Shown here piece by piece: positions 1 to 64,000 of a stretch of 64,000 nucleotides of DNA. The position numbers and the translations under genes are program-made. Every line of letters begins with the position of its first letter. The stretch's first letter is position 1. The stretch spans positions 1 to 64,000 of the forward strand of contig NZ_JBEJGX010000003.1 of the NCBI RefSeq assembly GCF_040253635.1, read 5' to 3'. Under the pieces are notes generated by a model. The model ran no database searches, was not told the origin of the DNA, and saw only the letters and a program-made list of their open reading frames with translations. This DNA is from Streptomyces sp. Edi2 (GTDB lineage Bacteria; Actinomycetota; Actinomycetes; Streptomycetales; Streptomycetaceae).

Positions 1-706
1 AACCATGGCCGCAACACCGTCAGTGCCGCTGCCGCTCGCGCCGAGCCGGAGTTGAGTTCGGCGGCGACGCGGGTGGCATAGTCGACCAGCAGGCCCTTGA
101 TGTTCTTGGCGCGTTCCTCGTCCAGGTTGAACCGGTCGGCCAAGCTCATCAGCGCATCCTCGGCACCGACCAGGGCCGCGTCCAGGTCATCGTGACTGGT
201 GAACACGGCGCTCACTGCATCGACGCCTGCGGCCTCCAGATGACCGGCGGCCGGCTCCCTCGTGCCCAGCGACTCGGCGAGCTTCTCAAGGTGGGTCACG
301 ATGCGGCTGAGCGACACGATCGGGATCTCCCGCACGGTCGGCGTGCCGGCCAGGACCTGCCGGTAGAAGCGCTGCACGTGGCGGCCCGCAGGACTGGCGG
401 TGTAGCGCCGGTGCCGTCGAGGATCTCGGCATACCGCCGCGCCCGGCTGGTGTCCGACCGTACTGAGACCGCTCCCATGTCCTTCAGGGCATCCAAGCGT
501 GTTTCGACCAGCCGCGCTTCCATACCGAGCCGGGTGACCGACAGCGCTGCTGCGACTTCGGTAACTGTCATGTCGGTCACCGACCCCTCAAGCACATCCA
601 TGATCGCGATGTAGTCAGCAGATTCCGGACGCACCAGATACCCCACGACCTGCCGGGCGTCGCCCACGCCATCAACCGCAGCACGGTCCGACTCTTCCGC
701 CACCAC
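1..706 (-). pseudogene. DUF2397 (TIGR02677) family gene, frameshifted and cut by window edge
   Basis: The product resembles DUF2397/TIGR02677 proteins, a family encoded with SMC-like and DUF2398/DUF2399 partners in Wadjet-type plasmid-defence operons. The GTG at 706 (or 703) follows a purine-rich GGAAGGGGGA. The N-terminal part reads YLVRPESADYIAIMDVLEG and then SDTSRARRYAEILDG, matching the family's N-terminal winged-helix pattern. Near 395 the frame breaks; the continuation (PAGRHVQRFYRQVLAG, VREIPIVSLSRIVTHLEKL) is open in another frame to the left edge. The partner genes would lie to the left and are not visible. The family call is from memory of the motif pattern, so moderately sure; the frame break is seen directly. 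Confidence 0.55.
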
Positions 707-1462
707 TCCCCCTTCCGCGCGCCCCTGGCCCAGCCTGTTGTGGGCCTTGTTTTGGAAAGTAGATGCAGCCACTGACAACGCCGCCGAGAATCGGCAAATT
801 CGAGTAACTTTCTCCCGCACCCCACATGACTCGAATCCACCACCGCAACCAGCCGCAAGTCGCAGACGACGAACCGATACTGCCCGTGTCAACACCTCAT
901 TCCATGACCGAGGCCGCAGGCCTCAAAAGCTGGTTTGATCTGCAGCTTTGGGATCCCGAGCAGACGTCTCGATCGCTGGCGAGGCCTTCCGAGGCACAAT
1001 GAAACCGAGGCGGCGCACGCTGCACCCAGCGGGCGGCATTCGGCCAGATTGATGCCCGAAGCCGCAAGCACCGAATGCGCGGACCCCACCGCCGTCTCCC
1101 CACTCAAACAATTCGCCAATTCGTTCGATAATCGGGGTATCCAAGACCCACGACTAATCCAAGGACGGCGCAGGCCCTATTCAGCGTCAGAACGAAGCCT
1201 GCGGTGGCTGCCGAAGCGGCCAAGGCCCAGCTCCAGAAACAGCCTCAGAGCGGTGCCGCTGTTCCAAAGCTCATCATGTTGACGTCGATCAAGCACAGGC
1301 TCGTCGTGCGGCGAAAGCGCGGGGCCGGGAAGCACCGGCCGTCGGTCGACGGCATGACCCGGAACTGCATACCGGCTCGTCGCAGCTGTCCGGATCGCGT
1401 TGTTCGCCGCTCCGGCGGCAGCGGGCGTTGTGCTAATGCTCTGGCAGTCCGTTGCCGACGGC
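707..1462. other. No recognisable gene
   Basis: About 750 bases with only short, unconvincing open frames on both strands. I see no ribosome binding site followed by a protein-like reading frame, and no structured RNA. It is probably decayed intergenic sequence between two broken genes. Confidence 0.4.
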
Positions 1463-1859
1463 TCACCGCGACAGTACGACGTGATGCCAGGGAGACGTCA
1501 TGTCAAGGGAGTTGCAGGTCCTCCACTTCGACACCAACGAGGTGCGCCGGACCCCAGCGACCAGGTCGGGGTGGTCTCGGAACTGCTGCTCGCGTGCCCA
1601 ATCGGCGAGGTCGGCTTTGTGAGCAGCCCGCACGGCGTCGGGGCTGATGCCGGTGAGGGTGGCGATGCCCATGTTGATGTCGTCGAGGCCGTGGTATCGG
1701 TTGGCGGGCGCGTAGATGCCAGCGGCGTCGGCGGCGTACTCACATCCGGCCGCGGCGAATTTCTCGAACAGCCATCGCCGGAAGGGTGTCCTGGGGTTCC
1801 CCAGGCGGAGTCGTAGTTGTCGACTCGGGGTCGTCGTAGCCGGGACCGATGATGGGCAT
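1463..1859 (-). pseudogene. Hypothetical protein remnant, frameshifted
   Basis: I do not recognise the family. The well-formed part reads NPRTPFRRWLFEKFAAAG, then GLDDINMGIATLTGISPDAV and HKADLADWAREQQFRDHPDL, a soluble alpha-helical composition. A plausible start is the ATG at 1859 (MPIIGPGYDDPES), but reaching the main body needs two frame changes within about 60 bases (around 1800-1830). It lies just downstream of a broken acetyltransferase on the same strand. Confidence 0.35.
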
Positions 1860-1882
1860 GAGGTCTGATTTCCCGTCGGTGA

Positions 1883-2391
1883 TCAGCAGTAATGGAGTGG
1901 AGCTCCGGGCAACGGCAGTGCATACACCTGGTACGGCACGGCGGTTGCGTCGTCGGCGGGCCGGTCGGAAGTGCCGGTGCGGGTGAACCGGCTTTGGCCA
2001 GGACTCGGCCGGAGGCCGGATTGTCGGGGTGTGCATGGCCTCCCGGCGCTCCAGGCCGGCGGTGGCGATGGCGAAGGCGGTGACGTGCTCGACCGCTTCG
2101 GTGGCGTAGCCGTTGCCCCAGGTGTCCTCGCGGAGGATGTAGCTGAGGGTGCCCAGGGACGGGGCCCGTCGCCGCAGGGCGACTCAGGCCGATCATCTCG
2201 TCGGTGGCGAGGATGCCCCAGCTCCACTGTGCGCGCGGTGTCTCGGCGGCTCTGGCGAGGGCTGTGCGGATCTTCTCGTGGGCCTGGTCGAGGGTAAGGG
2301 GCTTGCCGGTGGTGTGCCGGATGGAGGCGCCGCTGTAGATGCGGGTGAGAGCTGGTGCATCGTCGGGGCCCAGGGCGCGCAGGGTCACCAT
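1883..2391 (-). pseudogene. GNAT family N-acetyltransferase, multiply frameshifted
   Basis: The ATG at 2391 opens MVTLRALGPDDAPALTRIYS, a typical GNAT N-terminus (beta1, then the DxxAL helix), followed by a region ending WGILATDEMIGL. The acetyl-CoA-binding half is spread over the other two frames: SLGTLSYILREDTWGNGYAT, then DNPASGRVLAKAG, then a C-terminus ending LPGAPLHYC. At least three frame changes are needed, so no intact enzyme can be made. Its start overlaps the stop of the upstream kinase-like gene, so the two were once translationally coupled. Substrate unknown. Confidence 0.55.
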
Positions 2392-3074
2392 GAGGCAGTC
2401 AGCTCCTTCACGGTGGGGCGGTCGGCGGGGTCGGGGCCAGGCACGCGGTGATGGCGTCCTCGGGGTTCGGGAACGGGCCGCGGCCGGACGTCGCGCAGCG
2501 CTGTGGTGGTGCCCTTGGCGATGGCGGCCGGCTTCTCCAGCCGGTCGGTGGTGTCGTCGTAGGCGACGCGGCGGTGGCCGGTCCAGCACCAGAACAGGGA
2601 GGCGCCCAGGCTCCAGATGCCGGCGGGCGGCTGGGCGGGAATGTGGGTGTCGGCGGGGGTGGAGAGGATCGCGGTGGCGACTCGGGGCGGTGGTGCGGGT
2701 GGAGGGCGCCCCGGTAGGGGACGCGGCGGTCGGTGGCGGGGCCGCAGGCGAGGGCGTAGTCGATGACGGCGGCGTGGCCGTCGTGGGTGACGAGGGTGTC
2801 GGCGGGCTGGACGTCGGCGTGGGCCCAGCCGGCGGCGTGCAGGCGGGCGAGGCGCTCGGTCCAGGTGCGTGCGATGCCCGCGAGCCAGGGGCGGACTGCG
2901 GCACGGTCTCCTTCGGGGCCGCGGGCGAGGGTGAGGGCCCGCCACAGGGGTCGCATCCAGGCCACGGCCAGCCACCGGCCGCCCTTCCTCGACGCTCCCG
3001 GCGCTCACCCGGTAGTCGGGGCTGAGGGCGCCGGTGGCGGCGAGGCGAAGGAGGTGGTCGTCCTCCTGGGCCAT
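2385..3074 (-). pseudogene. Protein-kinase-like gene, frameshifted
   Basis: The reading frame from about 3074 (MAQEDDHLLRLAATGAL) passes through WTERLARLHAAGWAHADVQP, which resembles the catalytic loop of Hanks-type kinases (HADVQP in place of HRDLKP), then VIDYALACG in place of the DFG motif, then IWSLGASLFWCWTGHRRVAY, typical of kinase subdomain IX. The catalytic core therefore looks degenerate, and two frame changes (near 2700 and 2480) break it. It ends overlapping the acetyltransferase relic. It may have been a pseudokinase even before the frame was lost. Confidence 0.45.
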
Positions 3075-3342
3075 CTCGGCGGCCTTGTCGCGGGCGCCGT
3101 CGCCGTCGGGGTCGTTGGCTTTCCACGCGACGGCTCCCTGGGCCTTGGATTTTCCAGGCCGGGAGCCGCGCCGATCGCTCAAAGGATCAGCGCAGCACAA
3201 GAGCGCCGGCACCTGTCGAAGTCCCGACCAACCAGTCGAAGACCGTCGGACCCTCGCCGGCACGCGCCGCGGCAAGATCTTTGCGGGACTGTCGGTCGGA
3301 TGGTCGGCGACCGGAGCGAATTGGTCTTCCCAGTGCGGGGGA

Positions 3343-4198
3343 TCAGCTGCTGAGGTCGAACACGCCCCACGTGGTGAACGGGTCGGCCTGGACGTAGATC
3401 CTGCTTCCTCTGCTGACAACCCGCCGGCGGCCGGGGGCGGCGCCCTCGGGCAGGGTGAGCAGGCCGACGTCCGTTGGCTCGACTGATGTTTCGGTGAGCT
3501 CTCCGCGGGCGAGTCGGTCCCGCTCCTCGCCGCAGCCGCCGACGAAGGCGACCTGCTCGCCGTGGACAGCCACCGCATGGGCGCCCCGTACGCGGTTCGC
3601 CCACACTCTCACGGGCCGGTCACGGCGGTCGGGGCACATCTCGACGAGTGGGAAGCCGTGTACGGGCACGCCCAGGCGGCGGTGCCCGACACGTTCAGGG
3701 CGTAGCAGTCGAAGAGACCGGGGATGGGGGCGCCGTTCTACGTCCAGGTAAGCGGCCCGTGGCGCTCCAGCGGCGGATTCCGGCCGGGTTCTCGTCGAAG
3801 TGCCCGACCCAGATATGGCCGGACTCGTCCACGAGCAGGTGCTCGATGGCGTCCCCGACGGAGAAGGACGAGGTCTCGCGGCCGAGCGCGTGAAGACCTT
3901 GGACTTCGCCCTTGTACTGGGGGGCGAGACCAGCGACGACGAACCCGCCGTCGGGCAGGCGGTCCAGGTGCGGCCAGCGGGCCCGTACGGCGCTCAGCTC
4001 GGTGAGTTCGACGTTGCCGCCCGGATCGACGGAAACGACCAGCGCGTTGAAGGGCAGGACATCGCCGCCGGGCTGCGGAGCGCGTTCGGCGAGCAGCCAG
4101 TGGGCGGCGCCGAAGACGTCGGCGGTACTGGTCAGGACGTGGCGGTCGTGGTGCGCTCGGGGCAGGTGGGCGTAGGGAACGAGGGCGGTCTTCTGCAC
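3343..4198 (-). pseudogene. Hypothetical protein, single frameshift
   Basis: The GTG at 4198 is preceded by AGGAG at good spacing and opens VQKTALVPYAHLPRAHHDRH. The protein contains repeated short segments such as ESGHIWVGHFDENPAG and GSRIYVQADPFTTWGVFDLS that look like beta-propeller blades. The frame breaks near 3720; the rest (FPLVEMCPDRRDRPVRVW to the stop at 3343) is in a second frame. The span is 856 bases, not a multiple of three. Function unknown. Confidence 0.45.
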
Positions 4199-4286
4199 GG
4201 GCGGGCTCTCCTGGGGTGGGCGGTCACGGCCATCGGGCACTGCGGCAGTCGGTGGCGCGCGAGCGGTGGAGAGCGGAGCAGGGCGC

Positions 4287-5280
4287 CTAGATGTACTGAT
4301 CGGGGAGGTTGATCAACCGTGAGAACGGGGGCTGGTTGCCGCAAGCGCTGTGCGGACGGTGCTGGTTGTACTGGTGCAGCCACGGTGGCAGAGCGTCTCG
4401 GCGTTGTCGCTCGCTGGTGTAGCAGCGGGCGTAGGCCCAGCCGTCGGCCATGGTGCGGTGGAAGCGTTCGACCTTGCCGTTGGTCTGCGGACGGTAAGGG
4501 CGCGTGTACTTCGGTGTGATCGAGAGGGTGTCGCACGTGTCGCGCCACAGGTAGGACCGGTAGGCGCCGCCGTTGTCGGAGAGAATCCTCTCGATGGTGA
4601 CGCCGCGCTCGGCGAACCACTCCACCGCGCGATGCAGCACGCCGACTGCGGTCACGGCCGTCTCGTCATCGTGGACCTCGGTGTAGGCGACGCGGGAGTG
4701 GTCGTCGATGACGGTGTGCACGAACGCACTATCCGAGCTTCGGGCCGCCGTAGGCGTTGCGTGACTTGCCCGGTGTCGCGACGCGGTGCTTCTCGCCTTG
4801 GCGGCGACCGACGTACCGCCAACCGCCTCCATCGGGGATGTTCCCGAGCTTCTTCACATCCACGTGCACGAGCGATCCCGGGTGGTCGTGCACGTACCGG
4901 CGGACGGGTTCACCTGTCGCTCGATCGACGTAGGCGAGTCGGGCTCCAGTCGGACCCGATCGCAGGATTCGGTGCACTGTCGACGGGGCGATGTCGAGTC
5001 TCGCGGCGAGCTGGACGGGCCCTTCTCGCAGGCGCAGTCGCAGGCTGACGCATCACTTCGTCACGTTCTTGGGTATTTTGGTCGGAGATCTCCGGGGTCG
5101 TGAGGATCGGTCCTGCATGGACTCGCCTGCAAGGTAGCGATCGGCCCAGCGCTGTACGGTTGGCCAGGACACCTGGAATCGGGCCGCGACTTCGCTGGTC
5201 GGCCAGCCGTCGTCAACGACGAGTCGAGCGACTTTCAGAACGGTGGCGCGGGGTGAGGACGGCGTTCGGATGTGACATGT
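4287..5280 (-). mobile_element. IS481-family transposase relic
   Basis: The pieces make a nearly full-length IS481-type DDE transposase: an N-terminal HTH (VSWPTVQRWADRYLAGES), the characteristic LVHVDVKKLGNIPDGGGWR block, then the catalytic residues in VIDDHSR, ILSDNGGAY and GKVERFHRTM, and a C-terminus with HQYNQHRPHSACG. The reading frame is broken at about 5250, 5050 and 4740 (one extra base in GGATAGTGCG before the catalytic half), so it is not active. I could not identify terminal inverted repeats with confidence, so the limits given are those of the coding remains. Confidence 0.7.
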
Positions 5281-5360
5281 CTGAGCTCCTGGACAGCCTG
5301 AAGGGCCGACCATGGGGTGCGGGCGGCCCTTCGACAACGTGTGGGTAGAGGGCGTGAAGA

Positions 5361-5731
5361 TCAGTCCACCGGGGAGACCCGGATGAGGTTGCCGTCGGGG
5401 TCCGTGATGACGAACGTGCGACCGAAGACAGCGTCGTGTGGCTCCTCCGCGACATGGACTCCCTTCGAGACCCAGCTCGTGAAGATCTCGTCAATCCCGG
5501 TCGCTCCTCCTCCTGGGACCATCAGTCCGACTTCGCTCGTTCGAGGGGTGTTCGGGACCAGCGCCGCTCGCTGTAGCCCGTCCACAGCGCGAACAGGACG
5601 CCGGGAGCAACCTCGAAAGCTACGTAGTGGGGACTGATGAAGGTCGGTTCGATCTCGAACAGGTCGCTGTAGAAGGCGGTAGCGGTCTCGGCGTCGCGGA
5701 CGCCGATCAGGAACAGGTTGGGTGCGGGCAT
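5361..5731 (-). pseudogene. VOC-family (glyoxalase-like) protein, frameshifted
   Basis: The ATG at 5731 starts a short VOC-fold protein (APNLFLIGVRDAETATAFYS, HYVAFEVAPGVLFALWTGYS); the second half (VGLMVPGGGATGIDEIF, then FVITDPDGNLIRVSPVD) is in another frame. The length of 371 bases is not a multiple of three and the break lies near 5570. It is divergent from a broken WYL regulator whose start is about 95 bases away, a common regulator-target arrangement. Substrate unknown. Confidence 0.6.
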
Positions 5732-5826
5732 AGTGCGCTCCTCAGATCGTTGAATTCTCGGTACTGCTCCAGTTGACCGCCGCATCGCGACAGAACCTGT
5801 CACCTTTTCTGCAAAGGTTGGTCAGT

Positions 5827-6798
5827 ATGAAGGCTTCGAGGCTGTTGCATTCTCTCTGCTGCTCCTGCAGGCCCGTCAGCGCATCACCACCACCGAGCTC
5901 GCCGGACGTCTGGAAGTGTCTCGGCGGACCGTGCTGCGGGATGTCGAGGCGCTCTCGACAGCAGGTGTGCCTGTCTATGCCGAACGCGGGCGGAACGGCG
6001 GGATCGTCTTGCTCCCCAGTGCGCGGCTCAACGCATCGCATCTGGAACCATCAGAGCTGGAGGCACTCTCCGTAGCCGGTTTGGACAGCGCGCAACTTGA
6101 GCGTATGGGTCTGTCTGCGGTGTGGGAGTCGGCCGCGCGCAAGATCGCCGCTCGGCAGGCTGCAGCACCTGGATCGCCGAGCCTGCTGCAACTGGCGGAC
6201 CTGGTGCTGGTAGACAGCACCGCGTGGTTTGCTGACTCAGAGGCAGGGGTCGACGTATCGGATCTGGCCTCGGCACTGCGACACCGCCCGCCGGCTGCGA
6301 ATCCAATACCGGCGCAGCGCCGAGAATCAGGCCTCAACGCGGGTGGTCGACCCGTACGGGATCGTCGCGAAATCCGGTCGCTGGTATCTCATCGCCGATG
6401 ACCAGGGGAACGGTCGGCCTGCTCCCGCTCTGGAACGACTCTCGTCCTACGAACAACTCGACGCGCCAGCTGCTCTCCGACCAAGCGAAACCCTCCGCAC
6501 CAGATGGGCCGCGTTGAAGGAACGCACAGAGGGGCAAGGTCGCGTGAGCGTGACCGTCCGCCTGCCAGAAAATGGACTCGACCTGGCGCGGCGCATCCTC
6601 GGCAACCGCATCCACGACGTCTCCGACGCGGAAAACGGCTGGTGCACCGTCGTCGTCCGCTACCCCGACATCGAGTCAGTGCGTCAGCTCCTCCAGTTCG
6701 GCGACCACATCGAGATACTCACCCCAGAGACAGCCCGCGAACGCATCAGTCAGCTCGCCAGAGACCTGGTTGAAAGGCACTCAACCCCGGCCTCGTGA
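5827..6798 (+). pseudogene. WYL-domain (YafY/DeoR-type) transcriptional regulator, frameshifted
   Basis: From the ATG at 5827 the protein begins MKASRLL, then a frame change near 5845 gives the winged-helix segment TTTELAGRLEVSRRTVLRDV and a wing (VPVYAERGRNGGIVLL). A second break near 6295 leads into the WYL domain (VVDPYGIVAKSGRWYLIAD) and its C-terminal extension (VVVRYPDIESVRQLLQFGD). WYL regulators bind DNA and sense a ligand through the WYL domain. Two frame breaks make it inactive here. It is divergent from the VOC gene, its likely former target. Confidence 0.65.
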
Positions 6799-7087
6799 CT
6801 GCCGAGCGGAACGCCCTGCTCTCAATCAACGTCTCCGGTCAGTACACCGGCATGGCCCTTTCTGGTCGTCATGAGGTGATCAACGTCGACATCCGACCTC
6901 GTGACAAACCTTTTCGGCGCGCCACCCCAACCGAGACCACCTCCCTCTGGAGGGGACGTCGAGCTGAGCTCTCGATCTACCGGGCAGTCCCAACTGCAGT
7001 GCTCAGTCACAGCGGTTACCGTGACTGAGCACTCCAGCCGGCCGGCGCAGGGCGAGGGGCGCGCGGGACTTACGGCAGAATCACGCT
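6799..7087. other. Intergenic region
   Basis: No gene recognised. Apart from the 12-bp inverted repeat at 6999-7032, described separately, I see only short open frames without ribosome binding sites. Confidence 0.4.
6999..7032. repeat. Perfect 12-bp inverted repeat (terminator or operator)
   Basis: GTGCTCAGTCAC, a ten-base loop, then GTGACTGAGCAC. It lies between the end of the WYL relic and the start of a hypothetical gene. There is no T-run, so a factor-independent terminator of the GC-hairpin type usual in Streptomyces, or an operator for the downstream gene (56 bases away), are both possible. Confidence 0.5.
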
Positions 7088-7586
7088 GTGACGTCCATGG
7101 GGCTCCTGGCCGAGCTGGAAGCCGGCATGGCAGAGCTGTCCACACCGATGCGGGTGTACGTGGCCGCGGGACGCTTCACCGAGCCGGAAGCCGACCTGCC
7201 ACAGTTGGCGGCCCGGATCCGCACACTGCTGGTCGCGATCACGACGGACGAGGCCTGGCGGCGCTTCCTACCCGGGTACGCCCCACCGTCCGTCCCTGAG
7301 ATCTGCGCTGCTCTGGAACCGGTGGACACGCACAGGGCCGCCCCGTTCCTGGCCCAGGTCGCGGCCGTCGACCTGCTCTGGCCGAGCCACCGGCACCTGC
7401 CCGCCGAGAGCGCCGAACCCGCGGCGGACCGAGTGGTGTCCCTGCTCGGATCAAAGGCCAGCTGGTGGACCAGACCACGACGCCGAATGCGGCGCAGTGA
7501 ACGGGCTCACCCCTCTGTTCGACAGTCTGCTCGCAGGAACGGACGGTGAGCACTTCGCGCTGGCCCTGCAGATCGCCGACGACTGA
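7088..7586 (+). pseudogene. Hypothetical protein, frameshifted near the C-terminus
   Basis: The GTG at 7088 (or ATG at 7097) opens a small acidic protein (LLAELEAGMAELSTPMRVYV, LPQLAARIRTLLVAITTDEA). After about 125 codons the frame breaks near 7470; the other frame continues NGLTPLFDSLLAGTDGEHFA to a stop at 7586. Domain family not recognised. Confidence 0.4.
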
Positions 7587-7852
7587 GCGCCCCATCTGGG
7601 CGGGCGCACGGCCAACCGTCAACAATGCCCGCATTCCTCCTCATCGACGCCGCAGCGCACTCAGCCCAGCTGGCGACTCGCCGCAGCCGTTCGCCTCACC
7701 GATCCCAATCCCTGCATCCGCCAAACGGGTCGGGTGGCCTGGTGATGAGCCGCGGTTCAGGCGTCGTCGGCTGCCTCGGCAAGAAGACCTGAGCCGTGTT
7801 CCGCACGCTGTTGACCGCGCTGGACACCGCGCTGGCGCGATCACTGTGCGGG

Positions 7853-8305
7853 CTAGTTGGTGCAGGTGTCGAGCATGGAGGTCAGCGCGGTCTTCTCGCT
7901 GTCGGTGGTGGTGAGTTTGCACACGGACTTCACATGGGTGCAGTCCTCGGCGTAGGTGCACCACAAGGCGTGCTTGGCCGGCTTCCAGTCGGCTGGGCCG
8001 CTGTCGCTCTTGGAGCTGTTGGAGGACTCGGAGGCGACGACGAGCTGGGGTCTTCGAGGTCGTTGCCGAAGGCTTCGCGCTGGTCCGTGGTCCAGGCGTC
8101 GGCGCCGGAGCGCCGGGCTTTGGGCGAGGGGACCATGTGGTCGATGGTGGCCTGGGCGACGTTGGTGACGGTGGCGTCGTCGTATACGGAGTACCACTTG
8201 CCACTGGCCAGCTGACGACACTTGTCGGACTCGTCGACGACCTCCTTGCCGCCGCGGGCGGCGTCAGCCCCCTGGGTCCACCCGCAGCGCCGGGCACATC
8301 ATCCT
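7853..8305 (-). pseudogene. HNH endonuclease (DUF1524-like) domain, 5' part lost
   Basis: The stop is at 7853. The open frame carries GKWYSVYDDATVTNVAQATI followed by DHMVPSPKA, then REAFGNDLEDPQLVVASE and SNSSKSDSGPADWKP, and a cysteine-bearing tail. This matches secreted actinomycete HNH nucleases, whose signature is a YSxYDD segment, a DHxVP motif and a NxSKxDxxPxxW motif. The usual N-terminal secretion signal and first half are missing; upstream the frame merges into other decayed sequence. Probably a remnant, though a short domain could still be translated. Confidence 0.55.
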
Positions 8306-8329
8306 TGGGCCGGTGACCGGTCCCCTTCT

Positions 8330-8775
8330 GCCGCAGTCGGTGCGGAGCCCGGCTCATGGCGTTCGTGTCTGTCCGAGGCCAGGTCTGAGGTGCGGCGGTG
8401 AGCTTGTCGAGGACGTGCGGGAGCAGGGCGTTGGCGTAGGCGCGGTGTGGCAGGTCGTGGATGGTGATGCGGCTCGAATGGGTGGAGAGCGGACGGTGGC
8501 GTCGTCGGCGGCTTCGCGGACATTGGCCAGGCGTTGAACGGAGGCCCTGTCCGTCTTCCCCAGGACGTCCTTCGACCACGTGGTCGAAGGACCGGTGCCC
8601 GAAGGCCGGTGGGATATGGCCGAGGATCGCGCGCAGCAGCATGTGGCAGGCGTAGGTGCGCTGTGCGGTGTAGTTGGCGTTGAGCTCGCGGGCGAGGCGG
8701 GCAGCTTGTCCAGCTGCCCGGTGGTGCGGGCGGCTTCGAGGCCGCCGATCAGGCCTTCGTCGATGTAGGGCCGAA
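8330..8775 (-). pseudogene. Conserved hypothetical remnant
   Basis: Fragments YIDEGLIGGLEAARTTGQLD, LARELNANYTAQRTYACHML, LRAILGHIPPAFGHRSFDHV and SRITIHDLPHRAYANALLPH lie in different frames in the right order. They resemble a widespread uncharacterised bacterial protein that I know only by pattern. Several frame changes; no intact product. Function unknown. Confidence 0.35.
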
Positions 8776-8844
8776 GGCGGGCTCGGCAGCCGGGCGGCGG
8801 TCCGCCCCTTCTTACGGAGGGACGGACCGTTTGAAGTACCTGGA

Positions 8845-9099
8845 TCAGCGCAGCAGCAGGTACAGGTGGAAACTCCTGGACGAGGTCCAGTCGCAGCGCC
8901 ACCGTATGACGTTGGTGTGGTTGTCCTTCCACCACTGACCGCTGCGCTCGCACGCGGCGCTCTTGTTGAATGTCTCTTTGGTGTCGTACCAGGACGAAGA
9001 GACCGTTGACGGAGCAGCAGTCGCCGTCGCTGGCACGGCGACAGCGGCAGTAGCAGTAGCACCCAGAACAGCCGCCGCGACGGCCAAACGCATTCTCAT
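8845..9099 (-). CDS. Small secreted protein
   Basis: An 84-residue protein starting at the ATG at 9099, preceded by AAGGGGAG at good spacing. Residues 1 to about 29 form a classical signal peptide: MRMR, a hydrophobic AVAAAVLGATATAAVAV core and an ATATAAP cleavage region. The mature part is about 55 residues with two cysteines and several aromatic residues (WYDTKETFNKSAACERSGQW, NVIRWRCDW). Not assigned to a family. Unlike most neighbours it is intact. It is divergent from the HTH-ricin gene, with the TGTTC-GAACA motif between them. Confidence 0.65.
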   Translation of the reverse strand: MRMRLAVAAAVLGATATAAVAVPATATAAPSTVSSSWYDTKETFNKSAACERSGQWWKDNHTNVIRWRCDWTSSRSFHLYLLLR

Positions 9100-9223
9100 A
9101 GGTGGACTCCCCTTGCAGTGAGGGACGTGGGACGGTTACCCGTGCTCGGGATTCCCGTCGGGCCGGATGTTGCGAGCTTGCTCCCTCGGTCTGGGGATGT
9201 CAGCACACAACCTGTCCGGGACA

Positions 9224-9234
9224 TGTTCGGAACA
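9224..9234. promoter_or_regulatory. Palindrome TGTTC-G-GAACA (candidate operator, copy 1)
   Basis: An 11-base palindrome with a one-base centre, preceded by CCTGTCCGG. The same combination recurs at 9563. It is 125 bases upstream of the secreted-protein start on the minus strand. Confidence 0.4.
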
Positions 9235-9562
9235 GGTGCCGGACATGTCCGGGCTGATCAGCCGGGCAAGTCGGACTGTTGTCCGCGTTCACTGTCGACG
9301 ACCGGCGCGTCGGCACAGTCCCCACCGCTCCTGTTCTTCACCATCCGTACGCCGGTCCAGTGGTCACCCGTCTTGCGGTTGACACCGACGTCTCGGCACG
9401 CGGCGAGAGGGCGCAAACCAGAGAATCTTCCCTCAGGCGTCGAAGACCGCCCCTGCGGTCCCAGTACGGGCAACCCACCCTCCCCGCCCCGATTTGCGAT
9501 CCCGCGCCCCGAACAGCTCGATTTGCTCTTGTGTGTCCAGCTCACGCTTGCGAGCCTGTCCG

Positions 9563-9575
9563 GTGTTCCGAACAC
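9563..9575. promoter_or_regulatory. Palindrome GTGTTC-C-GAACAC (candidate operator, copy 2)
   Basis: A 13-base palindrome ending 27 bases before the ATG of the HTH-ricin gene and again preceded by CCTGTCCGG. Its place between likely promoter and start suggests autoregulation by the HTH protein; that is inference. Confidence 0.4.
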
Positions 9576-9602
9576 GGGGGAAAGCGGAGGGAGTGGGCGG
9601 AC

Positions 9603-10628
9603 ATGCCCGACGAGCAGCCACCCGATCCCCGGCGAGCCAGGACTCCGGCGGAGTTCGTCGTGGTGATGCGGCTCATGAAGGACCGTTCAGGCCTGACGTA
9701 CCGGCAGCTGGCCGTGCACGCCGAAGAACGCGGGGACGCGCTCCCGGCCAGCACCCTTGCCGGTACCCTCAGCCGCGGTTCCCTTCCCCGCCCCGAGGTC
9801 GTGGAGGCTTTCGTCCGCGCCTGCGGTGGTTCTCCGCGCGACGTTGAACGCTGGCTGAGGGCCCACCGCGACCTGACCCGCAGCAGCCCCCATACCACCG
9901 CCCCCGAGGACACCACGGCGGCGGGCGACACCGACACAAGCGGCACTCACCAGGGAAAGCCGTCCCCTGAACAGGGGACGACTCCGGGACCGAGGAGGCC
10001 GGCACACGGTCGCCTCATCGGCAGCGTCTCCTTGGCCCTGCTGGCCGTGACCGGCGGCTCCCTGGCGCTCACGCGCCTCACCCGGGAGGAAACAGCCCCG
10101 GCACATATCATCGGTGCGGCTCCGGCCTCCGCCACGCCCCGCGCCGCGCTCCCCGGACCCCAGCCGGGCATCTACCGCATCCGTTCCGCTGCCTCGTCGC
10201 TCTGCCTGTCCGAACGAGAAGAGGAGAGCAGCGGCCGCATCTACCAGGCCACCTGCGCCAAAGCCGTCCCGGTCTACTCCGTCGAGCCGATGGAAGACGG
10301 CACCTACCGGCTCCGCTCCCTCCACCCGGTCTTCGGCAACGGCTGCCTCGGCGTGACGGGCGGGAGCACACACACAGGCGCCCAACTGACGAACGACTAC
10401 TGCGGCCACCGCGGAAACGCCGAACACTTCCAGCTCCAACCCGCCGGCCACGCCCGCTACCGACTCGTCCCCACCCACACCGGCGCCTGCACCTCGATCC
10501 ACGGAAGCCCACCGACGCAATGGACCCCCGTGATCCAGCTTCCCTGCCGCACAAAGGACCCAAAGCAGCTTTTCCTCCTCGACAGCCGCCCCCCACCGAC
10601 ACCCGCACCCTCCATCACCAACAACTGA
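9603..10628 (+). CDS. HTH domain - membrane segment - ricin-type lectin protein
   Basis: A 341-residue protein. The ATG at 9603 has GGAGGGAG upstream and starts MPDEQPPDP; longer upstream frames lack a good site. Residues about 15-90 form a helix-turn-helix of the XRE type found at the N-terminus of many actinobacterial membrane proteins (GLTYRQLAVHAEERGDALPA, STLAGTLSRGSLPRPEVVEA). After a Pro/Thr-rich linker, a single membrane span (LIGSVSLALLAVTGGSLAL) follows, then an extracellular part of about 170 residues with paired cysteines resembling a ricin B-type beta-trefoil (YRIRSAASSLCLS, YRLRSLHPVFGNGCLGV, YRLVPTHTGACTSI). It probably couples a surface sugar- or wall-binding event to cytoplasmic DNA binding. 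Intact, unlike its left neighbours. Confidence 0.7.
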   Translation: MPDEQPPDPRRARTPAEFVVVMRLMKDRSGLTYRQLAVHAEERGDALPASTLAGTLSRGSLPRPEVVEAFVRACGGSPRDVERWLRAHRDLTRSSPHTTAPEDTTAAGDTDTSGTHQGKPSPEQGTTPGPRRPAHGRLIGSVSLALLAVTGGSLALTRLTREETAPAHIIGAAPASATPRAALPGPQPGIYRIRSAASSLCLSEREEESSGRIYQATCAKAVPVYSVEPMEDGTYRLRSLHPVFGNGCLGVTGGSTHTGAQLTNDYCGHRGNAEHFQLQPAGHARYRLVPTHTGACTSIHGSPPTQWTPVIQLPCRTKDPKQLFLLDSRPPPTPAPSITNN

Positions 10629-10653
10629 CCCAACCGCACCAACCCCACCACAA

Positions 10654-10677
10654 CGCCACAGCGCCACAGCGCCACAG
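10654..10677. repeat. Three tandem copies of CGCCACAG
   Basis: An 8-base unit repeated three times just after the HTH-ricin stop and next to the broken end of the GT39 remnant. Possibly a scar of replication slippage. Confidence 0.6.
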
Positions 10678-10689
10678 GCACCACAAAAC

Positions 10690-11166
10690 AGCCAAAAACA
10701 GTTGCGGTCACCCACTGCGCCCGCCGGTCCCCGCCGAACTCCCGGGCCAGCAGCGCGGCCAGCACGATCCCTGTCGCGGTGGCCAGGATCGCCGGGAGTC
10801 GCAGCCCGCACAGTGTCCCCGGAGCGAGGGTGTCGGCCAGCAGCGCCAGCAGCGGCACGCCGGGGGCTGGTCGGCATACCCCCAATCCAGGTGGCGGCCG
10901 GCCGTGATGAAGTACAGCTCGTCGCCGTCGTAGCCGTAGCGGCCGGCCAGCACGAGCAGCAGCACCGTGGTGCCGGACGCGATGCCCAGTACCGGTAACA
11001 GCGCCAGTGGCGCCAACGGCCGGCCCGTGCACGGGTCGGCCGGTGATCCTTGGCAGGTCCCTCTCCCCGACGGTGGCAGGGGGCGGGACCGCAGGGGCAG
11101 CGGCAGTTTGCCGATTCCGCGCAGCGCACGCGAGGGCGGTCGAGCCCCGTGAAACGGAGTCGTCAC
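10690..11166 (-). pseudogene. GT39/PMT-type membrane glycosyltransferase, 3'-truncated and frameshifted
   Basis: The GTG at 11166 is preceded by GGGAG. After a basic N-terminus comes a membrane span ([20 protein letters not shown]), then [20 protein letters not shown] and, after a frame change near 10865, [20 protein letters not shown] and a second span. This matches the first quarter of ArnT/PMT-like glycosyltransferases; the DE in GYDGDELYF is the catalytic acidic pair of that family. The remaining roughly 400 residues are absent; sequence similarity stops at about 10700. Confidence 0.55.
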
Positions 11167-11169
11167 GAT

Positions 11170-11485
11170 TGCTCCCTCAAGGAAGGGAATCCTGCAGACA
11201 GTTGCGCGATGAACGTGCTGAAAATCGCTCCAGAGTTCGCTTTCTTCCGGTAGTGATCCAGTGTTCAACCGCGTACGACGTCAGCCCGAATGCCCCGGCC
11301 TTCCCCGCACATCCGATGTGGGAGGAAAACGGCGGGCGGATTTCGGATGCGCCCTGTCGCATGCAGGAATTGCACAGGGAACCGGGGGTTGCGAGGTTTC
11401 AGCCGCCAGGTCCTGGTCGACGCCGACGGCCGTGGGCCGCCTGCCGGCGATGCGCCGGATCGCCGGCAGGCCGGTGTTGCGGAGG
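11170..11485. other. Left border of the streptomycin cluster
   Basis: About 315 bases without a gene, holding the strT terminator at 11441-11469. This separates the decayed flank from the intact biosynthetic genes. Confidence 0.5.
11441..11469 (-). terminator. Hairpin after strT
   Basis: CTGCCGGCGAT, loop GCGCCGG, ATCGCCGGCAG: a perfect 11-base-pair GC-rich stem 17 bases beyond the strT stop. No T-run, as is usual in Streptomyces. Confidence 0.7.
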
Positions 11486-12439
11486 TCAGCTGGTGGGGAG
11501 GTCATCCCCGCCGGTCTCCAGCCAGTCACGCTCGGCGTCGGTGAGCCGATGTGCCGCGGCGGCCAGTGAGTCACGGACCTCTTCGGGCTGCCGGGGCCCG
11601 ATGAGAGCGACGACCGGGAAGGGCTGGGAAAGCGTCCAGGCGAGGGCGATGCCGGTGGCGGATATGCCGGTGCGCTCGGCCAGCAGACGGGCGCGGTGGA
11701 TCCGGGCGGCGTTGGTCCGGCTGTACCAGCTCTCCGCGAGCGGACCGGTGCGCAGCTCATCGGGGTGAGCGAGGGCGTGTGCACCGCGGCCCTGGCTCGC
11801 CCAGGGGTACAGCCGGACGCTGCCCTCGGCCAGCCAGGCGCGCCAGACGGGGTCGTTGGAGGTCTCGGTGCCCGGATAGATGGGGTGGACCATGTTGATC
11901 AGGCTGTACTGGTTGCTGATGCCGGCGGGCAGCGGCAGACCGTGTGCGCGGGCGTAGGCGAGGGCCTCGGTGACGCGTTCGAGGGTCCAGTTGGACATGC
12001 CGTACGCGCCAATGAGGCCGCGGTCCACGAGGTCGGCGAGGACGGTGACGAACTCGCCGACGGGGATGTCGGTGTTGTCGCGGTGAAGCATGTAGAGCGC
12101 GGCAGCGTCCCGGCCCATCCGCTCGAAGCTCTCGGTGAGCTGGCGCTCGACCCGGTCAGGCAGGCATTCCGGGGTGTGTGCGCCCTTGGCCAGTACCCAG
12201 ACGTCCTTGTCAACGCCGCGCGACTGGGCCCAGGCGCCGAAGGTGCGTTCGCAACACCCGGGGCCGTAGGCGTGGCCGTAGAGCCAGGCGGTGTCGAAGG
12301 CCCGGCCGCCGCCCTCCCAGTAGGCGTCGAACACGGGGAAGCCGAGTTCGTTCTGGCCGAAGGCTGAGGTACCGAGGAGCAGCGGGGGGCCCTCGGGACC
12401 GGGTGGCAGGGCGGGGGCGGGCAGCGGGGCGGGGGTCAT
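11486..12439 (-). CDS. strT: Aldo/keto reductase StrT
   Basis: A 317-residue NADPH-dependent aldo/keto reductase. The ATG at 12439 sits after AGGAGGGC. The catalytic tetrad is visible: D49 and Y54 (AFDTAWLYG), K85 (VLAKG) and H119 (YMLHRD). The C-terminal AKR nucleotide-binding pattern (FPVVALIGPRQPEEV) is present. It follows strS by 108 bases on the same strand, the strS-strT pair I recall from S. griseus. The role is not settled; reduction of a sugar keto group in the glucosamine branch is a reasonable guess. Followed by a strong hairpin, so it ends the transcript. Confidence 0.8.
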   Translation of the reverse strand: MTPAPLPAPALPPGPEGPPLLLGTSAFGQNELGFPVFDAYWEGGGRAFDTAWLYGHAYGPGCCERTFGAWAQSRGVDKDVWVLAKGAHTPECLPDRVERQLTESFERMGRDAAALYMLHRDNTDIPVGEFVTVLADLVDRGLIGAYGMSNWTLERVTEALAYARAHGLPLPAGISNQYSLINMVHPIYPGTETSNDPVWRAWLAEGSVRLYPWASQGRGAHALAHPDELRTGPLAESWYSRTNAARIHRARLLAERTGISATGIALAWTLSQPFPVVALIGPRQPEEVRDSLAAAAHRLTDAERDWLETGGDDLPTS

Positions 12440-12547
12440 AGCGGCCCTCCTGGTGGTGTGGGCTGGTCGGGAGGAGCGGGCTCCGCGTTCCGGTCGTGTG
12501 TGACCGGTGCGCGGTGCCCCTGTGTCAGGCGTGGTGCAGGAGGCGCG

Positions 12548-13690
12548 TCATGCGGTGACGGCGACGGCCCTGCGGAACTCGTCGGCGATGTGGTCCAGAT
12601 GGCCCTTCGTGAGCCCCGGGTGCGACGGCAGCGCCAGCAGCTCCTGGGACAGCCGCTCGGCGACCGGCAGGCACGCCCCCTGGTGCTCGGCGAACGCGGG
12701 CTGCTTGTGCAGCGGGAACGGGTAGCGCAGCAGCACCGGGACGCCCCGCGAACGCAGGTCGGCGGCGATGTCCGCGGCCGGGCGGCGACCGCCGCCCGGC
12801 ACCACGCGCACCGCGTACTTCCAAAACGCGTGGGTGGTGCCCGGCGGCTCCACCGGCAGTTCCAGTCCCTCGGCACCGGCCAGTCGCTGTGAGAGGTGGG
12901 CGGCGTTGCGGCGGCGGGCCTCGACCATCTCGCCGAGCCGCTTGTGCTGGGCGATGCCGATGGCCGCCTGGACCGAGGTGAGGCGGTAGTTGTAACCGAC
13001 CTCGTGCGCCCAGATCATCCCGGGGCTACCCACGACGGGGCCTTCGCCGTGGCTGCGCAGTCGGCGCACCCGCTCCGCGTAGACCGGGTTGTTGGTGAGC
13101 ACGGCGCCGCCCTCGCCGCCGGAGGTGATCACTTTCTGCTCGAAGAGGCTGACGCAGGCCAGGTCCCCGAAGCTGCCGACGGGCAGGCCGCCGATCTCGG
13201 TGCCCAGCGCTTGCGCTGCGTCCTCGATGACCGGGACGCCCGCCTCGGCGGCGACGGTGGTCAGGGCGGCCATGTCGGCGGCGATGCCGTTGATGTGGAC
13301 CGCCACGATGGCCTTGGTGCGCTGCGTGATCAGTGACTTGACCGAGACGGGGTCCAGGCAGTGGGTGTCCCGTGTGACGTCGGCGAAGACCGGCCGGGCG
13401 CCGAGGTACACAACGGGGCTCGCCGAGCCGATGAACGTGTGGGTGGGCACGATGACCTCGTCGCCCGGGCCGACGTCGAGGGCGTGCAGTGCCAGGTGTA
13501 CCGCCGCCGTGCCGGTGGACACGGCGACCGCGTGCTCGACTCCCTGGCCGGCGGCGAGCACTGCCTCGAACTCTTCGATAGTGCTGTTCCCGTGCCCCAC
13601 CAGTCGGTTGGAGCGCAGGGCCGCGACCGCCGCCTCGATGTCGTCTTCCGTCAGCTGGGGCCACCGCGGTAATTCCTGGGAGGAGTTCAA
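12548..13690 (-). CDS. strS: DegT/DnrJ/EryC1/StrS-family aminotransferase StrS
   Basis: A 380-residue PLP-dependent sugar aminotransferase and namesake of the StrS family. I chose the TTG at 13690 (NSSQELPRWPQLTEDDIEAA) because AAAGG lies about 12 bases upstream and the protein then has the family's usual length; the frame is open further upstream. Residue numbers from that start: PLP lysine K186 (LFEQKVITSGGEGG), D157 (IEDAAQALG) and a THTFIGS loop. Substrate is unproven; S. griseus StrS is thought to act on a sugar precursor of N-methyl-L-glucosamine or on the cyclitol. It is the first gene of the strS-strT transcript and starts about 230 bases from the end of strK. Confidence 0.85.
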   Translation of the reverse strand: MNSSQELPRWPQLTEDDIEAAVAALRSNRLVGHGNSTIEEFEAVLAAGQGVEHAVAVSTGTAAVHLALHALDVGPGDEVIVPTHTFIGSASPVVYLGARPVFADVTRDTHCLDPVSVKSLITQRTKAIVAVHINGIAADMAALTTVAAEAGVPVIEDAAQALGTEIGGLPVGSFGDLACVSLFEQKVITSGGEGGAVLTNNPVYAERVRRLRSHGEGPVVGSPGMIWAHEVGYNYRLTSVQAAIGIAQHKRLGEMVEARRRNAAHLSQRLAGAEGLELPVEPPGTTHAFWKYAVRVVPGGGRRPAADIAADLRSRGVPVLLRYPFPLHKQPAFAEHQGACLPVAERLSQELLALPSHPGLTKGHLDHIADEFRRAVAVTA

Positions 13691-13853
13691 CTCTTCACGC
13701 CTTTCAACTCGGTGGATGCATTTATGGGTTCTTGGGGAGCGGGGATCGGCGTATGGCGATCCGCTTTCTGTCGGGCCATGCTGGGGGGCGGCCCGAAATT
13801 CTTCAACGGCCGCCCCGGAACACCCTGGAACGCTCCGGATCATGTCCGGGATG

Positions 13854-13886
13854 CCTGGAATTCTCCGGGGCCGGGGAATTCCCAGG
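13854..13886 (-). terminator. Hairpin after strK
   Basis: An imperfect GC-rich stem, CCTGGAATTCTCC against GGGGAATTCCCAGG, 31 bases beyond the strK stop. It probably ends the strB1-to-strK transcript and lies upstream of the strS promoter region. Confidence 0.5.
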
Positions 13887-13917
13887 AGGTTCGGGGCACG
13901 ACCGTAGCGGCGGCGGT

Positions 13918-15360
13918 TCAGCGCAGTCCGAGGGCCGCTCTCACTGTGCCGAACAGGTCGGTGTTCTCGCGGACTCCGAGTACCCGGCGCGCGAGCGGCC
14001 CTTGGGCAGCAACCGGTACCGGGGCCCCGGTGTGGTCCTGCATCTCGCCGGGCATGGCCGTGGCGTATCCGAGCTGCACGCGGCCGCCCTCGTCGGTGAC
14101 GAGCGTGGCGGACAGCCCTGCCGGTCGGGCGTCCTCGGGCAGTACCTGGGTCGCGTGGCCGTGGTCGGCGGTGACGATCACGAGAGTGCGGGGGTGTTGT
14201 TCGGCGTACGCGAGGGCGGTGGCCACTGCCCGGTCGAAGGCCACGGTCTCGCCGATCTGGCCACACGGGTCGGCTTCGTGTGCCCGGTCGTCGATGGAGG
14301 CACCCTCAACCTGCAGGAAGAATCCCTTGCCAGTCGCCCTTGCCCGGTCGCGCCGGGCTGTCAGCAGGTCGAGTGCGGCGCGGGTGGACTCGGCCAGGGT
14401 GGGCGTGCCGGCGGGCCGGGCGGGGTTGTGGGAGGCGCACCGCCGGGGCGTGGTCCCGCCGGGTGCGGCCAGTGTTCCAGTCCATTCCACGGGTATCTGG
14501 TCGGGGGCGAACAGCCCGAGCACGGGCCGGTCGGGGCGGGCCGCTGTCAGCTCCGCTTGGTCGCGCACCACCTGGTAGCCGGTGGCGCGGGCCTGTTCCA
14601 GCACCGTTCGGCCGCGGTGCGGGCCGTCCGTGACCGTCTGTGCGAAGTGGTCGGCCCCGCCGCCGAGCAGGACGTCGGGGCGGGCGGTGACCGTCTGCTC
14701 CACGATGGAGCCCGCGCCGCCCGCGGTCCGGGCGTCGGCCGGGCATGCGGCCATGTCCGCGGGGCCTTTGCAGGACCGGTCCGTGACGTGCGACGTCAAT
14801 GCGGCGGGGGTCGCGTCGGCGATCGAGGCCGTGGTGACGCTGCCGGTCGCGTAGCCCTGGTGGTGGGCTTTCTCCAGCAGAGTGGGCAATGGCTGGTTGG
14901 TGCCGGGGGTTTTGGAGACCCGTCCGTTGACCGTGCGCCGGCCCGTCGCCCAGGCGGTGGCGCCTGCTGCGGAGTCGGTGACGTATACCGGTCGGCCCCG
15001 CCCGTCCACCGAGAACGTGGTGCGCCGGCCCTCTGCGTCCAGGGTGTCCATGGCCAGTCTGCCGGCCGCGCCCACGGAGTAGTTGCGTGCTGCGGTGATC
15101 TCCGCGTCGCCCATGCCGTCGCCGATCAGCAGGATGACGTTGTCCGCCGGACCTGGGTCCGGTGCGCCCGCTCCGGTCGCGGTGCCGGCGGCGGGCCCTG
15201 TGGCGAGGGCCAGCAGGACGGTGCCCACAACGGCGTGCCGCCGCGGGGCGGGTCTGTTTCTGCCGAGGTGGCGGCGGGTCCCGGTCGTCCGTTCTGGGGC
15301 CGTGTACCGCGTGCCGTCGGTCCGGTGGCCGGTGTCGTTCATGGTTAGTCGGATCGTCAC
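13918..15360 (-). CDS. strK: Secreted alkaline phosphatase StrK (streptomycin-6-phosphate phosphatase)
   Basis: About 480 residues from the GTG at 15360, which has GCGAGG five bases upstream; an in-frame ATG at 15342 is the alternative but lacks a good site. The N-terminus has twin arginines (R40-R41) before a hydrophobic stretch (AVVGTVLLALATG), a secretion signal, possibly Tat. Metal-binding motif IGDGMGD at about 80, nucleophile Ser in TDSAAGATAWATG (S130), then IDDRAHEADP and TADHGHATQVL, all alkaline-phosphatase signatures. In the streptomycin pathway it removes the 6-phosphate from exported inactive streptomycin phosphate outside the cell, completing the StrA-StrV/W-StrK activation route. 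Last gene of the strB1 transcript; 50 bases after strI. Confidence 0.85.
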   Translation of the reverse strand: MTIRLTMNDTGHRTDGTRYTAPERTTGTRRHLGRNRPAPRRHAVVGTVLLALATGPAAGTATGAGAPDPGPADNVILLIGDGMGDAEITAARNYSVGAAGRLAMDTLDAEGRRTTFSVDGRGRPVYVTDSAAGATAWATGRRTVNGRVSKTPGTNQPLPTLLEKAHHQGYATGSVTTASIADATPAALTSHVTDRSCKGPADMAACPADARTAGGAGSIVEQTVTARPDVLLGGGADHFAQTVTDGPHRGRTVLEQARATGYQVVRDQAELTAARPDRPVLGLFAPDQIPVEWTGTLAAPGGTTPRRCASHNPARPAGTPTLAESTRAALDLLTARRDRARATGKGFFLQVEGASIDDRAHEADPCGQIGETVAFDRAVATALAYAEQHPRTLVIVTADHGHATQVLPEDARPAGLSATLVTDEGGRVQLGYATAMPGEMQDHTGAPVPVAAQGPLARRVLGVRENTDLFGTVRAALGLR

Positions 15361-15410
15361 GTTCCTCGCCCGGTTCACGTCGGTCTCGTTCGGTTCGTTC
15401 GGTCCGCTGT

Positions 15411-16517
15411 TCAGGCGTGCGGCGCGCCCTGTGCGAGGGTGCCGTGCTGTGCTTGGTGTGCCGTCACCGCGTCCGGTCGGGCCCGGCTGCGCGCGGGTGT
15501 TACGGGGGCGCCGGACGGGGCCGGGCCGAGTTGGACGTGGCTGCCGGTGCGGGCGGCGTGGCCTGCGGCTGCGGCTACTTCCTGCGCACGCAGCGCCTCC
15601 TGTGCGGTGCAGGGGCTGGGGGCATCCTGTGTCACCATGCGGAGGAATGCGTGGATCTCCTGCCGGTAGGCGGTCGCGAAGCGGTCGGTGAAGTCCTGGT
15701 AGGGGTGCTGCCGGGGAGCGGGCGGGAAGCTTGTGCCGTCCTGGCCGAGCAGGCGCAGCGGGGTTCGTGCGTCGAGCCCCACCGAGAGTGAGCTCTTGGT
15801 GCCCAGCACCTCGATGCGGTGGTCGTATCCGTGCGGGTCGAGCCGGGAGGCGCAGAGCACTGCTCGCGCTCCGTCGGTGAGGGTGAGGACGGCGGTGGCC
15901 ACGTCGTACCCGGCGCCGCCGAGCAATCGCGCCCCGTTCGCCTGGACGGCGATCGTGCGCTGTCCGGTCAGCCAGTGCACGGCGTCGATATCGTGGATGA
16001 GGCAGTCCGTGAAGATGTCGCCCGCCGTCTGTTCGTACGCGTCGGCCGGCGGCTCGTGGTCGAAGGCGGTGCACCGCACCAGCAGGATCCGGCCGAGTCC
16101 GCCCGAGAGGATTCGTTCGCGCAGCCCCCGGTACTCGGTGTCGCAGCGCCGTTGGAAGCCGACGTGTATGCGCGTGTGTGCCAGTGCCTCGGCCAGTTCG
16201 CGGGCTTCGGTGTCGTCGGAGGTCAGCGGTTTCTCGCAGAACACCGGCAAAGACGTCTGTGCGGCGGCCAGCAGCGGGGCTCGCCGCTGCGTCGCGGGGG
16301 TGGCCACGATGAGCGCGTCCACCTCGGCGACAACGTCGGTGAGCGCTTGGCGGGCCGTCACATCGGCGCCGGTTTCAGCCGCCAGGGCGCCGGCCAGACG
16401 ATCTGCGGCGTCGAGGTCGACATCGTGCACCACCAAGGCGGGTGGGTCCGGTAGTTCGAGCAGTGTGCGCGCGTGCAGTCGGCCCATGCGGCCGGCCCCG
16501 ACGATTCCCACTCTCAT
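15411..16517 (-). CDS. strI: Gfo/Idh/MocA-family dehydrogenase StrI
   Basis: A 368-residue NAD(P)-dependent dehydrogenase. The ATG at 16517 has GGAG eight bases upstream and places the Rossmann motif GAGRMG at residues 7-12, so the longer upstream frame is not used. The EKP motif (FCEKPLTS, residues 94-101) and the catalytic segment ([13 protein letters not shown]) are present. StrI is proposed to oxidise myo-inositol to scyllo-inosose, the first step of the streptidine branch. It sits between strH (190-base gap) and strK (50-base gap). The last 45 or so residues are an Ala/Pro/Arg-rich tail beyond the usual domain. Confidence 0.85.
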
Positions 16518-16707
16518 CGAAAGTCTCCGTAATTGCCTGTCGGCGCCGCTCGGGGCGCCGGGATGAGGTCGTCCCGCGGTGCGTGATGGCCGGGCCCGGG
16601 CCCGACTGTCGCCTGCGGTTGCCATGGCGGTGTGTGGTGGGTCGTGCGTGGTGGTGCGGAGCGTTGGGGTTGTCCCAGCGGGCCGGCCGACGGGGGCTGC
16701 CGGATCG

Positions 16708-17865
16708 TCAGCTGAGGATGACGGCCCACCGGGGGTCGGTCACGTCCACTCCGGAGGAGATGAGCTTGGTGCGCAGCTCGTCGCGCAGCTGGGCCAGGTC
16801 CACTTTGGACTGGCGCAGATTCGCGGTGAGCCGGGTGCTGCGGGTGCGGTAGCTGGCGGGGGTGTCCGGCCGCTTGTTGAAGTCCTCCAGCAGCAACGCG
16901 TCGATATGCGCCGACCAGGGCAGTTCATGGATTCCGGCGGCGATCTCGCTGGGGCGCAGCCGGTGCCAGTACGAGATGCCGCCCGCGTGGACCAGCTGCG
17001 GGGCGAAGACCTTGGTGCCGGGGAACCTGTGGAAGTGGGAGATCCGTAGCCCCGCCGCGAGCGCCATCAGCTGATAGAGCATCAGGCCGTCGAAGACAAC
17101 TCGGATCACCTCGTTGCCGTTGTGGAGGTGGTGGTAGCGCTCGTGGCTGCGTACCTCGCGGCCGTCGTCGAGTATGTCCACCAGTCCGCCTTGGGGGAAC
17201 GGCAGTTGCGGGCCCTCCAGCGTCATCACGCGGGCCAGTGCCTGTTCGTGGTGCGGTTCGATGAGCCGCACCATGGCTGCGTCGATCTCCTTCTCCGGCC
17301 CGGGAGGGGTGTAGGAGTAGGCGGCGGGGGTGACGGGGCCGCCGATGGCGCGCTCGATGCCGGGACGTACCCGCGGGTCGAGGGCCAGGAGCGGCGGTGC
17401 GGCCAGTGGGATCGGGCCGTAGCTGAGCGGGCCGCTGACGGCCGCGCCCGGCTCCAGGCCGTCTGTGCAGCGGTCGAACCAGTCGGTGTCGGTCACGAAG
17501 CAGTCGACGTCGACGATGCCGAACGGCTGGTCCAGGTTGCGCATCAGGAACTCGAAGATCTCGTGGCTGCCGACCCGGTCGTCCATGTCGAAGGCGGGCA
17601 GCTTGCCGGTCATATGGTCCCGTAGCGCGGTCTCCTGTGCGTTCAGTCCGGAGCAGATGAACACACAGTTCAGCGGCTCGGGAACAAATCGCAGGAAGTG
17701 GTGGAGAACATGCAGCAGCCCGGATGAGAAGAAGCAGAACCACGTGGGGCGGTCTGCCAGCAGGCCCGCCAGGAATTGTTGGAATCGGTTGTCGAGGTGC
17801 AGCAGGGGTTCGTCAGGCTGTCGGTCGCCCGGGGGCTTCTTGGTCGGACCGGAGGTCATCATCAT
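16708..17865 (-). CDS. strH: Glycosyltransferase-like protein StrH
   Basis: A 385-residue protein beginning with three in-frame ATGs (17865, 17862, 17859), so the exact start is uncertain by two residues. A DVD motif at about 119-121 ([16 protein letters not shown]) in a GT-A-like setting suggests nucleotide-sugar binding. StrH is thought to transfer dihydrostreptose from dTDP to streptidine-6-phosphate or to join the third sugar; neither is proven. The length agrees with StrH of S. griseus as I remember it (384). It follows strG by 228 bases of very GC-rich sequence in which I see no gene. Confidence 0.8.
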
Positions 17866-18093
17866 GTCGAGGCCGTTTCCGTGCTAGCCGCCGTGTCGCC
17901 GGGGGCGTGGCTGTTCTTTGTGGCTCGCCCGCTGCGCCGCGCGTTCTTCGGGAGCTGTCCCGGGTTCTTCCCTCGGGGTTTTCGGCGTGCTCTCGGGGGG
18001 CTGTCGCGCGGGCTTGGTGGGCCGGGTGCCGGCACGCGGGCGGCGGGGCGTTCGCGCCGCGCCGCCCGTCGTGGCGCGGATGCCGGCAGGGGT

Positions 18094-18693
18094 TCAGACG
18101 GTGTCCCAGTACTCGCCGAGCAGGAAGGGCAGTCCGTAGGAGACCGACGTCCTGTCGTTGGGTCGGTAGGCGGCCCGGGGCAGGGTGCGGAAATCGATGC
18201 TGACCCGGCTGATTTCGGTGTCATTGACAACGTTTCCGTGCCAGGAGTTCGCACCGTCGAACACGATGACCTCTCCGTACTCGGCGTGCACCGGTTCCTT
18301 GTCGATCCACAACGTGTTGTTGCCGAATGCCCGGGTGAGCGGGACCCAGTAGTTGACCTCGGCGGGGTCGTGCCCGAAGTCACGGTCACGGTGCCAGGAG
18401 CCCACGGCGACGGAGTTGCGCAGGTGCACCCGGAAGGTGGGGATGCGCTGGAGGTAGACGTCGTCGGCCGTGTCGCCGAGCAGGTGCCGTACCAGCGTGC
18501 GGTACGCGGGCGAGATGACGTCGATGTTGTCGTAGAACCGCTTGTGATAGGGCGTGCTCTGATCGGTCTCCCGGGTGGCGAGCCACTCGCTGGCTGCCAG
18601 ACCCTCCAGGTCGTCCACGTCCATCACCTCGCGTACGAGGTCGGCGAGGGGGACCTTGGCCACGTCATAGCGCAGCCTTGTGTATGTCGTCAT
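18094..18693 (-). CDS. strG: StrG, Fe(II)/2-oxoglutarate-dioxygenase-like protein
   Basis: A 199-residue protein from the ATG at 18693; its GGAG site overlaps the end of strF eight bases upstream, so the two are translationally close. The second half has the shape of a PhyH/2OG oxygenase: H101 and D103 (GSWHRDRDFG), a beta-strand core (VNYWVPLTRAF), H152 (ANSWHGNVV) and R163 (ISRVSIDFR), that is, the HxD...H...R arrangement. The reaction in streptomycin biosynthesis is unknown; an oxidative or epimerising step on a sugar is plausible. Family name from gene order; dioxygenase assignment from motifs. Confidence 0.75.
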   Translation of the reverse strand: MTTYTRLRYDVAKVPLADLVREVMDVDDLEGLAASEWLATRETDQSTPYHKRFYDNIDVISPAYRTLVRHLLGDTADDVYLQRIPTFRVHLRNSVAVGSWHRDRDFGHDPAEVNYWVPLTRAFGNNTLWIDKEPVHAEYGEVIVFDGANSWHGNVVNDTEISRVSIDFRTLPRAAYRPNDRTSVSYGLPFLLGEYWDTV

Positions 18694-18701
18694 GTGTCTC
18701 C

Positions 18702-19547
18702 TCACACCAGCATGCGGCCGCGCAGGCGCTTGCACCGCCGGTACCAGCCGCCGACCAGCTCGTCGATCACCGGGTCGCCCGTCTCCCCGTCGCTGACCTG
18801 GTGGGCCCGGCCGGCTGCGCGCATCGCCAGCCGTCGGGCGGCAAGCCGCAGCGGGACGGTGGGGACGGTGAGGCGCTCCAGATGGTTGCCCACTCGCTCC
18901 AGCGGGCTGAGGTCGAAGTACTCGCGCTGCCAGCGCAGTTCGTTGTGGCGCCAGTCCTTCAGGCCGTTGAAGCCGCGGCCGTCGTTGTGGTGCATGACGT
19001 CCTGCAGGTCCTGGACCAGCACGCGTTTGCCGGCGGCGCGCACCAGGGTGGCGAGGATGACGCCGAGCCCCTCGAAGCCGCGGTAGTGCCCCTCGGGAAA
19101 GCGGACGTTCTCGATGGTCCAGCGGTTCACGCACAGGATGACGTCGTCCACGGCATGTACCTCGTAGCGGTCCGAGCCGTAGTCGTGCACCTTGTCGTAG
19201 TCGGTGACCCGGCCGCGCCTGGTCTCCTTCTCGTTCCACCAGGCCAGCGACACGGTGTCGGAGCCGCCGACCGAGCCGAGCATGCCCACGGAGTCGTCCT
19301 CGAACACCGCCTGTGCCACTTCGGCCGGGTTCTTCCGCAGCTCGACGTCGTCGTGAAGCATCACGAGGCCGGTGATGTCGGAGTTGGCGGCCGCCTGGTC
19401 GAACATGGCGTTGTACGCCGAGAACAGCGAACGCTGGTTGCGCATGGTGAACACCGGGCTTCCCGGTGTCCGGACGCGCTCGATGCCCGGCAGGCACGTG
19501 CGCTCGAACAATGTGTTCGGGCCGACGCAAACGCCGTAACCTATCAC
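18702..19547 (-). CDS. strF: StrF, GT-A glycosyltransferase-like protein
   Basis: 281 residues from the GTG at 19547, nine bases after GGGAGG; the TTG at 19556 (284 residues) immediately abuts that site, so is less likely although it matches the length I remember for StrF. A HDDVE motif at about 65-69 is the expected nucleotide-sugar/metal site, and a histidine pair (DVMHHNDG) lies in the acceptor half. StrF defines the Glyco_tranf_2_5 type. The transferred sugar is not established. It starts 82 bases before the strB1 stop region and is followed closely by strG. Confidence 0.8.
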   Translation of the reverse strand: MIGYGVCVGPNTLFERTCLPGIERVRTPGSPVFTMRNQRSLFSAYNAMFDQAAANSDITGLVMLHDDVELRKNPAEVAQAVFEDDSVGMLGSVGGSDTVSLAWWNEKETRRGRVTDYDKVHDYGSDRYEVHAVDDVILCVNRWTIENVRFPEGHYRGFEGLGVILATLVRAAGKRVLVQDLQDVMHHNDGRGFNGLKDWRHNELRWQREYFDLSPLERVGNHLERLTVPTVPLRLAARRLAMRAAGRAHQVSDGETGDPVIDELVGGWYRRCKRLRGRMLV

Positions 19548-19629
19548 GTGGGACAACCTCCCGTAATGGTTGTGGACTTGGACGCGACTGCGCGGCGGTT
19601 GCAGGCCGTCGCGCGGCGGGCGAGGCCCG

Positions 19630-20676
19630 TCAGAACTGGTAGGTCTGCAGGGTGCCGGTGCGCCGGACGTCGAGCGTGGCGCAGTGGAAGCCGCCGCCGA
19701 GGGTGCGCGAGTGGGTCAGCTGGAGCGGCAGCACGTTCATCCCGTGCTTCTCCAGCAGCTTGATCAGCTCGGTCTGCCGGCGGTCCACCACGGCCAGGTC
19801 CGGTCGGACCACCAGCAGGTTCATGCCGATCCACACCGAGCAGTGCGGCTTGTCGCCGGTGAAGCCGATGTCCACCAACTCGGGGCAGGTGATGGTCTTC
19901 CACGAACGCAGGAAGTCGGGCATGTTCCGGTCGTTCACCCGTGAGGGGTTGGTCAGTACGAGGCCGGGCCGCAGCGGCACGATGGTGGAGTCCACGTGGG
20001 TGGAGGCGTACAGCCTGCGGCACGGGTGCACGGTGTAGGTGTCGCCGACCGCCGACTGCAGCCACTTGGCGCCGAGTTCATTGCCGCTGTCGGATACCAG
20101 GTACAGCAGGTCGGTGCCGAAACGCAGAATGTTGGCGGCGTCGAAGACCGGTTCCATGTCGGTCAGTCGCTCACCGGCCGGGGCGTGCGGGGCATAGGAG
20201 GCGTCGGTCAGTTGCGGCTTGGGCGCGGACAGCCATCGGGAGCCGCTGTCGAAGTACTCCAGCAGGATGTCCTTATAGGCGAGCGACTCCAGGGAGCGGG
20301 CTCGCAACGCCATCGGGGTCTCGATGATGGTCTGCCCGATGGACAGCAGCCCGTCGCGCGGGCAGTAGTCGTGGAACCCGTCCGTCTCCCAGTCCGGGGT
20401 CTTGATCAGGGCTGCGTTGTCGCGGGTCCTGGGCCGACGGACCGTGACCCCGAGCTTGGTCAGCTCCTCCGCCAGTACGTGGAGTTCCTCCTCGGTCTCC
20501 TTGACCACCCGGTCGGGGTAGGCGCCGGAAGGTATCTGGTCCTGGCTGTCGTAATCCCCCGCGTACTCCACGGCGAAGACGCTGCGGTCGGCGCGGGGTA
20601 CCCGGGCACCTACCGCTGTGCCGATGATGATCTCCTCCAGCGGGTCCCATTCGTTGTGCACGTTGACAAGGCTCAT
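19630..20676 (-). CDS. strB1: Inosamine-4-phosphate amidinotransferase StrB1
   Basis: A 348-residue L-arginine:scyllo-inosamine-4-phosphate amidinotransferase from the ATG at 20676, with AAGGAG upstream. It moves the amidino group of arginine onto the cyclitol amine through a covalent cysteine adduct. The catalytic cysteine is C332 in GGGFHCATLDVRR; other conserved blocks are VNVHNEWDPLEEIIIGTAVG at the N-terminus, TDGFHDYCPRDGLLSIGQ, and VVDRRQTELIKLLEKHG near the end. It is the only intact amidinotransferase in the window, since strB2 is reduced to a relic. It heads the strB1-F-G-H-I-K gene run and has a long (688-base) upstream region with a perfect StrR box. Confidence 0.92.
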   Translation of the reverse strand: MSLVNVHNEWDPLEEIIIGTAVGARVPRADRSVFAVEYAGDYDSQDQIPSGAYPDRVVKETEEELHVLAEELTKLGVTVRRPRTRDNAALIKTPDWETDGFHDYCPRDGLLSIGQTIIETPMALRARSLESLAYKDILLEYFDSGSRWLSAPKPQLTDASYAPHAPAGERLTDMEPVFDAANILRFGTDLLYLVSDSGNELGAKWLQSAVGDTYTVHPCRRLYASTHVDSTIVPLRPGLVLTNPSRVNDRNMPDFLRSWKTITCPELVDIGFTGDKPHCSVWIGMNLLVVRPDLAVVDRRQTELIKLLEKHGMNVLPLQLTHSRTLGGGFHCATLDVRRTGTLQTYQF

Positions 20677-21364
20677 GGTTCTCCTTATGAGAGTGGGCTG
20701 TGGTCGACGGCCGGGGCGCTGCAGCGGGCCGGCCGTGACGGGTGTCGCCGGGCTCAGTGGGCGAGGCGGTGGACGCGTCCGCCGCTGCGGGCGGGCACGT
20801 CGGCTACGGGGCCGGATGTGCCGTCCGCCGCGAAGGGACTCGGCAGGCTCGCGGTGTACGACGCGGCGGTGCGGGCACCGGGCGTACCGGACGGGTGCTC
20901 GGGTGGGGCGCGGCGGATCCCGGTGTGCGCACTGGAATCCGACGGCCTGGACCACATACGAAGGGACAGGAAGGGCAGGACGACCTGGACGACGCCGGTG
21001 GGCTGCAGGGACTCCGGTCCTGGCCCGGCGCACTGCCCGGATCTCCGGTTCGACCCTGCGGACCCGTGTGGTCCCGGACCGCCGGAGTCCCGGCCGGACG
21101 GTGGAGGCGCGGGACGGGACTTTCGGTGCTTCGTCGTTGCCTGTGCCCCGGACCCACTGAACGTTAGCAGCGCTGCCTCGCTCCGCGCATGCGTCTGTCG
21201 TCGCGGTCCACCGTGCCACCAGCGCTTTCACGCCCGGTCGCCGGCTGCCGTGGAGGATGACGGCTCCGGGGCCGGTGTCAGACCGTTCGACTGCGTGCGG
21301 TGGACAGTCGAACGTCCTCGGACGGGTCGTACGGGACGGCTCTGTATGGGGTAGGTGCCACGCG
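20677..21364. other. Regulatory region upstream of strB1
   Basis: 688 bases between the strA stop and the strB1 start, with the StrR box at 21285-21313 near its strA end. No gene is recognised, so the strB1 transcript probably has its own StrR-activated promoter and a long untranslated leader. Confidence 0.6.
21285..21313 (-). promoter_or_regulatory. StrR box upstream of strB1
   Basis: GTTCGACTG, eleven bases, CAGTCGAAC: an exact match to the published StrR consensus GTTCGActG-N11-CagTcGAAC. It lies 52 bases after the end of strA and about 610 bases before the strB1 start. Confidence 0.9.
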
Positions 21365-22288
21365 TCAGCGCTCCAGCAGCGCGTCAGCCACAGCGATCTG
21401 GGACGGGGCGATCGTGGTCCGCCCGTCCTCGATGTCCCAGAGTGTGTTCTGCAGCAGCCGGCCCAGGGTCCAGCCGGTCGCGCGCCCACGGTCCAGCTCC
21501 AGCGCCTCGGTCAGCAGATCGAAGCGCCGCCGGACCACCCGCAGGGCGTCACCGGTCGCTGCGATCTGCTCCCAGCCGGTGTCCAGGGCGGGCCACAGGT
21601 CGAAACCCGGGTCACCGACCAGTGGTTCGGGGTCAATGGCCACCCACGGTTCGCGCTCGGCGGCCAGCACGTTGTCGTAGTGCAGGTCCCAGTGCAGCAT
21701 CCGGTCACCGGGCTCACCCGCCAGCTCGTCGACGGCCGACGCCCACCTGTGCAGCCGCTGTCGGTCGGTCGGGTCCGTCAACGAGGCGACGGCCTGCGGC
21801 ACCTCCTTCAGCATGTCGCCCGCGATGTCACCGAGGCCGCGCAGTCCCCCGGGTACCGGGACGGAGTGCAGCCGGGCCAACAGCCCGGCCAGGATGCACA
21901 TGGCCACATCGTCGTCCTCGACGGACGCCAGGGTGCGCGAACCGTCCAGGCGTTCCAGCAGCATGGTGCTGCTCTCCGGGTCGTGATCGAGCAGCCGCAC
22001 CATGCCGTTCCCGTTCCAGGTGCGCAGCCCGATCAGCGCGGCGGTTGTCTCCTCCCGGGGTCTTTGGAGCTTGAGCACGGCCCGGGTGCCGTCCACGCGC
22101 ACCACCGGCACCACGAGCGAGGCCTCACCGGAGCTGAGGTCGCCGTCCCGCTTCAGTTCCCAGCGGTCGAGGAACTCCGTGACCAGTGCGGGCAGTCCTG
22201 CGACCCAGGCCTGTTCCTCTTCACCACCGTTCCTCGTGTACGACCGGGCCAGGGCGTCGGGGATGTCGATTCTTTCCGACGGACTCAT
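21365..22288 (-). CDS. strA: Streptomycin 6-phosphotransferase StrA (APH(6)-type)
   Basis: A 307-residue aminoglycoside phosphotransferase; the length equals that of APH(6)-Ia as I remember it. The ATG at 22288 follows AAGGAAAG. ATP-binding lysine K73 (RAVLKLQRP), the catalytic loop HWDLHYDNVL (H199, D201, N206) and the metal-binding D219 (IDPEPLVGDPGFDLW) are all present. It phosphorylates streptomycin at the 6-hydroxyl, protecting the producer, and creates the phosphorylated intermediate that StrK later activates. It lies 85 bases downstream of strR and is probably cotranscribed with it, which links resistance to pathway activation. Confidence 0.9.
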   Translation of the reverse strand: MSPSERIDIPDALARSYTRNGGEEEQAWVAGLPALVTEFLDRWELKRDGDLSSGEASLVVPVVRVDGTRAVLKLQRPREETTAALIGLRTWNGNGMVRLLDHDPESSTMLLERLDGSRTLASVEDDDVAMCILAGLLARLHSVPVPGGLRGLGDIAGDMLKEVPQAVASLTDPTDRQRLHRWASAVDELAGEPGDRMLHWDLHYDNVLAAEREPWVAIDPEPLVGDPGFDLWPALDTGWEQIAATGDALRVVRRRFDLLTEALELDRGRATGWTLGRLLQNTLWDIEDGRTTIAPSQIAVADALLER

Positions 22289-22373
22289 GGGGGCTTTCCT
22301 TCAGGGAGTGGAGTTTCCCGCCGCGGCCGGCCGCCGGGACCCGAACGGGCCCGGCCGGCGAGGCCGGGCGGCC

Positions 22374-23543
22374 TTACCAGGGTTGAGCGGCCTTGCCGAG
22401 CTCGTGCAGGGTCCGCTCGTCCGGCCGGGCGACCGGAACATCGACGGCACGCCTCAGGCCCGACCGCAGAGCGGCCCGGTGCGGTGGCGCGTCGGCGTCG
22501 TGCAGGGCCTGACCGTCCGACTCGTCGGCGTCGGCCTGCCCCAGTTGCTCGGCCACCCGCTGCCATATCTCGGCGCAGCCACGGGCGAGTTCGGCGATGA
22601 CCTGGACACGATGCGGCGGCACGTTGCCCAGCAGCCGGTCCCATTCCTGGCTGCGCACGGCCACCACGTTGAGCCAGCGCAGCAGCACCCGGCCGTCCTC
22701 GGTGAGCCGTACGGAGGGGTCGCGGCTGAGGTGACGCAGCATCATGGCGCGTGACGGGCCGTTCGCCTCCGCCCGGTCGGCACGGACCCGTGATTGTTGG
22801 GCGGTCGTCGGCTGCCCCTGTTCGCGGCCGCGTTCGGGCAGCGGGCTTTCGCCATGACGCAGCCGCTTGCGGACGTCGGAGGCGGTACTCAGGGACACCC
22901 CGGCCTGTGCGGCGATCTGGCGCAGCGATGCCGAGGGGTTCTCCTGGATCAGACGTCCTGCCAGCTTTCGCCCCTCGGTGGGGTCCAAAGGCCGGGCCCG
23001 CCCGTCGCGGCCGATGCGCACGTTCGACTGCGTATGCCCCGCAGTCGAACAGGACCGCAGGGTTCTGACCGTCTTCGCCGAGATTCCGGTCGCCAGTCCG
23101 ACGGCCCGGTCGGACCAGAGCGGATGGCTGTCGAGGACACGGGTCGCCGCGGCCTTGCGGTCGTCGAGGGAGAGCGGCAGGCCATGGGTGATGTTGGATT
23201 TCACCGCGAAGACGAATGCCTCCTTCTCCTCGCCCTCGAAGTACCGGACCGCGATCTCGGGGGCACCGCGGAGTTCGGTGGCTCGCAGTCTGTGCATTCC
23301 GTCGATGACGCGCTTCGTGGAAGACATCACGACAATGGGTGGAAGTTCCGCTTCGGATTCCGCGAGAGTACGGATGTGCTCGGCGTCCTCACCGGCGCTT
23401 CGTGGGGAGTCTGATGGCAGCAGCGAACCTATCGGCACCATGATCACGTCCGACAATTTCAAGTTGCCCTCGTCCGATTCCCCCGGGCACTCCATTGGCC
23501 GCTCGAGAGCTTCAACGGGACTATTACCTAAATTGGGCTCCAT
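22374..23543 (-). CDS. strR: Pathway-specific activator StrR (ParB-like DNA-binding protein)
   Basis: A 389-residue activator from the ATG at 23543, with AAGGGTAGG upstream. Residues about 35-125 form a ParB/Srx-like domain, including KRVIDGMHRLRAT (77-89), which corresponds to the GERRxRA box of ParB. Two helix-turn-helix segments follow: SDRAVGLATGISAKTVRTLR (144-163) and SLRQIAAQAGVSLSTASDVR (206-225). The last ~45 residues (after DESDGQALHDADAP) look like an added Pro/Arg-rich tail. StrR activates the str/sts genes by binding boxes of the GTTCGAC type. Codon 5 is TTA, so translation may need the bldA leucyl-tRNA. The coding region itself contains a perfect StrR box at 23022-23050. Confidence 0.93.
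   Translation of the reverse strand: MEPNLGNSPVEALERPMECPGESDEGNLKLSDVIMVPIGSLLPSDSPRSAGEDAEHIRTLAESEAELPPIVVMSSTKRVIDGMHRLRATELRGAPEIAVRYFEGEEKEAFVFAVKSNITHGLPLSLDDRKAAATRVLDSHPLWSDRAVGLATGISAKTVRTLRSCSTAGHTQSNVRIGRDGRARPLDPTEGRKLAGRLIQENPSASLRQIAAQAGVSLSTASDVRKRLRHGESPLPERGREQGQPTTAQQSRVRADRAEANGPSRAMMLRHLSRDPSVRLTEDGRVLLRWLNVVAVRSQEWDRLLGNVPPHRVQVIAELARGCAEIWQRVAEQLGQADADESDGQALHDADAPPHRAALRSGLRRAVDVPVARPDERTLHELGKAAQPW
23022..23050. promoter_or_regulatory. StrR box inside the strR coding region
   Basis: GTTCGACTG, eleven bases, CAGTCGAAC, exact match to the StrR consensus, about 495 bases into strR (around codons 165-174). It could mediate autoregulation or a promoter reading into strA. 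Confidence 0.85.
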
Positions 23544-23954
23544 TACCTACCCTTCGGTCATCAGACATTCATGGCAGCACAGAGCGGTTCCTTAACATTT
23601 GCATCTGTCATATGCTTAGCATCCATGAGCGCTTAAGTAAAGCGACTGAAAAGCGATCCTAAAAACAGAATGAGTGTCCGGTTCTTCCCGGCCGCCATGG
23701 GGGCGGGGAAGGCAGAAGAGGCGGTACCGGGCGAGTTCGTGAAGCCGGCTGCGCCCTGCGGCGCCCCTTTCCGGCCACTGCGGACAATCAATTGACCGTC
23801 GGGGCCTCACGCTTCATAAACGAACGGATCGGCCGCGCGGCGGGAACGCGCCACACACCGGCCGGATGGCTTCCACCGAGCCAGCCTGCGGCACGGCCGC
23901 CCCCTCCCCCGCAGCCCGACGCCCGTGTTTCCGAGACCACGCAGGGAGAACGAC
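23544..23954. other. Divergent strR-strD promoter region
   Basis: 411 bases between the divergent starts of strR and strD. The strR-proximal part (23580-23680) is markedly AT-rich for this genome. It contains a sigma70-like promoter facing strD and, on the minus strand, TGGCCGGAAA (23768-23777), which differs from the AdpA consensus TGGCSNGWWY in the last base only. No StrR box was found here. Confidence 0.55.
23792..23820 (+). promoter_or_regulatory. Candidate sigma70-type promoter of strD
   Basis: TTGACC, 17 bases, CATAAA, 135 bases before the strD ATG. The -35 and spacing are good, the -10 is moderate. Untested. Confidence 0.45.
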
Positions 23955-25022
23955 ATGAAAGCGCTTGTATTAGCAGGCGGCGCGGGCACTCGCCTCAGGC
24001 CCATCACACATACGTCCGCAAAGCAACTGGTCCCGGTCGCCAACAAACCCGTCCTGTTCTATGGACTGGAGGCGATCGCCGCAGCCGGCATCACCGATGT
24101 CGGTATCGTCGTCGGCGATACTTTCGGCGAAATCAGCGAGGCCGTGGGGGACGGCTCGAAATTCGGTCTCGATGTGAGTTACATCCCGCAGCCGAAACCA
24201 CTGGGACTCGCACACGCCGTGCTGGTCGCCCGCGATTTCCTGGGCGAGGACGACTTCATCATGTACCTCGGTGACAACTTCGTGGTGGGGGGCATCGAGG
24301 GCCCCATACGGGAGTTCCGCGCCGTCCGGCCGGACGCGCATCTGCTGCTCACCCATGTGTCCGACCCCCGGTCCTTCGGCGTGGCCGAACTGGGCGCGTC
24401 GGGCCGGGTGCGTGGGCTGGAGGAGAAGCCCACCCACCCGAAGAGCGACCTTGCCCTGGTCGGGGTGTACCTCTTCTCCTCCGCGATCCACGAGGCCGTG
24501 CGGGCCGTCAAGCCTTCCTGGCGCGGGGAGCTGGAGATCACCGACGCGGTGCAGTGGCTGATCGACACCGATCGGGACGTACGCTCCACACAGATCACCG
24601 GCTACTGGAAGGACACCGGCAATGTGGCCGACATGCTGGAGGTGAACCGACTCGTGCTGGAGGCCGTCGAGCCGCGCTGCGACGGCCTGGTGGACGAGCA
24701 CAGCGACCTGATCGGCCGGGTCCGGATCGAGGAGGGCGCCGAGGTGCGCAACTCCCGTGTGGTGGGCCCCGCGGTGATCGGTGCGGGCGCGGTCGTGACC
24801 GGCTCCTACGTGGGGCCGTTCACCTCCATCGCCGAGGAGTGCCTCGTCGAGGACAGCGAGGTCGAGTTCTCCATCGTGCTGCGCGGCTCCTCGATCCGCG
24901 GGGTGCGGCGTATCGAAGCGTCGCTCATCGGCCGGCACGTGCGGGTGACGTCCGCGCCGCCGGTGCCGTACGCCCATCGGCTGGTGCTCGGCGACCACAG
25001 CAAAGCGCAGATCTCCTCGTGA
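23955..25022 (+). CDS. strD: Glucose-1-phosphate thymidylyltransferase StrD
   Basis: A 355-residue long-form nucleotidyltransferase that makes dTDP-glucose, the first step to dTDP-dihydrostreptose. The ATG at 23955 has AGGGAGA upstream. The N-terminal signature GGAGTRLRPIT (8-18), the sugar-phosphate-binding VANKPVLFYGLEA and the catalytic YLGDNFVVGG are clear; the C-terminal ~100 residues form the left-handed beta-helix typical of the StrD subtype (VRNSRVVGPAVIG, GSYVGPFTSIAE). Codon 6 is TTA (23970-23972), a second candidate bldA control point next to strR. First gene of strD-strE-strL. Confidence 0.93.
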   Translation: MKALVLAGGAGTRLRPITHTSAKQLVPVANKPVLFYGLEAIAAAGITDVGIVVGDTFGEISEAVGDGSKFGLDVSYIPQPKPLGLAHAVLVARDFLGEDDFIMYLGDNFVVGGIEGPIREFRAVRPDAHLLLTHVSDPRSFGVAELGASGRVRGLEEKPTHPKSDLALVGVYLFSSAIHEAVRAVKPSWRGELEITDAVQWLIDTDRDVRSTQITGYWKDTGNVADMLEVNRLVLEAVEPRCDGLVDEHSDLIGRVRIEEGAEVRNSRVVGPAVIGAGAVVTGSYVGPFTSIAEECLVEDSEVEFSIVLRGSSIRGVRRIEASLIGRHVRVTSAPPVPYAHRLVLGDHSKAQISS

Positions 25023-25133
25023 TGTCCCTCGCCCCGGACCGTCCTGTCCCGGCGCCTCGCCGGCACCCGTCGCGCCGTCGACAGCGCCCGTTCCCACCCG
25101 ACCCGTTCCGACCGGAAAGCGGAGCCCGTTGCC

Positions 25134-26123
25134 ATGACCACACACCTGCTCGTCACCGGAGGGGCCGGTTTCATCGGTTCCCGCTATGTCCGCGCCCTGC
25201 TCGGCCCCGACGGGCCGCCCGATGTGGTGGTGACCGTCCTTGACGCCCTGACCTACGCGGGCAACCCCGCCAATCTGGCCGTCGTGCGCGATCACCCCCG
25301 GTACCGGTTCGTCCAAGGCGACATCTGCGACCTGGTCCTGGTCGACCGGGTGATGGCCGACCAGGACCAGGTCGTGCACTTCGCCGCCGAGTCCCATGTG
25401 GACCGCTCACTGCTCGACGCCTCCGCCTTTGTGCGTACCAATGTGCACGGCACCCAGACCCTGCTGGACGCGGCCCGGCGGCACGGGGTGGCGCCCTTCG
25501 TCCAGGTGTCCACCGACGAGGTCTACGGTTCCATCGAGCACGGCTCGTGGACCGAGGACGAACCACTGCGGCCCAACAGCCCCTACTCCGCGTCCAAGGC
25601 ATCGGCCGAACTGCTCGCCCTGGCCCACCACGTCAGCCACGGCCTCGACGTGCGGGTGACCCGCTGCTCCAACAACTATGGTCCGCACCAGTTCCCGGAG
25701 AAGCTCATCCCCCGGTTCATCACCCTGTTGATGGACGGGCACCGGGTCCCGCTGTACGGGGACGGACTGCACGTGCGGGAATGGCTGCATGTCGACGACC
25801 ACGTACGGGGCATCGAGGCGGTCCGCACCCGCGGCCGGACCGGTCGTGTGTACAACATCGGAGGGGGCGCCGCACTGAGCAACAAGGAGTTGGTGGGACT
25901 GCTGCTGGAGGCGTGCGGTGCCGACTGGAGCAGTGTGGAGCAGGTCGAGGACCGCAAGGGGCACGACCGGCGTTACTCGGTGGACTCCACCCGGATCCAA
26001 CGGGAGCTGGACTTCGTGCCGACCACCGGCCTGGCCGACGGGCTGGCCGCCACCGTCGCCTGGTACCGCGCGCACCGCTCCTGGTGGGAACCACTGCTCC
26101 CGGCCGGCTCGCTGCCCGCCTGA
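25134..26123 (+). CDS. strE: dTDP-glucose 4,6-dehydratase StrE
   Basis: A 329-residue extended short-chain dehydrogenase that converts dTDP-glucose to dTDP-4-keto-6-deoxyglucose using bound NAD. Rossmann motif TGGAGFIGS (8-16), the dehydratase signature STDEVYGSIEHG, and the catalytic YSASKASAE (YxxxK) are present. It begins 111 bases after strD. The length matches the family (about 330). Confidence 0.93.
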   Translation: MTTHLLVTGGAGFIGSRYVRALLGPDGPPDVVVTVLDALTYAGNPANLAVVRDHPRYRFVQGDICDLVLVDRVMADQDQVVHFAAESHVDRSLLDASAFVRTNVHGTQTLLDAARRHGVAPFVQVSTDEVYGSIEHGSWTEDEPLRPNSPYSASKASAELLALAHHVSHGLDVRVTRCSNNYGPHQFPEKLIPRFITLLMDGHRVPLYGDGLHVREWLHVDDHVRGIEAVRTRGRTGRVYNIGGGAALSNKELVGLLLEACGADWSSVEQVEDRKGHDRRYSVDSTRIQRELDFVPTTGLADGLAATVAWYRAHRSWWEPLLPAGSLPA

Positions 26124-26185
26124 ACGGGGCGTCCCCATCCCGTCCGCCGCACGAGGCCGGCACGTACCTCTCGGAGACCGACACC

Positions 26186-27100
26186 ATGTCCCCGTACCCT
26201 CGCCCGCGTTGGCTCGTCACCGGTGCGTCCGGCATGCTGGGGCGCGAGCTCACCACCCTGCTGGTCCGTCGGGGAGCCGCGGTGACCGCGCTCGGCCGCA
26301 GCGCCCTGGACCTCACGAACGGCGCTGCCGTGCGGTCCGCCCTGGCGCACCACCGGCCGGCGGTGGTGGTCAATTGCGCGGCGTGGACCGCGGTCGACGC
26401 GGCCGAGTCGGAGCCGTCCCGGGCCATGGCGGTCAACGGCGACGGGCCGCGTCATCTGGCGCAGGCATGCCGCGCCCTGGGCGCCGTACTTCTCCAGTTG
26501 TCGACCGACTACGTGTTCGCCGGATCAGCCGGGCGGCCGTACCGGGAAGACGACCCCACCGGTCCGCGCACGGTGTACGGCCGCACCAAACGGGCCGGGG
26601 AGCGGGCGGTGCTGGACATCCTTCCGGAGGCCGGTTACGTGGTCCGCACGGCGTGGTTGTACGGGGCGAGCGGGCCCAACTTCGTGGCCACGATGATCCG
26701 GCTCGAGGCCGGGCAGGAGGCCGTGCCGGTCGTGGACGACCAGCACGGCCAGCCGACCTGGACCGCGGACCTCGCCGACCGGCTGGCGGCACTGGGCTCG
26801 GCAGCGCTGGCAGGAACGGCACCGGCCGGGATCTACCACGCGACCAACACGGGCGGCGCCACGTGGTACACGCTGGCCCGGGAGACGTTCCGACTGCTGG
26901 GCGCCGACCCCGACCGGGTCCGGCCCACCACCAGCCTGGCGCTGGCCCGGCCGGCCACCCGGCCCGGGTACAGCGTGCTGGACCAGCCCCGCTGGCGGGA
27001 GGCGGGGCTCGCGCCGCTGCGGAACTGGCACACGGCCCTGGCGGAGGCGTTCCCCGCACTCTGTGAGGCCGTCGGGCGTCCGGTGCCTCGGCTGCTGTGA
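26186..27100 (+). CDS. strL: dTDP-4-dehydrorhamnose reductase-type enzyme StrL
   Basis: A 304-residue RmlD-family reductase; the ATG at 26186 begins MSPYPRPRWLVTGASGMLGR. Nucleotide-binding TGASGMLG, STDYVFAG, and the YGRTKRAGE catalytic YxxxK are visible. With StrM it forms dTDP-dihydrostreptose, where reduction is coupled to ring contraction. It follows strE by 62 bases and ends the rightward strD-E-L transcript at a perfect hairpin. Confidence 0.9.
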   Translation: MSPYPRPRWLVTGASGMLGRELTTLLVRRGAAVTALGRSALDLTNGAAVRSALAHHRPAVVVNCAAWTAVDAAESEPSRAMAVNGDGPRHLAQACRALGAVLLQLSTDYVFAGSAGRPYREDDPTGPRTVYGRTKRAGERAVLDILPEAGYVVRTAWLYGASGPNFVATMIRLEAGQEAVPVVDDQHGQPTWTADLADRLAALGSAALAGTAPAGIYHATNTGGATWYTLARETFRLLGADPDRVRPTTSLALARPATRPGYSVLDQPRWREAGLAPLRNWHTALAEAFPALCEAVGRPVPRLL

Positions 27101-27155
27101 CCTGCCGGCCCGTGTGCCGGGGAGCACCGCCCGTACCAGGACCCAGGCATACGAA

Positions 27156-27182
27156 GGCCCACCGTGAGAGTCACGGTGGGCC
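27156..27182. terminator. Bidirectional hairpin between strL and strM
   Basis: GGCCCACCGTGA, loop GAG, TCACGGTGGGCC: a perfect 12-base-pair stem with a three-base loop, between the convergent stops of strL (27100) and strM (27197). It can serve both transcripts. Confidence 0.85.
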
Positions 27183-27196
27183 GTTACCTCGGGTGC

Positions 27197-27799
27197 TCAG
27201 ACCACGTTCCGCTTGCGCAGGGAGCGGTGGAAGGCGGCGCATTCGTCGTAGGACGGCAGCAGGCCACGCCGCTCCATCTCCGCGATGCCCGGGGCCTGTT
27301 GGTCCTTCTCGGAGAGCACCGGCTCGATGGGCTCGGGCCACGCGATGGCGAGGTCGGGGTCGAGGGGGTGGACCCCGTGCTCCCGCCCCGAGGCGTAGCC
27401 CTGCGAGGTGAGGTAGACGACGGTTGCGTCGTCGGTGAGGGCCATGAAGGCGTGGCCGAGCCCTGCCTCGACGTACAGGCTGCGGTGCGGGTCGTCGAGT
27501 CGGACGGCCTCCCAGGAGCGGTACGTGGGCGAGCCGGTCCGGATGTCCACCACCACGTCCAGCACGGCGCCGCTGAGACAGGTGACGTACTTGGCCTGGC
27601 CGGGCGGGACCTGTGCGAAGTGCACCCCGCGCAGCACCCCTTGCCGCGAGACGGACCGGTTGACCTGAGCGACCCCGGGTTCGTAGCCGAGCACAGCACT
27701 CAGCGGCCGGGCGCTGTACAGCTCCTGGAACTCGCCCCGGCCGTCGGCGAACGCACGGGTCTCCGACAGCCAGGCGCCCTGCACACTGAGCGGACGCAT
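27197..27799 (-). CDS. strM: dTDP-4-dehydrorhamnose 3,5-epimerase StrM
   Basis: A 200-residue RmlC-type cupin, on the opposite strand to strD-E-L. It epimerises dTDP-4-keto-6-deoxyglucose at C3 and C5 before StrL acts. The catalytic histidine H60 lies in GVLRGVHFAQ; other family blocks are VDIRTGSPTYRSWEAVRLDD and EAGLGHAFMALTDDATVVYL. The strB2 relic lies directly upstream on the same strand, then strN. Confidence 0.9.
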   Translation of the reverse strand: MRPLSVQGAWLSETRAFADGRGEFQELYSARPLSAVLGYEPGVAQVNRSVSRQGVLRGVHFAQVPPGQAKYVTCLSGAVLDVVVDIRTGSPTYRSWEAVRLDDPHRSLYVEAGLGHAFMALTDDATVVYLTSQGYASGREHGVHPLDPDLAIAWPEPIEPVLSEKDQQAPGIAEMERRGLLPSYDECAAFHRSLRKRNVV

Positions 27800-27902
27800 G
27801 TGCGCCTCCTCTCACAATGGTTCAGTCGATGTGTGACGGCGCCGTCGGTGGCCGTGGGGCTCCGCAGCAACCGACGACGTGGGGACGGCGGGACCGTCGG
27901 GG

Positions 27903-28142
27903 TCAGAAGCGGTGGGTCTCCGGGCTCCGGTTCTGCGGATGACGGGGGATGCCGTGGAAGCTCCGCGAGCATCCAGGAGCGGGTCAGCCGCAGCAGCACG
28001 TCCACGCCGTGGTCGCTCCAGCACCCGCATCAGCGTCGTGTTTGCGGTCCACGGGGACCGGGCCGGAGACCCGGCAGGCTCATCCCGATCCAGGACGAGG
28101 GTGGAGCACGGGTCCTTCGTTGTGGACACTGCCCAGGCTCAC
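27903..28142 (-). pseudogene. strB2: Relic of strB2 (second amidinotransferase), internally deleted
   Basis: The start is preserved: GTG at 28142 after GAAGG, giving VSLGSVHNE, matching MSLVNVHNE of StrB1, followed by a stop after 20 codons. Then the 3' end of an amidinotransferase is readable in pieces: PVPVDRKH (StrB1 AVVDRRQ), TLMRVLE (ELIKLLE), HGVDVLLRLTRSWML (HGMNVLPLQLTHSRTL), FHGIPRHPQNRSPETHRF then a stop (FHCATLDVRRTGTLQTYQF then a stop). Three single-base frame changes separate these pieces, the catalytic FHC is FHG, and about 800 bases of the middle are missing. The position between strM and strN is where I recall strB2 in S. griseus. Confidence 0.8.
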
Positions 28143-28197
28143 GGCTGACCCTTCGGTACGAGGTGGTCACGGGAAGGATGCGGCGGGGTAGGCGGGT

Positions 28198-29130
28198 TCA
28201 GGTCTGCGGGAGGTAGTGCGCCAGTCGGCCCCACATGGCGTCGTCGTCGGCATCTCCGGCGTGGGGGCCGGTGAACCGGGTGGCGTACTCGGCGATCTCG
28301 GCGAGCGTCCAGCGGAGTTCATAGAACCGCAGGAACACCGGGCGGCCCTGGGGGGCGATGCCGAACACCCGGGTCAGGGCGGCCCAGTCGCGCTCCGGCG
28401 GGGCCCACATTGCCCCGCCCCAGTCGATGATGTCCACGCCCTGTCCGAACAGGACGTTGGTCAAGCTGGGGTCGCCATGGGTCAGCGCGGGGCGTTCGCC
28501 GTGCCACCGCGCGGTGCACCGGTCGGCCACCCGGGCGGCCTCCTCGCGCAGCGCGGTGAGGCGGCCCCACCGCCGGGCCACCAGGTCGGCCAGCCGGCCG
28601 CCGTAGGGTCCGCACTGGGCGGCGGCGCCGTTCAGCGCGGCCTGCAGCGCCTTGTCGAGGTCGTTGTCGAAGAGGAACCGGAAGTCCTCTGTGGGCAGCT
28701 CGACAGTCCGGGAGGCGGGCGGTTCAAAAGTGTGCACCTCATGCAACTGGCGTATCAGCAGGTCGAGCTGGCCGGGGGTGGGGGGTGCGGAGGAGGCAGT
28801 GGCACGCTCGACGTAGGGGAACGTCACGACGGGGAAGTCCGCGATCCGGTGGACCACCCGTCCGTCGTTCCCGGCGAGCGGGGCCAGGACGAACTCCTTC
28901 CCGCTCTCGCGCAGCATCAGCGGCACTTCGTAAGCCCCGGGGAAATGGCCGTCCAAATCGCGGCGGATGCTGATCCACAGCGGTCCGCAGCGGTATGACC
29001 AGCTGTCCTCGCCGAGTGGGAAGAACTCCAGCTCAGGCAATTCTCGGCCGCTCGGGAAGAAATCCTGGAAGTTTTCCTCGACAAGCCGGAGAAGGCTCCG
29101 GCGTTCCACGAACGTGTTCTCCAAGAGCAT
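28198..29130 (-). CDS. strN: Aminoglycoside-phosphotransferase-like kinase StrN
   Basis: About 310 residues from the ATG at 29130 (MLLENTFVERRSLLRLVEEN); a GTG at 29145 that would add a TTA codon is the alternative. Neither has a clear ribosome binding site, so the mRNA may be leaderless. The APH fold shows in LTHGDPSLTNVLF (catalytic loop) and VDIIDWGGAMWAPPERDWAA (metal-binding Asp). StrN is the proposed second cyclitol kinase, phosphorylating the guanidino-amino-inositol before the second amidinotransfer. Resistance function is also conceivable because relatives phosphorylate spectinomycin. It is divergent from strO. Confidence 0.8.
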   Translation of the reverse strand: MLLENTFVERRSLLRLVEENFQDFFPSGRELPELEFFPLGEDSWSYRCGPLWISIRRDLDGHFPGAYEVPLMLRESGKEFVLAPLAGNDGRVVHRIADFPVVTFPYVERATASSAPPTPGQLDLLIRQLHEVHTFEPPASRTVELPTEDFRFLFDNDLDKALQAALNGAAAQCGPYGGRLADLVARRWGRLTALREEAARVADRCTARWHGERPALTHGDPSLTNVLFGQGVDIIDWGGAMWAPPERDWAALTRVFGIAPQGRPVFLRFYELRWTLAEIAEYATRFTGPHAGDADDDAMWGRLAHYLPQT

Positions 29131-29243
29131 GCCAGAGACTAACACCGTGGGCGGCCATGAGGCTTTTCCCGGAAAGGCGTTCAACTGACTGCCGGGCACA
29201 TGCGGACAATCGCCGGGCAACGGCCCACGGATATGGTGGGCTG

Positions 29244-30017
29244 ATGGCTGATGACAGCGATGTGCGCCTCGCGCACCGACTGGCGGAAATGGCTGGCGAA
29301 TTGGCTCTGGGATTCTTTGGACGGCAGCCGACCGCGCGGCGCAAGAGCGACGGAAGCCCGGTCAGCGAGGCCGATCTCGCCGTGGAGAGAGCCTTGTTGG
29401 CGGTACTGGCGGCGGAACGGCCCGGGGACGCGGTGCTGAGCGAGGAGAGCGGCGCGCTCGGGACCGCGTCCGGGCGCCGTTGGATCCTGGATCCCATCGA
29501 CGGCACGATCCCCTTCCTGGCCGGAGAGCACGGATGGGGTACCCATGTGGCCCTGGAGGTCGATGGGGAGCTGCGGGCCGCCGTGCTGAGCCGACCCACC
29601 GAAGGTGCCAAGTGGTGGGCGGTTCGGGATGGGGGCGCGTTCGCGTCCACCGGTGGCGCTGCGCTGTCGGCGGCACGTGCACTGCGCATACCGGAGGCGG
29701 GCGTACCACTTCGGACGGCCCGGGTGGGTGGCTTCCTGATGCCGGACTCCCCCGTCGAGCCGGTGCGCGGCCGGATGAGCTGGATCGAGTCCTCGGTGTG
29801 CCTGGTTGCCGATCTGCTGGAGGGCCGTGCCGACGCGGTGGTCGACGAGGGCGGCCACGTCTGGGATCGGGCGCCGGGCGCCCTGCTGGTGCGGGAGGCC
29901 GGTGGTCGGGTTGACGACCTGCGCGGGGGCAGCCGGCTGGACGGGCGCTGGCTGGTGTACGCGGCGGAAGGGGTCGCGGACGAACTGACCGGGCTGCTGC
30001 ATGACGCGGGTGCGTAA
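29244..30017 (+). CDS. strO: Inositol-monophosphatase-family phosphatase StrO
   Basis: A 257-residue Mg-dependent phosphatase. The ATG at 29244 gives MADDSDVRLAHRLAEMAGEL. Metal-site motifs are SEESGA (E67, E68), WILDPIDGT (DPIDGT, 83-88) and HVWDRAPGALLVREAGG near 212. It is proposed to dephosphorylate N-amidino-scyllo-inosamine-4-phosphate, opening the second half of streptidine synthesis. It stands alone on the plus strand between strN and stsA, with about 110 bases to the divergent strN start and a perfect hairpin behind it. Confidence 0.87.
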   Translation: MADDSDVRLAHRLAEMAGELALGFFGRQPTARRKSDGSPVSEADLAVERALLAVLAAERPGDAVLSEESGALGTASGRRWILDPIDGTIPFLAGEHGWGTHVALEVDGELRAAVLSRPTEGAKWWAVRDGGAFASTGGAALSAARALRIPEAGVPLRTARVGGFLMPDSPVEPVRGRMSWIESSVCLVADLLEGRADAVVDEGGHVWDRAPGALLVREAGGRVDDLRGGSRLDGRWLVYAAEGVADELTGLLHDAGA

Positions 30018-30024
30018 CGGCTTG

Positions 30025-30052
30025 GGTGGCGCCGGGCCGGGCCGGCGCCACC
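30025..30052. terminator. Bidirectional hairpin between strO and stsA
   Basis: GGTGGCGCCGG, loop GCCGGG, CCGGCGCCACC: a perfect 11-base-pair stem seven bases after the strO stop, and 136 bases beyond the stsA stop on the other strand. Confidence 0.8.
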
Positions 30053-30187
30053 GTAGCGCGTCCCGCAGCGTCCTGGGCACACCGGCCACGGGGCGGCCGT
30101 CCCGCCCGGTGTGCCGGGTGCCCGGCAGTTCCTGCCGGGATGCTGCCGTGCCGGTCGTGCGGACTGCTGCCGTGTCTGACGGTGCCT

Positions 30188-31420
30188 TCAGGGCAGCGCC
30201 TCGCCCTTGACCGCACGGCGGAAGGTGTCGGCGGCGTGGTCAATCTCGGCGTTCGAGGAGTCGGCGTGGACGCCGGTTCCGGGGCCGAGGTAGCCGTCGG
30301 AGAGGCCGGTGGCGAGGGCGAGGGAGCGGGCGAGGATGCTGTCCGTGCGGGGCAGCGCGCCAGGTTCGAAGGGATGCGCGGGGCGCCCGCCCGGGGCGCG
30401 GAACGGCACGGTGGAGCGGTCGCCGCGGCCGAATGCGGTGAGCGCCGGCAGCCCGGCGTAGTAGTGCGTCGGCGAGTCGAGGAGTGTTCGGGTTCCGAGC
30501 CGGTCGGCGACGTCCTGGGCGTGCGCGGCGTCCTCGAAGACGTACACGGCGACGGTGCCGCACTCCCCCGCAGGGTCGTGCAGGGTCCTGCCGCGCACCC
30601 CGGGCAGTTCACCGACCGCCTCGACCAGTCGGCGTTTGACATCGCGGATGCGGCCGAGGATCAGGTCGAGCTTGTTGAGCTGCGCGAGCGCCACGGCGGC
30701 GTTCAGTTCGCCGAGGCCCAGGTTCATACCGAGCAGCAGGTCGCCCTCGCCGCGGTCCTGGCGGTAGGGGAACCAGCCCTGGTCGTGGAAGGAGTAGGCC
30801 CGCTGGAAGACCAGCGGGGCGTCGCTGAGCACGAACCCGCCCTGCAGCGAGGTGATCACCTTGTAGTGGTTGAGGGAGAATGCACCGGCGCTGCCCAGGG
30901 TGCCGAGCGGCCGACCCCGGTAGCTGCCGCCGGCGCTTTGCGCGCAGTCTTCCAGCAGTTGCAGTCCGTGCTTGTCGGCGAGGTCGCGCAGCGCGGTCAT
31001 GTCGGCGGGTGCGCCCAGCATGTGCACGGGCATGATCGCCCGAGTGCGGGGGGTGATCCTGGCCCGTACGTCGGCCGGGTCCAGGGTGAGGGACTCGTCG
31101 ACCTCGGCGAGCACCACATCGGCACCGCAGTGCAGTACTGCCGCGATCGAGGCGACGAACATGTAGCCGGGCACGATGACCTCGTCCCCCGGTCCGATGC
31201 CGAGTCCCACGAGGGCCGCGACGAGCGCGGAGGTGCCGCTGTTAACGCCGAGGCAGTGGGCGGTGCCGAAGCGTTCGGCCGCCGCTCGTTCGAAGCGGCG
31301 GACCCACTCCCCCTCACCGGGGTCGTCGAACGCCTCGCGGCGGGCGTACCAGCGGTCGAGCACAGCCATGACATTGGCTCGCTCCTCGTCGCCGAAGAAG
31401 CGGTATCCCGGTCCCGGCAC
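30188..31420 (-). CDS. stsA: L-alanine:N-amidino-3-keto-scyllo-inosamine aminotransferase StsA
   Basis: A 410-residue DegT/StrS-family aminotransferase. I chose the GTG at 31420 (MPGPGYRFFGDEERANVMAV) because GGAGG lies seven bases upstream; frames upstream to 31456 lack such a site. PLP lysine K187 (SLNHYKVITSLQGG) and D158 (LEDCAQSAGG) are present. It installs the second amino group of streptidine on the ketone made by StsB, which lies just upstream (115-base gap) and is probably cotranscribed. Confidence 0.85.
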   Translation of the reverse strand: MPGPGYRFFGDEERANVMAVLDRWYARREAFDDPGEGEWVRRFERAAAERFGTAHCLGVNSGTSALVAALVGLGIGPGDEVIVPGYMFVASIAAVLHCGADVVLAEVDESLTLDPADVRARITPRTRAIMPVHMLGAPADMTALRDLADKHGLQLLEDCAQSAGGSYRGRPLGTLGSAGAFSLNHYKVITSLQGGFVLSDAPLVFQRAYSFHDQGWFPYRQDRGEGDLLLGMNLGLGELNAAVALAQLNKLDLILGRIRDVKRRLVEAVGELPGVRGRTLHDPAGECGTVAVYVFEDAAHAQDVADRLGTRTLLDSPTHYYAGLPALTAFGRGDRSTVPFRAPGGRPAHPFEPGALPRTDSILARSLALATGLSDGYLGPGTGVHADSSNAEIDHAADTFRRAVKGEALP

Positions 31421-31534
31421 TGTAGTTCCTCCCTGGGTGTGACGCGGTGGGCTCATGGGGCGCCGGCGGACGTCGGGGCCTCGGTATGCGGGCGCCGGTG
31501 CACCTGAGGGTGCTGCTGTGCGCAGCGCCGGCAT

Positions 31535-33055
31535 TCAGGCGCCGGCCAGTAGGGCGGCAAGCCGGCGGGAGAGCGCAATGGTGGTCAGGGACGGGTTGGC
31601 GGCGCCCAGGCGGGGGAAGACGGCCGGGCCCGCGGCGTAGAGACCGGGCAGCGCGGTGAAGGCGTGGCGCGCATCGAGCAGCCGGCCGAGCGGCAGGCTG
31701 CCGCCCTCGTGGTCCTCGGTGCCGAGCAGGCTCGTCCAGGTCTCGGGCCTGCCGGCCGGCTGGCGGCGGGTGCGGTCGGGCAGCACCCGGGTGTTGTCGC
31801 GGTCGGCGTCGCCGAAGTCGGTGAACTCCAGGGGGGTGGCGGGCGCCCCCAGTTCGGCGGCGGCCACCGCCCAGAAGTCGCGCAGCAGGTCGCGCTGCCC
31901 GCTGATCATCTTGCGGTCCTCGGGGAGCAGTTCGGTGTGGACGCGGGCCTGCCAGGGCGGTTCGTCGGAGGGCCGGCACTCCACCGCGCTGTGTTCGTTG
32001 GGGAGTTGCTCGCCGGTGACCCGTACATCCAGCAGTGCCCGGCCGGGCCCGTCGTCGTGGATGTCCATCCGTAGGTAGGAGCGCAGCGCCGGGTCGGTGG
32101 GCAGGTGGTACGAGCCGGGTGCGGGCAGACGGTCGGCCGGAAGCCGGGCCACAAAGCCCTGCACGATGTGGTCGGCGAGGCCGCCGAGCCGGGGTTGGGG
32201 CAGGGCGTCCGCCTCGGTGAGGGCATGCACGGCCAGCCGGGTGCTCTCCACGGTGCCTGCGCACAGCACCACGGTGTCGGCGGCGATCGTCGTCAGGGTG
32301 CCGTAGGCGGTGCGTGCCAGGACCCCTCGGGCCCGTCCGTCGCGCACGTCCACGGCGAGCACCTCGGTGTCGCAGTGCACCTGGACGCCGGGCGGCGGGG
32401 CGGGCCGGCCGGCGGGCCGGCGCCAGGCGTCCAGGGCGGTGTACGCCTCCCAGCGGTCGCCGGGCAGACGCCGGCAGGCGCGGGGCAACGGGCGGAACTC
32501 GTGGCCTCCGAGGACGGTCCGGGCGGGTTGGGCGGGGTCCCACAGCCTGCCGCCGCTCCAGGCGGTCAGGTCGGCGGTGACCCGCGCGTACCAGGAGGGC
32601 TTGTCGGCGACACCGGTGGTCAGGTCGGCGACGACCTCGGCCGGCCACCCGGGCGGGTGCAGCGCCCAGTCCTCCAGTGGCAGCACCACCCCGTGCCAGT
32701 ACAGGGACCGGCCGCCCAGTCGGCGGCGCAGCCCGGAGATACCGGTGTAGTGCGGGGGTGTCTCGGACCGCCAGGGCCGGTGGAAGTGCGGGTCGTGCTG
32801 CGGCGCGAAGACGATCTCGGTGGCGGTCTTCTGATGGTGCGTCATGTGAATGTGTGCCAGATCCTCGCCGGGCCCCGCCTCCAGCAGCAGCACGTCCTGG
32901 ACGCCGTGGCCGGCCAGCGCGGCGGCGAGTTCGACGCCGGCGAGCCCGCCGCCGACGATCACGGTCCGGGCATGGGTCGGGATGGGCCGGGAGGAGCCCG
33001 GCCCGCCGGTCCGTGGTCGGGCCGCGTCGTGCTTCGGTGCGGGGTGGCCGGACAT
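31535..33055 (-). CDS. stsB: GMC-family oxidoreductase StsB
   Basis: A 506-residue flavoprotein. The ATG at 33055 follows GAGGAG. The FAD motif VIVGGGLAGVELAAAL lies at 33-48 and the C-terminal GMC substrate/flavin block (FPRLGAANPSLTTIALSRRL) near 480. It is the proposed dehydrogenase that converts N-amidino-scyllo-inosamine to its 3-keto form, the substrate of StsA. It is divergent from stsC; a StrR box sits midway, so both directions are probably activated by StrR. Confidence 0.87.
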   Translation of the reverse strand: MSGHPAPKHDAARPRTGGPGSSRPIPTHARTVIVGGGLAGVELAAALAGHGVQDVLLLEAGPGEDLAHIHMTHHQKTATEIVFAPQHDPHFHRPWRSETPPHYTGISGLRRRLGGRSLYWHGVVLPLEDWALHPPGWPAEVVADLTTGVADKPSWYARVTADLTAWSGGRLWDPAQPARTVLGGHEFRPLPRACRRLPGDRWEAYTALDAWRRPAGRPAPPPGVQVHCDTEVLAVDVRDGRARGVLARTAYGTLTTIAADTVVLCAGTVESTRLAVHALTEADALPQPRLGGLADHIVQGFVARLPADRLPAPGSYHLPTDPALRSYLRMDIHDDGPGRALLDVRVTGEQLPNEHSAVECRPSDEPPWQARVHTELLPEDRKMISGQRDLLRDFWAVAAAELGAPATPLEFTDFGDADRDNTRVLPDRTRRQPAGRPETWTSLLGTEDHEGGSLPLGRLLDARHAFTALPGLYAAGPAVFPRLGAANPSLTTIALSRRLAALLAGA

Positions 33056-33145
33056 CTCTGACTCCTCGCCTGATGTTTTCCCGCCTCTGGCCGCGAAGAG
33101 GCGACCTGATTTCCAGGCGGCCGGTTCGCTGCAGCGTACCCATCT

Positions 33146-33174
33146 GTTCGACTGCGTGCGTTCCTCGGTCGAAC
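33146..33174. promoter_or_regulatory. StrR box between stsB and stsC
   Basis: GTTCGACTG, eleven bases, CGGTCGAAC, one mismatch to the consensus right half. It is 90 bases from the stsB start and 106 bases from the stsC start, well placed to serve both. Confidence 0.85.
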
Positions 33175-33280
33175 GCCTCAGCTGTTCACGGACCGCGCGT
33201 CGTCGGGACTGTGGCGTACGACTGACGGAGGTGCGTAAATTCCGACTTCATCCGTCGCATTCTCGAAAGTGAGGGCAATC

Positions 33281-34555
33281 ATGGGAAATTCACTGGCGAT
33301 CTCCGGTGGACCGCGTCTGTCCGACCGCGAGTGGCCGCGTTGGCCGCAGCCGGGCGAACGTGCGCTGAAAAGCCTCGAAGACGTATTGATGAGCGGCCGT
33401 TGGACGATTAGCTGCGCCTATCAGGGGCGGCAATCCTACGAGCGTCAATTCGCGGCCGCATTCGCAGACTACTGCCGTTCGGCGATGTGCGTGCCGATGG
33501 CGACGGGAACCGCCTCGCTGGCCATCGCGCTGGAGGCGTGCGGGGTCGGTGCCGGGGACGAGGTGATCGTGCCCGGGCTGAGCTGGGTGGCGTCCGCGTC
33601 GGCCGTGCTCGGCATCAACGCCGTACCGGTGCTGGTGGACATCGACCCGGACACTTACTGCCTGGACCCGGCGGCCGTGGAGGCGGCGATCACCGAGCGG
33701 ACCCAGGCCATCACCGTGGTGCACGCCTACTCGGCCGTCGCGGACCTGGACTCACTGCTGGACATCGCCCAGCGCCACGGTCTGCCGGTGATCGAGGACT
33801 GCGCGCACGCACACGGCGCCAGTTACGGCAACTGGCCGGTAGGTGCGTTCGGCATGGCCGGGGTCTTCAGCATGCAGGGCAGCAAGTTGCTGACGTGCGG
33901 CGAGGGCGGTGCGCTGGTGACCGACGACGCGGACATCGCGATGCGCGCGGAGCATCTGCGCGCGGACGGGCGGGTGGTGCGCCGCGATCCGGTGGAGGTG
34001 GGCGAGATGGAGCTGGAGGAGACCGGTCAGCTGATGGGCAGCAACGCCTGTCTGTCGGAGTTCCACGCGGCGGTGCTGCTGGATCAGCTGGCCCTGCTCG
34101 ACGGGCAGAACGCCCGCCGGGTGCGGGCCGCGGACCACCTCTCCGACCGGCTCGGCGAAATAGGGATGGTGGTGCAGAACACCTCCCCGGGGACCACCGA
34201 CCGTAGCTACTACCGCTACATGGTGCGGCTGCCCGACGAGGTGCTGGCCGTGGCACCGGTGGAGCGGATCGCCCGCGCACTCACCGCCGAATTGGGTTTC
34301 GCGGTGACGCAGACCCATCGGCCGCTGAACGACAATCCGCTTCACCGGCCTGCCTCACGCCGGCGGTTCGCCACCGATGCGCAGTTCCTGGAGAGGGTGG
34401 CCCCGTCGCGGTTCGATCTCCCGGTGGCCAAGCGCATCTACGGAAGCGTGGTGAGCTTCGGTCACGAGGTGCTCCTGGCCCCGCTCGACGCCATCGACGA
34501 CATCGCGCGGGCGTTCAGGAAGGTCCTGGACAACGTCCGGGAGGTCGCCCGCTGA
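33281..34555 (+). CDS. stsC: L-glutamine:scyllo-inosose aminotransferase StsC
   Basis: A 424-residue PLP enzyme that makes scyllo-inosamine, the first committed aminocyclitol step; the length equals that of StsC as I remember it. The ATG at 33281 follows GTGAGGG. PLP lysine K202 (FSMQGSKLLTCGEGG), D173 (IEDCAHAHGA) and the WVASASAV loop fit the inosose-aminotransferase branch (relatives include BtrR and NeoB). It is the only rightward gene between the StrR box at 33.1 kb and strU; its stop faces stsD at six bases, so the two are convergent. Confidence 0.92.
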   Translation: MGNSLAISGGPRLSDREWPRWPQPGERALKSLEDVLMSGRWTISCAYQGRQSYERQFAAAFADYCRSAMCVPMATGTASLAIALEACGVGAGDEVIVPGLSWVASASAVLGINAVPVLVDIDPDTYCLDPAAVEAAITERTQAITVVHAYSAVADLDSLLDIAQRHGLPVIEDCAHAHGASYGNWPVGAFGMAGVFSMQGSKLLTCGEGGALVTDDADIAMRAEHLRADGRVVRRDPVEVGEMELEETGQLMGSNACLSEFHAAVLLDQLALLDGQNARRVRAADHLSDRLGEIGMVVQNTSPGTTDRSYYRYMVRLPDEVLAVAPVERIARALTAELGFAVTQTHRPLNDNPLHRPASRRRFATDAQFLERVAPSRFDLPVAKRIYGSVVSFGHEVLLAPLDAIDDIARAFRKVLDNVREVAR

Positions 34556-34561
34556 CGGACG

Positions 34562-35206
34562 TCACGGCATGGACGGCAGCACGTCGCCCCGCACCGCCCG
34601 GCCGAGCCGGTGGGCGAAGACCTCCGGGGTGGACACGTGCAGGGTGTGCATCCCCAGCTCGGCCCCCACTCGCAGCACCGTGGCGCGGTCGTCGATGAGC
34701 AGCGTCTCGGCGGCCGTCGCACGGCACCCGTGCAGTGCCGCGGTGAAGAACGACAGTGCCGGTTTCACGCGGCCCACGCGCCAGGACGAGCACAGCATGT
34801 CGAACAGCGCGAAGTGTCCGTAGGTCTCGTCCTTCAGGCGGTCCCAGTGCTCGGCCTCGTTGTTGGTGAGGACCACCGTCACCTCCGGCCGCTCCTGGCG
34901 TAGTTCGCGCAGCGCGCGGAAGCTGTCGTGGTATGGGCGGACGCTGCCCAGGTAGGCGCGGTCCAGCCAGCGCGTTTCTGTGGGTGTGTCGGCCGAGAGT
35001 CTGTGTCCGTCCGCGACGAGGCGGGCGAGCACTTGGTGCACATGACGCTCGCCGCTCTCGTATTCGGGCGCCGACGCCTCGACGCGCCGGGCGATTTCCG
35101 CCCGGTCCGCGCCGTAGCGATCGGCAAGCCGTGCAAGGAAGTCCGTCTCTTCGTTGATGTTGTTGTAGAGCACGCCGCCGACGTCCACGAACAGCGTTCG
35201 AATCAT
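34562..35206 (-). CDS. stsD: HAD-superfamily hydrolase StsD
   Basis: 214 residues from the ATG at 35206, preceded by AGAGGA. HAD motifs: FVDVGGVLY (nucleophile Asp; the usual second Asp is Gly here), TVVLTNNE (motif II Thr), GRVKPALSF (motif III Lys) and LLIDDRATVL (motif IV). The missing second Asp of motif I suggests either an altered phosphatase or a non-phosphatase hydrolase. The role in the cluster is unknown; sugar-phosphate removal in the N-methyl-L-glucosamine branch is possible. It is the last gene of the leftward strV-W-stsG-F-E-D run. Confidence 0.8.
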   Translation of the reverse strand: MIRTLFVDVGGVLYNNINEETDFLARLADRYGADRAEIARRVEASAPEYESGERHVHQVLARLVADGHRLSADTPTETRWLDRAYLGSVRPYHDSFRALRELRQERPEVTVVLTNNEAEHWDRLKDETYGHFALFDMLCSSWRVGRVKPALSFFTAALHGCRATAAETLLIDDRATVLRVGAELGMHTLHVSTPEVFAHRLGRAVRGDVLPSMP

Positions 35207-35247
35207 CGCAAGTCCTCTCTGCCCGCAGGGCCGGTGACGGCCTCGGC

Positions 35248-36240
35248 TCAGCGCTCCAGCAGCGGGGCGCAGCAGCCGCCGTCCGTGTGCGCCCAGGCGA
35301 CGAGCATCCGGTAGGGCTCCCCTTGCCGGTACGCCTGTCTGCCGGGTTTGGCCAGCTCGCGCTCCAGGCCCCAGGTCTCCAGCTGGATCGAGTAGCCGGT
35401 GAGCAGGTCGATGTCGGCTTCGGTGTGCAGCAGGGGGCGAGCCAGGTCAGCCACCGCTTCCTGCAGCAGTGTCCGGTCGGCCTGCTCCTCGGCGGTCGGC
35501 TGCGCGTCTGCCTGCACGGGTGCGTAGGCCATTTTGACCAGTTCGTTCAGGTCCAGTTGCACCGGCGCGAGGACCGCGAACTCGAAGTCCAGCAGGGACA
35601 CCACGTCAGTGCCGTCCCACAGCGCGTTGACCGGGGAGAGATCGCCGTGATTGAGCACGGAGGCGGCATCGGCCAGGGCCGCCCAGTGGCGGTCGAGCGC
35701 GGCGCTCAGCCGTTCGTGTTCGGTGTCGGTGAGCACCCCGGCCGTGTGCAGCCGCAGCAGGCCGTCCTCGGCCTCGTTGGGGGATTGCGCGTAGAAGGGG
35801 TTGCGGGTGCGGGCCACGGGCGCGGCGGAGGCCGGGTCGACGCGGTGCACCGCCCGGGCCCGCTCCCACAGTTGCCGGGTCGCGGTCACGCGCCGTTCAC
35901 CATCGAGCGTAGGCCAGGCCTCGTCCAGGCTGGTCGCGGGGATCTCCCGGGTGACCACCCATTCGCAGCCGCGGGTCGTGCCGAAGTCCAGCACCGCCGG
36001 ATAGCCCACCTCAGGGGGCAGCAGCCGGGCCAGCCGGGTCTCACGCACCAGGTCCTGGGCTGCGGTTGAGCCCGCGACGCGTACGGCGAGTCCGCCGCCC
36101 AGCCAGGTGGCGTTGGTCCAGCCGGCCGCGCGGCGGGCGGTCGCGAAGTCCACGCCGTGGCGCCGGAAGATCTCGGCTGCTACGGCGGCGGTCTGTGCGG
36201 CGCGCGCCGCGCGTTCGCGGCCGGTCGTGGTGCCGGTCAC
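35248..36240 (-). CDS. stsE: scyllo-Inosamine 4-kinase StsE (APH fold)
   Basis: 330 residues; the GTG at 36240 overlaps the stsF stop by four bases (GTGA), which fixes the start and indicates translational coupling. Catalytic loop LNHGDLSPVNALW and metal-binding DFEFA (VVSLLDFEFAVLAP) are typical of aminoglycoside/choline kinase folds. It is the proposed first cyclitol kinase, giving scyllo-inosamine-4-phosphate for StrB1. Confidence 0.85.
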   Translation of the reverse strand: MTGTTTGRERAARAAQTAAVAAEIFRRHGVDFATARRAAGWTNATWLGGGLAVRVAGSTAAQDLVRETRLARLLPPEVGYPAVLDFGTTRGCEWVVTREIPATSLDEAWPTLDGERRVTATRQLWERARAVHRVDPASAAPVARTRNPFYAQSPNEAEDGLLRLHTAGVLTDTEHERLSAALDRHWAALADAASVLNHGDLSPVNALWDGTDVVSLLDFEFAVLAPVQLDLNELVKMAYAPVQADAQPTAEEQADRTLLQEAVADLARPLLHTEADIDLLTGYSIQLETWGLERELAKPGRQAYRQGEPYRMLVAWAHTDGGCCAPLLER

Positions 36241-36926
36241 CGATGTGCCATCAGCCGCAGCGAGACGACCAGGCGAAGGGGGTCCGGTGCGTCGGGCAGC
36301 CGGAGCAGTGGCGGTACTTCGTGCCACATACGTGGGCCGAGCAGCCGGGCGTCGCCGTCGCGGTCGTAGAGCGGCTCCAGGTAGCCCTGGCGCAGGATGC
36401 GCATGGTGCCGACGGCGTCGTAGCACAGCGGGAACTGCAGGTTGAAGCGGTTGAGGTCGGTGTCCTCCTCGGCACCGTGCGGGCCGATGTAGTCGCCTTC
36501 TCGGTAGGCCAGCAGGAACACCCGCTCGTAGTGCAGTTGGCGGCCGGTGATGGCCTCGACCACGGGCAGCAGGTGACGGGCCGCGTGTTCGGCCCAGTCG
36601 AGCAGCCCGTGGTGGCGGAAGACGGTGGTGACGCGTTCGGCGTGGGCGGGTGAGTCTGACTTGGCGTCGATGCGCAGCAGTCGGAAGCCGTAGCCGAGCG
36701 AACCGTCGCCGGCCGCGTGTTCCTGAGCGTCGAGCACGGGCTCGTCGCTCAGCTGCCGGTAGATCGACAGAGCCGCCTCCTTGAGTGCGGTGACGTCGGC
36801 GACCTGCGGGATCTGGGCGCACCGGTGGGCGGTGTAGAAGGTGCGGAGAGAGTCGATGTCGAGGTCGGCGCCGGAGGTGCGCAACCGGTCGATCGGGGCC
36901 TTGGGACGGACGGAGTTGGCGTCCAC
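36237..36926 (-). CDS. stsF: StsF, 2-oxoglutarate-oxygenase-like protein
   Basis: 229 residues from the GTG at 36926, with AAAGAGG upstream. The C-terminal half looks like a 2OG-Fe(II) oxygenase core: LAYREGDYIGPHGAEEDTDL (His with a nearby acid), LNRFNLQFPLCYD, GPRMWHEVPPLLR (distal His) and PLRLVVSLRLM (2OG-binding Arg). The N-terminal 90 residues are unlike any domain I know. Function in streptomycin synthesis is not established. Overlaps stsE by four bases. Together with StrG, the cluster has two such oxygenase-like proteins. Confidence 0.7.
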   Translation of the reverse strand: MDANSVRPKAPIDRLRTSGADLDIDSLRTFYTAHRCAQIPQVADVTALKEAALSIYRQLSDEPVLDAQEHAAGDGSLGYGFRLLRIDAKSDSPAHAERVTTVFRHHGLLDWAEHAARHLLPVVEAITGRQLHYERVFLLAYREGDYIGPHGAEEDTDLNRFNLQFPLCYDAVGTMRILRQGYLEPLYDRDGDARLLGPRMWHEVPPLLRLPDAPDPLRLVVSLRLMAHR

Positions 36927-37001
36927 AGAAACCTCTTTCGCGGATGGTCGTCACGGTGGCTGTCTTGGGGACGGTCGGGCCCGGGGGGATGCGCGGGCGG
37001 C

Positions 37002-37763
37002 TCAGGCGGTGCCGAGCACCACCAGGCGGCGGCTGCTGACGGTGAAGGGTGCGCCGGTCCCGTCCATGACCCGGGTGTGGGAGAACCCGGCAGAGCGGAA
37101 CCACTCGCTGATTTCGGGGGCGGTGAACATGCGGACGCTGTAGCGGGCGCGTTCCACCTTGTTGTCGCGAATGGTGGTCTTCTCCGCGTAGTAGCGGCTG
37201 GCCTCGGCGTCGAGTTCCTGGACGTCGATGGCCATGTCCTGTCCGCGGCGCAGGATGTCGACGTGCATGTCGTGATTGGCCAGCACGCTCGGAATGTGCC
37301 GGTAGGGAGAATGCATATCGAGCAGGAACCGGCCGCCGGGGCGAAGTGCGCGGCGATAGCGTCGCAGAATGTCCCGGTCGGTCTCATCGTCGAAGTAGCC
37401 GAAGGAACTGTACCAGGAGACGGCTGCGTCGAATTCGGCGGCAAAGGACATCTCGCGCAGATCGACGTGCCGGTAATCGACCTGGACCCCCGTTTTCTCG
37501 GCTTCGTCTCGGGCCATCGCGAGGAACCGCTCGTCGCGGTCGATGCCGACCACCCGATAACCCCGGGAGGCCAGCACGTTGGCGTGGCGGCCGTGCCCGC
37601 AGGGTGCGTCAAGGAGATCCATTCCCGGCTCGAATCCGCCGAGTTCGACCATGCTCGACGCTTCTTTCTCGCTCAGTTCCGGAGTGAGATCGGGGAGATC
37701 GAAATAGTCGTAGTCGCCGCCGAAAAGGCTGTCCCAATCCACATGCGGTTTCCTTGGGTTCAT
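37002..37763 (-). CDS. stsG: SAM-dependent methyltransferase StsG
   Basis: A 253-residue class I methyltransferase from the ATG at 37763. Motif I is LLDAPCGHGRHANVLASRG, followed by the acidic VVGIDRDERFLAMA; post-motif blocks FDAAVSWYSSFGYFDDETDR and LRPGGRFLLDMHSPY are typical. It is the best candidate for the N-methyl group of N-methyl-L-glucosamine. It starts 65 bases after strW and precedes stsF by 75 bases. Confidence 0.87.
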   Translation of the reverse strand: MNPRKPHVDWDSLFGGDYDYFDLPDLTPELSEKEASSMVELGGFEPGMDLLDAPCGHGRHANVLASRGYRVVGIDRDERFLAMARDEAEKTGVQVDYRHVDLREMSFAAEFDAAVSWYSSFGYFDDETDRDILRRYRRALRPGGRFLLDMHSPYRHIPSVLANHDMHVDILRRGQDMAIDVQELDAEASRYYAEKTTIRDNKVERARYSVRMFTAPEISEWFRSAGFSHTRVMDGTGAPFTVSSRRLVVLGTA

Positions 37764-37828
37764 ATGCTCAGGCTAGAACTGGAGCCGCATTTGCCGCAAT
37801 GATTTGATTCACCGTGCGGGCGGGGGAT

Positions 37829-39571
37829 TCATTCACCGTGCCAGGCTCGCCACAATGCGGCATAGGCGCCGCTCGCTGCCAGCAGTTCGTGGTGGCTGCC
37901 CAGTTCGGTGACACGGCCCTGCTCGACGACCGCGATCCGGTCGGCGTCCTCGGCGGTGTGCAGCCGGTGCGCGATGGCGATGACGGTGCGGTCGTTCAGC
38001 ACGGCGGCCATGGCCCGCTCGGTGTGCCGGGCCGTGGCGGGGTCGAGCAGTGCGGTGGCCTCGTCGAGGACCAGGGTGTGTGGGTTGGCGAGCACCAGCC
38101 GGGCCAGTGCGACCTGTTGGGCCTGTGCGGCGGTGAGCTCGTGCCCGGTGGAACCGATGAGGGTGTCGAGGCCGTCGGGCAGCGCCGCTGCCCAGTCGTC
38201 GGCGCCGACCACTTCCAGGGCGCGGCGCACCTCGGTGCCGTCGGCGCCCGGTCGGGCGAGGGTGAGGTTTTCCTGCAGGGTGCCGCGGAAGACGTGCTGT
38301 TCCTGGGTGACCAGCGCGATGCGGCCGCGCAGTTCCCCGGTGCTCAGTTCGACCAGTGGCACCCCACCGAGCCGGACCGTGCCGGAGCCGGGGTGGTAGA
38401 TGCCCGCGAGCAGCTTGCCGAGGGTGGACTTGCCGGAGCCGGAGGGGCCGACGACGGCGAGCCGTTCGCCCGGTGCGAGGTCGAGGTCGATGTCGTGCAG
38501 AACGGTGAGTCCGGGCACGTAGGAGTAGGTGACGGCGCAGGCGGTGAGGTCTTGTCCTGAGGGCAGGGCGCCGGTGGGTGCGCGGTCGGCCGGCAGCTTG
38601 CTCACGCCGAGCACCCGGGCCAGCGAGGCCGAGCCGATCTGCAGTTCGTCCGTCCAGCTCAGTACGTCGTCCAGCGGGAAGATCAACTGCCGTACATAGA
38701 GGGTGGCAGCGACCACTTGGCCCAGCGAGGCCAGGTCACGTGTGTAGAGCAGCCCGCCGATGGCGAGGGTGGCCACCAGCGGGACGGCGTAGCTGAGCTC
38801 AACCAGCAGGTACCAGGAGCTGCGCAGCCACATCGTGTGGCGTTCGGCCTGGTATGCCTGCACCAGGTCGCGGTCGAGCGCCCGGCGGCGCCAGTGCTGG
38901 AGACCGAATGCCTCGGTGGTGCGGGCGCCGGGTACAGTCTCGGCGAGGCTGTCGCCGAGCGCCACGTAGCTGGCCCCGCGCCTGCGGTAGGCGGCGCCGG
39001 AGCGGCGCAGATACCAGCGGGTGCCGGCCCACAGCAGCGGTATCACCAGAAGGCTCGGCAGCGCGGTGAGTGGGCCGACCAGCAGCAGGGCGCCGAATGT
39101 GAACAGGCAGGTCAGCGAGGCGATGAGGGTCTCGGGGGCGGCGTAGCGGACAGTGTTGGTGAGGGCGTCGGTGTCGCGTGAGGCGCGGGTGATCAAATCG
39201 CCGGGTTCGGCGTCCTCCACGGTGGACAGCGGCAAGCCCACCACCCGGTCGACGAAGTCTTCGCGCACCTCGGCGGTGATCTTCTCGCCGAACCGGCAGG
39301 AGCGCTGGACCGCCCAGTAGGTGAGCGCGGCCTGGGAGATCAGTGAGACCAGCAGGCCGAGGCCGAGCAGATTGACCGTGTCGGCGGTGGTGGTACCGGC
39401 CACTTCGTCGATCAGTCGGCCGATCAGCCAGGGAGCAAGCAGTGCGCACACCGCGGCCAGTCCGTGCAGTGTCAGCATCCAGCCGAGGTCGCGGGTGTGG
39501 CGCCGGGCCAGGACGCGGGCGTGCTTGCGCACCTCGGCCGTGTCGGCGACCGGCAGCGTTGTCCTGCTCAT
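37829..39571 (-). CDS. strW: ABC exporter half-transporter StrW
   Basis: 580 residues: an N-terminal six-helix membrane domain (about 30-300) and a C-terminal ATPase. Walker A is intact (VVGPSGSGKSTLGKLLAG) and Walker B with the catalytic Glu is intact (TLVLDEATALLD), but the signature LSGGQ is degenerate (LTAAQAQQVALARL). The ATG overlaps the strV stop (ATGA), so the pair is translationally coupled. It should form a heterodimer with StrV and export streptomycin-6-phosphate; that role is inferred from context. Confidence 0.87.
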   Translation of the reverse strand: MSRTTLPVADTAEVRKHARVLARRHTRDLGWMLTLHGLAAVCALLAPWLIGRLIDEVAGTTTADTVNLLGLGLLVSLISQAALTYWAVQRSCRFGEKITAEVREDFVDRVVGLPLSTVEDAEPGDLITRASRDTDALTNTVRYAAPETLIASLTCLFTFGALLLVGPLTALPSLLVIPLLWAGTRWYLRRSGAAYRRRGASYVALGDSLAETVPGARTTEAFGLQHWRRRALDRDLVQAYQAERHTMWLRSSWYLLVELSYAVPLVATLAIGGLLYTRDLASLGQVVAATLYVRQLIFPLDDVLSWTDELQIGSASLARVLGVSKLPADRAPTGALPSGQDLTACAVTYSYVPGLTVLHDIDLDLAPGERLAVVGPSGSGKSTLGKLLAGIYHPGSGTVRLGGVPLVELSTGELRGRIALVTQEQHVFRGTLQENLTLARPGADGTEVRRALEVVGADDWAAALPDGLDTLIGSTGHELTAAQAQQVALARLVLANPHTLVLDEATALLDPATARHTERAMAAVLNDRTVIAIAHRLHTAEDADRIAVVEQGRVTELGSHHELLAASGAYAALWRAWHGE

Positions 39572-41328
39572 TGCGCGGGCCCCCGGGTGACGAAGCTGGT
39601 GGTGGGCGTGTCCCCGGTAGGGTCCTCGCCGGTTTCGCGCTGGATGAGCAGGCGGTAGTGCGCGCTGGTGGCCAGCAGATCACGGTGGCTGCCGGTGGCG
39701 GCGACCCGCCCGCCGTGGAGGAAGGCGACCTGTTCGGCGTGGTCGAGCAGCAGCGGGCTGGAGCTGACCAGGACGGTGGTGCGGCCCTGGCGGGCGGCGC
39801 GCAGCCTGCGGCCGACCCGGTCCTCGGTGTGCGCGTCAACGGCCGAGGTGGGGTCGACCACGACGAGGATGCCGGGGTCGGCGAGTATGGCTCGGGCGAG
39901 CACCAGTCGCTGCCGCTGGCCGCCGGAGAATCGTGACCCGTCGGCGGTGATCTCGGTGTCCAGGCCGTTGGGCAGTGCCTCGACGAGGTCCTCCGCGGCG
40001 GCCACCCGCAGCGCGGCATGCACGTCGTCGTCGCAGGCGGCGCGGTGCGGGTCGAGGCTGTCGCGCAGAGGGCCCCGAAGGAGCCGGGAATGGTTGTCGA
40101 CCACGAGGATGTGGTCGCGCAGCTGCTCGGTGCGCAGCTCGGTCAGCGGCAGTCCGGCGTAGTGGACGGGCCCGTCGGTGTAGCCGCCGAGCCGGTCGGC
40201 GAGCTGTACGCCCTCGGTCGGCGGCGCCACCACCGCGAGGAACGAGCCGGGGGTGACGACCAGTCCGGTGCGCTGGTCGACCAGGTCGTGCCCGCCGGCG
40301 GGCAGCGGGGTGCGCCCGCGCTCGGTGTCCGGGGAGGCGGCGGGCAGCGAGAGCACGGCTATGGCGCGGCGTGCGGCGACATGGGCGCGGGCGAACCGGT
40401 CGGCGGTGTCGGTGAAGATGGCCAGCGGCTCGACGAGGAAGGCGGCGTATGCGTAGAAGGCCACGAGTTCGCCGGGTGTGACCGAGCCGTTCAGCGCGGC
40501 GCGCGCGCCGATCCAGGTGACGATGGCGACCAGCAGACCGGGCAGCAGCACCTGGGTTGCACGGATGAGGGCCTCGGCGCCGGCGACCCTGGAGCCGGCG
40601 GCGCGTACGCGCTGGGAGCGCTCGCGGTACGAGCGGGCGAAGGAGGTCTCACCGCCGACGCCGCGCAGGACCCGTAGCCCGGTCACCACGTCGGTGAGCC
40701 GGGAGGTCAGTTCGCCCTGGAGATCCCTGTAGGCGCCCTGTCTGCGGTGCAGCGGGCGCAGGGTGTAGCCCATGGTGAGGATGATGGCGGGCAGGGCGAC
40801 GATCAGCAGGAGGCCGAGCGAGGGGGACTGATCGAGCAGCACCACGGCCACCAGCAGCGTGGAGACGACGGCGCCGAAGGCCCGGCCGACGACGTCGAAG
40901 GCGTTGCCGATGGTGGCCATGTCCGAGGTGCCGATGCTGACGAGTTCACCGTCGTCCACGCGGCGTTCGAGGCCGGCACCGAGCCGGTCCGCGTGGCCGA
41001 CCACGAGTTGCACCGTGCGGAAGCCGGCGGCCAGCGCGTTGTGCATGCTCAGCCGGCGGCGGATCGTACCTGAGGCCGCCTGGACCACGCCGAGGCCCAG
41101 GAGCGCGGCGGACCACACAAGGACGGCGTCCATGTCGCCGGGGACGAGCCCGTGGTCGATGGCCTCGCGCACGACGACCGGAACGAGTGCCTGCGAGCCG
41201 AGCCAGAGCAGGCCCAGGAGGGCTGCCGCACTCAATGGCCAGGCGACGCGGCCCGCAAGCCACAATAAGTACCGGGAAGCGCAGCGAATATCGGGGTTAC
41301 CTGGATCTGCGACGGGGAGCGGACGCAT
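39568..41328 (-). CDS. strV: ABC exporter half-transporter StrV
   Basis: 586 residues, membrane domain followed by an ATPase domain. Here the pattern is the reverse of StrW: Walker A is lost (LAVVAPPTEGVQLADRLGG, no GxxGxGKS), the Walker B glutamate is replaced (ILVVVDPTSAVD), but the signature is canonical (FSGGQRQRLVLARA). Thus only the site formed by StrW Walker A/B and StrV signature can be catalytic. Start at the ATG at 41328 has no good ribosome binding site. A StrR box lies 65 bases upstream. First gene of the leftward strV-W-stsG-F-E-D run. Confidence 0.87.
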   Translation of the reverse strand: MRPLPVADPGNPDIRCASRYLLWLAGRVAWPLSAAALLGLLWLGSQALVPVVVREAIDHGLVPGDMDAVLVWSAALLGLGVVQAASGTIRRRLSMHNALAAGFRTVQLVVGHADRLGAGLERRVDDGELVSIGTSDMATIGNAFDVVGRAFGAVVSTLLVAVVLLDQSPSLGLLLIVALPAIILTMGYTLRPLHRRQGAYRDLQGELTSRLTDVVTGLRVLRGVGGETSFARSYRERSQRVRAAGSRVAGAEALIRATQVLLPGLLVAIVTWIGARAALNGSVTPGELVAFYAYAAFLVEPLAIFTDTADRFARAHVAARRAIAVLSLPAASPDTERGRTPLPAGGHDLVDQRTGLVVTPGSFLAVVAPPTEGVQLADRLGGYTDGPVHYAGLPLTELRTEQLRDHILVVDNHSRLLRGPLRDSLDPHRAACDDDVHAALRVAAAEDLVEALPNGLDTEITADGSRFSGGQRQRLVLARAILADPGILVVVDPTSAVDAHTEDRVGRRLRAARQGRTTVLVSSSPLLLDHAEQVAFLHGGRVAATGSHRDLLATSAHYRLLIQRETGEDPTGDTPTTSFVTRGPAQ

Positions 41329-41883
41329 TGCGCGAAGATACCGAGTGCGCCGGGCAGACCGTCAACTCGCTCAGCCGGCAGCCGTCTTGTCTGTTCGACT
41401 GCGTAAGGTAAGCAGTCGAAAGCCTTGCACCGCGGTCCGCGGTGCTTTGCCGGCTGTGCGCGAGGGCTTTCGGCATCGATGCGGTGTGCTTTCGCGACGG
41501 TTGTGCGGTGTGCGCCTTCTCGCACGCACGGACGCACGCGACCGATCGGGGCAGTGTTGCCCAGCTTCGTGCCATCGACCTAGCCTCGCGCTTCCATGAT
41601 GCTTCGACAGGTATCGGAGATTCGCCATGCTGGTGCACGCCACTTTGCCGAAGGGTGCGGCGCTCATCGGGCAAGAACGGCCGGAGGCTGACCGTGGATC
41701 GCCCGGCCGCTCCGTCCGCCGGTTCCGGTCCTCGAAGTGCGCGTCTCCTGTGCACGGGCCCGCGGCCGGGGCGTCGGGGTCGAAACCGGCGGTCGAACGG
41801 TGCGGCGCATGGTCCGGCCGCCGCGCGAGCGCCTCGTACGCGCTGCGCCGGCCCTGGTCGGCCGCGATTTCGGCAGGCCGCCG
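41329..41883. other. Divergent strV-strU region
   Basis: 555 bases between the strV and strU starts, holding the StrR box at 41393-41421. Short open frames upstream of strU (for example from 41627) lack family resemblance. strU therefore appears to have a long leader. Confidence 0.5.
41393..41421. promoter_or_regulatory. StrR box between strV and strU
   Basis: GTTCGACTG, eleven bases, CAGTCGAAA: one mismatch, in the last base. 65 bases from the strV start and about 460 bases from the strU start. Confidence 0.85.
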
Positions 41884-43170
41884 ATGATCATCGTCGATAG
41901 CGTGCTGCGCCGACGCGCGCAAGAGGGCCGGCCGATCCGGGTCGGCATGGTCGGCGCCGGCTATATGGGACGCGGCCTGGTGCGGCACATCTCCAACTCG
42001 GTGGCCGGCATGCGGGTGGCAGCGATCTCCAACCGTCATGCGGCCAACGCCGAACGTGCCTACGCCGAGGCGGGGTTGGTCCACGTGCGGGCCGATACTG
42101 CGGGCGCGATCTCGGCGGCGGTGGCCGGGGGCCGGCCGGTGGTCACCGAGGACGCGTTCGCCCTGATCGCCGCGGAGGGCATCGACTGTCTGGTGGACGT
42201 CACCGGCGCGGTGGAGTTCGGTGCCCGGGTGACCGTCGCCGCCATCGAGCGGGGGCTGCCTGTGGTAACGATGAACGCCGAACTGGACTGTACGGTGGGC
42301 CCGTTGCTCGCGCACCGTGCCCGTTCGGCCGGGGTGGTGCTCACCGGGGCGGACGGTGACCAGCCCGCGGTGCAGGCCAATCTGCTGCGGTTCGTGCGCA
42401 GTCTGGGGGTGAGCCCCCTGGTCGCCGGCAACGTCAAGGGCTTTCAGGACGAGTACCGCACACCCACCACCCAGCAGCCGTTCGCCAAGCGGTGGGGCCA
42501 GAACGTCCGCATGATCACCAGCTTCACAGACGGGACGAAGGTCTCCTTCGAGCAGGCGATCGTGGCCAACGCCTTCGGCTTCACCGTGCCCCGGCGCGGC
42601 ATGTACGGACGCGACCACAGCGGCCATGTGGATGAGTTGACCGGGATGTACGACATCGACGAACTGCGTGAGTTCGGTGGCATCGTGGACTACGTGGTGG
42701 GCGCCAAACCCGCCCCCGGTGTGTATGTGCTGGGCACCCACGACGACCCGGCGCAGCGCCAGTACCTGGAGCTGTACAAGCTCGGAGGCGGTCCACTGTA
42801 CAGCTTTTACACGCCCTACCACCTGTGCCACTTCGAGGTGCCGCACACCGTGGTGCGTGCCGTGGACTTCGGCGATGCGGCACTGACCCCGCCCGCAGGC
42901 CCCCGGGTCGACGTGGTGGCCACCGCCAAGCGGGACCTGCCCGCCGGCACGGTGCTGGACGGAATCGGCGGCTACGACAGCTACGGGGTAGCCGAGTCCC
43001 ACGCTGTGACGCGCGCCGACGGCCTGCTGCCGATGGGCATCTCCGAGGGTTGTGTGCTCCACCGCGCTGTCGCCAGAGACACCGTGCTCAGCTACGCCGA
43101 TGTGTCCCTGCCGCCGGGCCGACTCGTCGATGCGCTGCGCGACGAGCAGGACAATCTGTTCGCCGTCTGA
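41884..43170 (+). CDS. strU: NAD(P)-dependent oxidoreductase with SAF domain, StrU
   Basis: 428 residues from the ATG at 41884 (MIIVDSVLRRRAQEGRPIRV), with GCAGG upstream; the frame is open another 147 bases but without support. Rossmann motif GMVGAGYMGRG near 21-31; middle domain like homoserine-dehydrogenase-type reductases; C-terminal SAF-type segment (VVATAKRDLPAGTVLDGIGG). An unassigned oxidoreductase of the str cluster, possibly acting in L-glucosamine or dihydrostreptose oxidation. Right-hand end gene of the biosynthetic core. Confidence 0.82.
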   Translation: MIIVDSVLRRRAQEGRPIRVGMVGAGYMGRGLVRHISNSVAGMRVAAISNRHAANAERAYAEAGLVHVRADTAGAISAAVAGGRPVVTEDAFALIAAEGIDCLVDVTGAVEFGARVTVAAIERGLPVVTMNAELDCTVGPLLAHRARSAGVVLTGADGDQPAVQANLLRFVRSLGVSPLVAGNVKGFQDEYRTPTTQQPFAKRWGQNVRMITSFTDGTKVSFEQAIVANAFGFTVPRRGMYGRDHSGHVDELTGMYDIDELREFGGIVDYVVGAKPAPGVYVLGTHDDPAQRQYLELYKLGGGPLYSFYTPYHLCHFEVPHTVVRAVDFGDAALTPPAGPRVDVVATAKRDLPAGTVLDGIGGYDSYGVAESHAVTRADGLLPMGISEGCVLHRAVARDTVLSYADVSLPPGRLVDALRDEQDNLFAV

Positions 43171-43796
43171 CGCGGGGCTTGGCGCGGGCGACGCCCGGCG
43201 GCGGGACTGTAATGCCGGTCCCCCGCGGCCGCGCCGTTACCGGCCACGGCGTTGTTCGCCGACCGCGGCGACGACTTCGGCAAAGTACCGCCCTGCTGCG
43301 GAACGCGGTGGCAAGCCCGTCGTCGCCCGGCGCACAACACCGCCCGGTTGCGGGCTCGGCACCGCAGTACCGGTCCGCGTGTTCGCAGCAGCTGCCGCAC
43401 GGCCGGTGTGGAGACGGTGGGCAGCTGCGCAGACAACGCCGCCGCGGGAAACAGGAAGCGGGAAGCGGGACTCCACATGGAGACGTTCCCCGGCACAAGA
43501 GCTGGTCAAGCACTCCCGCCTGGCAGATCGCTCTGCGATCGCCTGCAAGAAGACCTTCAGCGAAGTCGATTACCTGACACAAGCCGGATGAGCTCGCGTT
43601 CGGGGCTCGGGCACCGGGAAGAAACACCCATGGTCAGCAGCGCACAGACGTTCACCGCGTGTACGCGGCGAACGCTGCTGCGGCTCGGCCGCTTGCTGGA
43701 AGGAAGCGGCTGCAGACACGGCCGGTTTCGGGGCAATACCGGCCAGGCTGCCGGGAAGGCGAGTGGTGTATGGCGATCGCGGCTCCGCCGGACTCC
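43171..43796. other. No recognisable gene
   Basis: About 625 bases between strU and the second StrR-like gene. Open frames occur on both strands but none has a ribosome binding site plus family resemblance, and no StrR box is visible. Confidence 0.4.
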
Positions 43797-44786
43797 TCAT
43801 GCCGGCGCTTCTTGACCGCCGGCTTCAACCTCCCTCGCAAGACGCAGCCACTGCTCGGCACAGACCCGCGCAGCTTGGGCCACCGCTGCAGCACGATGTC
43901 CCGGCACTCCGGCAGCCAGCTTGCACCACTTGGTCTCGTCCACGAGGGCATGGGTCCTCAACAACTGCGCCAGGCAACGGCCCGCTTCTGTCCGCATGGA
44001 GGGGTCCTTCGCGATCTGGCGCAGTACGAAGCCGAGGTCGGGCGGTGAAGTGCGCAAAACGTCGTGGCCAGGACCTGCCGGCCTCTTGTCAATGCCGGTT
44101 GGCCCGGGTTGAGTCCGCGCGGCACTACGCAGCCTCGGTGGCAACGGGTCCTTTCCAGCACGCACCCGGTCTCGCACATCCTTCGCCGTGGCGATGCTGA
44201 CCCCGGATTCTTCGGCAACCTCCTTGAGGGTGCTGCCAGGCTTGGCGGCAAGCAGCCGGCTGGCACGTATGCGGCCTTCGGCCGGGTCGAGAGGCCGGGA
44301 GCGTCCGTCCCTGCCCACCCGTTTGGTCAACTGCTCAGGTTTTTCCGTTGAACGGGGCCGCATGGCTGCGACGCTGCTGGCTGCGAGACCGGTGACGGCA
44401 GCGATACGCCGGTCCGACCACTGCGGGTGAGAGGTGATGATCCGTGCTGCTGCGTCGGCACGGTCGGCTCGGCTCAACGGCAGGCCATGCGCCGAATTCA
44501 GCTGCACCGCCAGGACGAAGGCGTCTTCCTCATTGCCTTCGAAGAACTGAACCGCGATGCGCTCTTGGCTTCTGAGCGCGGCAGCCCGCAGGCGGTGCAT
44601 GCCGTCGACAACGCGCATCGTCGACCGGTGCACGATGATGGGCGGAAGCGGTGCATCCGACTCGGCAAGCGCCTCGACATGCCTTTCGTCCTCTCCCGCA
44701 ATCCTGGGCGAGTGAGAGGGAAGCAACGAGGAGGTGGGCACCATCGCTGCCGGTTTGCAGGCTGCAGCATTTCTGTGATCAGACAT
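43797..44786 (-). CDS. Second StrR-like ParB-family regulator
   Basis: A 329-residue paralog of StrR from the ATG at 44786 (MSDHRNAAACKPAAMVPTSS); a GTG at 44846 is an alternative start. It keeps the same architecture: SLLPSHSPRIAGEDERHVEA and MRVVDGMHRLRAAAL (ParB-like domain), WSDRRIAAVTGLAASSVAAM (first HTH), VGRDGRSRPLDPAEGRIRAS, and TLKEVAEESGVSIATAKDV (second HTH). The target is unknown. The second HTH differs from that of StrR at several exposed positions, so it may read another box. Position just outside strU suggests it is part of the cluster or of a neighbouring pathway. Confidence 0.82.
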   Translation of the reverse strand: MSDHRNAAACKPAAMVPTSSLLPSHSPRIAGEDERHVEALAESDAPLPPIIVHRSTMRVVDGMHRLRAAALRSQERIAVQFFEGNEEDAFVLAVQLNSAHGLPLSRADRADAAARIITSHPQWSDRRIAAVTGLAASSVAAMRPRSTEKPEQLTKRVGRDGRSRPLDPAEGRIRASRLLAAKPGSTLKEVAEESGVSIATAKDVRDRVRAGKDPLPPRLRSAARTQPGPTGIDKRPAGPGHDVLRTSPPDLGFVLRQIAKDPSMRTEAGRCLAQLLRTHALVDETKWCKLAAGVPGHRAAAVAQAARVCAEQWLRLAREVEAGGQEAPA

Positions 44787-45625
44787 GGTCAATCCGTCAG
44801 CGAGCACTGTGGTCCCCCTTGAGGGGCAGGTATGACATATCGTCACCTCACCCGAGAGCGCGTCCTGTTGCCCGCCTGCGTGACCTGAGGTCCGGCAGTG
44901 AGCCCTGGCTCATACCGAGAGGGAGACAGGACAGTCCGGCGAGCACGACCGGCGGCGGGGAGACGGAAGAACATAATCGGACCGTCGGCAAGGCAAAAAA
45001 TCCCTTCGTCGCGGATTCTCGATGTACGTGGAGATGTACATGCAGGGAGGAACACCACTGGTTTGGTGAGAGCGGGTCCCGTGCCCGCAGCGGAGCACTC
45101 AGCCGGTCGTCGCGGACACACGCTCACGGCCGGCACCGAAGAGGCGAGCCCTGCGTGCTTTCCGCTCCGGACAACCGGATGCGGGCCAGGCGGGGAGGCC
45201 CCCCTTCCGGGCTCCGTCACAGCGGGCAATCGGCCGACCGCGACGCCATCGGGCCTGCATGCTGACGTGGGATCCGCAACGTGCCGTGGCGTCCCGGGAC
45301 TTGGCCTGTCTGTGTCACGCCGTGGAAGCTATCGACGGCCCAGCGCGGCCGTCAACTGATATGACACCAGGAACCAGCCATTCGTTCATGCCAGTTGTCG
45401 AAGGGGGTCGGGACGTCTCCCTGCCGGCGGTTGCGCCCGCGGTCCGGGGACTTTGGGGTGACTGCAGCACCACCGGCCGCTGGCAGAATGCCTCCTCACA
45501 TGCACAGCAGACCGTTCGCCGGCAGCCGGGGCGAGCACCCGGAGGGGGTGTGCCACTTCTCGCGCATGCCGTCTTCGGGCACGATGAGGAAGCCCAACAC
45601 AGGTGCCTTGCATAGGGAGTCGGCG
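44787..45625. other. No recognisable gene
   Basis: About 840 bases between the StrR-like gene and the XRE operon. No convincing reading frame, structured RNA or mobile element seen on either strand. Confidence 0.4.
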
Positions 45626-46105
45626 ATGAGCGGCCAGGAGGGCATCACGCCCCGGCAGCGTTTGACAGTTGCGCACAAGCTCGATCACTTGCTCAAGCTG
45701 CACGCCAAACCGGGCAATGATGACAAGCCGTCCTACAAGACGATGGCAACGGAAATCGCCGCGCAGTCGGGCGAGACGTTCTCCGGCGCGTACCTGTGGC
45801 AACTGCACCGCGGAGAGCGCACCAACCCGACCCTGCGGCATCTCAGCGCTCTGGCAGCGTACTTCGGTGTGCCAGTGTCGTACTTCACCGACGATGATGT
45901 GGCCCGAAGCGTGATCGACGAGGAAGACCTGGCCCGCCGTGAACTGGACAGGTCCATGGCCGAGGCCGGAGTGAGCGCGGTATATCTGCGCGGCGACCTC
46001 ACGGCGCTGTCCCCAGAGGGGAAACGGATGGCCGCGGACATGATTCGCCAGATCCGTGCGCTGGAGCAAGGTACGAAAAAACCTCCGTCCCCGCCACGCG
46101 CATGA
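45626..46105 (+). CDS. XRE-family transcriptional regulator
   Basis: 159 residues; the ATG at 45626 has AGGGAG upstream. Residues about 10-90 hold an XRE-type HTH (YKTMATEIAAQSGETFSGAY, RTNPTLRHLSALAAYFGVPV) of the sort that ends in YFTDDD. The stop overlaps the next start (ATGA at 46102-46105), so it is coupled to the ImmA/IrrE protease gene. Such pairs act as a repressor with its dedicated protease in actinobacterial mobile elements and stress operons. Confidence 0.8.
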   Translation: MSGQEGITPRQRLTVAHKLDHLLKLHAKPGNDDKPSYKTMATEIAAQSGETFSGAYLWQLHRGERTNPTLRHLSALAAYFGVPVSYFTDDDVARSVIDEEDLARRELDRSMAEAGVSAVYLRGDLTALSPEGKRMAADMIRQIRALEQGTKKPPSPPRA

Positions 46106-46719
46106 GCCCGCCCTGCTACAGGATGCGGCTCGGTTACAAGGTCATATGCCCTCCTGCCCCGACGAACCCTGGAGACTCGACTGAGATGCGCTGGAGGCGT
46201 ATGCGCCGCCGTTGCCGCAAGGTGATCGGCGGCATCCCCTTGCCAGAGCCTTTTTCTGCAGAGGAATTATGTAGCCGGCTCGCGGGGGAACGAGACCGGC
46301 CGCTGCATCTGCTTCCGTTGCCGACGCCAACGGCCCCCGGCACCCCGTCGGGCATGTGGCTGGTCGCCGAGCACGGCGATTACATCTTCTACGACTCGCA
46401 GACCAGCCTTCTGCACCAAGAGCACATCATCGTGCACGAGATCGGACACATGGTGTGCGGCCACCGGTCAGCGGGTGATGACCAGCAGCTTTACCGGATG
46501 ATCGACATCGCGGACCCGGAGTCCATCCGGCAAGCACTACCCCGCATCCGGTACTCCGATGAGCAGGAGCAAGAAGCAGAGATGATGGCCAGCCTCATCC
46601 TGGAGGCTGCCGGCCGCGTTCCCGCCCCCACGCTCCTTTCCGGAATGCTGGGCGGGTTGGAATCTGCCATGGGCTTGCGCAAATCCCGGCATTCGGGAGC
46701 GTCATGCCACCGTGGATAG
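46102..46719 (+). CDS. ImmA/IrrE family metallopeptidase
   Basis: 205 residues. Zinc-protease motif HEIGH (IIVHEIGHMVCGH) at about residues 113-117, with a downstream Glu-rich helix (SDEQEQEAEMMASLIL) whose acid residue is the likely third zinc ligand. The start is the ATG overlapping the XRE stop. It probably cleaves or derepresses the upstream XRE protein, as in ImmR-ImmA pairs; that is inference from family and coupling. It overlaps the next gene by 16 bases. Confidence 0.8.
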   Translation: MSPPCYRMRLGYKVICPPAPTNPGDSTEMRWRRMRRRCRKVIGGIPLPEPFSAEELCSRLAGERDRPLHLLPLPTPTAPGTPSGMWLVAEHGDYIFYDSQTSLLHQEHIIVHEIGHMVCGHRSAGDDQQLYRMIDIADPESIRQALPRIRYSDEQEQEAEMMASLILEAAGRVPAPTLLSGMLGGLESAMGLRKSRHSGASCHRG

Positions 46720-47843
46720 AGGCTGCCGGCATATCCGCTCTGTGGGGCGTAGCACTCGCCCGGGCACCACAAGGGGTCCGTGACCGGGAGCAACGGACCT
46801 TATGGTTCGCGATACTCATGATCGCTCTCGCGATGTCGACGCACCTCGAGCCCGTCACCACGGCGCTGGCGCACGTAGCCCCAGATGCGCACTGGATCGA
46901 CATGACCACGCACCTCTTCGGCATCATCGACGCAGCTGCAGTGCTGTGGTTCATCTGCGGAGCCGCAGGACGGCACCGTCATACCGCCCTGGTGTTCAGC
47001 GCCGCCATCACGGTCGTGACCACTCTGGTGATTCTGGATTCCAACGCTCCCCCGCACGCCCGTAACGCGATCATCCCCTCGCCGGCGACCCCAAGCGTTC
47101 CGGACATCTACTGGTGGATCTTCTTCTCCTTTCACCTGGTCGCGGACAGTACCTGCGGGTTCGTATGCTGGAGCTACAGCCGATCCGATGCTCCACGACT
47201 GTTGCGCTATGGGTTGCGCCTGTTCGGCACCAGCATGCTTCTGGCGGACCTGCTGTGGGTTCTCAAACTTGCGTATGTGCAGACGCGCTCGGCAGCCTTC
47301 GTACCATTGTTCTCACCCGTCACCGGCATCGAAGCCCTGTTTATGGCAGTGGGGATGGCGCTTCCTGTCCTGGCGCAGGTACGCGACCGCTGGCGCGACG
47401 GGAGATCCTACCGAGAACTAGCCCCTTTATGGCTGGACCTCACCACCGCCACCCCGGACGTCGTCCTCGGGCCGGGCCAGCGCTTCCAGAGCATGCTTGT
47501 CCCCCTCCAGCTCCGCCTGTACCGGAGAGTGATCGAGATCAGAGACGCGATGATCGTACTGCGGAACTACGTCACCCCGTCTGCCCTTGATCTGGCACAC
47601 CAGCACATCACCGATCAAGCCATCCCGTCGCCGTTGGGCCAGGCTCACATAACTGCCTGCTGGCTCACTGCTGCTCTGCAGGCAATGAGCAGCGGTACGG
47701 CTCCTCAGTCCCAGACTGCCAACCTCGCCGGTCCCAGCACGAACGATCTCACCGAAGAGATTAACCACCTGCTTCAGATCGCAGAAGCCTACAAGTCACC
47801 AACTGTCCATGCCTATAGAGAATCCCTGACAGGCACGATCTAG
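46704..47843 (+). CDS. MAB_1171c-type integral membrane protein
   Basis: 379 residues. About seven hydrophobic spans in residues 1-230 (for example TLWFAILMIALAMSTHL, HTALVFSAAITVVTTLVIL, IYWWIFFSFHLVADSTCGFV, LRLFGTSMLLADLLWVLKL), then a cytoplasmic C-terminal domain (YRELAPLWLDLTTATPDVVL, LYRRVIEIRDAMIVLRNYV). This matches the actinobacterial MAB_1171c/DUF6545 membrane protein that recurs next to XRE and ImmA/IrrE genes. Biochemical role unknown. Overlaps the protease gene, so it belongs to the operon. Confidence 0.72.
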   Translation: MPPWIEAAGISALWGVALARAPQGVRDREQRTLWFAILMIALAMSTHLEPVTTALAHVAPDAHWIDMTTHLFGIIDAAAVLWFICGAAGRHRHTALVFSAAITVVTTLVILDSNAPPHARNAIIPSPATPSVPDIYWWIFFSFHLVADSTCGFVCWSYSRSDAPRLLRYGLRLFGTSMLLADLLWVLKLAYVQTRSAAFVPLFSPVTGIEALFMAVGMALPVLAQVRDRWRDGRSYRELAPLWLDLTTATPDVVLGPGQRFQSMLVPLQLRLYRRVIEIRDAMIVLRNYVTPSALDLAHQHITDQAIPSPLGQAHITACWLTAALQAMSSGTAPQSQTANLAGPSTNDLTEEINHLLQIAEAYKSPTVHAYRESLTGTI

Positions 47844-47860
47844 CGAAAGGAAGAACAACT

Positions 47861-48184
47861 ATGCTCGTCGCCTTTTCCCTGACCCCCATGGGCGTAGAAG
47901 CAGGCGTCGCTGAGTACATCGCTGACGCAGTGAAAATCATTCGTGAATCCGGCCTCCCGAACCGGTCAGACTCCATGTACACGATGATCGAGGGTGAATG
48001 GGAAGAAGTCATGGACGTGATCAAGCGGGCAAAGGACGCCGTTGCCGCTAAAGCACCCCGGGTCCAGCTCGTTATCCAGGCAGACTTCTGGCCCGGCATG
48101 CCCAACCCTCTTGATGGAAAGATCGGACTTCTCGAGCAGCGAATCGCGGACGCTACCCCGGGCTCACCCTCACCCACCACGTAG
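47861..48184 (+). CDS. MTH1187-family thiamine-binding protein
   Basis: 107 residues; the ATG at 47861 is preceded by AAAGGAAG. The fold signature of the MTH1187/YkoF family is clear: MLVAFSLTPMGVEAGVAEYI, SDSMYTMIEGEWEEVMDVIK and VQLVIQADFWPGMPN. These small ferredoxin-like proteins bind thiamine or related ligands. It follows the membrane protein by 17 bases and ends the operon. Confidence 0.8.
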   Translation: MLVAFSLTPMGVEAGVAEYIADAVKIIRESGLPNRSDSMYTMIEGEWEEVMDVIKRAKDAVAAKAPRVQLVIQADFWPGMPNPLDGKIGLLEQRIADATPGSPSPTT

Positions 48185-48499
48185 CGCAACAGCCGATCCG
48201 CCGGATGCGCCAAGGGGCGACCACCAAGAACGGGGAGCACCCGGATTGGGCCTGTGCCACCGGACCGAACTCACGGTCTCCACAATCGTGCACGTGCCTC
48301 ACGCAGCCCGGGTAGTTCGACCGTGCTGATCAACCGTCGCTCGCCCACTTTACCTTTGGGGGAGCGAGGCCGGGCAGTGCAGGTCGGGAACAGACCCCAC
48401 GAAGGCTTGCGTGACAAGTTGCCGGCGCCGTACGGCTTTCGTGTGTTGCAGACTGGGACAAGGAGCTCATCCGACGCTGATGACACGATCAGCTCGCCG
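48185..48499. other. No recognisable gene
   Basis: About 315 bases after the thiamine-binding gene; nothing protein-like seen. Confidence 0.4.
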
Positions 48500-48539
48500 C
48501 ATGGCCGGTGCTTCACGAGCGGAAGACAGTGACCGCCAC

Positions 48540-48875
48540 GGCGCACCGACGATCCCGCAGTGCTGCCGATCGTGCTGCGCAAGGCTTTGCCGTCCTGGAG
48601 GAGGCGGCAGCAGCCGGGCACCTGAGCACGTACGGCATCGCCACCTGGTTCGGCTTCACCGAGGCTGACCGTCGAGGAACTGGACCGCCTGGCCACCGAA
48701 GCCGCAGGCTCCCCGACCACCAACTGCGTGCGTGCTGTGCAGCTGCCGGTCAGCCTGGTCGAGACAGACGCGCTCGAACTGGCCCTCGACGGCCGCGGAC
48801 CGATCGGTGCAGCAGCCGAGCGTGGCTGGCAGGTCTTCGCCTCCGCGCCCCCTGCACGGAGACGAACTCTTCTCT
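48540..48875 (+). pseudogene. Aldo/keto-reductase fragment
   Basis: A run GFAVLEEAAAAGHLSTYGIA, TWFGF, then, after a frame change near 48665, TVEELDRLATEAAGSPTTNC and LPVSLVETDALELALDGRG matches the central part of an uncommon actinobacterial aldo/keto reductase. Both ends are missing; an IS element starts at 48883. Confidence 0.45.
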
Positions 48876-48882
48876 GAACTAA

Positions 48883-49745
48883 GAGCGTGTCCTACATGGT
48901 CAGTTTGAGGAACCGCTTGTAGCAGCAGAGAGCGGATGCCAGTCCGAGAAAGGCCAGGTAGTTGCCTGGTTTCCGCTCGTAGCGGTGGTTGAGGCGGCGG
49001 TAGCCGGTCAGCCAGGACATGGTGCGTTCGATGACCCACCTGCGACGGCCGAGCCGCTCGCTGGAGTCGATGCCCTTGCGGGCGATACGGATGCCGATGC
49101 GTTTGCCCCACAGCCAACGCCGCAGGTGAGGGATGTCGTACGCCTTGTCTGCATGAAGGCGCGCGGGTTTGGAGTCGGCCGCGTGGGATTCGTGTCCCAT
49201 GTGGAAATGGGACAGCATCGGCTTCAGAGCGAGGCTGTCGTGGATGTTGGCCGCGGAGAGCGCGACCCGTAGGGGCAGTCCGTTCGCGTCGGACAGGACA
49301 TGCATCTTGGAACCGGGCTTACCTCGGTCCACGGGGCTCGGACCTGCAAGTGCGCCCCCTTTTTAGCCCTCACGTGGGCGGAATCGAGGACCGCACGGGA
49401 CAGGTCGACCAGGTTCTGCTCATCCAGAAGCTGGAGAACCTTCTGATGCAGTCGGCCCCAGACCCCGGCACGAGACCAGATGGCGAAGCGGCGGTGCACG
49501 GTCGACTTCGACGCTCCGAAGCACGGCGGCAACGCCCGCCAGGCACAGCCGCTGACCAGGACGTAGATGATCGCGGCAAACACCGCCTCATCATCGATGT
49601 TCGCGACCCCGCCGCCCTGCGGACGAACCCGCGCCGCCGGCAGCAACGGTCTTGCCAACTCCCACAAGCCGTCCGGAACGATCCATCCCCACCGTCCACT
49701 CCCCATGTCCAGCACAACCGCCAACTGACCATGTAGGACACGCTC
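48883..49745 (-). mobile_element. IS5-family insertion sequence, 863 bp
   Basis: The ends are near-perfect inverted repeats beginning GAGCGTGTCCTACATGGTCA, about 23 bases. The element is flanked by TAA on both sides (48880-48882 and 49746-49748), a three-base target duplication of the TNA type of the IS1031 subgroup. It carries one transposase in two frames. It lies between an aldo/keto-reductase fragment and a peptidase gene. The precise ends suggest a recent insertion. Confidence 0.88.
48892..49706 (-). CDS. IS5-family transposase (two frames, -1 shift)
   Basis: The first frame, from the ATG at 49706, carries the N-terminal HTH region (WELARPLLPAARVRPQGGGV, WRALPPCFGASKSTVHRRFA) and the first catalytic Asp (AVLDSAHVRAKKG). 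At an A5G5 run about 49360 a -1 shift joins it to GALAGPSPVDRGKPGSKMHV, LHADKAYD (second Asp) and RRWVIERTMSWL (Glu). The span of 815 bases plus one equals 272 codons, as expected for -1 slippage. Programmed frameshifting at such a run is known in this family, so I treat it as functional. Confidence 0.82.
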
Positions 49746-49798
49746 TAAGTGCGTGCTTCCGGACACAGGTGGCCGAGGGCCCCCACTAGGTGGCCACT

Positions 49799-50541
49799 AT
49801 GATCACGGCCATGACGTCAGCCGAACCGACTATCGTCGCCACATCTGGTGGGCACCGAGTCGGAACGCGTACCAGGGTGATGTTCGATGCTTTGGTGCAT
49901 CACGCTGTTGACCTTTCCGGGGTTCACGGTCGACGCCCGCGCGTTATGTACGTGGGCACCGCGATAGGAGATGCGGAGCACTTCACGGCCCGTATGACAG
50001 AGGCTGGCGGATAGCGGGGTTCGATCTGAGACCTCTGCATCTGTTTCCGATGCCCAACGTGGAGGACATCGAGGAGACAGTGCTCGATCAGGATGTCGTT
50101 TGGGTCATGGGCGGCTCAGTGGCCAACCTGCTGGCAGTGTGGCGAGTCCATGAGCTGGACCACGTCATGCGCCGCGCCTGGCAGGCCGGCATTGTACTGA
50201 GCGGGGTGAGCGCGGGATCTATCTGCTGGTTCGAAGGGGGACCCACCGACTCATTCGGACCGGAGCTGCGCCCGCTTACGAACGCCCTCGGTTTCCTCCC
50301 CTATGGTAACGACGTGGATGAGGGGCGACGGCCGCTGGTTCACCGCCTTGTCGCGGACGGAACCTTGCCGACGGCCCATTGCACCGATGACGGAGTCGGT
50401 CTGGTCTACCGCGGAACAAAGCTGGTAGAGGCAGTGACCGAGATCCCTGGCAAGGGGGCGTACCTCGTCAGGCGTGAGGGAGACAAGGCGGTGGAGGAGC
50501 GTATCGAGCCTCGCAGGCTTCTTACTGTCTCCCAGAGCTAG
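49799..50541 (+). pseudogene. Peptidase S51 / peptidase E-like protein, single frameshift
   Basis: The first part (PTIVATSGGHRVGTRTRVMF, RPRVMYVGTAIGDAEHFTAR) stops at 50014; skipping one base gives IAGFDLRPLHLFPMPNVEDI and the rest of the family: VVWVMGGSVANLLAVWRVHE and the nucleophile elbow SGVSAGSICWFEGG, with C-terminal AHCTDDGVGLVYRG. Peptidase S51 members cleave N-terminal Asp dipeptides or mature cyanophycin-like substrates. A single base separates it from an intact gene, so either recent decay or a sequence error. Confidence 0.65.
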
Positions 50542-50573
50542 GCTGCCGCGCAGTAAGCAGACCCGCCGCAGGC

Positions 50574-51010
50574 TCAGTGTGTAGGACTCGTTGCCGTGCT
50601 GATTCGTGTCGCGATCTGGCTGAAGCGGGGCATGCCGAGATCGATCACTTGGCGTTGACGGACTTGCTCTGCGTCGAGCTGGGTGAGCTTCTCCTCTGCG
50701 CCGGCGAGGCTGACTTGGAGTCCTTCGATCTCACCAAGCCATCCCTCCAGTTCTGCTTCGGTGATTCGGGCGATCAAGTTGTCACGGATCTCGACGAGGC
50801 GGTGTCTCTGAGCCGGATCCGGTCGGAGCATGGAGCATCGAATACACGCGTGTTCGTGGATGCAGGGAGTTCCGAATGCGCGAGCGCAGCTTCCGATGGA
50901 CAGTTTGCGTCGCTCGAAGTGTCCGAGGAAGGCATCCCATTCCTCGTTGGTGGGGGTTCGATACTCCTCGCTGGGCCGAAGTGCTCGGCGCCGGGCGATG
51001 AACGTGCGAT
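50574..51010 (-). pseudogene. C-terminal end of a tyrosine recombinase/transposase
   Basis: The open frame ending at 50574 carries PTNEEWDAFLGHFERRKLSI, CARAFGTPCIHEHACIRCSM, LRPDPAQRHRLVEIRDNLIA and the coiled segment ARITEAELEGWLGEIEGLQV. This is the zinc-cysteine C-terminal tail I associate with actinobacterial phage-type integrases carried by transposon-like units. The catalytic recombinase domain is missing upstream. A remnant of a larger mobile element. Confidence 0.6.
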
Positions 51011-51113
51011 GGGCTTCGATAGCCTCGCCGCGGTAGTTCCGGCACACCGGGAGGCCGCTCGCGCCGCCCTCGACCAGGCGGCCATCTCGCCCCGGACCTG
51101 CGGAAGGTGTGCG

Positions 51114-51915
51114 ATGTACTCGCCCACCACCCCGGCAGACGAACACCGCGCACTCGCCGCACAGCAGGAGGCGAGCGCCGCACTCGGCGTCACGGTCGAG
51201 GGGCGGCGGCTGTGGGGCTACCAGGCCCGCACCCTCGGACAGAAGGCGCACCTCCCTGACCAGGGAGCCTGCTGGTTGCGGCTGATCTCCGCGCCGGCCG
51301 AGCTGGCGACGGGGAAGCCGTGGGAGGGCACCACAGAGGCAGCCGCCGCCTTCCCCGGGGTGCGCAAGCCGGCCCTGCACGGCATCCACGACGGCACCGA
51401 GCGCGACGGCACCGCCTACCGCCGAACTCACCGCATGCATCGACTCCCCCACCTGCGCCGGAGCCCGTGCTGACCGGTGAGCTGGAGCTGCCGGAGACCT
51501 GGCGGAAATCCCTGCACACCGGCCTGGAGACCATCACAGCCACACCCACCGAGCGGGTCGCGGTGCGCCGGCAGCGGATCGACCGCGCACTCCCCCAGCA
51601 CGCAGGCTTCCCCCGGCCGAGATCGACTGAGCCACCGCCCACGGCGACTGCCACTTCGCCAACCTGACTGTGAGCGGGCCGACGTTGCTGGACTTCGAAG
51701 GGTTCGGGCCGGCACCAGTGGGCTACGACCCAGCTTTGCCGGATGCCCACTCCCTCCTCGCCCCGCCGCCCGCATTCGTGCCGAAATCCCCATCCTGGAC
51801 AGTCCTGCCGGCCACACCGCACTCCTCATCGCCGCAGCCGACCTCCTCCAGTCCGCCTCCCGCGGCGACCACCCCGAACTCACCGAACCCCTGCGCACCC
51901 TCGCAGCTTCCGTGA
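51114..51915 (+). pseudogene. Aminoglycoside-phosphotransferase-like gene, frameshifted
   Basis: The ATG at 51114 has GGAAGG upstream and begins MYSPTTPADEHRALAAQQEA. The N-lobe-like part reads LWGYQARTLGQKAHLPDQGA, then, in other frames, LELPETWRKSLHTGLETI, the catalytic loop TAHGDCHFANLTVSGPTLLD (HGD...N) and DFEGFGPAPVGYD (metal-binding). At least three frame changes. It lies back to back with the integrase tail, so the two may have arrived together. Confidence 0.55.
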
Positions 51916-53730
51916 CGCACCAGCCAGGAGCACAGACAACCCGACGGCGAGCACGTCGCGCTGCATCCCGGTGGCGAGCCGTTGCGGCCGACGGCTGCGT
52001 AGCCAGATCCGGTCATCCGCAACCGGCTCGTCGTTCCCCTCGAACGCGCGACACGTGCCCGTCGTCGGCGCTCTTGCGTGCTCATGTAGACGACGTCGGC
52101 GGGTGCTGTCTCGAAAGTGCACAACTGGCGGGCAGGCCGGACGGTGTGGGAGACCAGAGGCTACGGACCGCAGGAAGCCGGCCCTGCCGGCTCGCTGCTT
52201 GGAGACCGGCCCCGGGAGAGATCGCGCAGGGGTTGGTGTGTGGTGCGTAGCCGGCCCGTTCCCTCAAGCGCCCAGGCTCACCTACGGTTTCTGCCGGCTG
52301 CGGACCAGACTCCGCCCCAAGGCCGGCCATCGTGCCGGGGTGTCGCAGCGCACCATGGCGCGGTGGGTGACGCTGAACAGTTTCTGGTGGGCGGCCGCAT
52401 ACACGTCCCAGCTCTCGACCCCTCCGACGGCGCCACGAACTGCCGCTGCCGTGTCGGGTCCGCGCGGGTCTCGCGCCGGCTGTGCAACTGGACGATGAAT
52501 GGCTACGGCGCGGTGCCAAGACCTTTCGGACAGTGCACGGCCGCGGCGGTCTCGACCGGATTCCCGGTCCCCGGCAGCCGATAGGTCTGATCACCCAGGT
52601 TGTAGACGACGGCAGCGACGCCCCGCAGGCGGTCCTGGGGCTAAGCGTCAAGGGCACGGCAGACGCGAGGCTTCCCGCCACGGCCTGCCGCAGGAAAAGG
52701 GCCACCGTGGACACGGCGGGTGTGCAGACTCGAAGCAGGAGGCGAGGAGTGCAGGCGTGTTGTTGTGCTTCGCAGATGATCTCCACGGGCGTTGAACGGT
52801 GGCGCCGGCGGGCAGCTGCCAGGCGCCGGACGGTGCCTTCTCAGTCCGGCGACACCCGACGAGGCCGAGATTACCCGGCCCACGGATCCGATGGATCCGG
52901 GCTCTCACCTCCCCCTCCCACACGACACACCACGGCCGCGACCGTCTCTCTCGCGCACCGCACGTCCGCCAACCGCTACGCTCACCGGACCTCAGAGCGT
53001 CTGACGCCGCTGACCAGCGGTGTAGCCGCTAAGCCGCATCAGACTCGATGCGACGTGGCGGCGGCCGGATCAAGTGCTGCGCTCAATGGTCTTCCCGGAC
53101 CCAGCCCGCGCAGGCGAGCACGTCGGCGTAAAAGCCCAGTCCGGCCGAGCACACGAGCCCCAGGGCGCCGGGCCTGAGGTGACTCCGATGAACTCCCACC
53201 CCCATGGCTGTCATTCCGGAGTTGTGCTCCACCGGACCCCCCATAGCACGCGCCATGGCCTTAGGCACGCCGCTGACCGTGCACAACCGGGTCCGGTGCC
53301 GTGTGGAGCACGGCCAGTTGGGGGTGCCAGCTGTTCAGCGGCGGCAGGCGAAGTCGTCGAGGACCCTCGCCGTCCCTGGACGAAGTAGTGCACGCATTGT
53401 CCCCACAGCCCGTCCGTGTCCCCGTGCCGTGTTGTCTGCGGTTCGGACCGAACCGGCCGGCCCGCGGAGCCGGTGGGGCCTTGGCGGCGAACGGCCGAGA
53501 GCTCGGGCCTCGGTTGCCCAGTTCAGCTGGTGTGGCTTCGGTGGATGCCGTGGCGCGCGTCGCTCCGGTCCAAGAGGCCCCTGCCCGGCGGCTACTGCGG
53601 GAGCCGGGTTCACCGCACGCACTGACGCCATGGCGCCTTCGACCCGCTCCTCCCGGTTGGCTCTCGTAGTCCACGGGGAGGGGCGGGTCGGGCGGCTTCG
53701 TCGTGGTGGCAGCCGGGCTACCGGGTTGGG
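51916..53730. other. No recognisable gene (1.8 kb)
   Basis: Several long open frames exist on both strands because of the GC-rich code, for example on the minus strand at 52082-52786, but none has a family resemblance, a good ribosome binding site and Streptomyces codon bias together. Probably decayed sequence. Confidence 0.4.
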
Positions 53731-54189
53731 TCAGCCGGGCTGGATCCGGCCGCGCCAGGCTCCGGATTCGGCGCCGCGGTGCTCGATGTAGTGCTTGAAG
53801 CGCCGCATATCTCCCTTGACTCGCCGTTCGATGGTTCCCGAGACGTCGGCGGCCTTCTCCGCCACACCCGAAGGCTCGATGTCCATCACCAGCTCCACCC
53901 GGGTGTGCGTCTCATCCAGGCGCTGGAAGCTGACCAGGCCCTTCTGCCGCGTGTCGCCGGTGGTGGTCCGCCAGGCGATACGGTCGTCCGGGAGCTGGTC
54001 AATGATCTCGGTGTCGAACTCCCGCTGCACGCCGCCGATTTTGACGGTCCAGCGGTTGCGCTCGTCATCGAGCTGGGTGATCTTCTCGACACCCTCCATG
54101 AACTTCGGGAACTCCTCGAATTGCGTCCACTGGTTGTAGGCGGTGTGGACCGGGACCTCGACGTCCACCGTTTCCTTCACGGTGCTCAT
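53731..54189 (-). CDS. SRPBCC (polyketide cyclase/dehydrase-like) family protein
   Basis: 152 residues from the ATG at 54189, which follows GAGGAGG. It has the SRPBCC/START-like pattern: TVDVEVPVHTAYNQWTQFEE, FPKFMEGVEKITQLDD, WRTTTGDTRQKGLVSF, TRVELVMDIEPSGVAEKAAD, ending with a basic helix (VKGDMRRFKHYIEHRG). In Streptomyces such proteins are often stress-associated; ligand unknown. Intact, single gene. Confidence 0.8.
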   Translation of the reverse strand: MSTVKETVDVEVPVHTAYNQWTQFEEFPKFMEGVEKITQLDDERNRWTVKIGGVQREFDTEIIDQLPDDRIAWRTTTGDTRQKGLVSFQRLDETHTRVELVMDIEPSGVAEKAADVSGTIERRVKGDMRRFKHYIEHRGAESGAWRGRIQPG

Positions 54190-54722
54190 TGCTACGCCTC
54201 CTCAGTGGTGGCTTGAGTGGTGGCTTGCGCGGGTGATGAAGCCCGCGACGCGTATCTCGCGCAGTCCGGCGGGTGCCCGGTAACCGGCGTCTTAGACAGC
54301 GGCCACACGGCTTTTCGGTCTTGCGCGCGCACCGCAGCCGGCCGCCCTGACTGTGAGGTGCCCGCCGCCCGGAGGATTGACGCCTGGTGCCGGTGGGTGG
54401 CGTCAACATCCGTGCTGGACACGACACTGCCCACTCCCCAGTTTGTGAGCGCGGTGCTCGTCGAAGGCGCGCGGGAGGTTGGTTTGCCCGGCTCCACCCG
54501 TCCATGGCTGACCGTCCGCTCATTCGGCGGCCCGGCGCACGCCTCCGGGATACGCTTCACGACGGTGCCGCCGCCGAGGGCTGCCGTGGCGTCCGCCTGG
54601 TGGTCGTCTGGTGCACGGCGGCACGATGGAGCTCCCGTATGACACCGCGGGCAGGACCGCAGCCTCGCGGACGCGTAGGTCGCGGCTATCACCAAGGTCG
54701 CCCTCAACCACAAGGATGTGCC
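54190..54722. other. No recognisable gene
   Basis: About 530 bases between the SRPBCC and NUDIX genes. Open frames on both strands (for example 54217-54642) lack family resemblance. Probably contains the divergent promoters. Confidence 0.4.
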
Positions 54723-55241
54723 GTGACTCCTGCTGCCCGTGCTGAGCTGATCAACGACCTCTTGGCGGCGGCTGACCGGGACGCCATCGCCAAGCATGTC
54801 GTCGGGGCTGTCATCCCCGACGACGACGGCCACGTGCTGCTCATGCACCGTGCGGCCGACGACTTCATGGGAGGCCTGTGGGAACTTCCCTCCGGCGACG
54901 TGGGCCCCGGGGAGAGTCTGCTCGACGCTCTCCATCGCGAAGTGAGGGAGGAGACCGGCCTCGCTCTGGTCTCCGTCGACGACTACCTCGGTCACTTCGA
55001 CTACACCTCCGGCTCCGGAAGGCGTGCCCGCCAGTTCACCTTCGCCGCCTCGGCGGACCTCAGCCTGCCCGTTCGGCTCTCCCCGGACGAGCACGACGCC
55101 TATCTGTGGGCTGACGCAGCGGGGCAGGAGCAGGTGTCACCGGCCGTGAAGGCGGTCCTTGACGCTTGGAAGGCCTCCGTCGAGCCGCCGGTGATGAACC
55201 CACACGTCGATGCCCGCCGCAACGGCGAGCAGGTCACGTAG
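54723..55241 (+). CDS. NUDIX hydrolase
   Basis: 172 residues from the GTG at 54723, with AAGGA upstream. The NUDIX box is complete: G, five residues, E, seven residues, REV-REETGL (in DVGPGESLLDALHREVREE then TGLAL). Preceding FMGGLWELPSGD and following ARQFTFAASADLSL fit the fold. It hydrolyses a nucleoside-diphosphate-linked compound; which one cannot be told. Confidence 0.85.
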   Translation: MTPAARAELINDLLAAADRDAIAKHVVGAVIPDDDGHVLLMHRAADDFMGGLWELPSGDVGPGESLLDALHREVREETGLALVSVDDYLGHFDYTSGSGRRARQFTFAASADLSLPVRLSPDEHDAYLWADAAGQEQVSPAVKAVLDAWKASVEPPVMNPHVDARRNGEQVT

Positions 55242-55643
55242 TCGGCCTACTGTCCTCACGGAACCGGCGAGGGTAGCTCCTCGTACACGGCTGTGCTCTC
55301 CGTGCAGGCAGGCATGGTCCCTTCACCCGGTCGAACTCGCTCTCTGGACTCCGGCTGCTCCCCGCGCCCGCGGGGGTAGCCGCTGATCGTGCCTGCTGCG
55401 GCGTTATCCAGTTCGTCGACCGTCTCGCCTTCGACGGCACCCTTGTCGAGACCGGCACCGACCGACTCCTATCGGCTCGCCGGCACATGAGTCCGAGCCG
55501 AGGAGCCGGCCAAGGCCGGCTGAGCACTCCCGGCTTCCGCTCGACAGGGCCGTCGCCTCCGGCAACCGGCGTCGGCCTCCGGGAGCTGGGGGCCCGGAGC
55601 CGGGAGCCGGGAGCCAGGAGCCAGGGAGACCTAAGCAAGGCAG
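55242..55643. other. Intergenic region with a heptamer repeat
   Basis: About 400 bases without a gene. The right end holds a run of GGGAGCC-like heptamers at 55595-55628. Confidence 0.45.
55595..55628. repeat. GGGAGCC heptamer tandem repeat
   Basis: Five degenerate seven-base units (GGGAGCC twice exact, with CGGAGCC, AGGAGCC and AGGGAG variants), just beyond the HAD gene stop at 55644. Confidence 0.7.
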
Positions 55644-56195
55644 TCACCCTGCGCTGCTACCGGCCTCCTCCGACACGAACGGCTGGCGCAGCCACGAGCC
55701 GAGAGCCGCATAGTCGCCATCGGTCAGACCAAGGCGGGCGTCTACGCGGTGCAGCAGGGCGTGTCCCGGGTGGTGGGCGGCGACCCAGGCCCGGTCGGTG
55801 TCGGTGATCTCGTCATCGACCCAGACGAACGACCGCCCCGCCGCCCATTCGACGAGGGCGCGGGTCTTCCAGTGCAGTCCGGCGCGTTCGTCCTGGTCAT
55901 CGATGGCGGACGGCTCCGGCCAGACCACCACGGCCAACGGCGGGAGACCGATCATGGGAGCGATGCACTCGTTCGCGTCAGCCATCCATGTCGTGGCCCA
56001 TACGACCTCGCACGGGAGCGCGGCCAGCTTGGGCCCGTGCGCAGGATTGATCCTGGTCAGGAGCGGATTCACGTCGCCCGCAGGTGAATTGAGGGCTGTC
56101 GCATAGGTCGGATAGTGCTGCGGCTCCGCGCCGAAGGGGATGAGCGGACCGTCGACATCGAGGAACAGCAGCGGACGCCGCACAGAGCCAGTCAC
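55644..56195 (-). CDS. HAD-domain protein
   Basis: 183 residues from the GTG at 56195 (GTG at 56183 also possible); neither has a strong ribosome binding site. HAD motif I is PLLFLDVDGPLIPFG (DxD), motif II EVVWATTWMADANEC, motif IV FVWVDDEITDTDRAW. This belongs to the actinobacterial secondary-metabolism-neutral HAD phosphatase-like group of unknown substrate. Intact. Confidence 0.75.
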   Translation of the reverse strand: MTGSVRRPLLFLDVDGPLIPFGAEPQHYPTYATALNSPAGDVNPLLTRINPAHGPKLAALPCEVVWATTWMADANECIAPMIGLPPLAVVVWPEPSAIDDQDERAGLHWKTRALVEWAAGRSFVWVDDEITDTDRAWVAAHHPGHALLHRVDARLGLTDGDYAALGSWLRQPFVSEEAGSSAG

Positions 56196-56300
56196 AGCAG
56201 GAGAGGATAGCGATGGGCACCGAGCGACAGGAACCGAGCGATGGGCACCACCCCTCGGTCGCGTCGATGAGGAGGCTGACCGCTGATCGCCGATCGCCAA

Positions 56301-56321
56301 CGGCTGACGGCTGACGGCTGA
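56301..56321. repeat. Three tandem copies of CGGCTGA
   Basis: Exact seven-base units repeated three times between the HAD start and the end of the Imm49 gene. Confidence 0.75.
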
Positions 56322-56383
56322 CCATGTTGCCGGTCCCCGCTCGTGTGGGAGGGGGCGGGTCCTGTTCAGCGCCCGGTTCACCG

Positions 56384-57106
56384 TCACCGCGGCGGGCGGC
56401 CCGTTTGTGCACGGGGTGCCGGCCAGAAGGGTTCTGCCGCCTGGAGCAGCCGCTGCGGCACATAGGGGACGCAACCCGGATCGCCCAGCCCCTGCGGCGG
56501 GCATGGCAGGTCAGCGCCAGGATGTCGAGGTTGAGCGCTGCGTCGCAGTCGTCCGCGCGGTCGGCGACGTGGTAGCGATCACGGTGGGCTTCGAGGGCGT
56601 CGGCCAGGGCCAAGTTGAAGCTCTCCTCATCGCCCTCGACGAGCTGGGAGAAGAGGACGACGGGTGGTGGGAAGAAGCCCCAGTCCTTGGCCCGTTCGAC
56701 GTCGTGCAGGGCACGCTGCGTCGCCGGGCGGGGGGCCGCGCCCCTCAGATAGTTGTTGGAGGGCTTCGCGGTACGAGGCGAATGGCGAGTCGTCCTTGTG
56801 GGCGTGGGTCGGACCAGTCTGCACTTGCGGGGCAAGGTCCTCGCGTACGTCGGTGACCAGGGCGAAGTTCGTGGCGGTCTGCCAGTGGCCTGGGCTCATG
56901 TTCTCGTCACGAGCGGCCGTGTAGGCGACCGTACGACCGTCGATGGTCACCTCGGCCTCGGTGCCGGGTTCGGCGAGGGCTATTCGGAACAGGGCCGCTC
57001 CCAGCTGGGAGGCCAGGCGCAGGTTCGCCAGTTGGACGTCCGTGACATCGGCGGAGTGCGAGGCGCGCGCCTTGAAGAGGATCTCCTGGTGACGCTTGAT
57101 CTGCAC
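56384..57106 (-). pseudogene. Imm49-family immunity protein, frameshifted
   Basis: The start at 57106 (MQIKRHQEILFKARASHSAD) and the segments LRLASQLGAALFRIALAEPG and FASYREALQQL are in one frame; after a break near 56755 the next reads NNYLRGAAPRPATQRALHDV, ERAKDWGFFPPPVVLFSQLV, EGDEESFNLALADALEAHRD and ALNLDILALTCHARRRGWAI; a second break near 56465 restores YVPQRLLQAAEPFWP and the stop. The total length (723 bases) is a multiple of three, so the two breaks compensate. Imm49 proteins neutralise polymorphic toxins; no toxin gene is seen beside it. Confidence 0.6.
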
Positions 57107-57223
57107 GCCCTGACGCCTTGATCGCTGAGTTGGCTTGCAGCGTAGACAAGGGGCGGAGACAAAGGCTGCGTAGGCGAGGGAGCGTAAGCAAGGGGGGCGT
57201 ATGAAGTGTCCGACCTGCCTCCC

Positions 57224-57244
57224 GCCTACCGCCTACCGCCTACC
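57224..57244. repeat. Three tandem copies of GCCTACC
   Basis: Exact seven-base units repeated three times; on the minus strand they code for the last residues of the Mrr-like frame and supply its stop codon (57226). Confidence 0.75.
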
Positions 57245-57611
57245 GCAGCCTCACCCCAAGGGGCCCTGCCGCCGGAGGCCCAGCGGGCGAGGCCGCGGCC
57301 GTCGATGAGGCGCAGTGCCTTGGGCAGCATGGCGTTGGTGCGCTCGGCGTCTGCGGTGAAGGCGCTGGTGGTAATGATGGCCGCGCCGACACAGCCGTAA
57401 ATGTCCCGGTAGGTTCCATTGATCTTCATGACCTCTTCGGAGCCGACGCGGCCTTTCCAGCGCTTGCACTGGAGGAGGTAGCGGTCGCCGCTGTGGAGAT
57501 GGACCAGGACGTCGAGGCCGCGGTCGTTCTTTCCGCCGGAGACGTCGGTGCTGCGGACGGCGGGGTCGCTTGCACCACCACCGCGCCACGACTACGCAAC
57601 CACCGCGCCAC
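57226..57611 (-). pseudogene. Mrr-type restriction endonuclease domain, frameshifted
   Basis: Frame one gives MARWLRSRGAVVVQATPPSA; after a break near 57545 the other frame gives VSGGKNDRGLDVLVHLHSGD, YLLQCKRWKGRVGSEEV and INGTYRDIYGCVGAAIITTS with FTADAERTNAMLPKALRLID. D in GLDVL, and Q-x-K in LLQCKRW, are the catalytic residues of the Mrr/PD-(D/E)xK fold. The upstream membrane or DNA-binding half usual in such genes is not seen. 386 bases, not a multiple of three. Confidence 0.6.
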
Positions 57612-58038
57612 TCGATCGGCCTTTCGGGTGACCTCGCACTCGGAGTGTTGCCTTCGCCGTCACCGGAATGGGTTACTTGCTCCGTCCGATTCCGGTGGGC
57701 CGCCCATCCTTTCCGGGGGAGTGAAAGGCGTCCTGCCCGTGTCGGAGTCTCGTTCGTCATGACGAGGCATCCGAGCGCGCTCCTCCGTTGAGGCATGCAG
57801 GTAACGGCCGTGTCGGCGCCGCAGGGCGCGCCACATCGTGCGGCCGGCCCGCGAACTGGTCTGGAGCCGTTATGCATGCTGTCCGTCCTGTTCGCCCCGG
57901 GCACCTCACCGCCCCGCGCCCCGCGGTCGGAAGAGCGCGCCCGCTCCCGTCCCCGGCCGCCCTGCCTCCCTCGATGTGCCGCCATGCGGGAGCCGTCGAT
58001 GCGGTCATCCACAGCACGACGCGAGCGAGGACGGTCTC
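57612..58038. other. Upstream region of the Ig-repeat gene
   Basis: About 425 bases with no recognised gene; presumably carries the promoter of the large repeat gene. Confidence 0.45.
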
Positions 58039-61000
58039 ATGCTGACTCCGGAGCGCCCGAGCGGGCCCTTTCTGATCACCGACCGGGACGGGAACTGCAT
58101 CGCCGTCATCGACCCGGTCTCCGGCAAGGTCGTGCCCACCCTGAGCGCCCCGGTCCCGCACGTGGCGCGGGAGGCGGGGGACGACCTGGTGCTCCGTACC
58201 GCAGTGGACCGCGCGGACCTGCCGAGGGCGCTCGGCAGCGGCTCGCTGCTGCACGCCCTGCCCGGCGCACTGGCCCGGGCGGTCGGCGCATCGGGGCTGC
58301 CCGGCACATCAGGGCTGCCGGGCACACCGGGGCTGCTTCGGCGGACCAGCCTCGCCGACCGGGCCGGCCGGGCCGATGTACCCGGGCTGCTGAGCATTTC
58401 CGGGGTCTTCCCCGACCAGGGCTCCTACAGCGGCGGCACCCTGGTGACGATCGTCGGGCGCCACTTCACCGGCGCCACCGCGGTGTATTTCGGCGCCCGG
58501 GCGGCGGCCGGCTTCTCCGTCCTGGACGACCGGACCATCGTGGCGGTGGCCCCCGGGGGCAGCGGGGCGGTTCCGGTCACCGTCACCACACCCGGCGGCA
58601 GCGCCCGCGTCGGGTACTTCTTCTACCTGTACTGGCCCAGCATTTCGCGGCTCATCCCCTCCGCAGGTCCGGTCGGCGGGGGCAATGTGGTGGAGTTGGT
58701 GGGCGCCAACCTGAGCACCGCGCTGCTGGTGCACTTCGGTGAGGCGATCGCCTTCCCCACCGCGGTCTCCGGCGAGCAGTTGCTGGTGACCGCTCCCCCG
58801 GTCGCGGGGGCCGGTACCGTCCCGGTCTACGTCACCACCATCGGCGGAGTGAGCAACCGCCTGCTCTACTCGTATGCCGCGCTGCCGTCGGTGAGCGGTG
58901 TCAGCCCGGCCACCGGGCCGATCGCGGGCGGTACCACCCTGGTGGTGAGGGGCACCGGGCTCAGCCAGGTCACCGCCGTCACCGTCGGCGGTCTGCCCGC
59001 GGTGTCCTTCCGTCCGTACTCCGACACCCTGCTGCTGGTGGTGACGCCCCCGGGGACGCCGGGACCGGCCGACCTCGTCATCACCACCCCGGGCGGCAGC
59101 GTGACCGTGTCCGGCAGTTTCGGCTACCAGGCGCCCACGGAGACGGCCGTCAGTTCCGCGCCCGACCCCTCCGTCGTGGGGAAACCGGTCGCCTTCACCG
59201 CCGTGGTAACGGGAGTTCCGCCCACCACCGGCACCCCGTCGGGCACCGTCACCTTCGACTTCGGTGACGGCTCGGCGCCCGTGCCGGCGGCCCTCACCGA
59301 CGGCACGGCGACGGTCAGCCACGTCTACACCGCTCCGTCCGGGACCCCGTACGAGGTCACCGTCTCCTACGGCGGCGACGTCTTCTTCATCCCGTCCGGC
59401 GGGACGGACACCCAGGTGGTCGGGGCGGCCTCGACCACCACCACCGTGCTGTCCGCCCCCGACCCCTCGGTGGCGGGGCAGGACGTCACCCTCGTCGCGC
59501 GGGTCGCCCCCGTAGCGCCGGGGGACGGGGCGCCGAGCGGCACGGTGACCTTCGACTTCGGCGACGGCACCCCCACCGTCACCGCCCCCTTGACGGGAGG
59601 TGCCGCAACGATCAGCCACGCCTACGGCGACGCCGCCGTGGACCCCTACGCGATCACCGCCGACTACAGCGGGGACGGCAACTTCACCGCCTCGACCGGC
59701 ACCGACACCCAGACCGTCCAACAGGCCACCTCCAGCACGGACGTGAACCTGGCGCCGAACCCGTCGGTGGCCGGCCAGCCGGTCACGGTCACCGCGACGG
59801 TCACCACCGTCGCGCCGGGGGCCGGCACCCCCACCGGCACCGCCACCTTCGACTTCGGCGACGGCACCCCTACCGTCACCGCCCCGCTGACGGACGGCGT
59901 GGCGGCCGTGGACCACGCCTACGCCGAGGCGGCGGAGACCTCGTACACCGTCACCGCCACCTACAACGGCGACGGCAACGTCGCCTCCTCGACGGGAACG
60001 GCCGCGCTGACGGTCGGTCAGGCCGCGTCCACGACCGCCGTCACCGCCTCGCCCGGCCCCGCGGCGGTGGGTGAACCGGTGACGTTCGGTGCGACGGTCA
60101 CCACCGTCCCGCCCGGCGCGGGCACCCCCACCGGCACCGTCACCTTCGACTTCGGCGACGGTTCGGCACCGGTCACCGTCCCCCTCACCGACGGGGCCGC
60201 CGCCACCTCGCACACCTTCACCGGCGCCGCGCAGAGCCCGTATACGGTCACCGTCACCTACAACGGCGACGGCGACACCATCACGTCCGTGGGCACCTTC
60301 ACCCAGACCGTGCAGCCGGCCGGCACCACCACCGCCGTGGTCTCCGCGCCCGACCCCTCCACGGTGGGGCAGGAGGTGACGTTCAGTGCGGCGGTCACCA
60401 CCGTCCCGCCGGGAGCCGGCACCCCCACCGGCACCGTCACCTTCGACTTCGGCGACGGCTCCCCCACCGACACCGCGGCCCTCGCCGACGGCACCGCCGA
60501 GACCACGCACGTCTACACCGACGTGGCCGAAACCCCTTACGTGGTCACCGCCGTCTACAACGGCGACGCCGACTTCACCGCGTCCGCCGGCACCGGGGCC
60601 CAGACCGTGCAGCCGGCCGACACCACCACCGACCTGACCTCTACGCCCGACCCCTCCACGGTGGGGCAGTCGACGACCTTCGTCGCCAAGGTCGTCCCCG
60701 AGGAGCCGGCCGGCGGTTCCCCGACGGGCACCGTGACCTTCGAGTTCAGCGACGGCGGCCCGCCGGTCACGGTGCCGGTCGAGGGCGGCACGGCGGTGGC
60801 CAGCCACGCCAATCCGGAGGTGTCGGACAGTCCGTACACGGTCGCCGCGACCTACAGCGGCGACGGCAATTTCAACCCCTCGGCCGGGGCCGACAGTCAG
60901 GGGGTCACCCAGGCCTCCTCGATGACGACCGTGAGCACCACCCCCTCCCCCTCGGTGACGGGGCAGCCCGTCACCTTCAGCGCCACGGTGGAAGGCGTCC

Positions 61001-64000
61001 CGGCGTCCTCGATCACCCCGACCGGCACCGTCACCTTCGACTTCGGCGACGGCACGGCGCCGGCCACCACCCCGCTCAGCGCCGGCTCCGCCGGCACCAC
61101 CCACGCCTACGCCAACGCCTCGCAGAGCCCGTACGCGGTCACCGTCACCTACAGCGGAGACGCCAACTTCAGCGATTCCAGCTGGAGTTCACTGCACAGC
61201 GTCGAGCAGGCCGCCACGGTCACCACGGTCACCGCCGCACCGGACCCGACGGTGACCGGCGAGGCCGTAACGGTCACCGTGACCCCCGTCGCGCCCGCGG
61301 CGGGCGTCCCGACCGGCGACTCCACCTTCGACTTCGGCGACGGCAGTCCGGTCCTCACCGCCCGGCTCGTCGACGGCTCGGCCACCGTCACCCACGTCTA
61401 CACCAGCGCCTCCGGCAGCCCCTACACGATCACCGCCCACTACAGCGGGGACGGCAACTTCGCCCCGTCCGACGACACCATCGTGCACACCGTCGCACCG
61501 GCCGAGACCACCACCACGGTGATCTCGTCAGCCACGCCCGCAGCGGTGGGCCAGACCGTGACGCTGATCGCGCGGGTGACGCCCGTTCCGCCGGGTGCGG
61601 GCACCCCGACGGGGACGGTCACCTTCGACTTCGGGGACGGCACCCCGACTGTCACCGCACCGGTCTCCGGCAACCTGGCGACGGTGACCCACGCCTGGAC
61701 CACCACCGCGGGCAGCCCCTACACCGTCACCGCGTCCTATGCCGGGGACGGGGACTTCGCGGCGTCGGTGGGGACGGCCGCGCAGAGCGTGGCGACGAGT
61801 GTGTCGACCACCTCGACGACGGTGAGCTCGGCGCCCGATCCGTCCGTCGTCGGCGGCACGGTGACCTTCACCGCTGCGGTCGCGGTCCTCCCGCCGGCCT
61901 CCGGCACCCCGACGGGCACCGTCACCTTCGCGTTCGGCGACGGCTCCCCGACGGTCGTGGTGCCGCTGGCCGGTGGCGCGGCGACGGCCACCCACACCTA
62001 CACGGCCGCCGGTCCCTACTCGGTGACCGCGGTCTACAGCGGTGACATCGACTTCGCGGGGTCGTCCGGGGTCGACAGCCAGACGGTCGACCAGGCCGGT
62101 TCGACGACGACGCTGCTCTCCGCGCCGGACCCCTCGGTGACCGGCGAACCGGTCACCTGCACGGCCACCGTCGCGTCCGGAGCGGCCGGCGCCGGCACCC
62201 CCGGCGGGTATGTCACCTTCGACTTCGGCGACGGCTCGGAGGCCGTGCTGGTCCCGGTCGCCGACGGGGCCGCGATCGCCGTCCACCCGTACACCGGCAC
62301 CGCCGGCAGCCCCTACACCGTCAGCGCCGTCTACAGCGGCGATGCGAACTTCACCGGTTCCTCGGACACCGACACCCAGGCCGTGAACCCGGCGGCCACG
62401 TCCACCCTCGTGATCGCCTCGCCCCAGCCGTCGTCGGCCGGCCAGCCGGTCACCCTGACCGCGGCGATCGCGACGGTGCCCCCGGCTACGGGCGCGCCGG
62501 TCGGCACGGTCACCTTCGACTTCGGCGACGGCACCCCGGCCGTGACCACCGACGCGGTCGAGGGACTGGCGACGGTGGTGCACGCGTACACCACCACGGG
62601 CGGCAGCCCGTACACCGTGACGGCCTCCTACAGCGGCGACGACGACTTCAGCGCCTCCGCGGGCAGCACGACGCAGACCGTGGTGCAGGCCGCAACCGTA
62701 CTCACGGTCACCGCCGGCGGCGGTCCGTCGGTGGTGGGTGAACCGGTGACCGTCGCGGTGACGGCCGCCGCGGTGCCGCCGGGAGCGGGGGTGCCGGACG
62801 GCACGGTCACCGTCGACTTCGGGGACGGCTCGGCTCCCACGACGGTGGCGCTGGCGGGCGGGGCCGCGTTGCTCACCCACGCCTACGCCACCAGCCAGGG
62901 CAGCCCCTACGCGATCAGCGCCGTCTACAACGGCAGCGGCGACTTCACCACCGCGGCGGCCACCGCCGGCCAGACGGTGCTGCCGGACGCCACGACGACC
63001 GCGGTAAGCGGCGCGCCGGAGCCGTCCGTGGCCGGTCAGCCGGTCACCTTCACCGCGACGGCGGCGCCGGCGGCTCCGGGTGCCGGTGCCCTGACGGGCA
63101 CCATGACGTTCGACTTCGGCGACGGCACCGGAACGGTGGACGCGCCCGTGGTGGCCGGCGTGGCCACCGCCGAGCACGCCTTCGCCGGCACCGCCGGCAG
63201 CCCCTACGCCGTCACCGCGACGTACGGAGGCGATGCCGACTTCACCGCCTCCGCGGGCACCACCGGCCACTTCGTGGACCGTGCGACGTCCGACGTGGTG
63301 ATCACGGTGGCGCCCGGCACGTCGGTGTCGGGCCAGCCGGTGACCGTGACCGCGACGGTCACCGCGACCGCACCGGGCGCCGGCACGCCGACCGGCACGA
63401 TCACCGTGGACTTCGGTGACGGCACGGCACCGGTGGCGGTGCCGCTCGTCGGCGGGGCGGCGACCCTGACCCACACCTGGGCCGGCACCACGGGCAGCCC
63501 GTACGTCCTCACCGCGGCGTACAGCGGGGATGCCGACTTCGCTCCCACGTCGGCCACCGGTTCGCACACCGTCACCGCGGCCGCGAGCAGCCTTTCCGTC
63601 AGCGCCGTCCCGGACCCGGCGGTGCCGGGCGAGCCGGTCACCGTCACCGCCACGGTCTCCGCCGTCAGCCCCGGGGCCGGCACCCCGACCGGCGCCGTCA
63701 CTTTCGACTTCGGCGACGGCACCCCGCCGGTCACCACCTCCGTGACGGACGGCACCGCCACCGTCACCCACGCCTGGACCGGCACGGCCGGCAGTCCCTA
63801 CACCCTGACCACCGCCTACCTCGGTGACACCGACTTCGCTCCCGCCGGCAGCACCACCACCCAGACCGTCACCCCGGGCGCGAGCACCACCACCGTCAGC
63901 GGCCTTCCCGAGCCGTCGGTGACGGGCGAGCCGGTGACGTTCTTCGCACGGGTGACGCCGGACGCCCCGGGGGACGGCACCCCGACCGGGACGGTGACGT
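58039..64000 (+). CDS. Giant IPT/TIG and Ig-like repeat protein, 3' end beyond window
   Basis: One open frame from the ATG at 58039 (GAGGA upstream) to the right edge, at least 1,987 residues. Residues 1-60 look like a small N-terminal domain (FLITDRDGNCIAVIDPVSGK); there is no signal peptide. About 84-100 is a collagen-like GASGLPGTSGLPGTPGLL. Three IPT/TIG domains follow (116-196, 199-280, 282-364). From residue 365 come 16 complete Ig-like repeats of 98-100 residues plus a 17th cut by the edge, each with a DPSVVG-type start, GTPTGTVTFDFGDG core and YTVTATYSGDGDF strand. Such repeats build long surface fibres or adhesins; the lack of a leader peptide leaves the export route open. The two long minus-strand frames across it are shadows. 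Confidence 0.85.
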   Translation, partial: MLTPERPSGPFLITDRDGNCIAVIDPVSGKVVPTLSAPVPHVAREAGDDLVLRTAVDRADLPRALGSGSLLHALPGALARAVGASGLPGTSGLPGTPGLLRRTSLADRAGRADVPGLLSISGVFPDQGSYSGGTLVTIVGRHFTGATAVYFGARAAAGFSVLDDRTIVAVAPGGSGAVPVTVTTPGGSARVGYFFYLYWPSISRLIPSAGPVGGGNVVELVGANLSTALLVHFGEAIAFPTAVSGEQLLVTAPPVAGAGTVPVYVTTIGGVSNRLLYSYAALPSVSGVSPATGPIAGGTTLVVRGTGLSQVTAVTVGGLPAVSFRPYSDTLLLVVTPPGTPGPADLVITTPGGSVTVSGSFGYQAPTETAVSSAPDPSVVGKPVAFTAVVTGVPPTTGTPSGTVTFDFGDGSAPVPAALTDGTATVSHVYTAPSGTPYEVTVSYGGDVFFIPSGGTDTQVVGAASTTTTVLSAPDPSVAGQDVTLVARVAPVAPGDGAPSGTVTFDFGDGTPTVTAPLTGGAATISHAYGDAAVDPYAITADYSGDGNFTASTGTDTQTVQQATSSTDVNLAPNPSVAGQPVTVTATVTTVAPGAGTPTGTATFDFGDGTPTVTAPLTDGVAAVDHAYAEAAETSYTVTATYNGDGNVASSTGTAALTVGQAASTTAVTASPGPAAVGEPVTFGATVTTVPPGAGTPTGTVTFDFGDGSAPVTVPLTDGAAATSHTFTGAAQSPYTVTVTYNGDGDTITSVGTFTQTVQPAGTTTAVVSAPDPSTVGQEVTFSAAVTTVPPGAGTPTGTVTFDFGDGSPTDTAALADGTAETTHVYTDVAETPYVVTAVYNGDADFTASAGTGAQTVQPADTTTDLTSTPDPSTVGQSTTFVAKVVPEEPAGGSPTGTVTFEFSDGGPPVTVPVEGGTAVASHANPEVSDSPYTVAATYSGDGNFNPSAGADSQGVTQASSMTTVSTTPSPSVTGQPVTFSATVEGVPASSITPTGTVTFDFGDGTAPATTPLSAGSAGTTHAYANASQSPYAVTVTYSGDANFSDSSWSSLHSVEQAATVTTVTAAPDPTVTGEAVTVTVTPVAPAAGVPTGDSTFDFGDGSPVLTARLVDGSATVTHVYTSASGSPYTITAHYSGDGNFAPSDDTIVHTVAPAETTTTVISSATPAAVGQTVTLIARVTPVPPGAGTPTGTVTFDFGDGTPTVTAPVSGNLATVTHAWTTTAGSPYTVTASYAGDGDFAASVGTAAQSVATSVSTTSTTVSSAPDPSVVGGTVTFTAAVAVLPPASGTPTGTVTFAFGDGSPTVVVPLAGGAATATHTYTAAGPYSVTAVYSGDIDFAGSSGVDSQTVDQAGSTTTLLSAPDPSVTGEPVTCTATVASGAAGAGTPGGYVTFDFGDGSEAVLVPVADGAAIAVHPYTGTAGSPYTVSAVYSGDANFTGSSDTDTQAVNPAATSTLVIASPQPSSAGQPVTLTAAIATVPPATGAPVGTVTFDFGDGTPAVTTDAVEGLATVVHAYTTTGGSPYTVTASYSGDDDFSASAGSTTQTVVQAATVLTVTAGGGPSVVGEPVTVAVTAAAVPPGAGVPDGTVTVDFGDGSAPTTVALAGGAALLTHAYATSQGSPYAISAVYNGSGDFTTAAATAGQTVLPDATTTAVSGAPEPSVAGQPVTFTATAAPAAPGAGALTGTMTFDFGDGTGTVDAPVVAGVATAEHAFAGTAGSPYAVTATYGGDADFTASAGTTGHFVDRATSDVVITVAPGTSVSGQPVTVTATVTATAPGAGTPTGTITVDFGDGTAPVAVPLVGGAATLTHTWAGTTGSPYVLTAAYSGDADFAPTSATGSHTVTAAASSLSVSAVPDPAVPGEPVTVTATVSAVSPGAGTPTGAVTFDFGDGTPPVTTSVTDGTATVTHAWTGTAGSPYTLTTAYLGDTDFAPAGSTTTQTVTPGASTTTVSGLPEPSVTGEPVTFFARVTPDAPGDGTPTGTVT
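59130..64000 (+). repeat. Tandem array of ~297-bp Ig-like repeats
   Basis: Units start near 59163, 59458, 59756, 60056, 60350, 60647, 60944, 61238, 61536, 61836, 62127, 62424, 62724, 63015, 63315, 63612 and 63906 (positions of the DPSVVG-equivalent), a spacing of 291 to 300 bases. The core TTCGACTTCGGCGACGG is nearly invariant at DNA level, so copies may recombine. Confidence 0.85.

Follow-up and report, generated by a model that had tools for sequence, protein, structure and literature searches.

Streptomycin contains two guanidino groups, and the cluster of S. griseus holds two amidinotransferase genes, of which strB2 has so far been regarded as the one likely to carry out the second transfer. 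What becomes of this transfer in a streptomycin-type cluster that has lost strB2? The question is raised by the window, a stretch of 64,000 nucleotides from Streptomyces sp. Edi2. An earlier note on this DNA had reported that strB2 survives here only as a 240-bp scar between strM and strN of an otherwise complete cluster, and had left two answers: either StrB1 performs both transfers, or the product carries a single guanidino group. Our search found no paper on strB2 as a streptomycin amidinotransferase; the older streptomycin literature was beyond the reach of this search.

Apart from strB2, the cluster is indeed complete. It is collinear with that of S. griseus, and the S. griseus genes in this stretch, strB2 excepted, have near-full-length open counterparts in the window. 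The features needed here are:

11486..43170, streptomycin-type cluster, collinear with S. griseus NCTC13033
19630..20676, minus strand, strB1, 348 aa, intact, with D179, H227 and C332 kept
27197..27799, minus strand, strM, dTDP-4-dehydrorhamnose 3,5-epimerase family (PF00908), 87% to S. griseus
28198..29145, minus strand, strN, APH-like kinase family (PF01636), open, 78% to S. griseus
30188..31420, minus strand, stsA, aminotransferase, intact, 89% to S. griseus
31535..33055, minus strand, stsB, GMC/FAD-like dehydrogenase, intact, 79% to S. griseus
33281..34555, plus strand, stsC, aminotransferase, intact, 87% to S. griseus

The genes stsA, stsB and strN, which the earlier note had called intact, are all open in the window, as in a streptomycin (streptidine) cluster. 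For the sts genes we assume the usual names and roles, with stsA as the aminotransferase of the second amination, stsC as that of the first, and stsB likewise taken by its presumed name and role. Window StrB1 is 91% identical to S. griseus StrB1, aligns with the structure PDB 1bwd over residues 2-348, and has the Asp-His-Cys triad in a full-length protein. By its residues, it is catalytically complete, and no other inosamine-phosphate amidinotransferase of this kind was found in the cluster. Since no Pfam family was hit by StrB1 (0 families), relatives of StrB1 and StrB2 were sought by protein searches. In this genome, PF02274 matched an arginine deiminase-like gene and one DDAH-like gene.

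The surroundings of the cluster offer a few further observations. The window forms the first 64 kb of contig C3, which extends beyond 7 Mb, and the cluster may be subtelomeric. No short inverted repeats (at least 14 nt, within 60 nt) were detected in the first 6 kb of the window. At the cluster edge lies a second StrR-like regulator (43797-44846, minus strand), which shares 47% identity with S. griseus StrR across 303 residues, and downstream of the cluster a short DDE transposase frame (48892-49332, minus strand; PF01609, 146 aa). Two tandem arrays with 297-bp units are found at 59228-61658 (8.2 copies) and 63323-63989 (2.2 copies).

The scar itself can be resolved into the following pieces:

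27903..28142, minus strand, strB2 scar, 240 bp, between strN and strM, by DNA alignment to strB2
28109..28142, minus strand, 5' remnant with GTG start and VSLGSVHNE, corresponding to strB2 nt 1-36 (92% over 36 columns, one 2-nt deletion)
28093..28106, minus strand, possible strB2 island of 14 nt, corresponding to nt 693-706 (exact match, collinear but weak, E 0.04)
27906..28092, minus strand, 3' remnant, corresponding to strB2 nt 850-1050 with seven small indels, by DNA alignment
27951..27959, minus strand, FHG at the position of the catalytic FHC, from the scar translation
27903-27905, minus strand, stop codon TGA

The GTG at 28142 opens the scar and gives VSLGSVHNE, while the amidinotransferase C-terminus is spread over pieces in other frames, FHG and HGVDVLLRLTRS among them, the latter read from 28011 in a second frame. 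These coordinates and motifs agree with the preserved start, large internal deletion and shifted C-terminal pieces described from the letters. The alignment to strB2 and strB1 at DNA level, proposed as a check, was run with ten strB1/strB2 genes. Streptomyces sp. WAC05374 gave the best match with its strB2, at 78% over 202 columns (150 bits, E 5e-39), and the first 36 nt of that gene matched at 92% (50 bits). Six strB2 genes scored between 76 and 150 bits, S. griseus strB2 being 76% identical over 209 nt, against 64, 64 and 51 bits and an identity of about 69-70% for three strB1 genes. The top score of 500 dinucleotide shuffles of the scar, compared with the same ten genes, was 39.2 bits. Moreover, the scar sits between strN and strM, as strB2 does in nine loci (L007, L009, L010, L011, L017, L020, L078, L079 and L080). 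This confirms that 27903-28142 is a strB2 remnant. It shares its place, DNA similarity and the FHG at the catalytic site with S. griseus StrB2, which however is an open frame of 350 aa, whereas the scar is 240 bp with frameshifts. StrB1, the L-arginine:inosamine-phosphate amidinotransferase of PDB 1bwd, is present in the window as an intact copy of its own, and the scar is nearer to strB2 and has no Cys at the site.

How long ago was the gene lost? Nucleotides 37-849 of strB2, about 0.8 kb, are gone from the scar, perhaps save the 14-nt island. In addition, the scar has eight small indels relative to WAC05374 strB2, seven of them frame-shifting, and thus holds no full-length open frame. In the 3' piece, mismatches at the first, second and third codon positions number 10/10/8 against WAC05374, 12/10/10 against S. 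cavernae, 12/9/13 against S. griseus and 14/13/10 against S. noursei. Intact strB2 genes compared with that of WAC05374 differ by 7/3/17 (S. griseus), 4/5/12 (S. noursei) and 2/3/6 (S. cavernae), and window strB1 differs from WAC05374 strB1 by 19/12/57. Because the scar mismatches are spread evenly over the codon positions, they point to an old neutral loss, not to a sequencing slip or an assembly error; the gene has long been drifting free of constraint. Among the 296 relatives searched, no close kin was found whose strB2 is less decayed; the nearest StrB1 to that of the window, at 97%, is P0018 of Streptomyces sp. NBC_00400.

A gene so long in neutral drift, in a window at a contig end where the cluster may be subtelomeric, could also be just the first casualty of a cluster that is silent or dying as a whole. 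The remaining genes, however, have open frames and run collinear with those of S. griseus, and strB1, strM, strN, stsA, stsB and stsC differ from their S. griseus counterparts mostly at third positions. The ratio of differences at positions 1 and 2 to those at position 3 is 0.23 for strB1, 0.38 for strM, 0.43 for strN, 0.29 for stsA, 0.48 for stsB and 0.33 for stsC. We therefore give a silent or dying cluster only a small chance.

The FHG in place of FHC had been read as a further sign of decay. The motif is present in the scar, but it is not a lost site of the window copy: Cys at the residue aligned to StrB1 C332 is found in none of the 13 distinct readable StrB2, S. griseus included, while all 15 StrB1 rows have it. 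Ten of the 13 carry Gly at this residue (S. griseus, McG3, S. noursei, WAC05374, S. bikiniensis, the window scar, P0003, P0009, P0032 and P0106), and the others Ser (S. cavernae), Asp (S. humidus) or Arg (a metagenome-assembled genome, MAG); P0003, P0009, P0032 and P0106 are counted as StrB2 by tree placement, not by gene context. The broken strB2 copy of S. sparsogenes reads FQR at the site and has no Cys either. Cys is present in the gene that S. mashuensis has at the strB2 position; this gene, only a possible StrB2, stands outside the 13. When StrB2 was used as the query, the best 120 of 1580 proteins at E ≤ 1e-60 comprised 115 with Cys and five with Gly, these five all being StrB2. A profile search placed the same five first and the S. 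mashuensis protein sixth.

No StrB2-specific substitute Cys was found: the one at position 71, common to the four StrB2 compared, also occurs in five of 14 StrB1. The equivalents of D108, D179 and H227 are retained and C332 is lost in StrB2 of S. griseus, S. noursei, S. cavernae and WAC05374. In a StrB2 subgroup formed by S. bikiniensis (L007:2038-3078), P0032 and P0106, the D108 and H227 equivalents are lost as well, with the frame still open. The catalytic residues of the related human AGAT are Asp254, His303 and Cys407, according to the parts of PMC3684758 consulted; S. griseus StrB2 has Gly opposite Cys407. The Gly codons of StrB2 differ at the third position, which would fit one old change to Gly in this StrB2 group better than many recent ones. 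FHG is thus the usual StrB2 state and no defect of the window copy. Public records named 'inosamine-phosphate amidinotransferase 1' nevertheless include Cys-less proteins (P0002, P0009, P0032 and P0106). A database entry may, we assume, already mention the missing Cys of S. griseus StrB2.

Losses of strB2 are not confined to the window. With StrB1 as the query, a scan of GTDB species genomes found 41 loci, of which 14 (L007-L020, StrB1 80-93% identical) carry further str genes and were followed as str clusters, making 15 with the window; L022-L047 were left out. At L021, from Herbidospora (StrB1 69%), the queries used revealed no further str gene, and this locus became the outgroup of the first tree. 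Genus searches over 392 genomes returned, apart from the window, four genomes at 80% or above; their StrB1 coordinates coincide with those of genomes of L013, L016, L017 and L018, and they added none.

Seven of the 15 clusters have an open-frame, Cys-less strB2 (S. bikiniensis, McG3, S. griseus, S. noursei, S. cavernae, WAC05374 and one MAG). The strB2 of S. humidus resembles the scar in its place, heavy changes and loss of catalytic residues (C332, H227 and the D179 segment are changed or gone), but is still one shortened open frame of 289 aa, whereas the frame in the window is destroyed; no strI-like gene turned up in the S. humidus stretches compared. In S. sparsogenes, strB2 is broken by frameshifts and a deletion. 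In S. griseocarneus, where the strN and strM matches lie about 70 nt apart, and in S. bluensis, where StrB1 is kept, the strN-strM interval contains no strB2. It is also absent in Streptomyces sp. H27-S2, where StrB1 is the sole genome match; strM and strE were likewise not found in this 21-kb locus. In S. graminilatus, strB2 was not found on a contig that ends before the site, and the genome has one match. S. mashuensis has its Cys-bearing gene (L018:10001-11041) at the strB2 place as the sole amidinotransferase match of the genome at E ≤ 1e-10.

Some of these species are relevant for the product. S. humidus, S. mashuensis and S. griseocarneus appear as streptomycin producers in Table 3 of PMC8143475, a list at the level of species and not of the sequenced strains. 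The S. humidus genome holds, at E ≤ 1e-10, only strB1 and two pieces of its own strB2, and that of S. griseocarneus holds strB1 plus a partial match at 38%. Should the species entries also apply to the strains that were sequenced, a single Cys-bearing amidinotransferase would suffice for both transfers.

Can the product of the window cluster nonetheless have a single guanidino group, the second transfer having been lost with strB2? Bluensomycin, produced by S. bluensis, has one guanidino group, and its cluster resembles that of the window in that strB2 is gone and StrB1 is kept. Yet the two clusters differ where it would matter. The S. bluensis genome had no match to stsB (E ≤ 1e-30) or to stsA (E ≤ 1e-60), retaining stsC among the aminotransferases, and it encodes a PF02543 carbamoyltransferase between strW and stsG (C30:45028-45966). 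The window keeps stsA and stsB, both open, and no PF02543 carbamoyltransferase was found in its cluster, the only match of the genome lying 2.5 Mb away. All six genomes searched for stsA and stsB, S. bluensis included, are without a usable classical strB2, and the five others (S. humidus, S. griseocarneus, S. mashuensis, H27-S2 and S. sparsogenes) each have one stsA and one stsB. In addition, no readable StrB2 has the catalytic Cys, and both S. griseocarneus, without strB2, and S. humidus, with a dead one, are among the producers listed in PMC8143475. Therefore, a single-guanidino product from the window cluster is unlikely, and we see little prospect for it. The alternatives had been rightly posed in the earlier note; the first is favored and the second is not.

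An amidinotransferase encoded elsewhere could take over the second transfer. The remaining genome was searched, as had also been proposed, and no second strB2 was found in the 9.8-Mb assembly of six contigs. The only other significant StrB1 relative, on another contig (C2:148171-149262), is full length with an intact FHC; the third match is at chance level (E 0.56, 41 residues). Distant relatives at 30-43% also occur in S. griseocarneus, S. bikiniensis, S. sparsogenes, S. bluensis, S. griseus and the MAG. Neither the window genome nor that of S. griseocarneus is therefore strictly a one-enzyme genome. However, the C2 protein is only 36% identical to StrB1 and has a different neighborhood, and eight genomes (S. 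mashuensis, S. humidus, S. cavernae, WAC05374, McG3, S. noursei, S. graminilatus and H27-S2) have no such extra gene at E ≤ 1e-10. A part of this enzyme in the second transfer is, to our judgment, the least probable of the explanations considered. Its gene (L082:8172-9272) lies next to those for TauD and a fatty acid desaturase and to class II tRNA-synthetase-like and DDAH-like genes, and may belong to a further cluster for a guanidino natural product.

The best-supported mechanism is that StrB1 performs both amidino transfers, which we regard as very probable from the comparison of sequences. A duplication would have given two amidinotransferase genes, strB1 and strB2, and StrB2 would have lost its catalytic Cys in an ancestor shared by most clusters in which strB2 persists. 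Thereafter, StrB1 would have made both transfers from arginine on its own, with scyllo-inosamine phosphate as the first acceptor and, later, the second amino group formed via stsA, stsB and strN as the other. StrB2, now optional, would have been deleted or broken in several lineages, the window included, where the scar would mark the end stage. Since StrB2 lacks the catalytic Cys wherever it is readable, its loss should not remove a transfer, and the product of the window cluster should keep two guanidino groups. On this view, strB2 is dispensable. The sequences show the scar, the lack of Cys in readable StrB2, the repeated decay or absence of strB2, a single catalytically complete gene in each cluster and the intact stsA and stsB, whereas the activity of StrB1 on the second substrate, the expression of the cluster and its product are what we infer here.

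In five of the clusters that keep the gene, StrB2 is still constrained and is not mere debris. Codon models in IQ-TREE for five clusters (S. griseus, McG3, S. cavernae, WAC05374 and S. noursei) gave an omega of 0.031 for strB1, the lowest of four genes, and of 0.069 for strB2, near strM (0.064) and strE (0.054). An omega of 1 was rejected for strB2 in the same five clusters (2dlnL 444, codon-model grid). NG86 ratios were higher than the codon-model values and agreed only broadly, with strB1 lowest and strB2 within the range of strM, strE, strN and aph; in that comparison, the strN row of WAC05374 included some sequence from upstream of its start, and one stop in it was skipped. Adding S. bikiniensis raised the strB2 omega to 0.093. 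Selection thus still acts on Cys-less StrB2 in some lineages, whereas in others it is relaxed or the gene has been lost.

This constraint, together with the retained D108, D179 and H227 equivalents in four StrB2 without C332, suggests that Cys-less StrB2 might, where it is kept, assist or regulate StrB1 without catalysis of its own, perhaps as the subunit of a mixed dimer or as a substrate holder, and that lineages without it manage with StrB1 alone. The repeated loss or decay of strB2, also in species listed as producers in PMC8143475, speaks against such a role, as do the missing D108 and H227 and the higher omega with S. bikiniensis. We hold this proposal as tentative; it would add to two transfers by StrB1 and not exclude them. 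Somewhat more credible, though still short of an even chance, is the wider reading that StrB2 is a conserved pseudoenzyme, which lost its nucleophile and kept a selected role in binding, assembly or channelling beside StrB1, with StrB1 as the sole two-step amidinotransferase and the window as a natural strB2 knockout.

The history of the S. mashuensis gene is less clear. In the first tree, all StrB2 rows and this gene fell on one side of a branch with a support of 93/93, and in the second, which lacked the rows of S. humidus and the MAG and had different outgroup rows, it moved to the StrB1 side with low support (85/52). AU tests rejected neither placement (p 0.63 with StrB2, 0.36 with StrB1). 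Its place between strN and strM favors StrB2. Because the gene shifts sides between the two trees, we do not claim a reciprocal loss in S. mashuensis.

What looked like the oddity of one strain points to a more general situation, in which StrB2 lacks the known catalytic residue wherever it could be read here and the window stands as one natural loss among several. Whether Cys-less StrB2 acts as a pseudoenzyme is a separate question, raised by its constraint. Two transfers by one enzyme on two substrates become directly testable, and the comparison points to natural strB2 knockouts.
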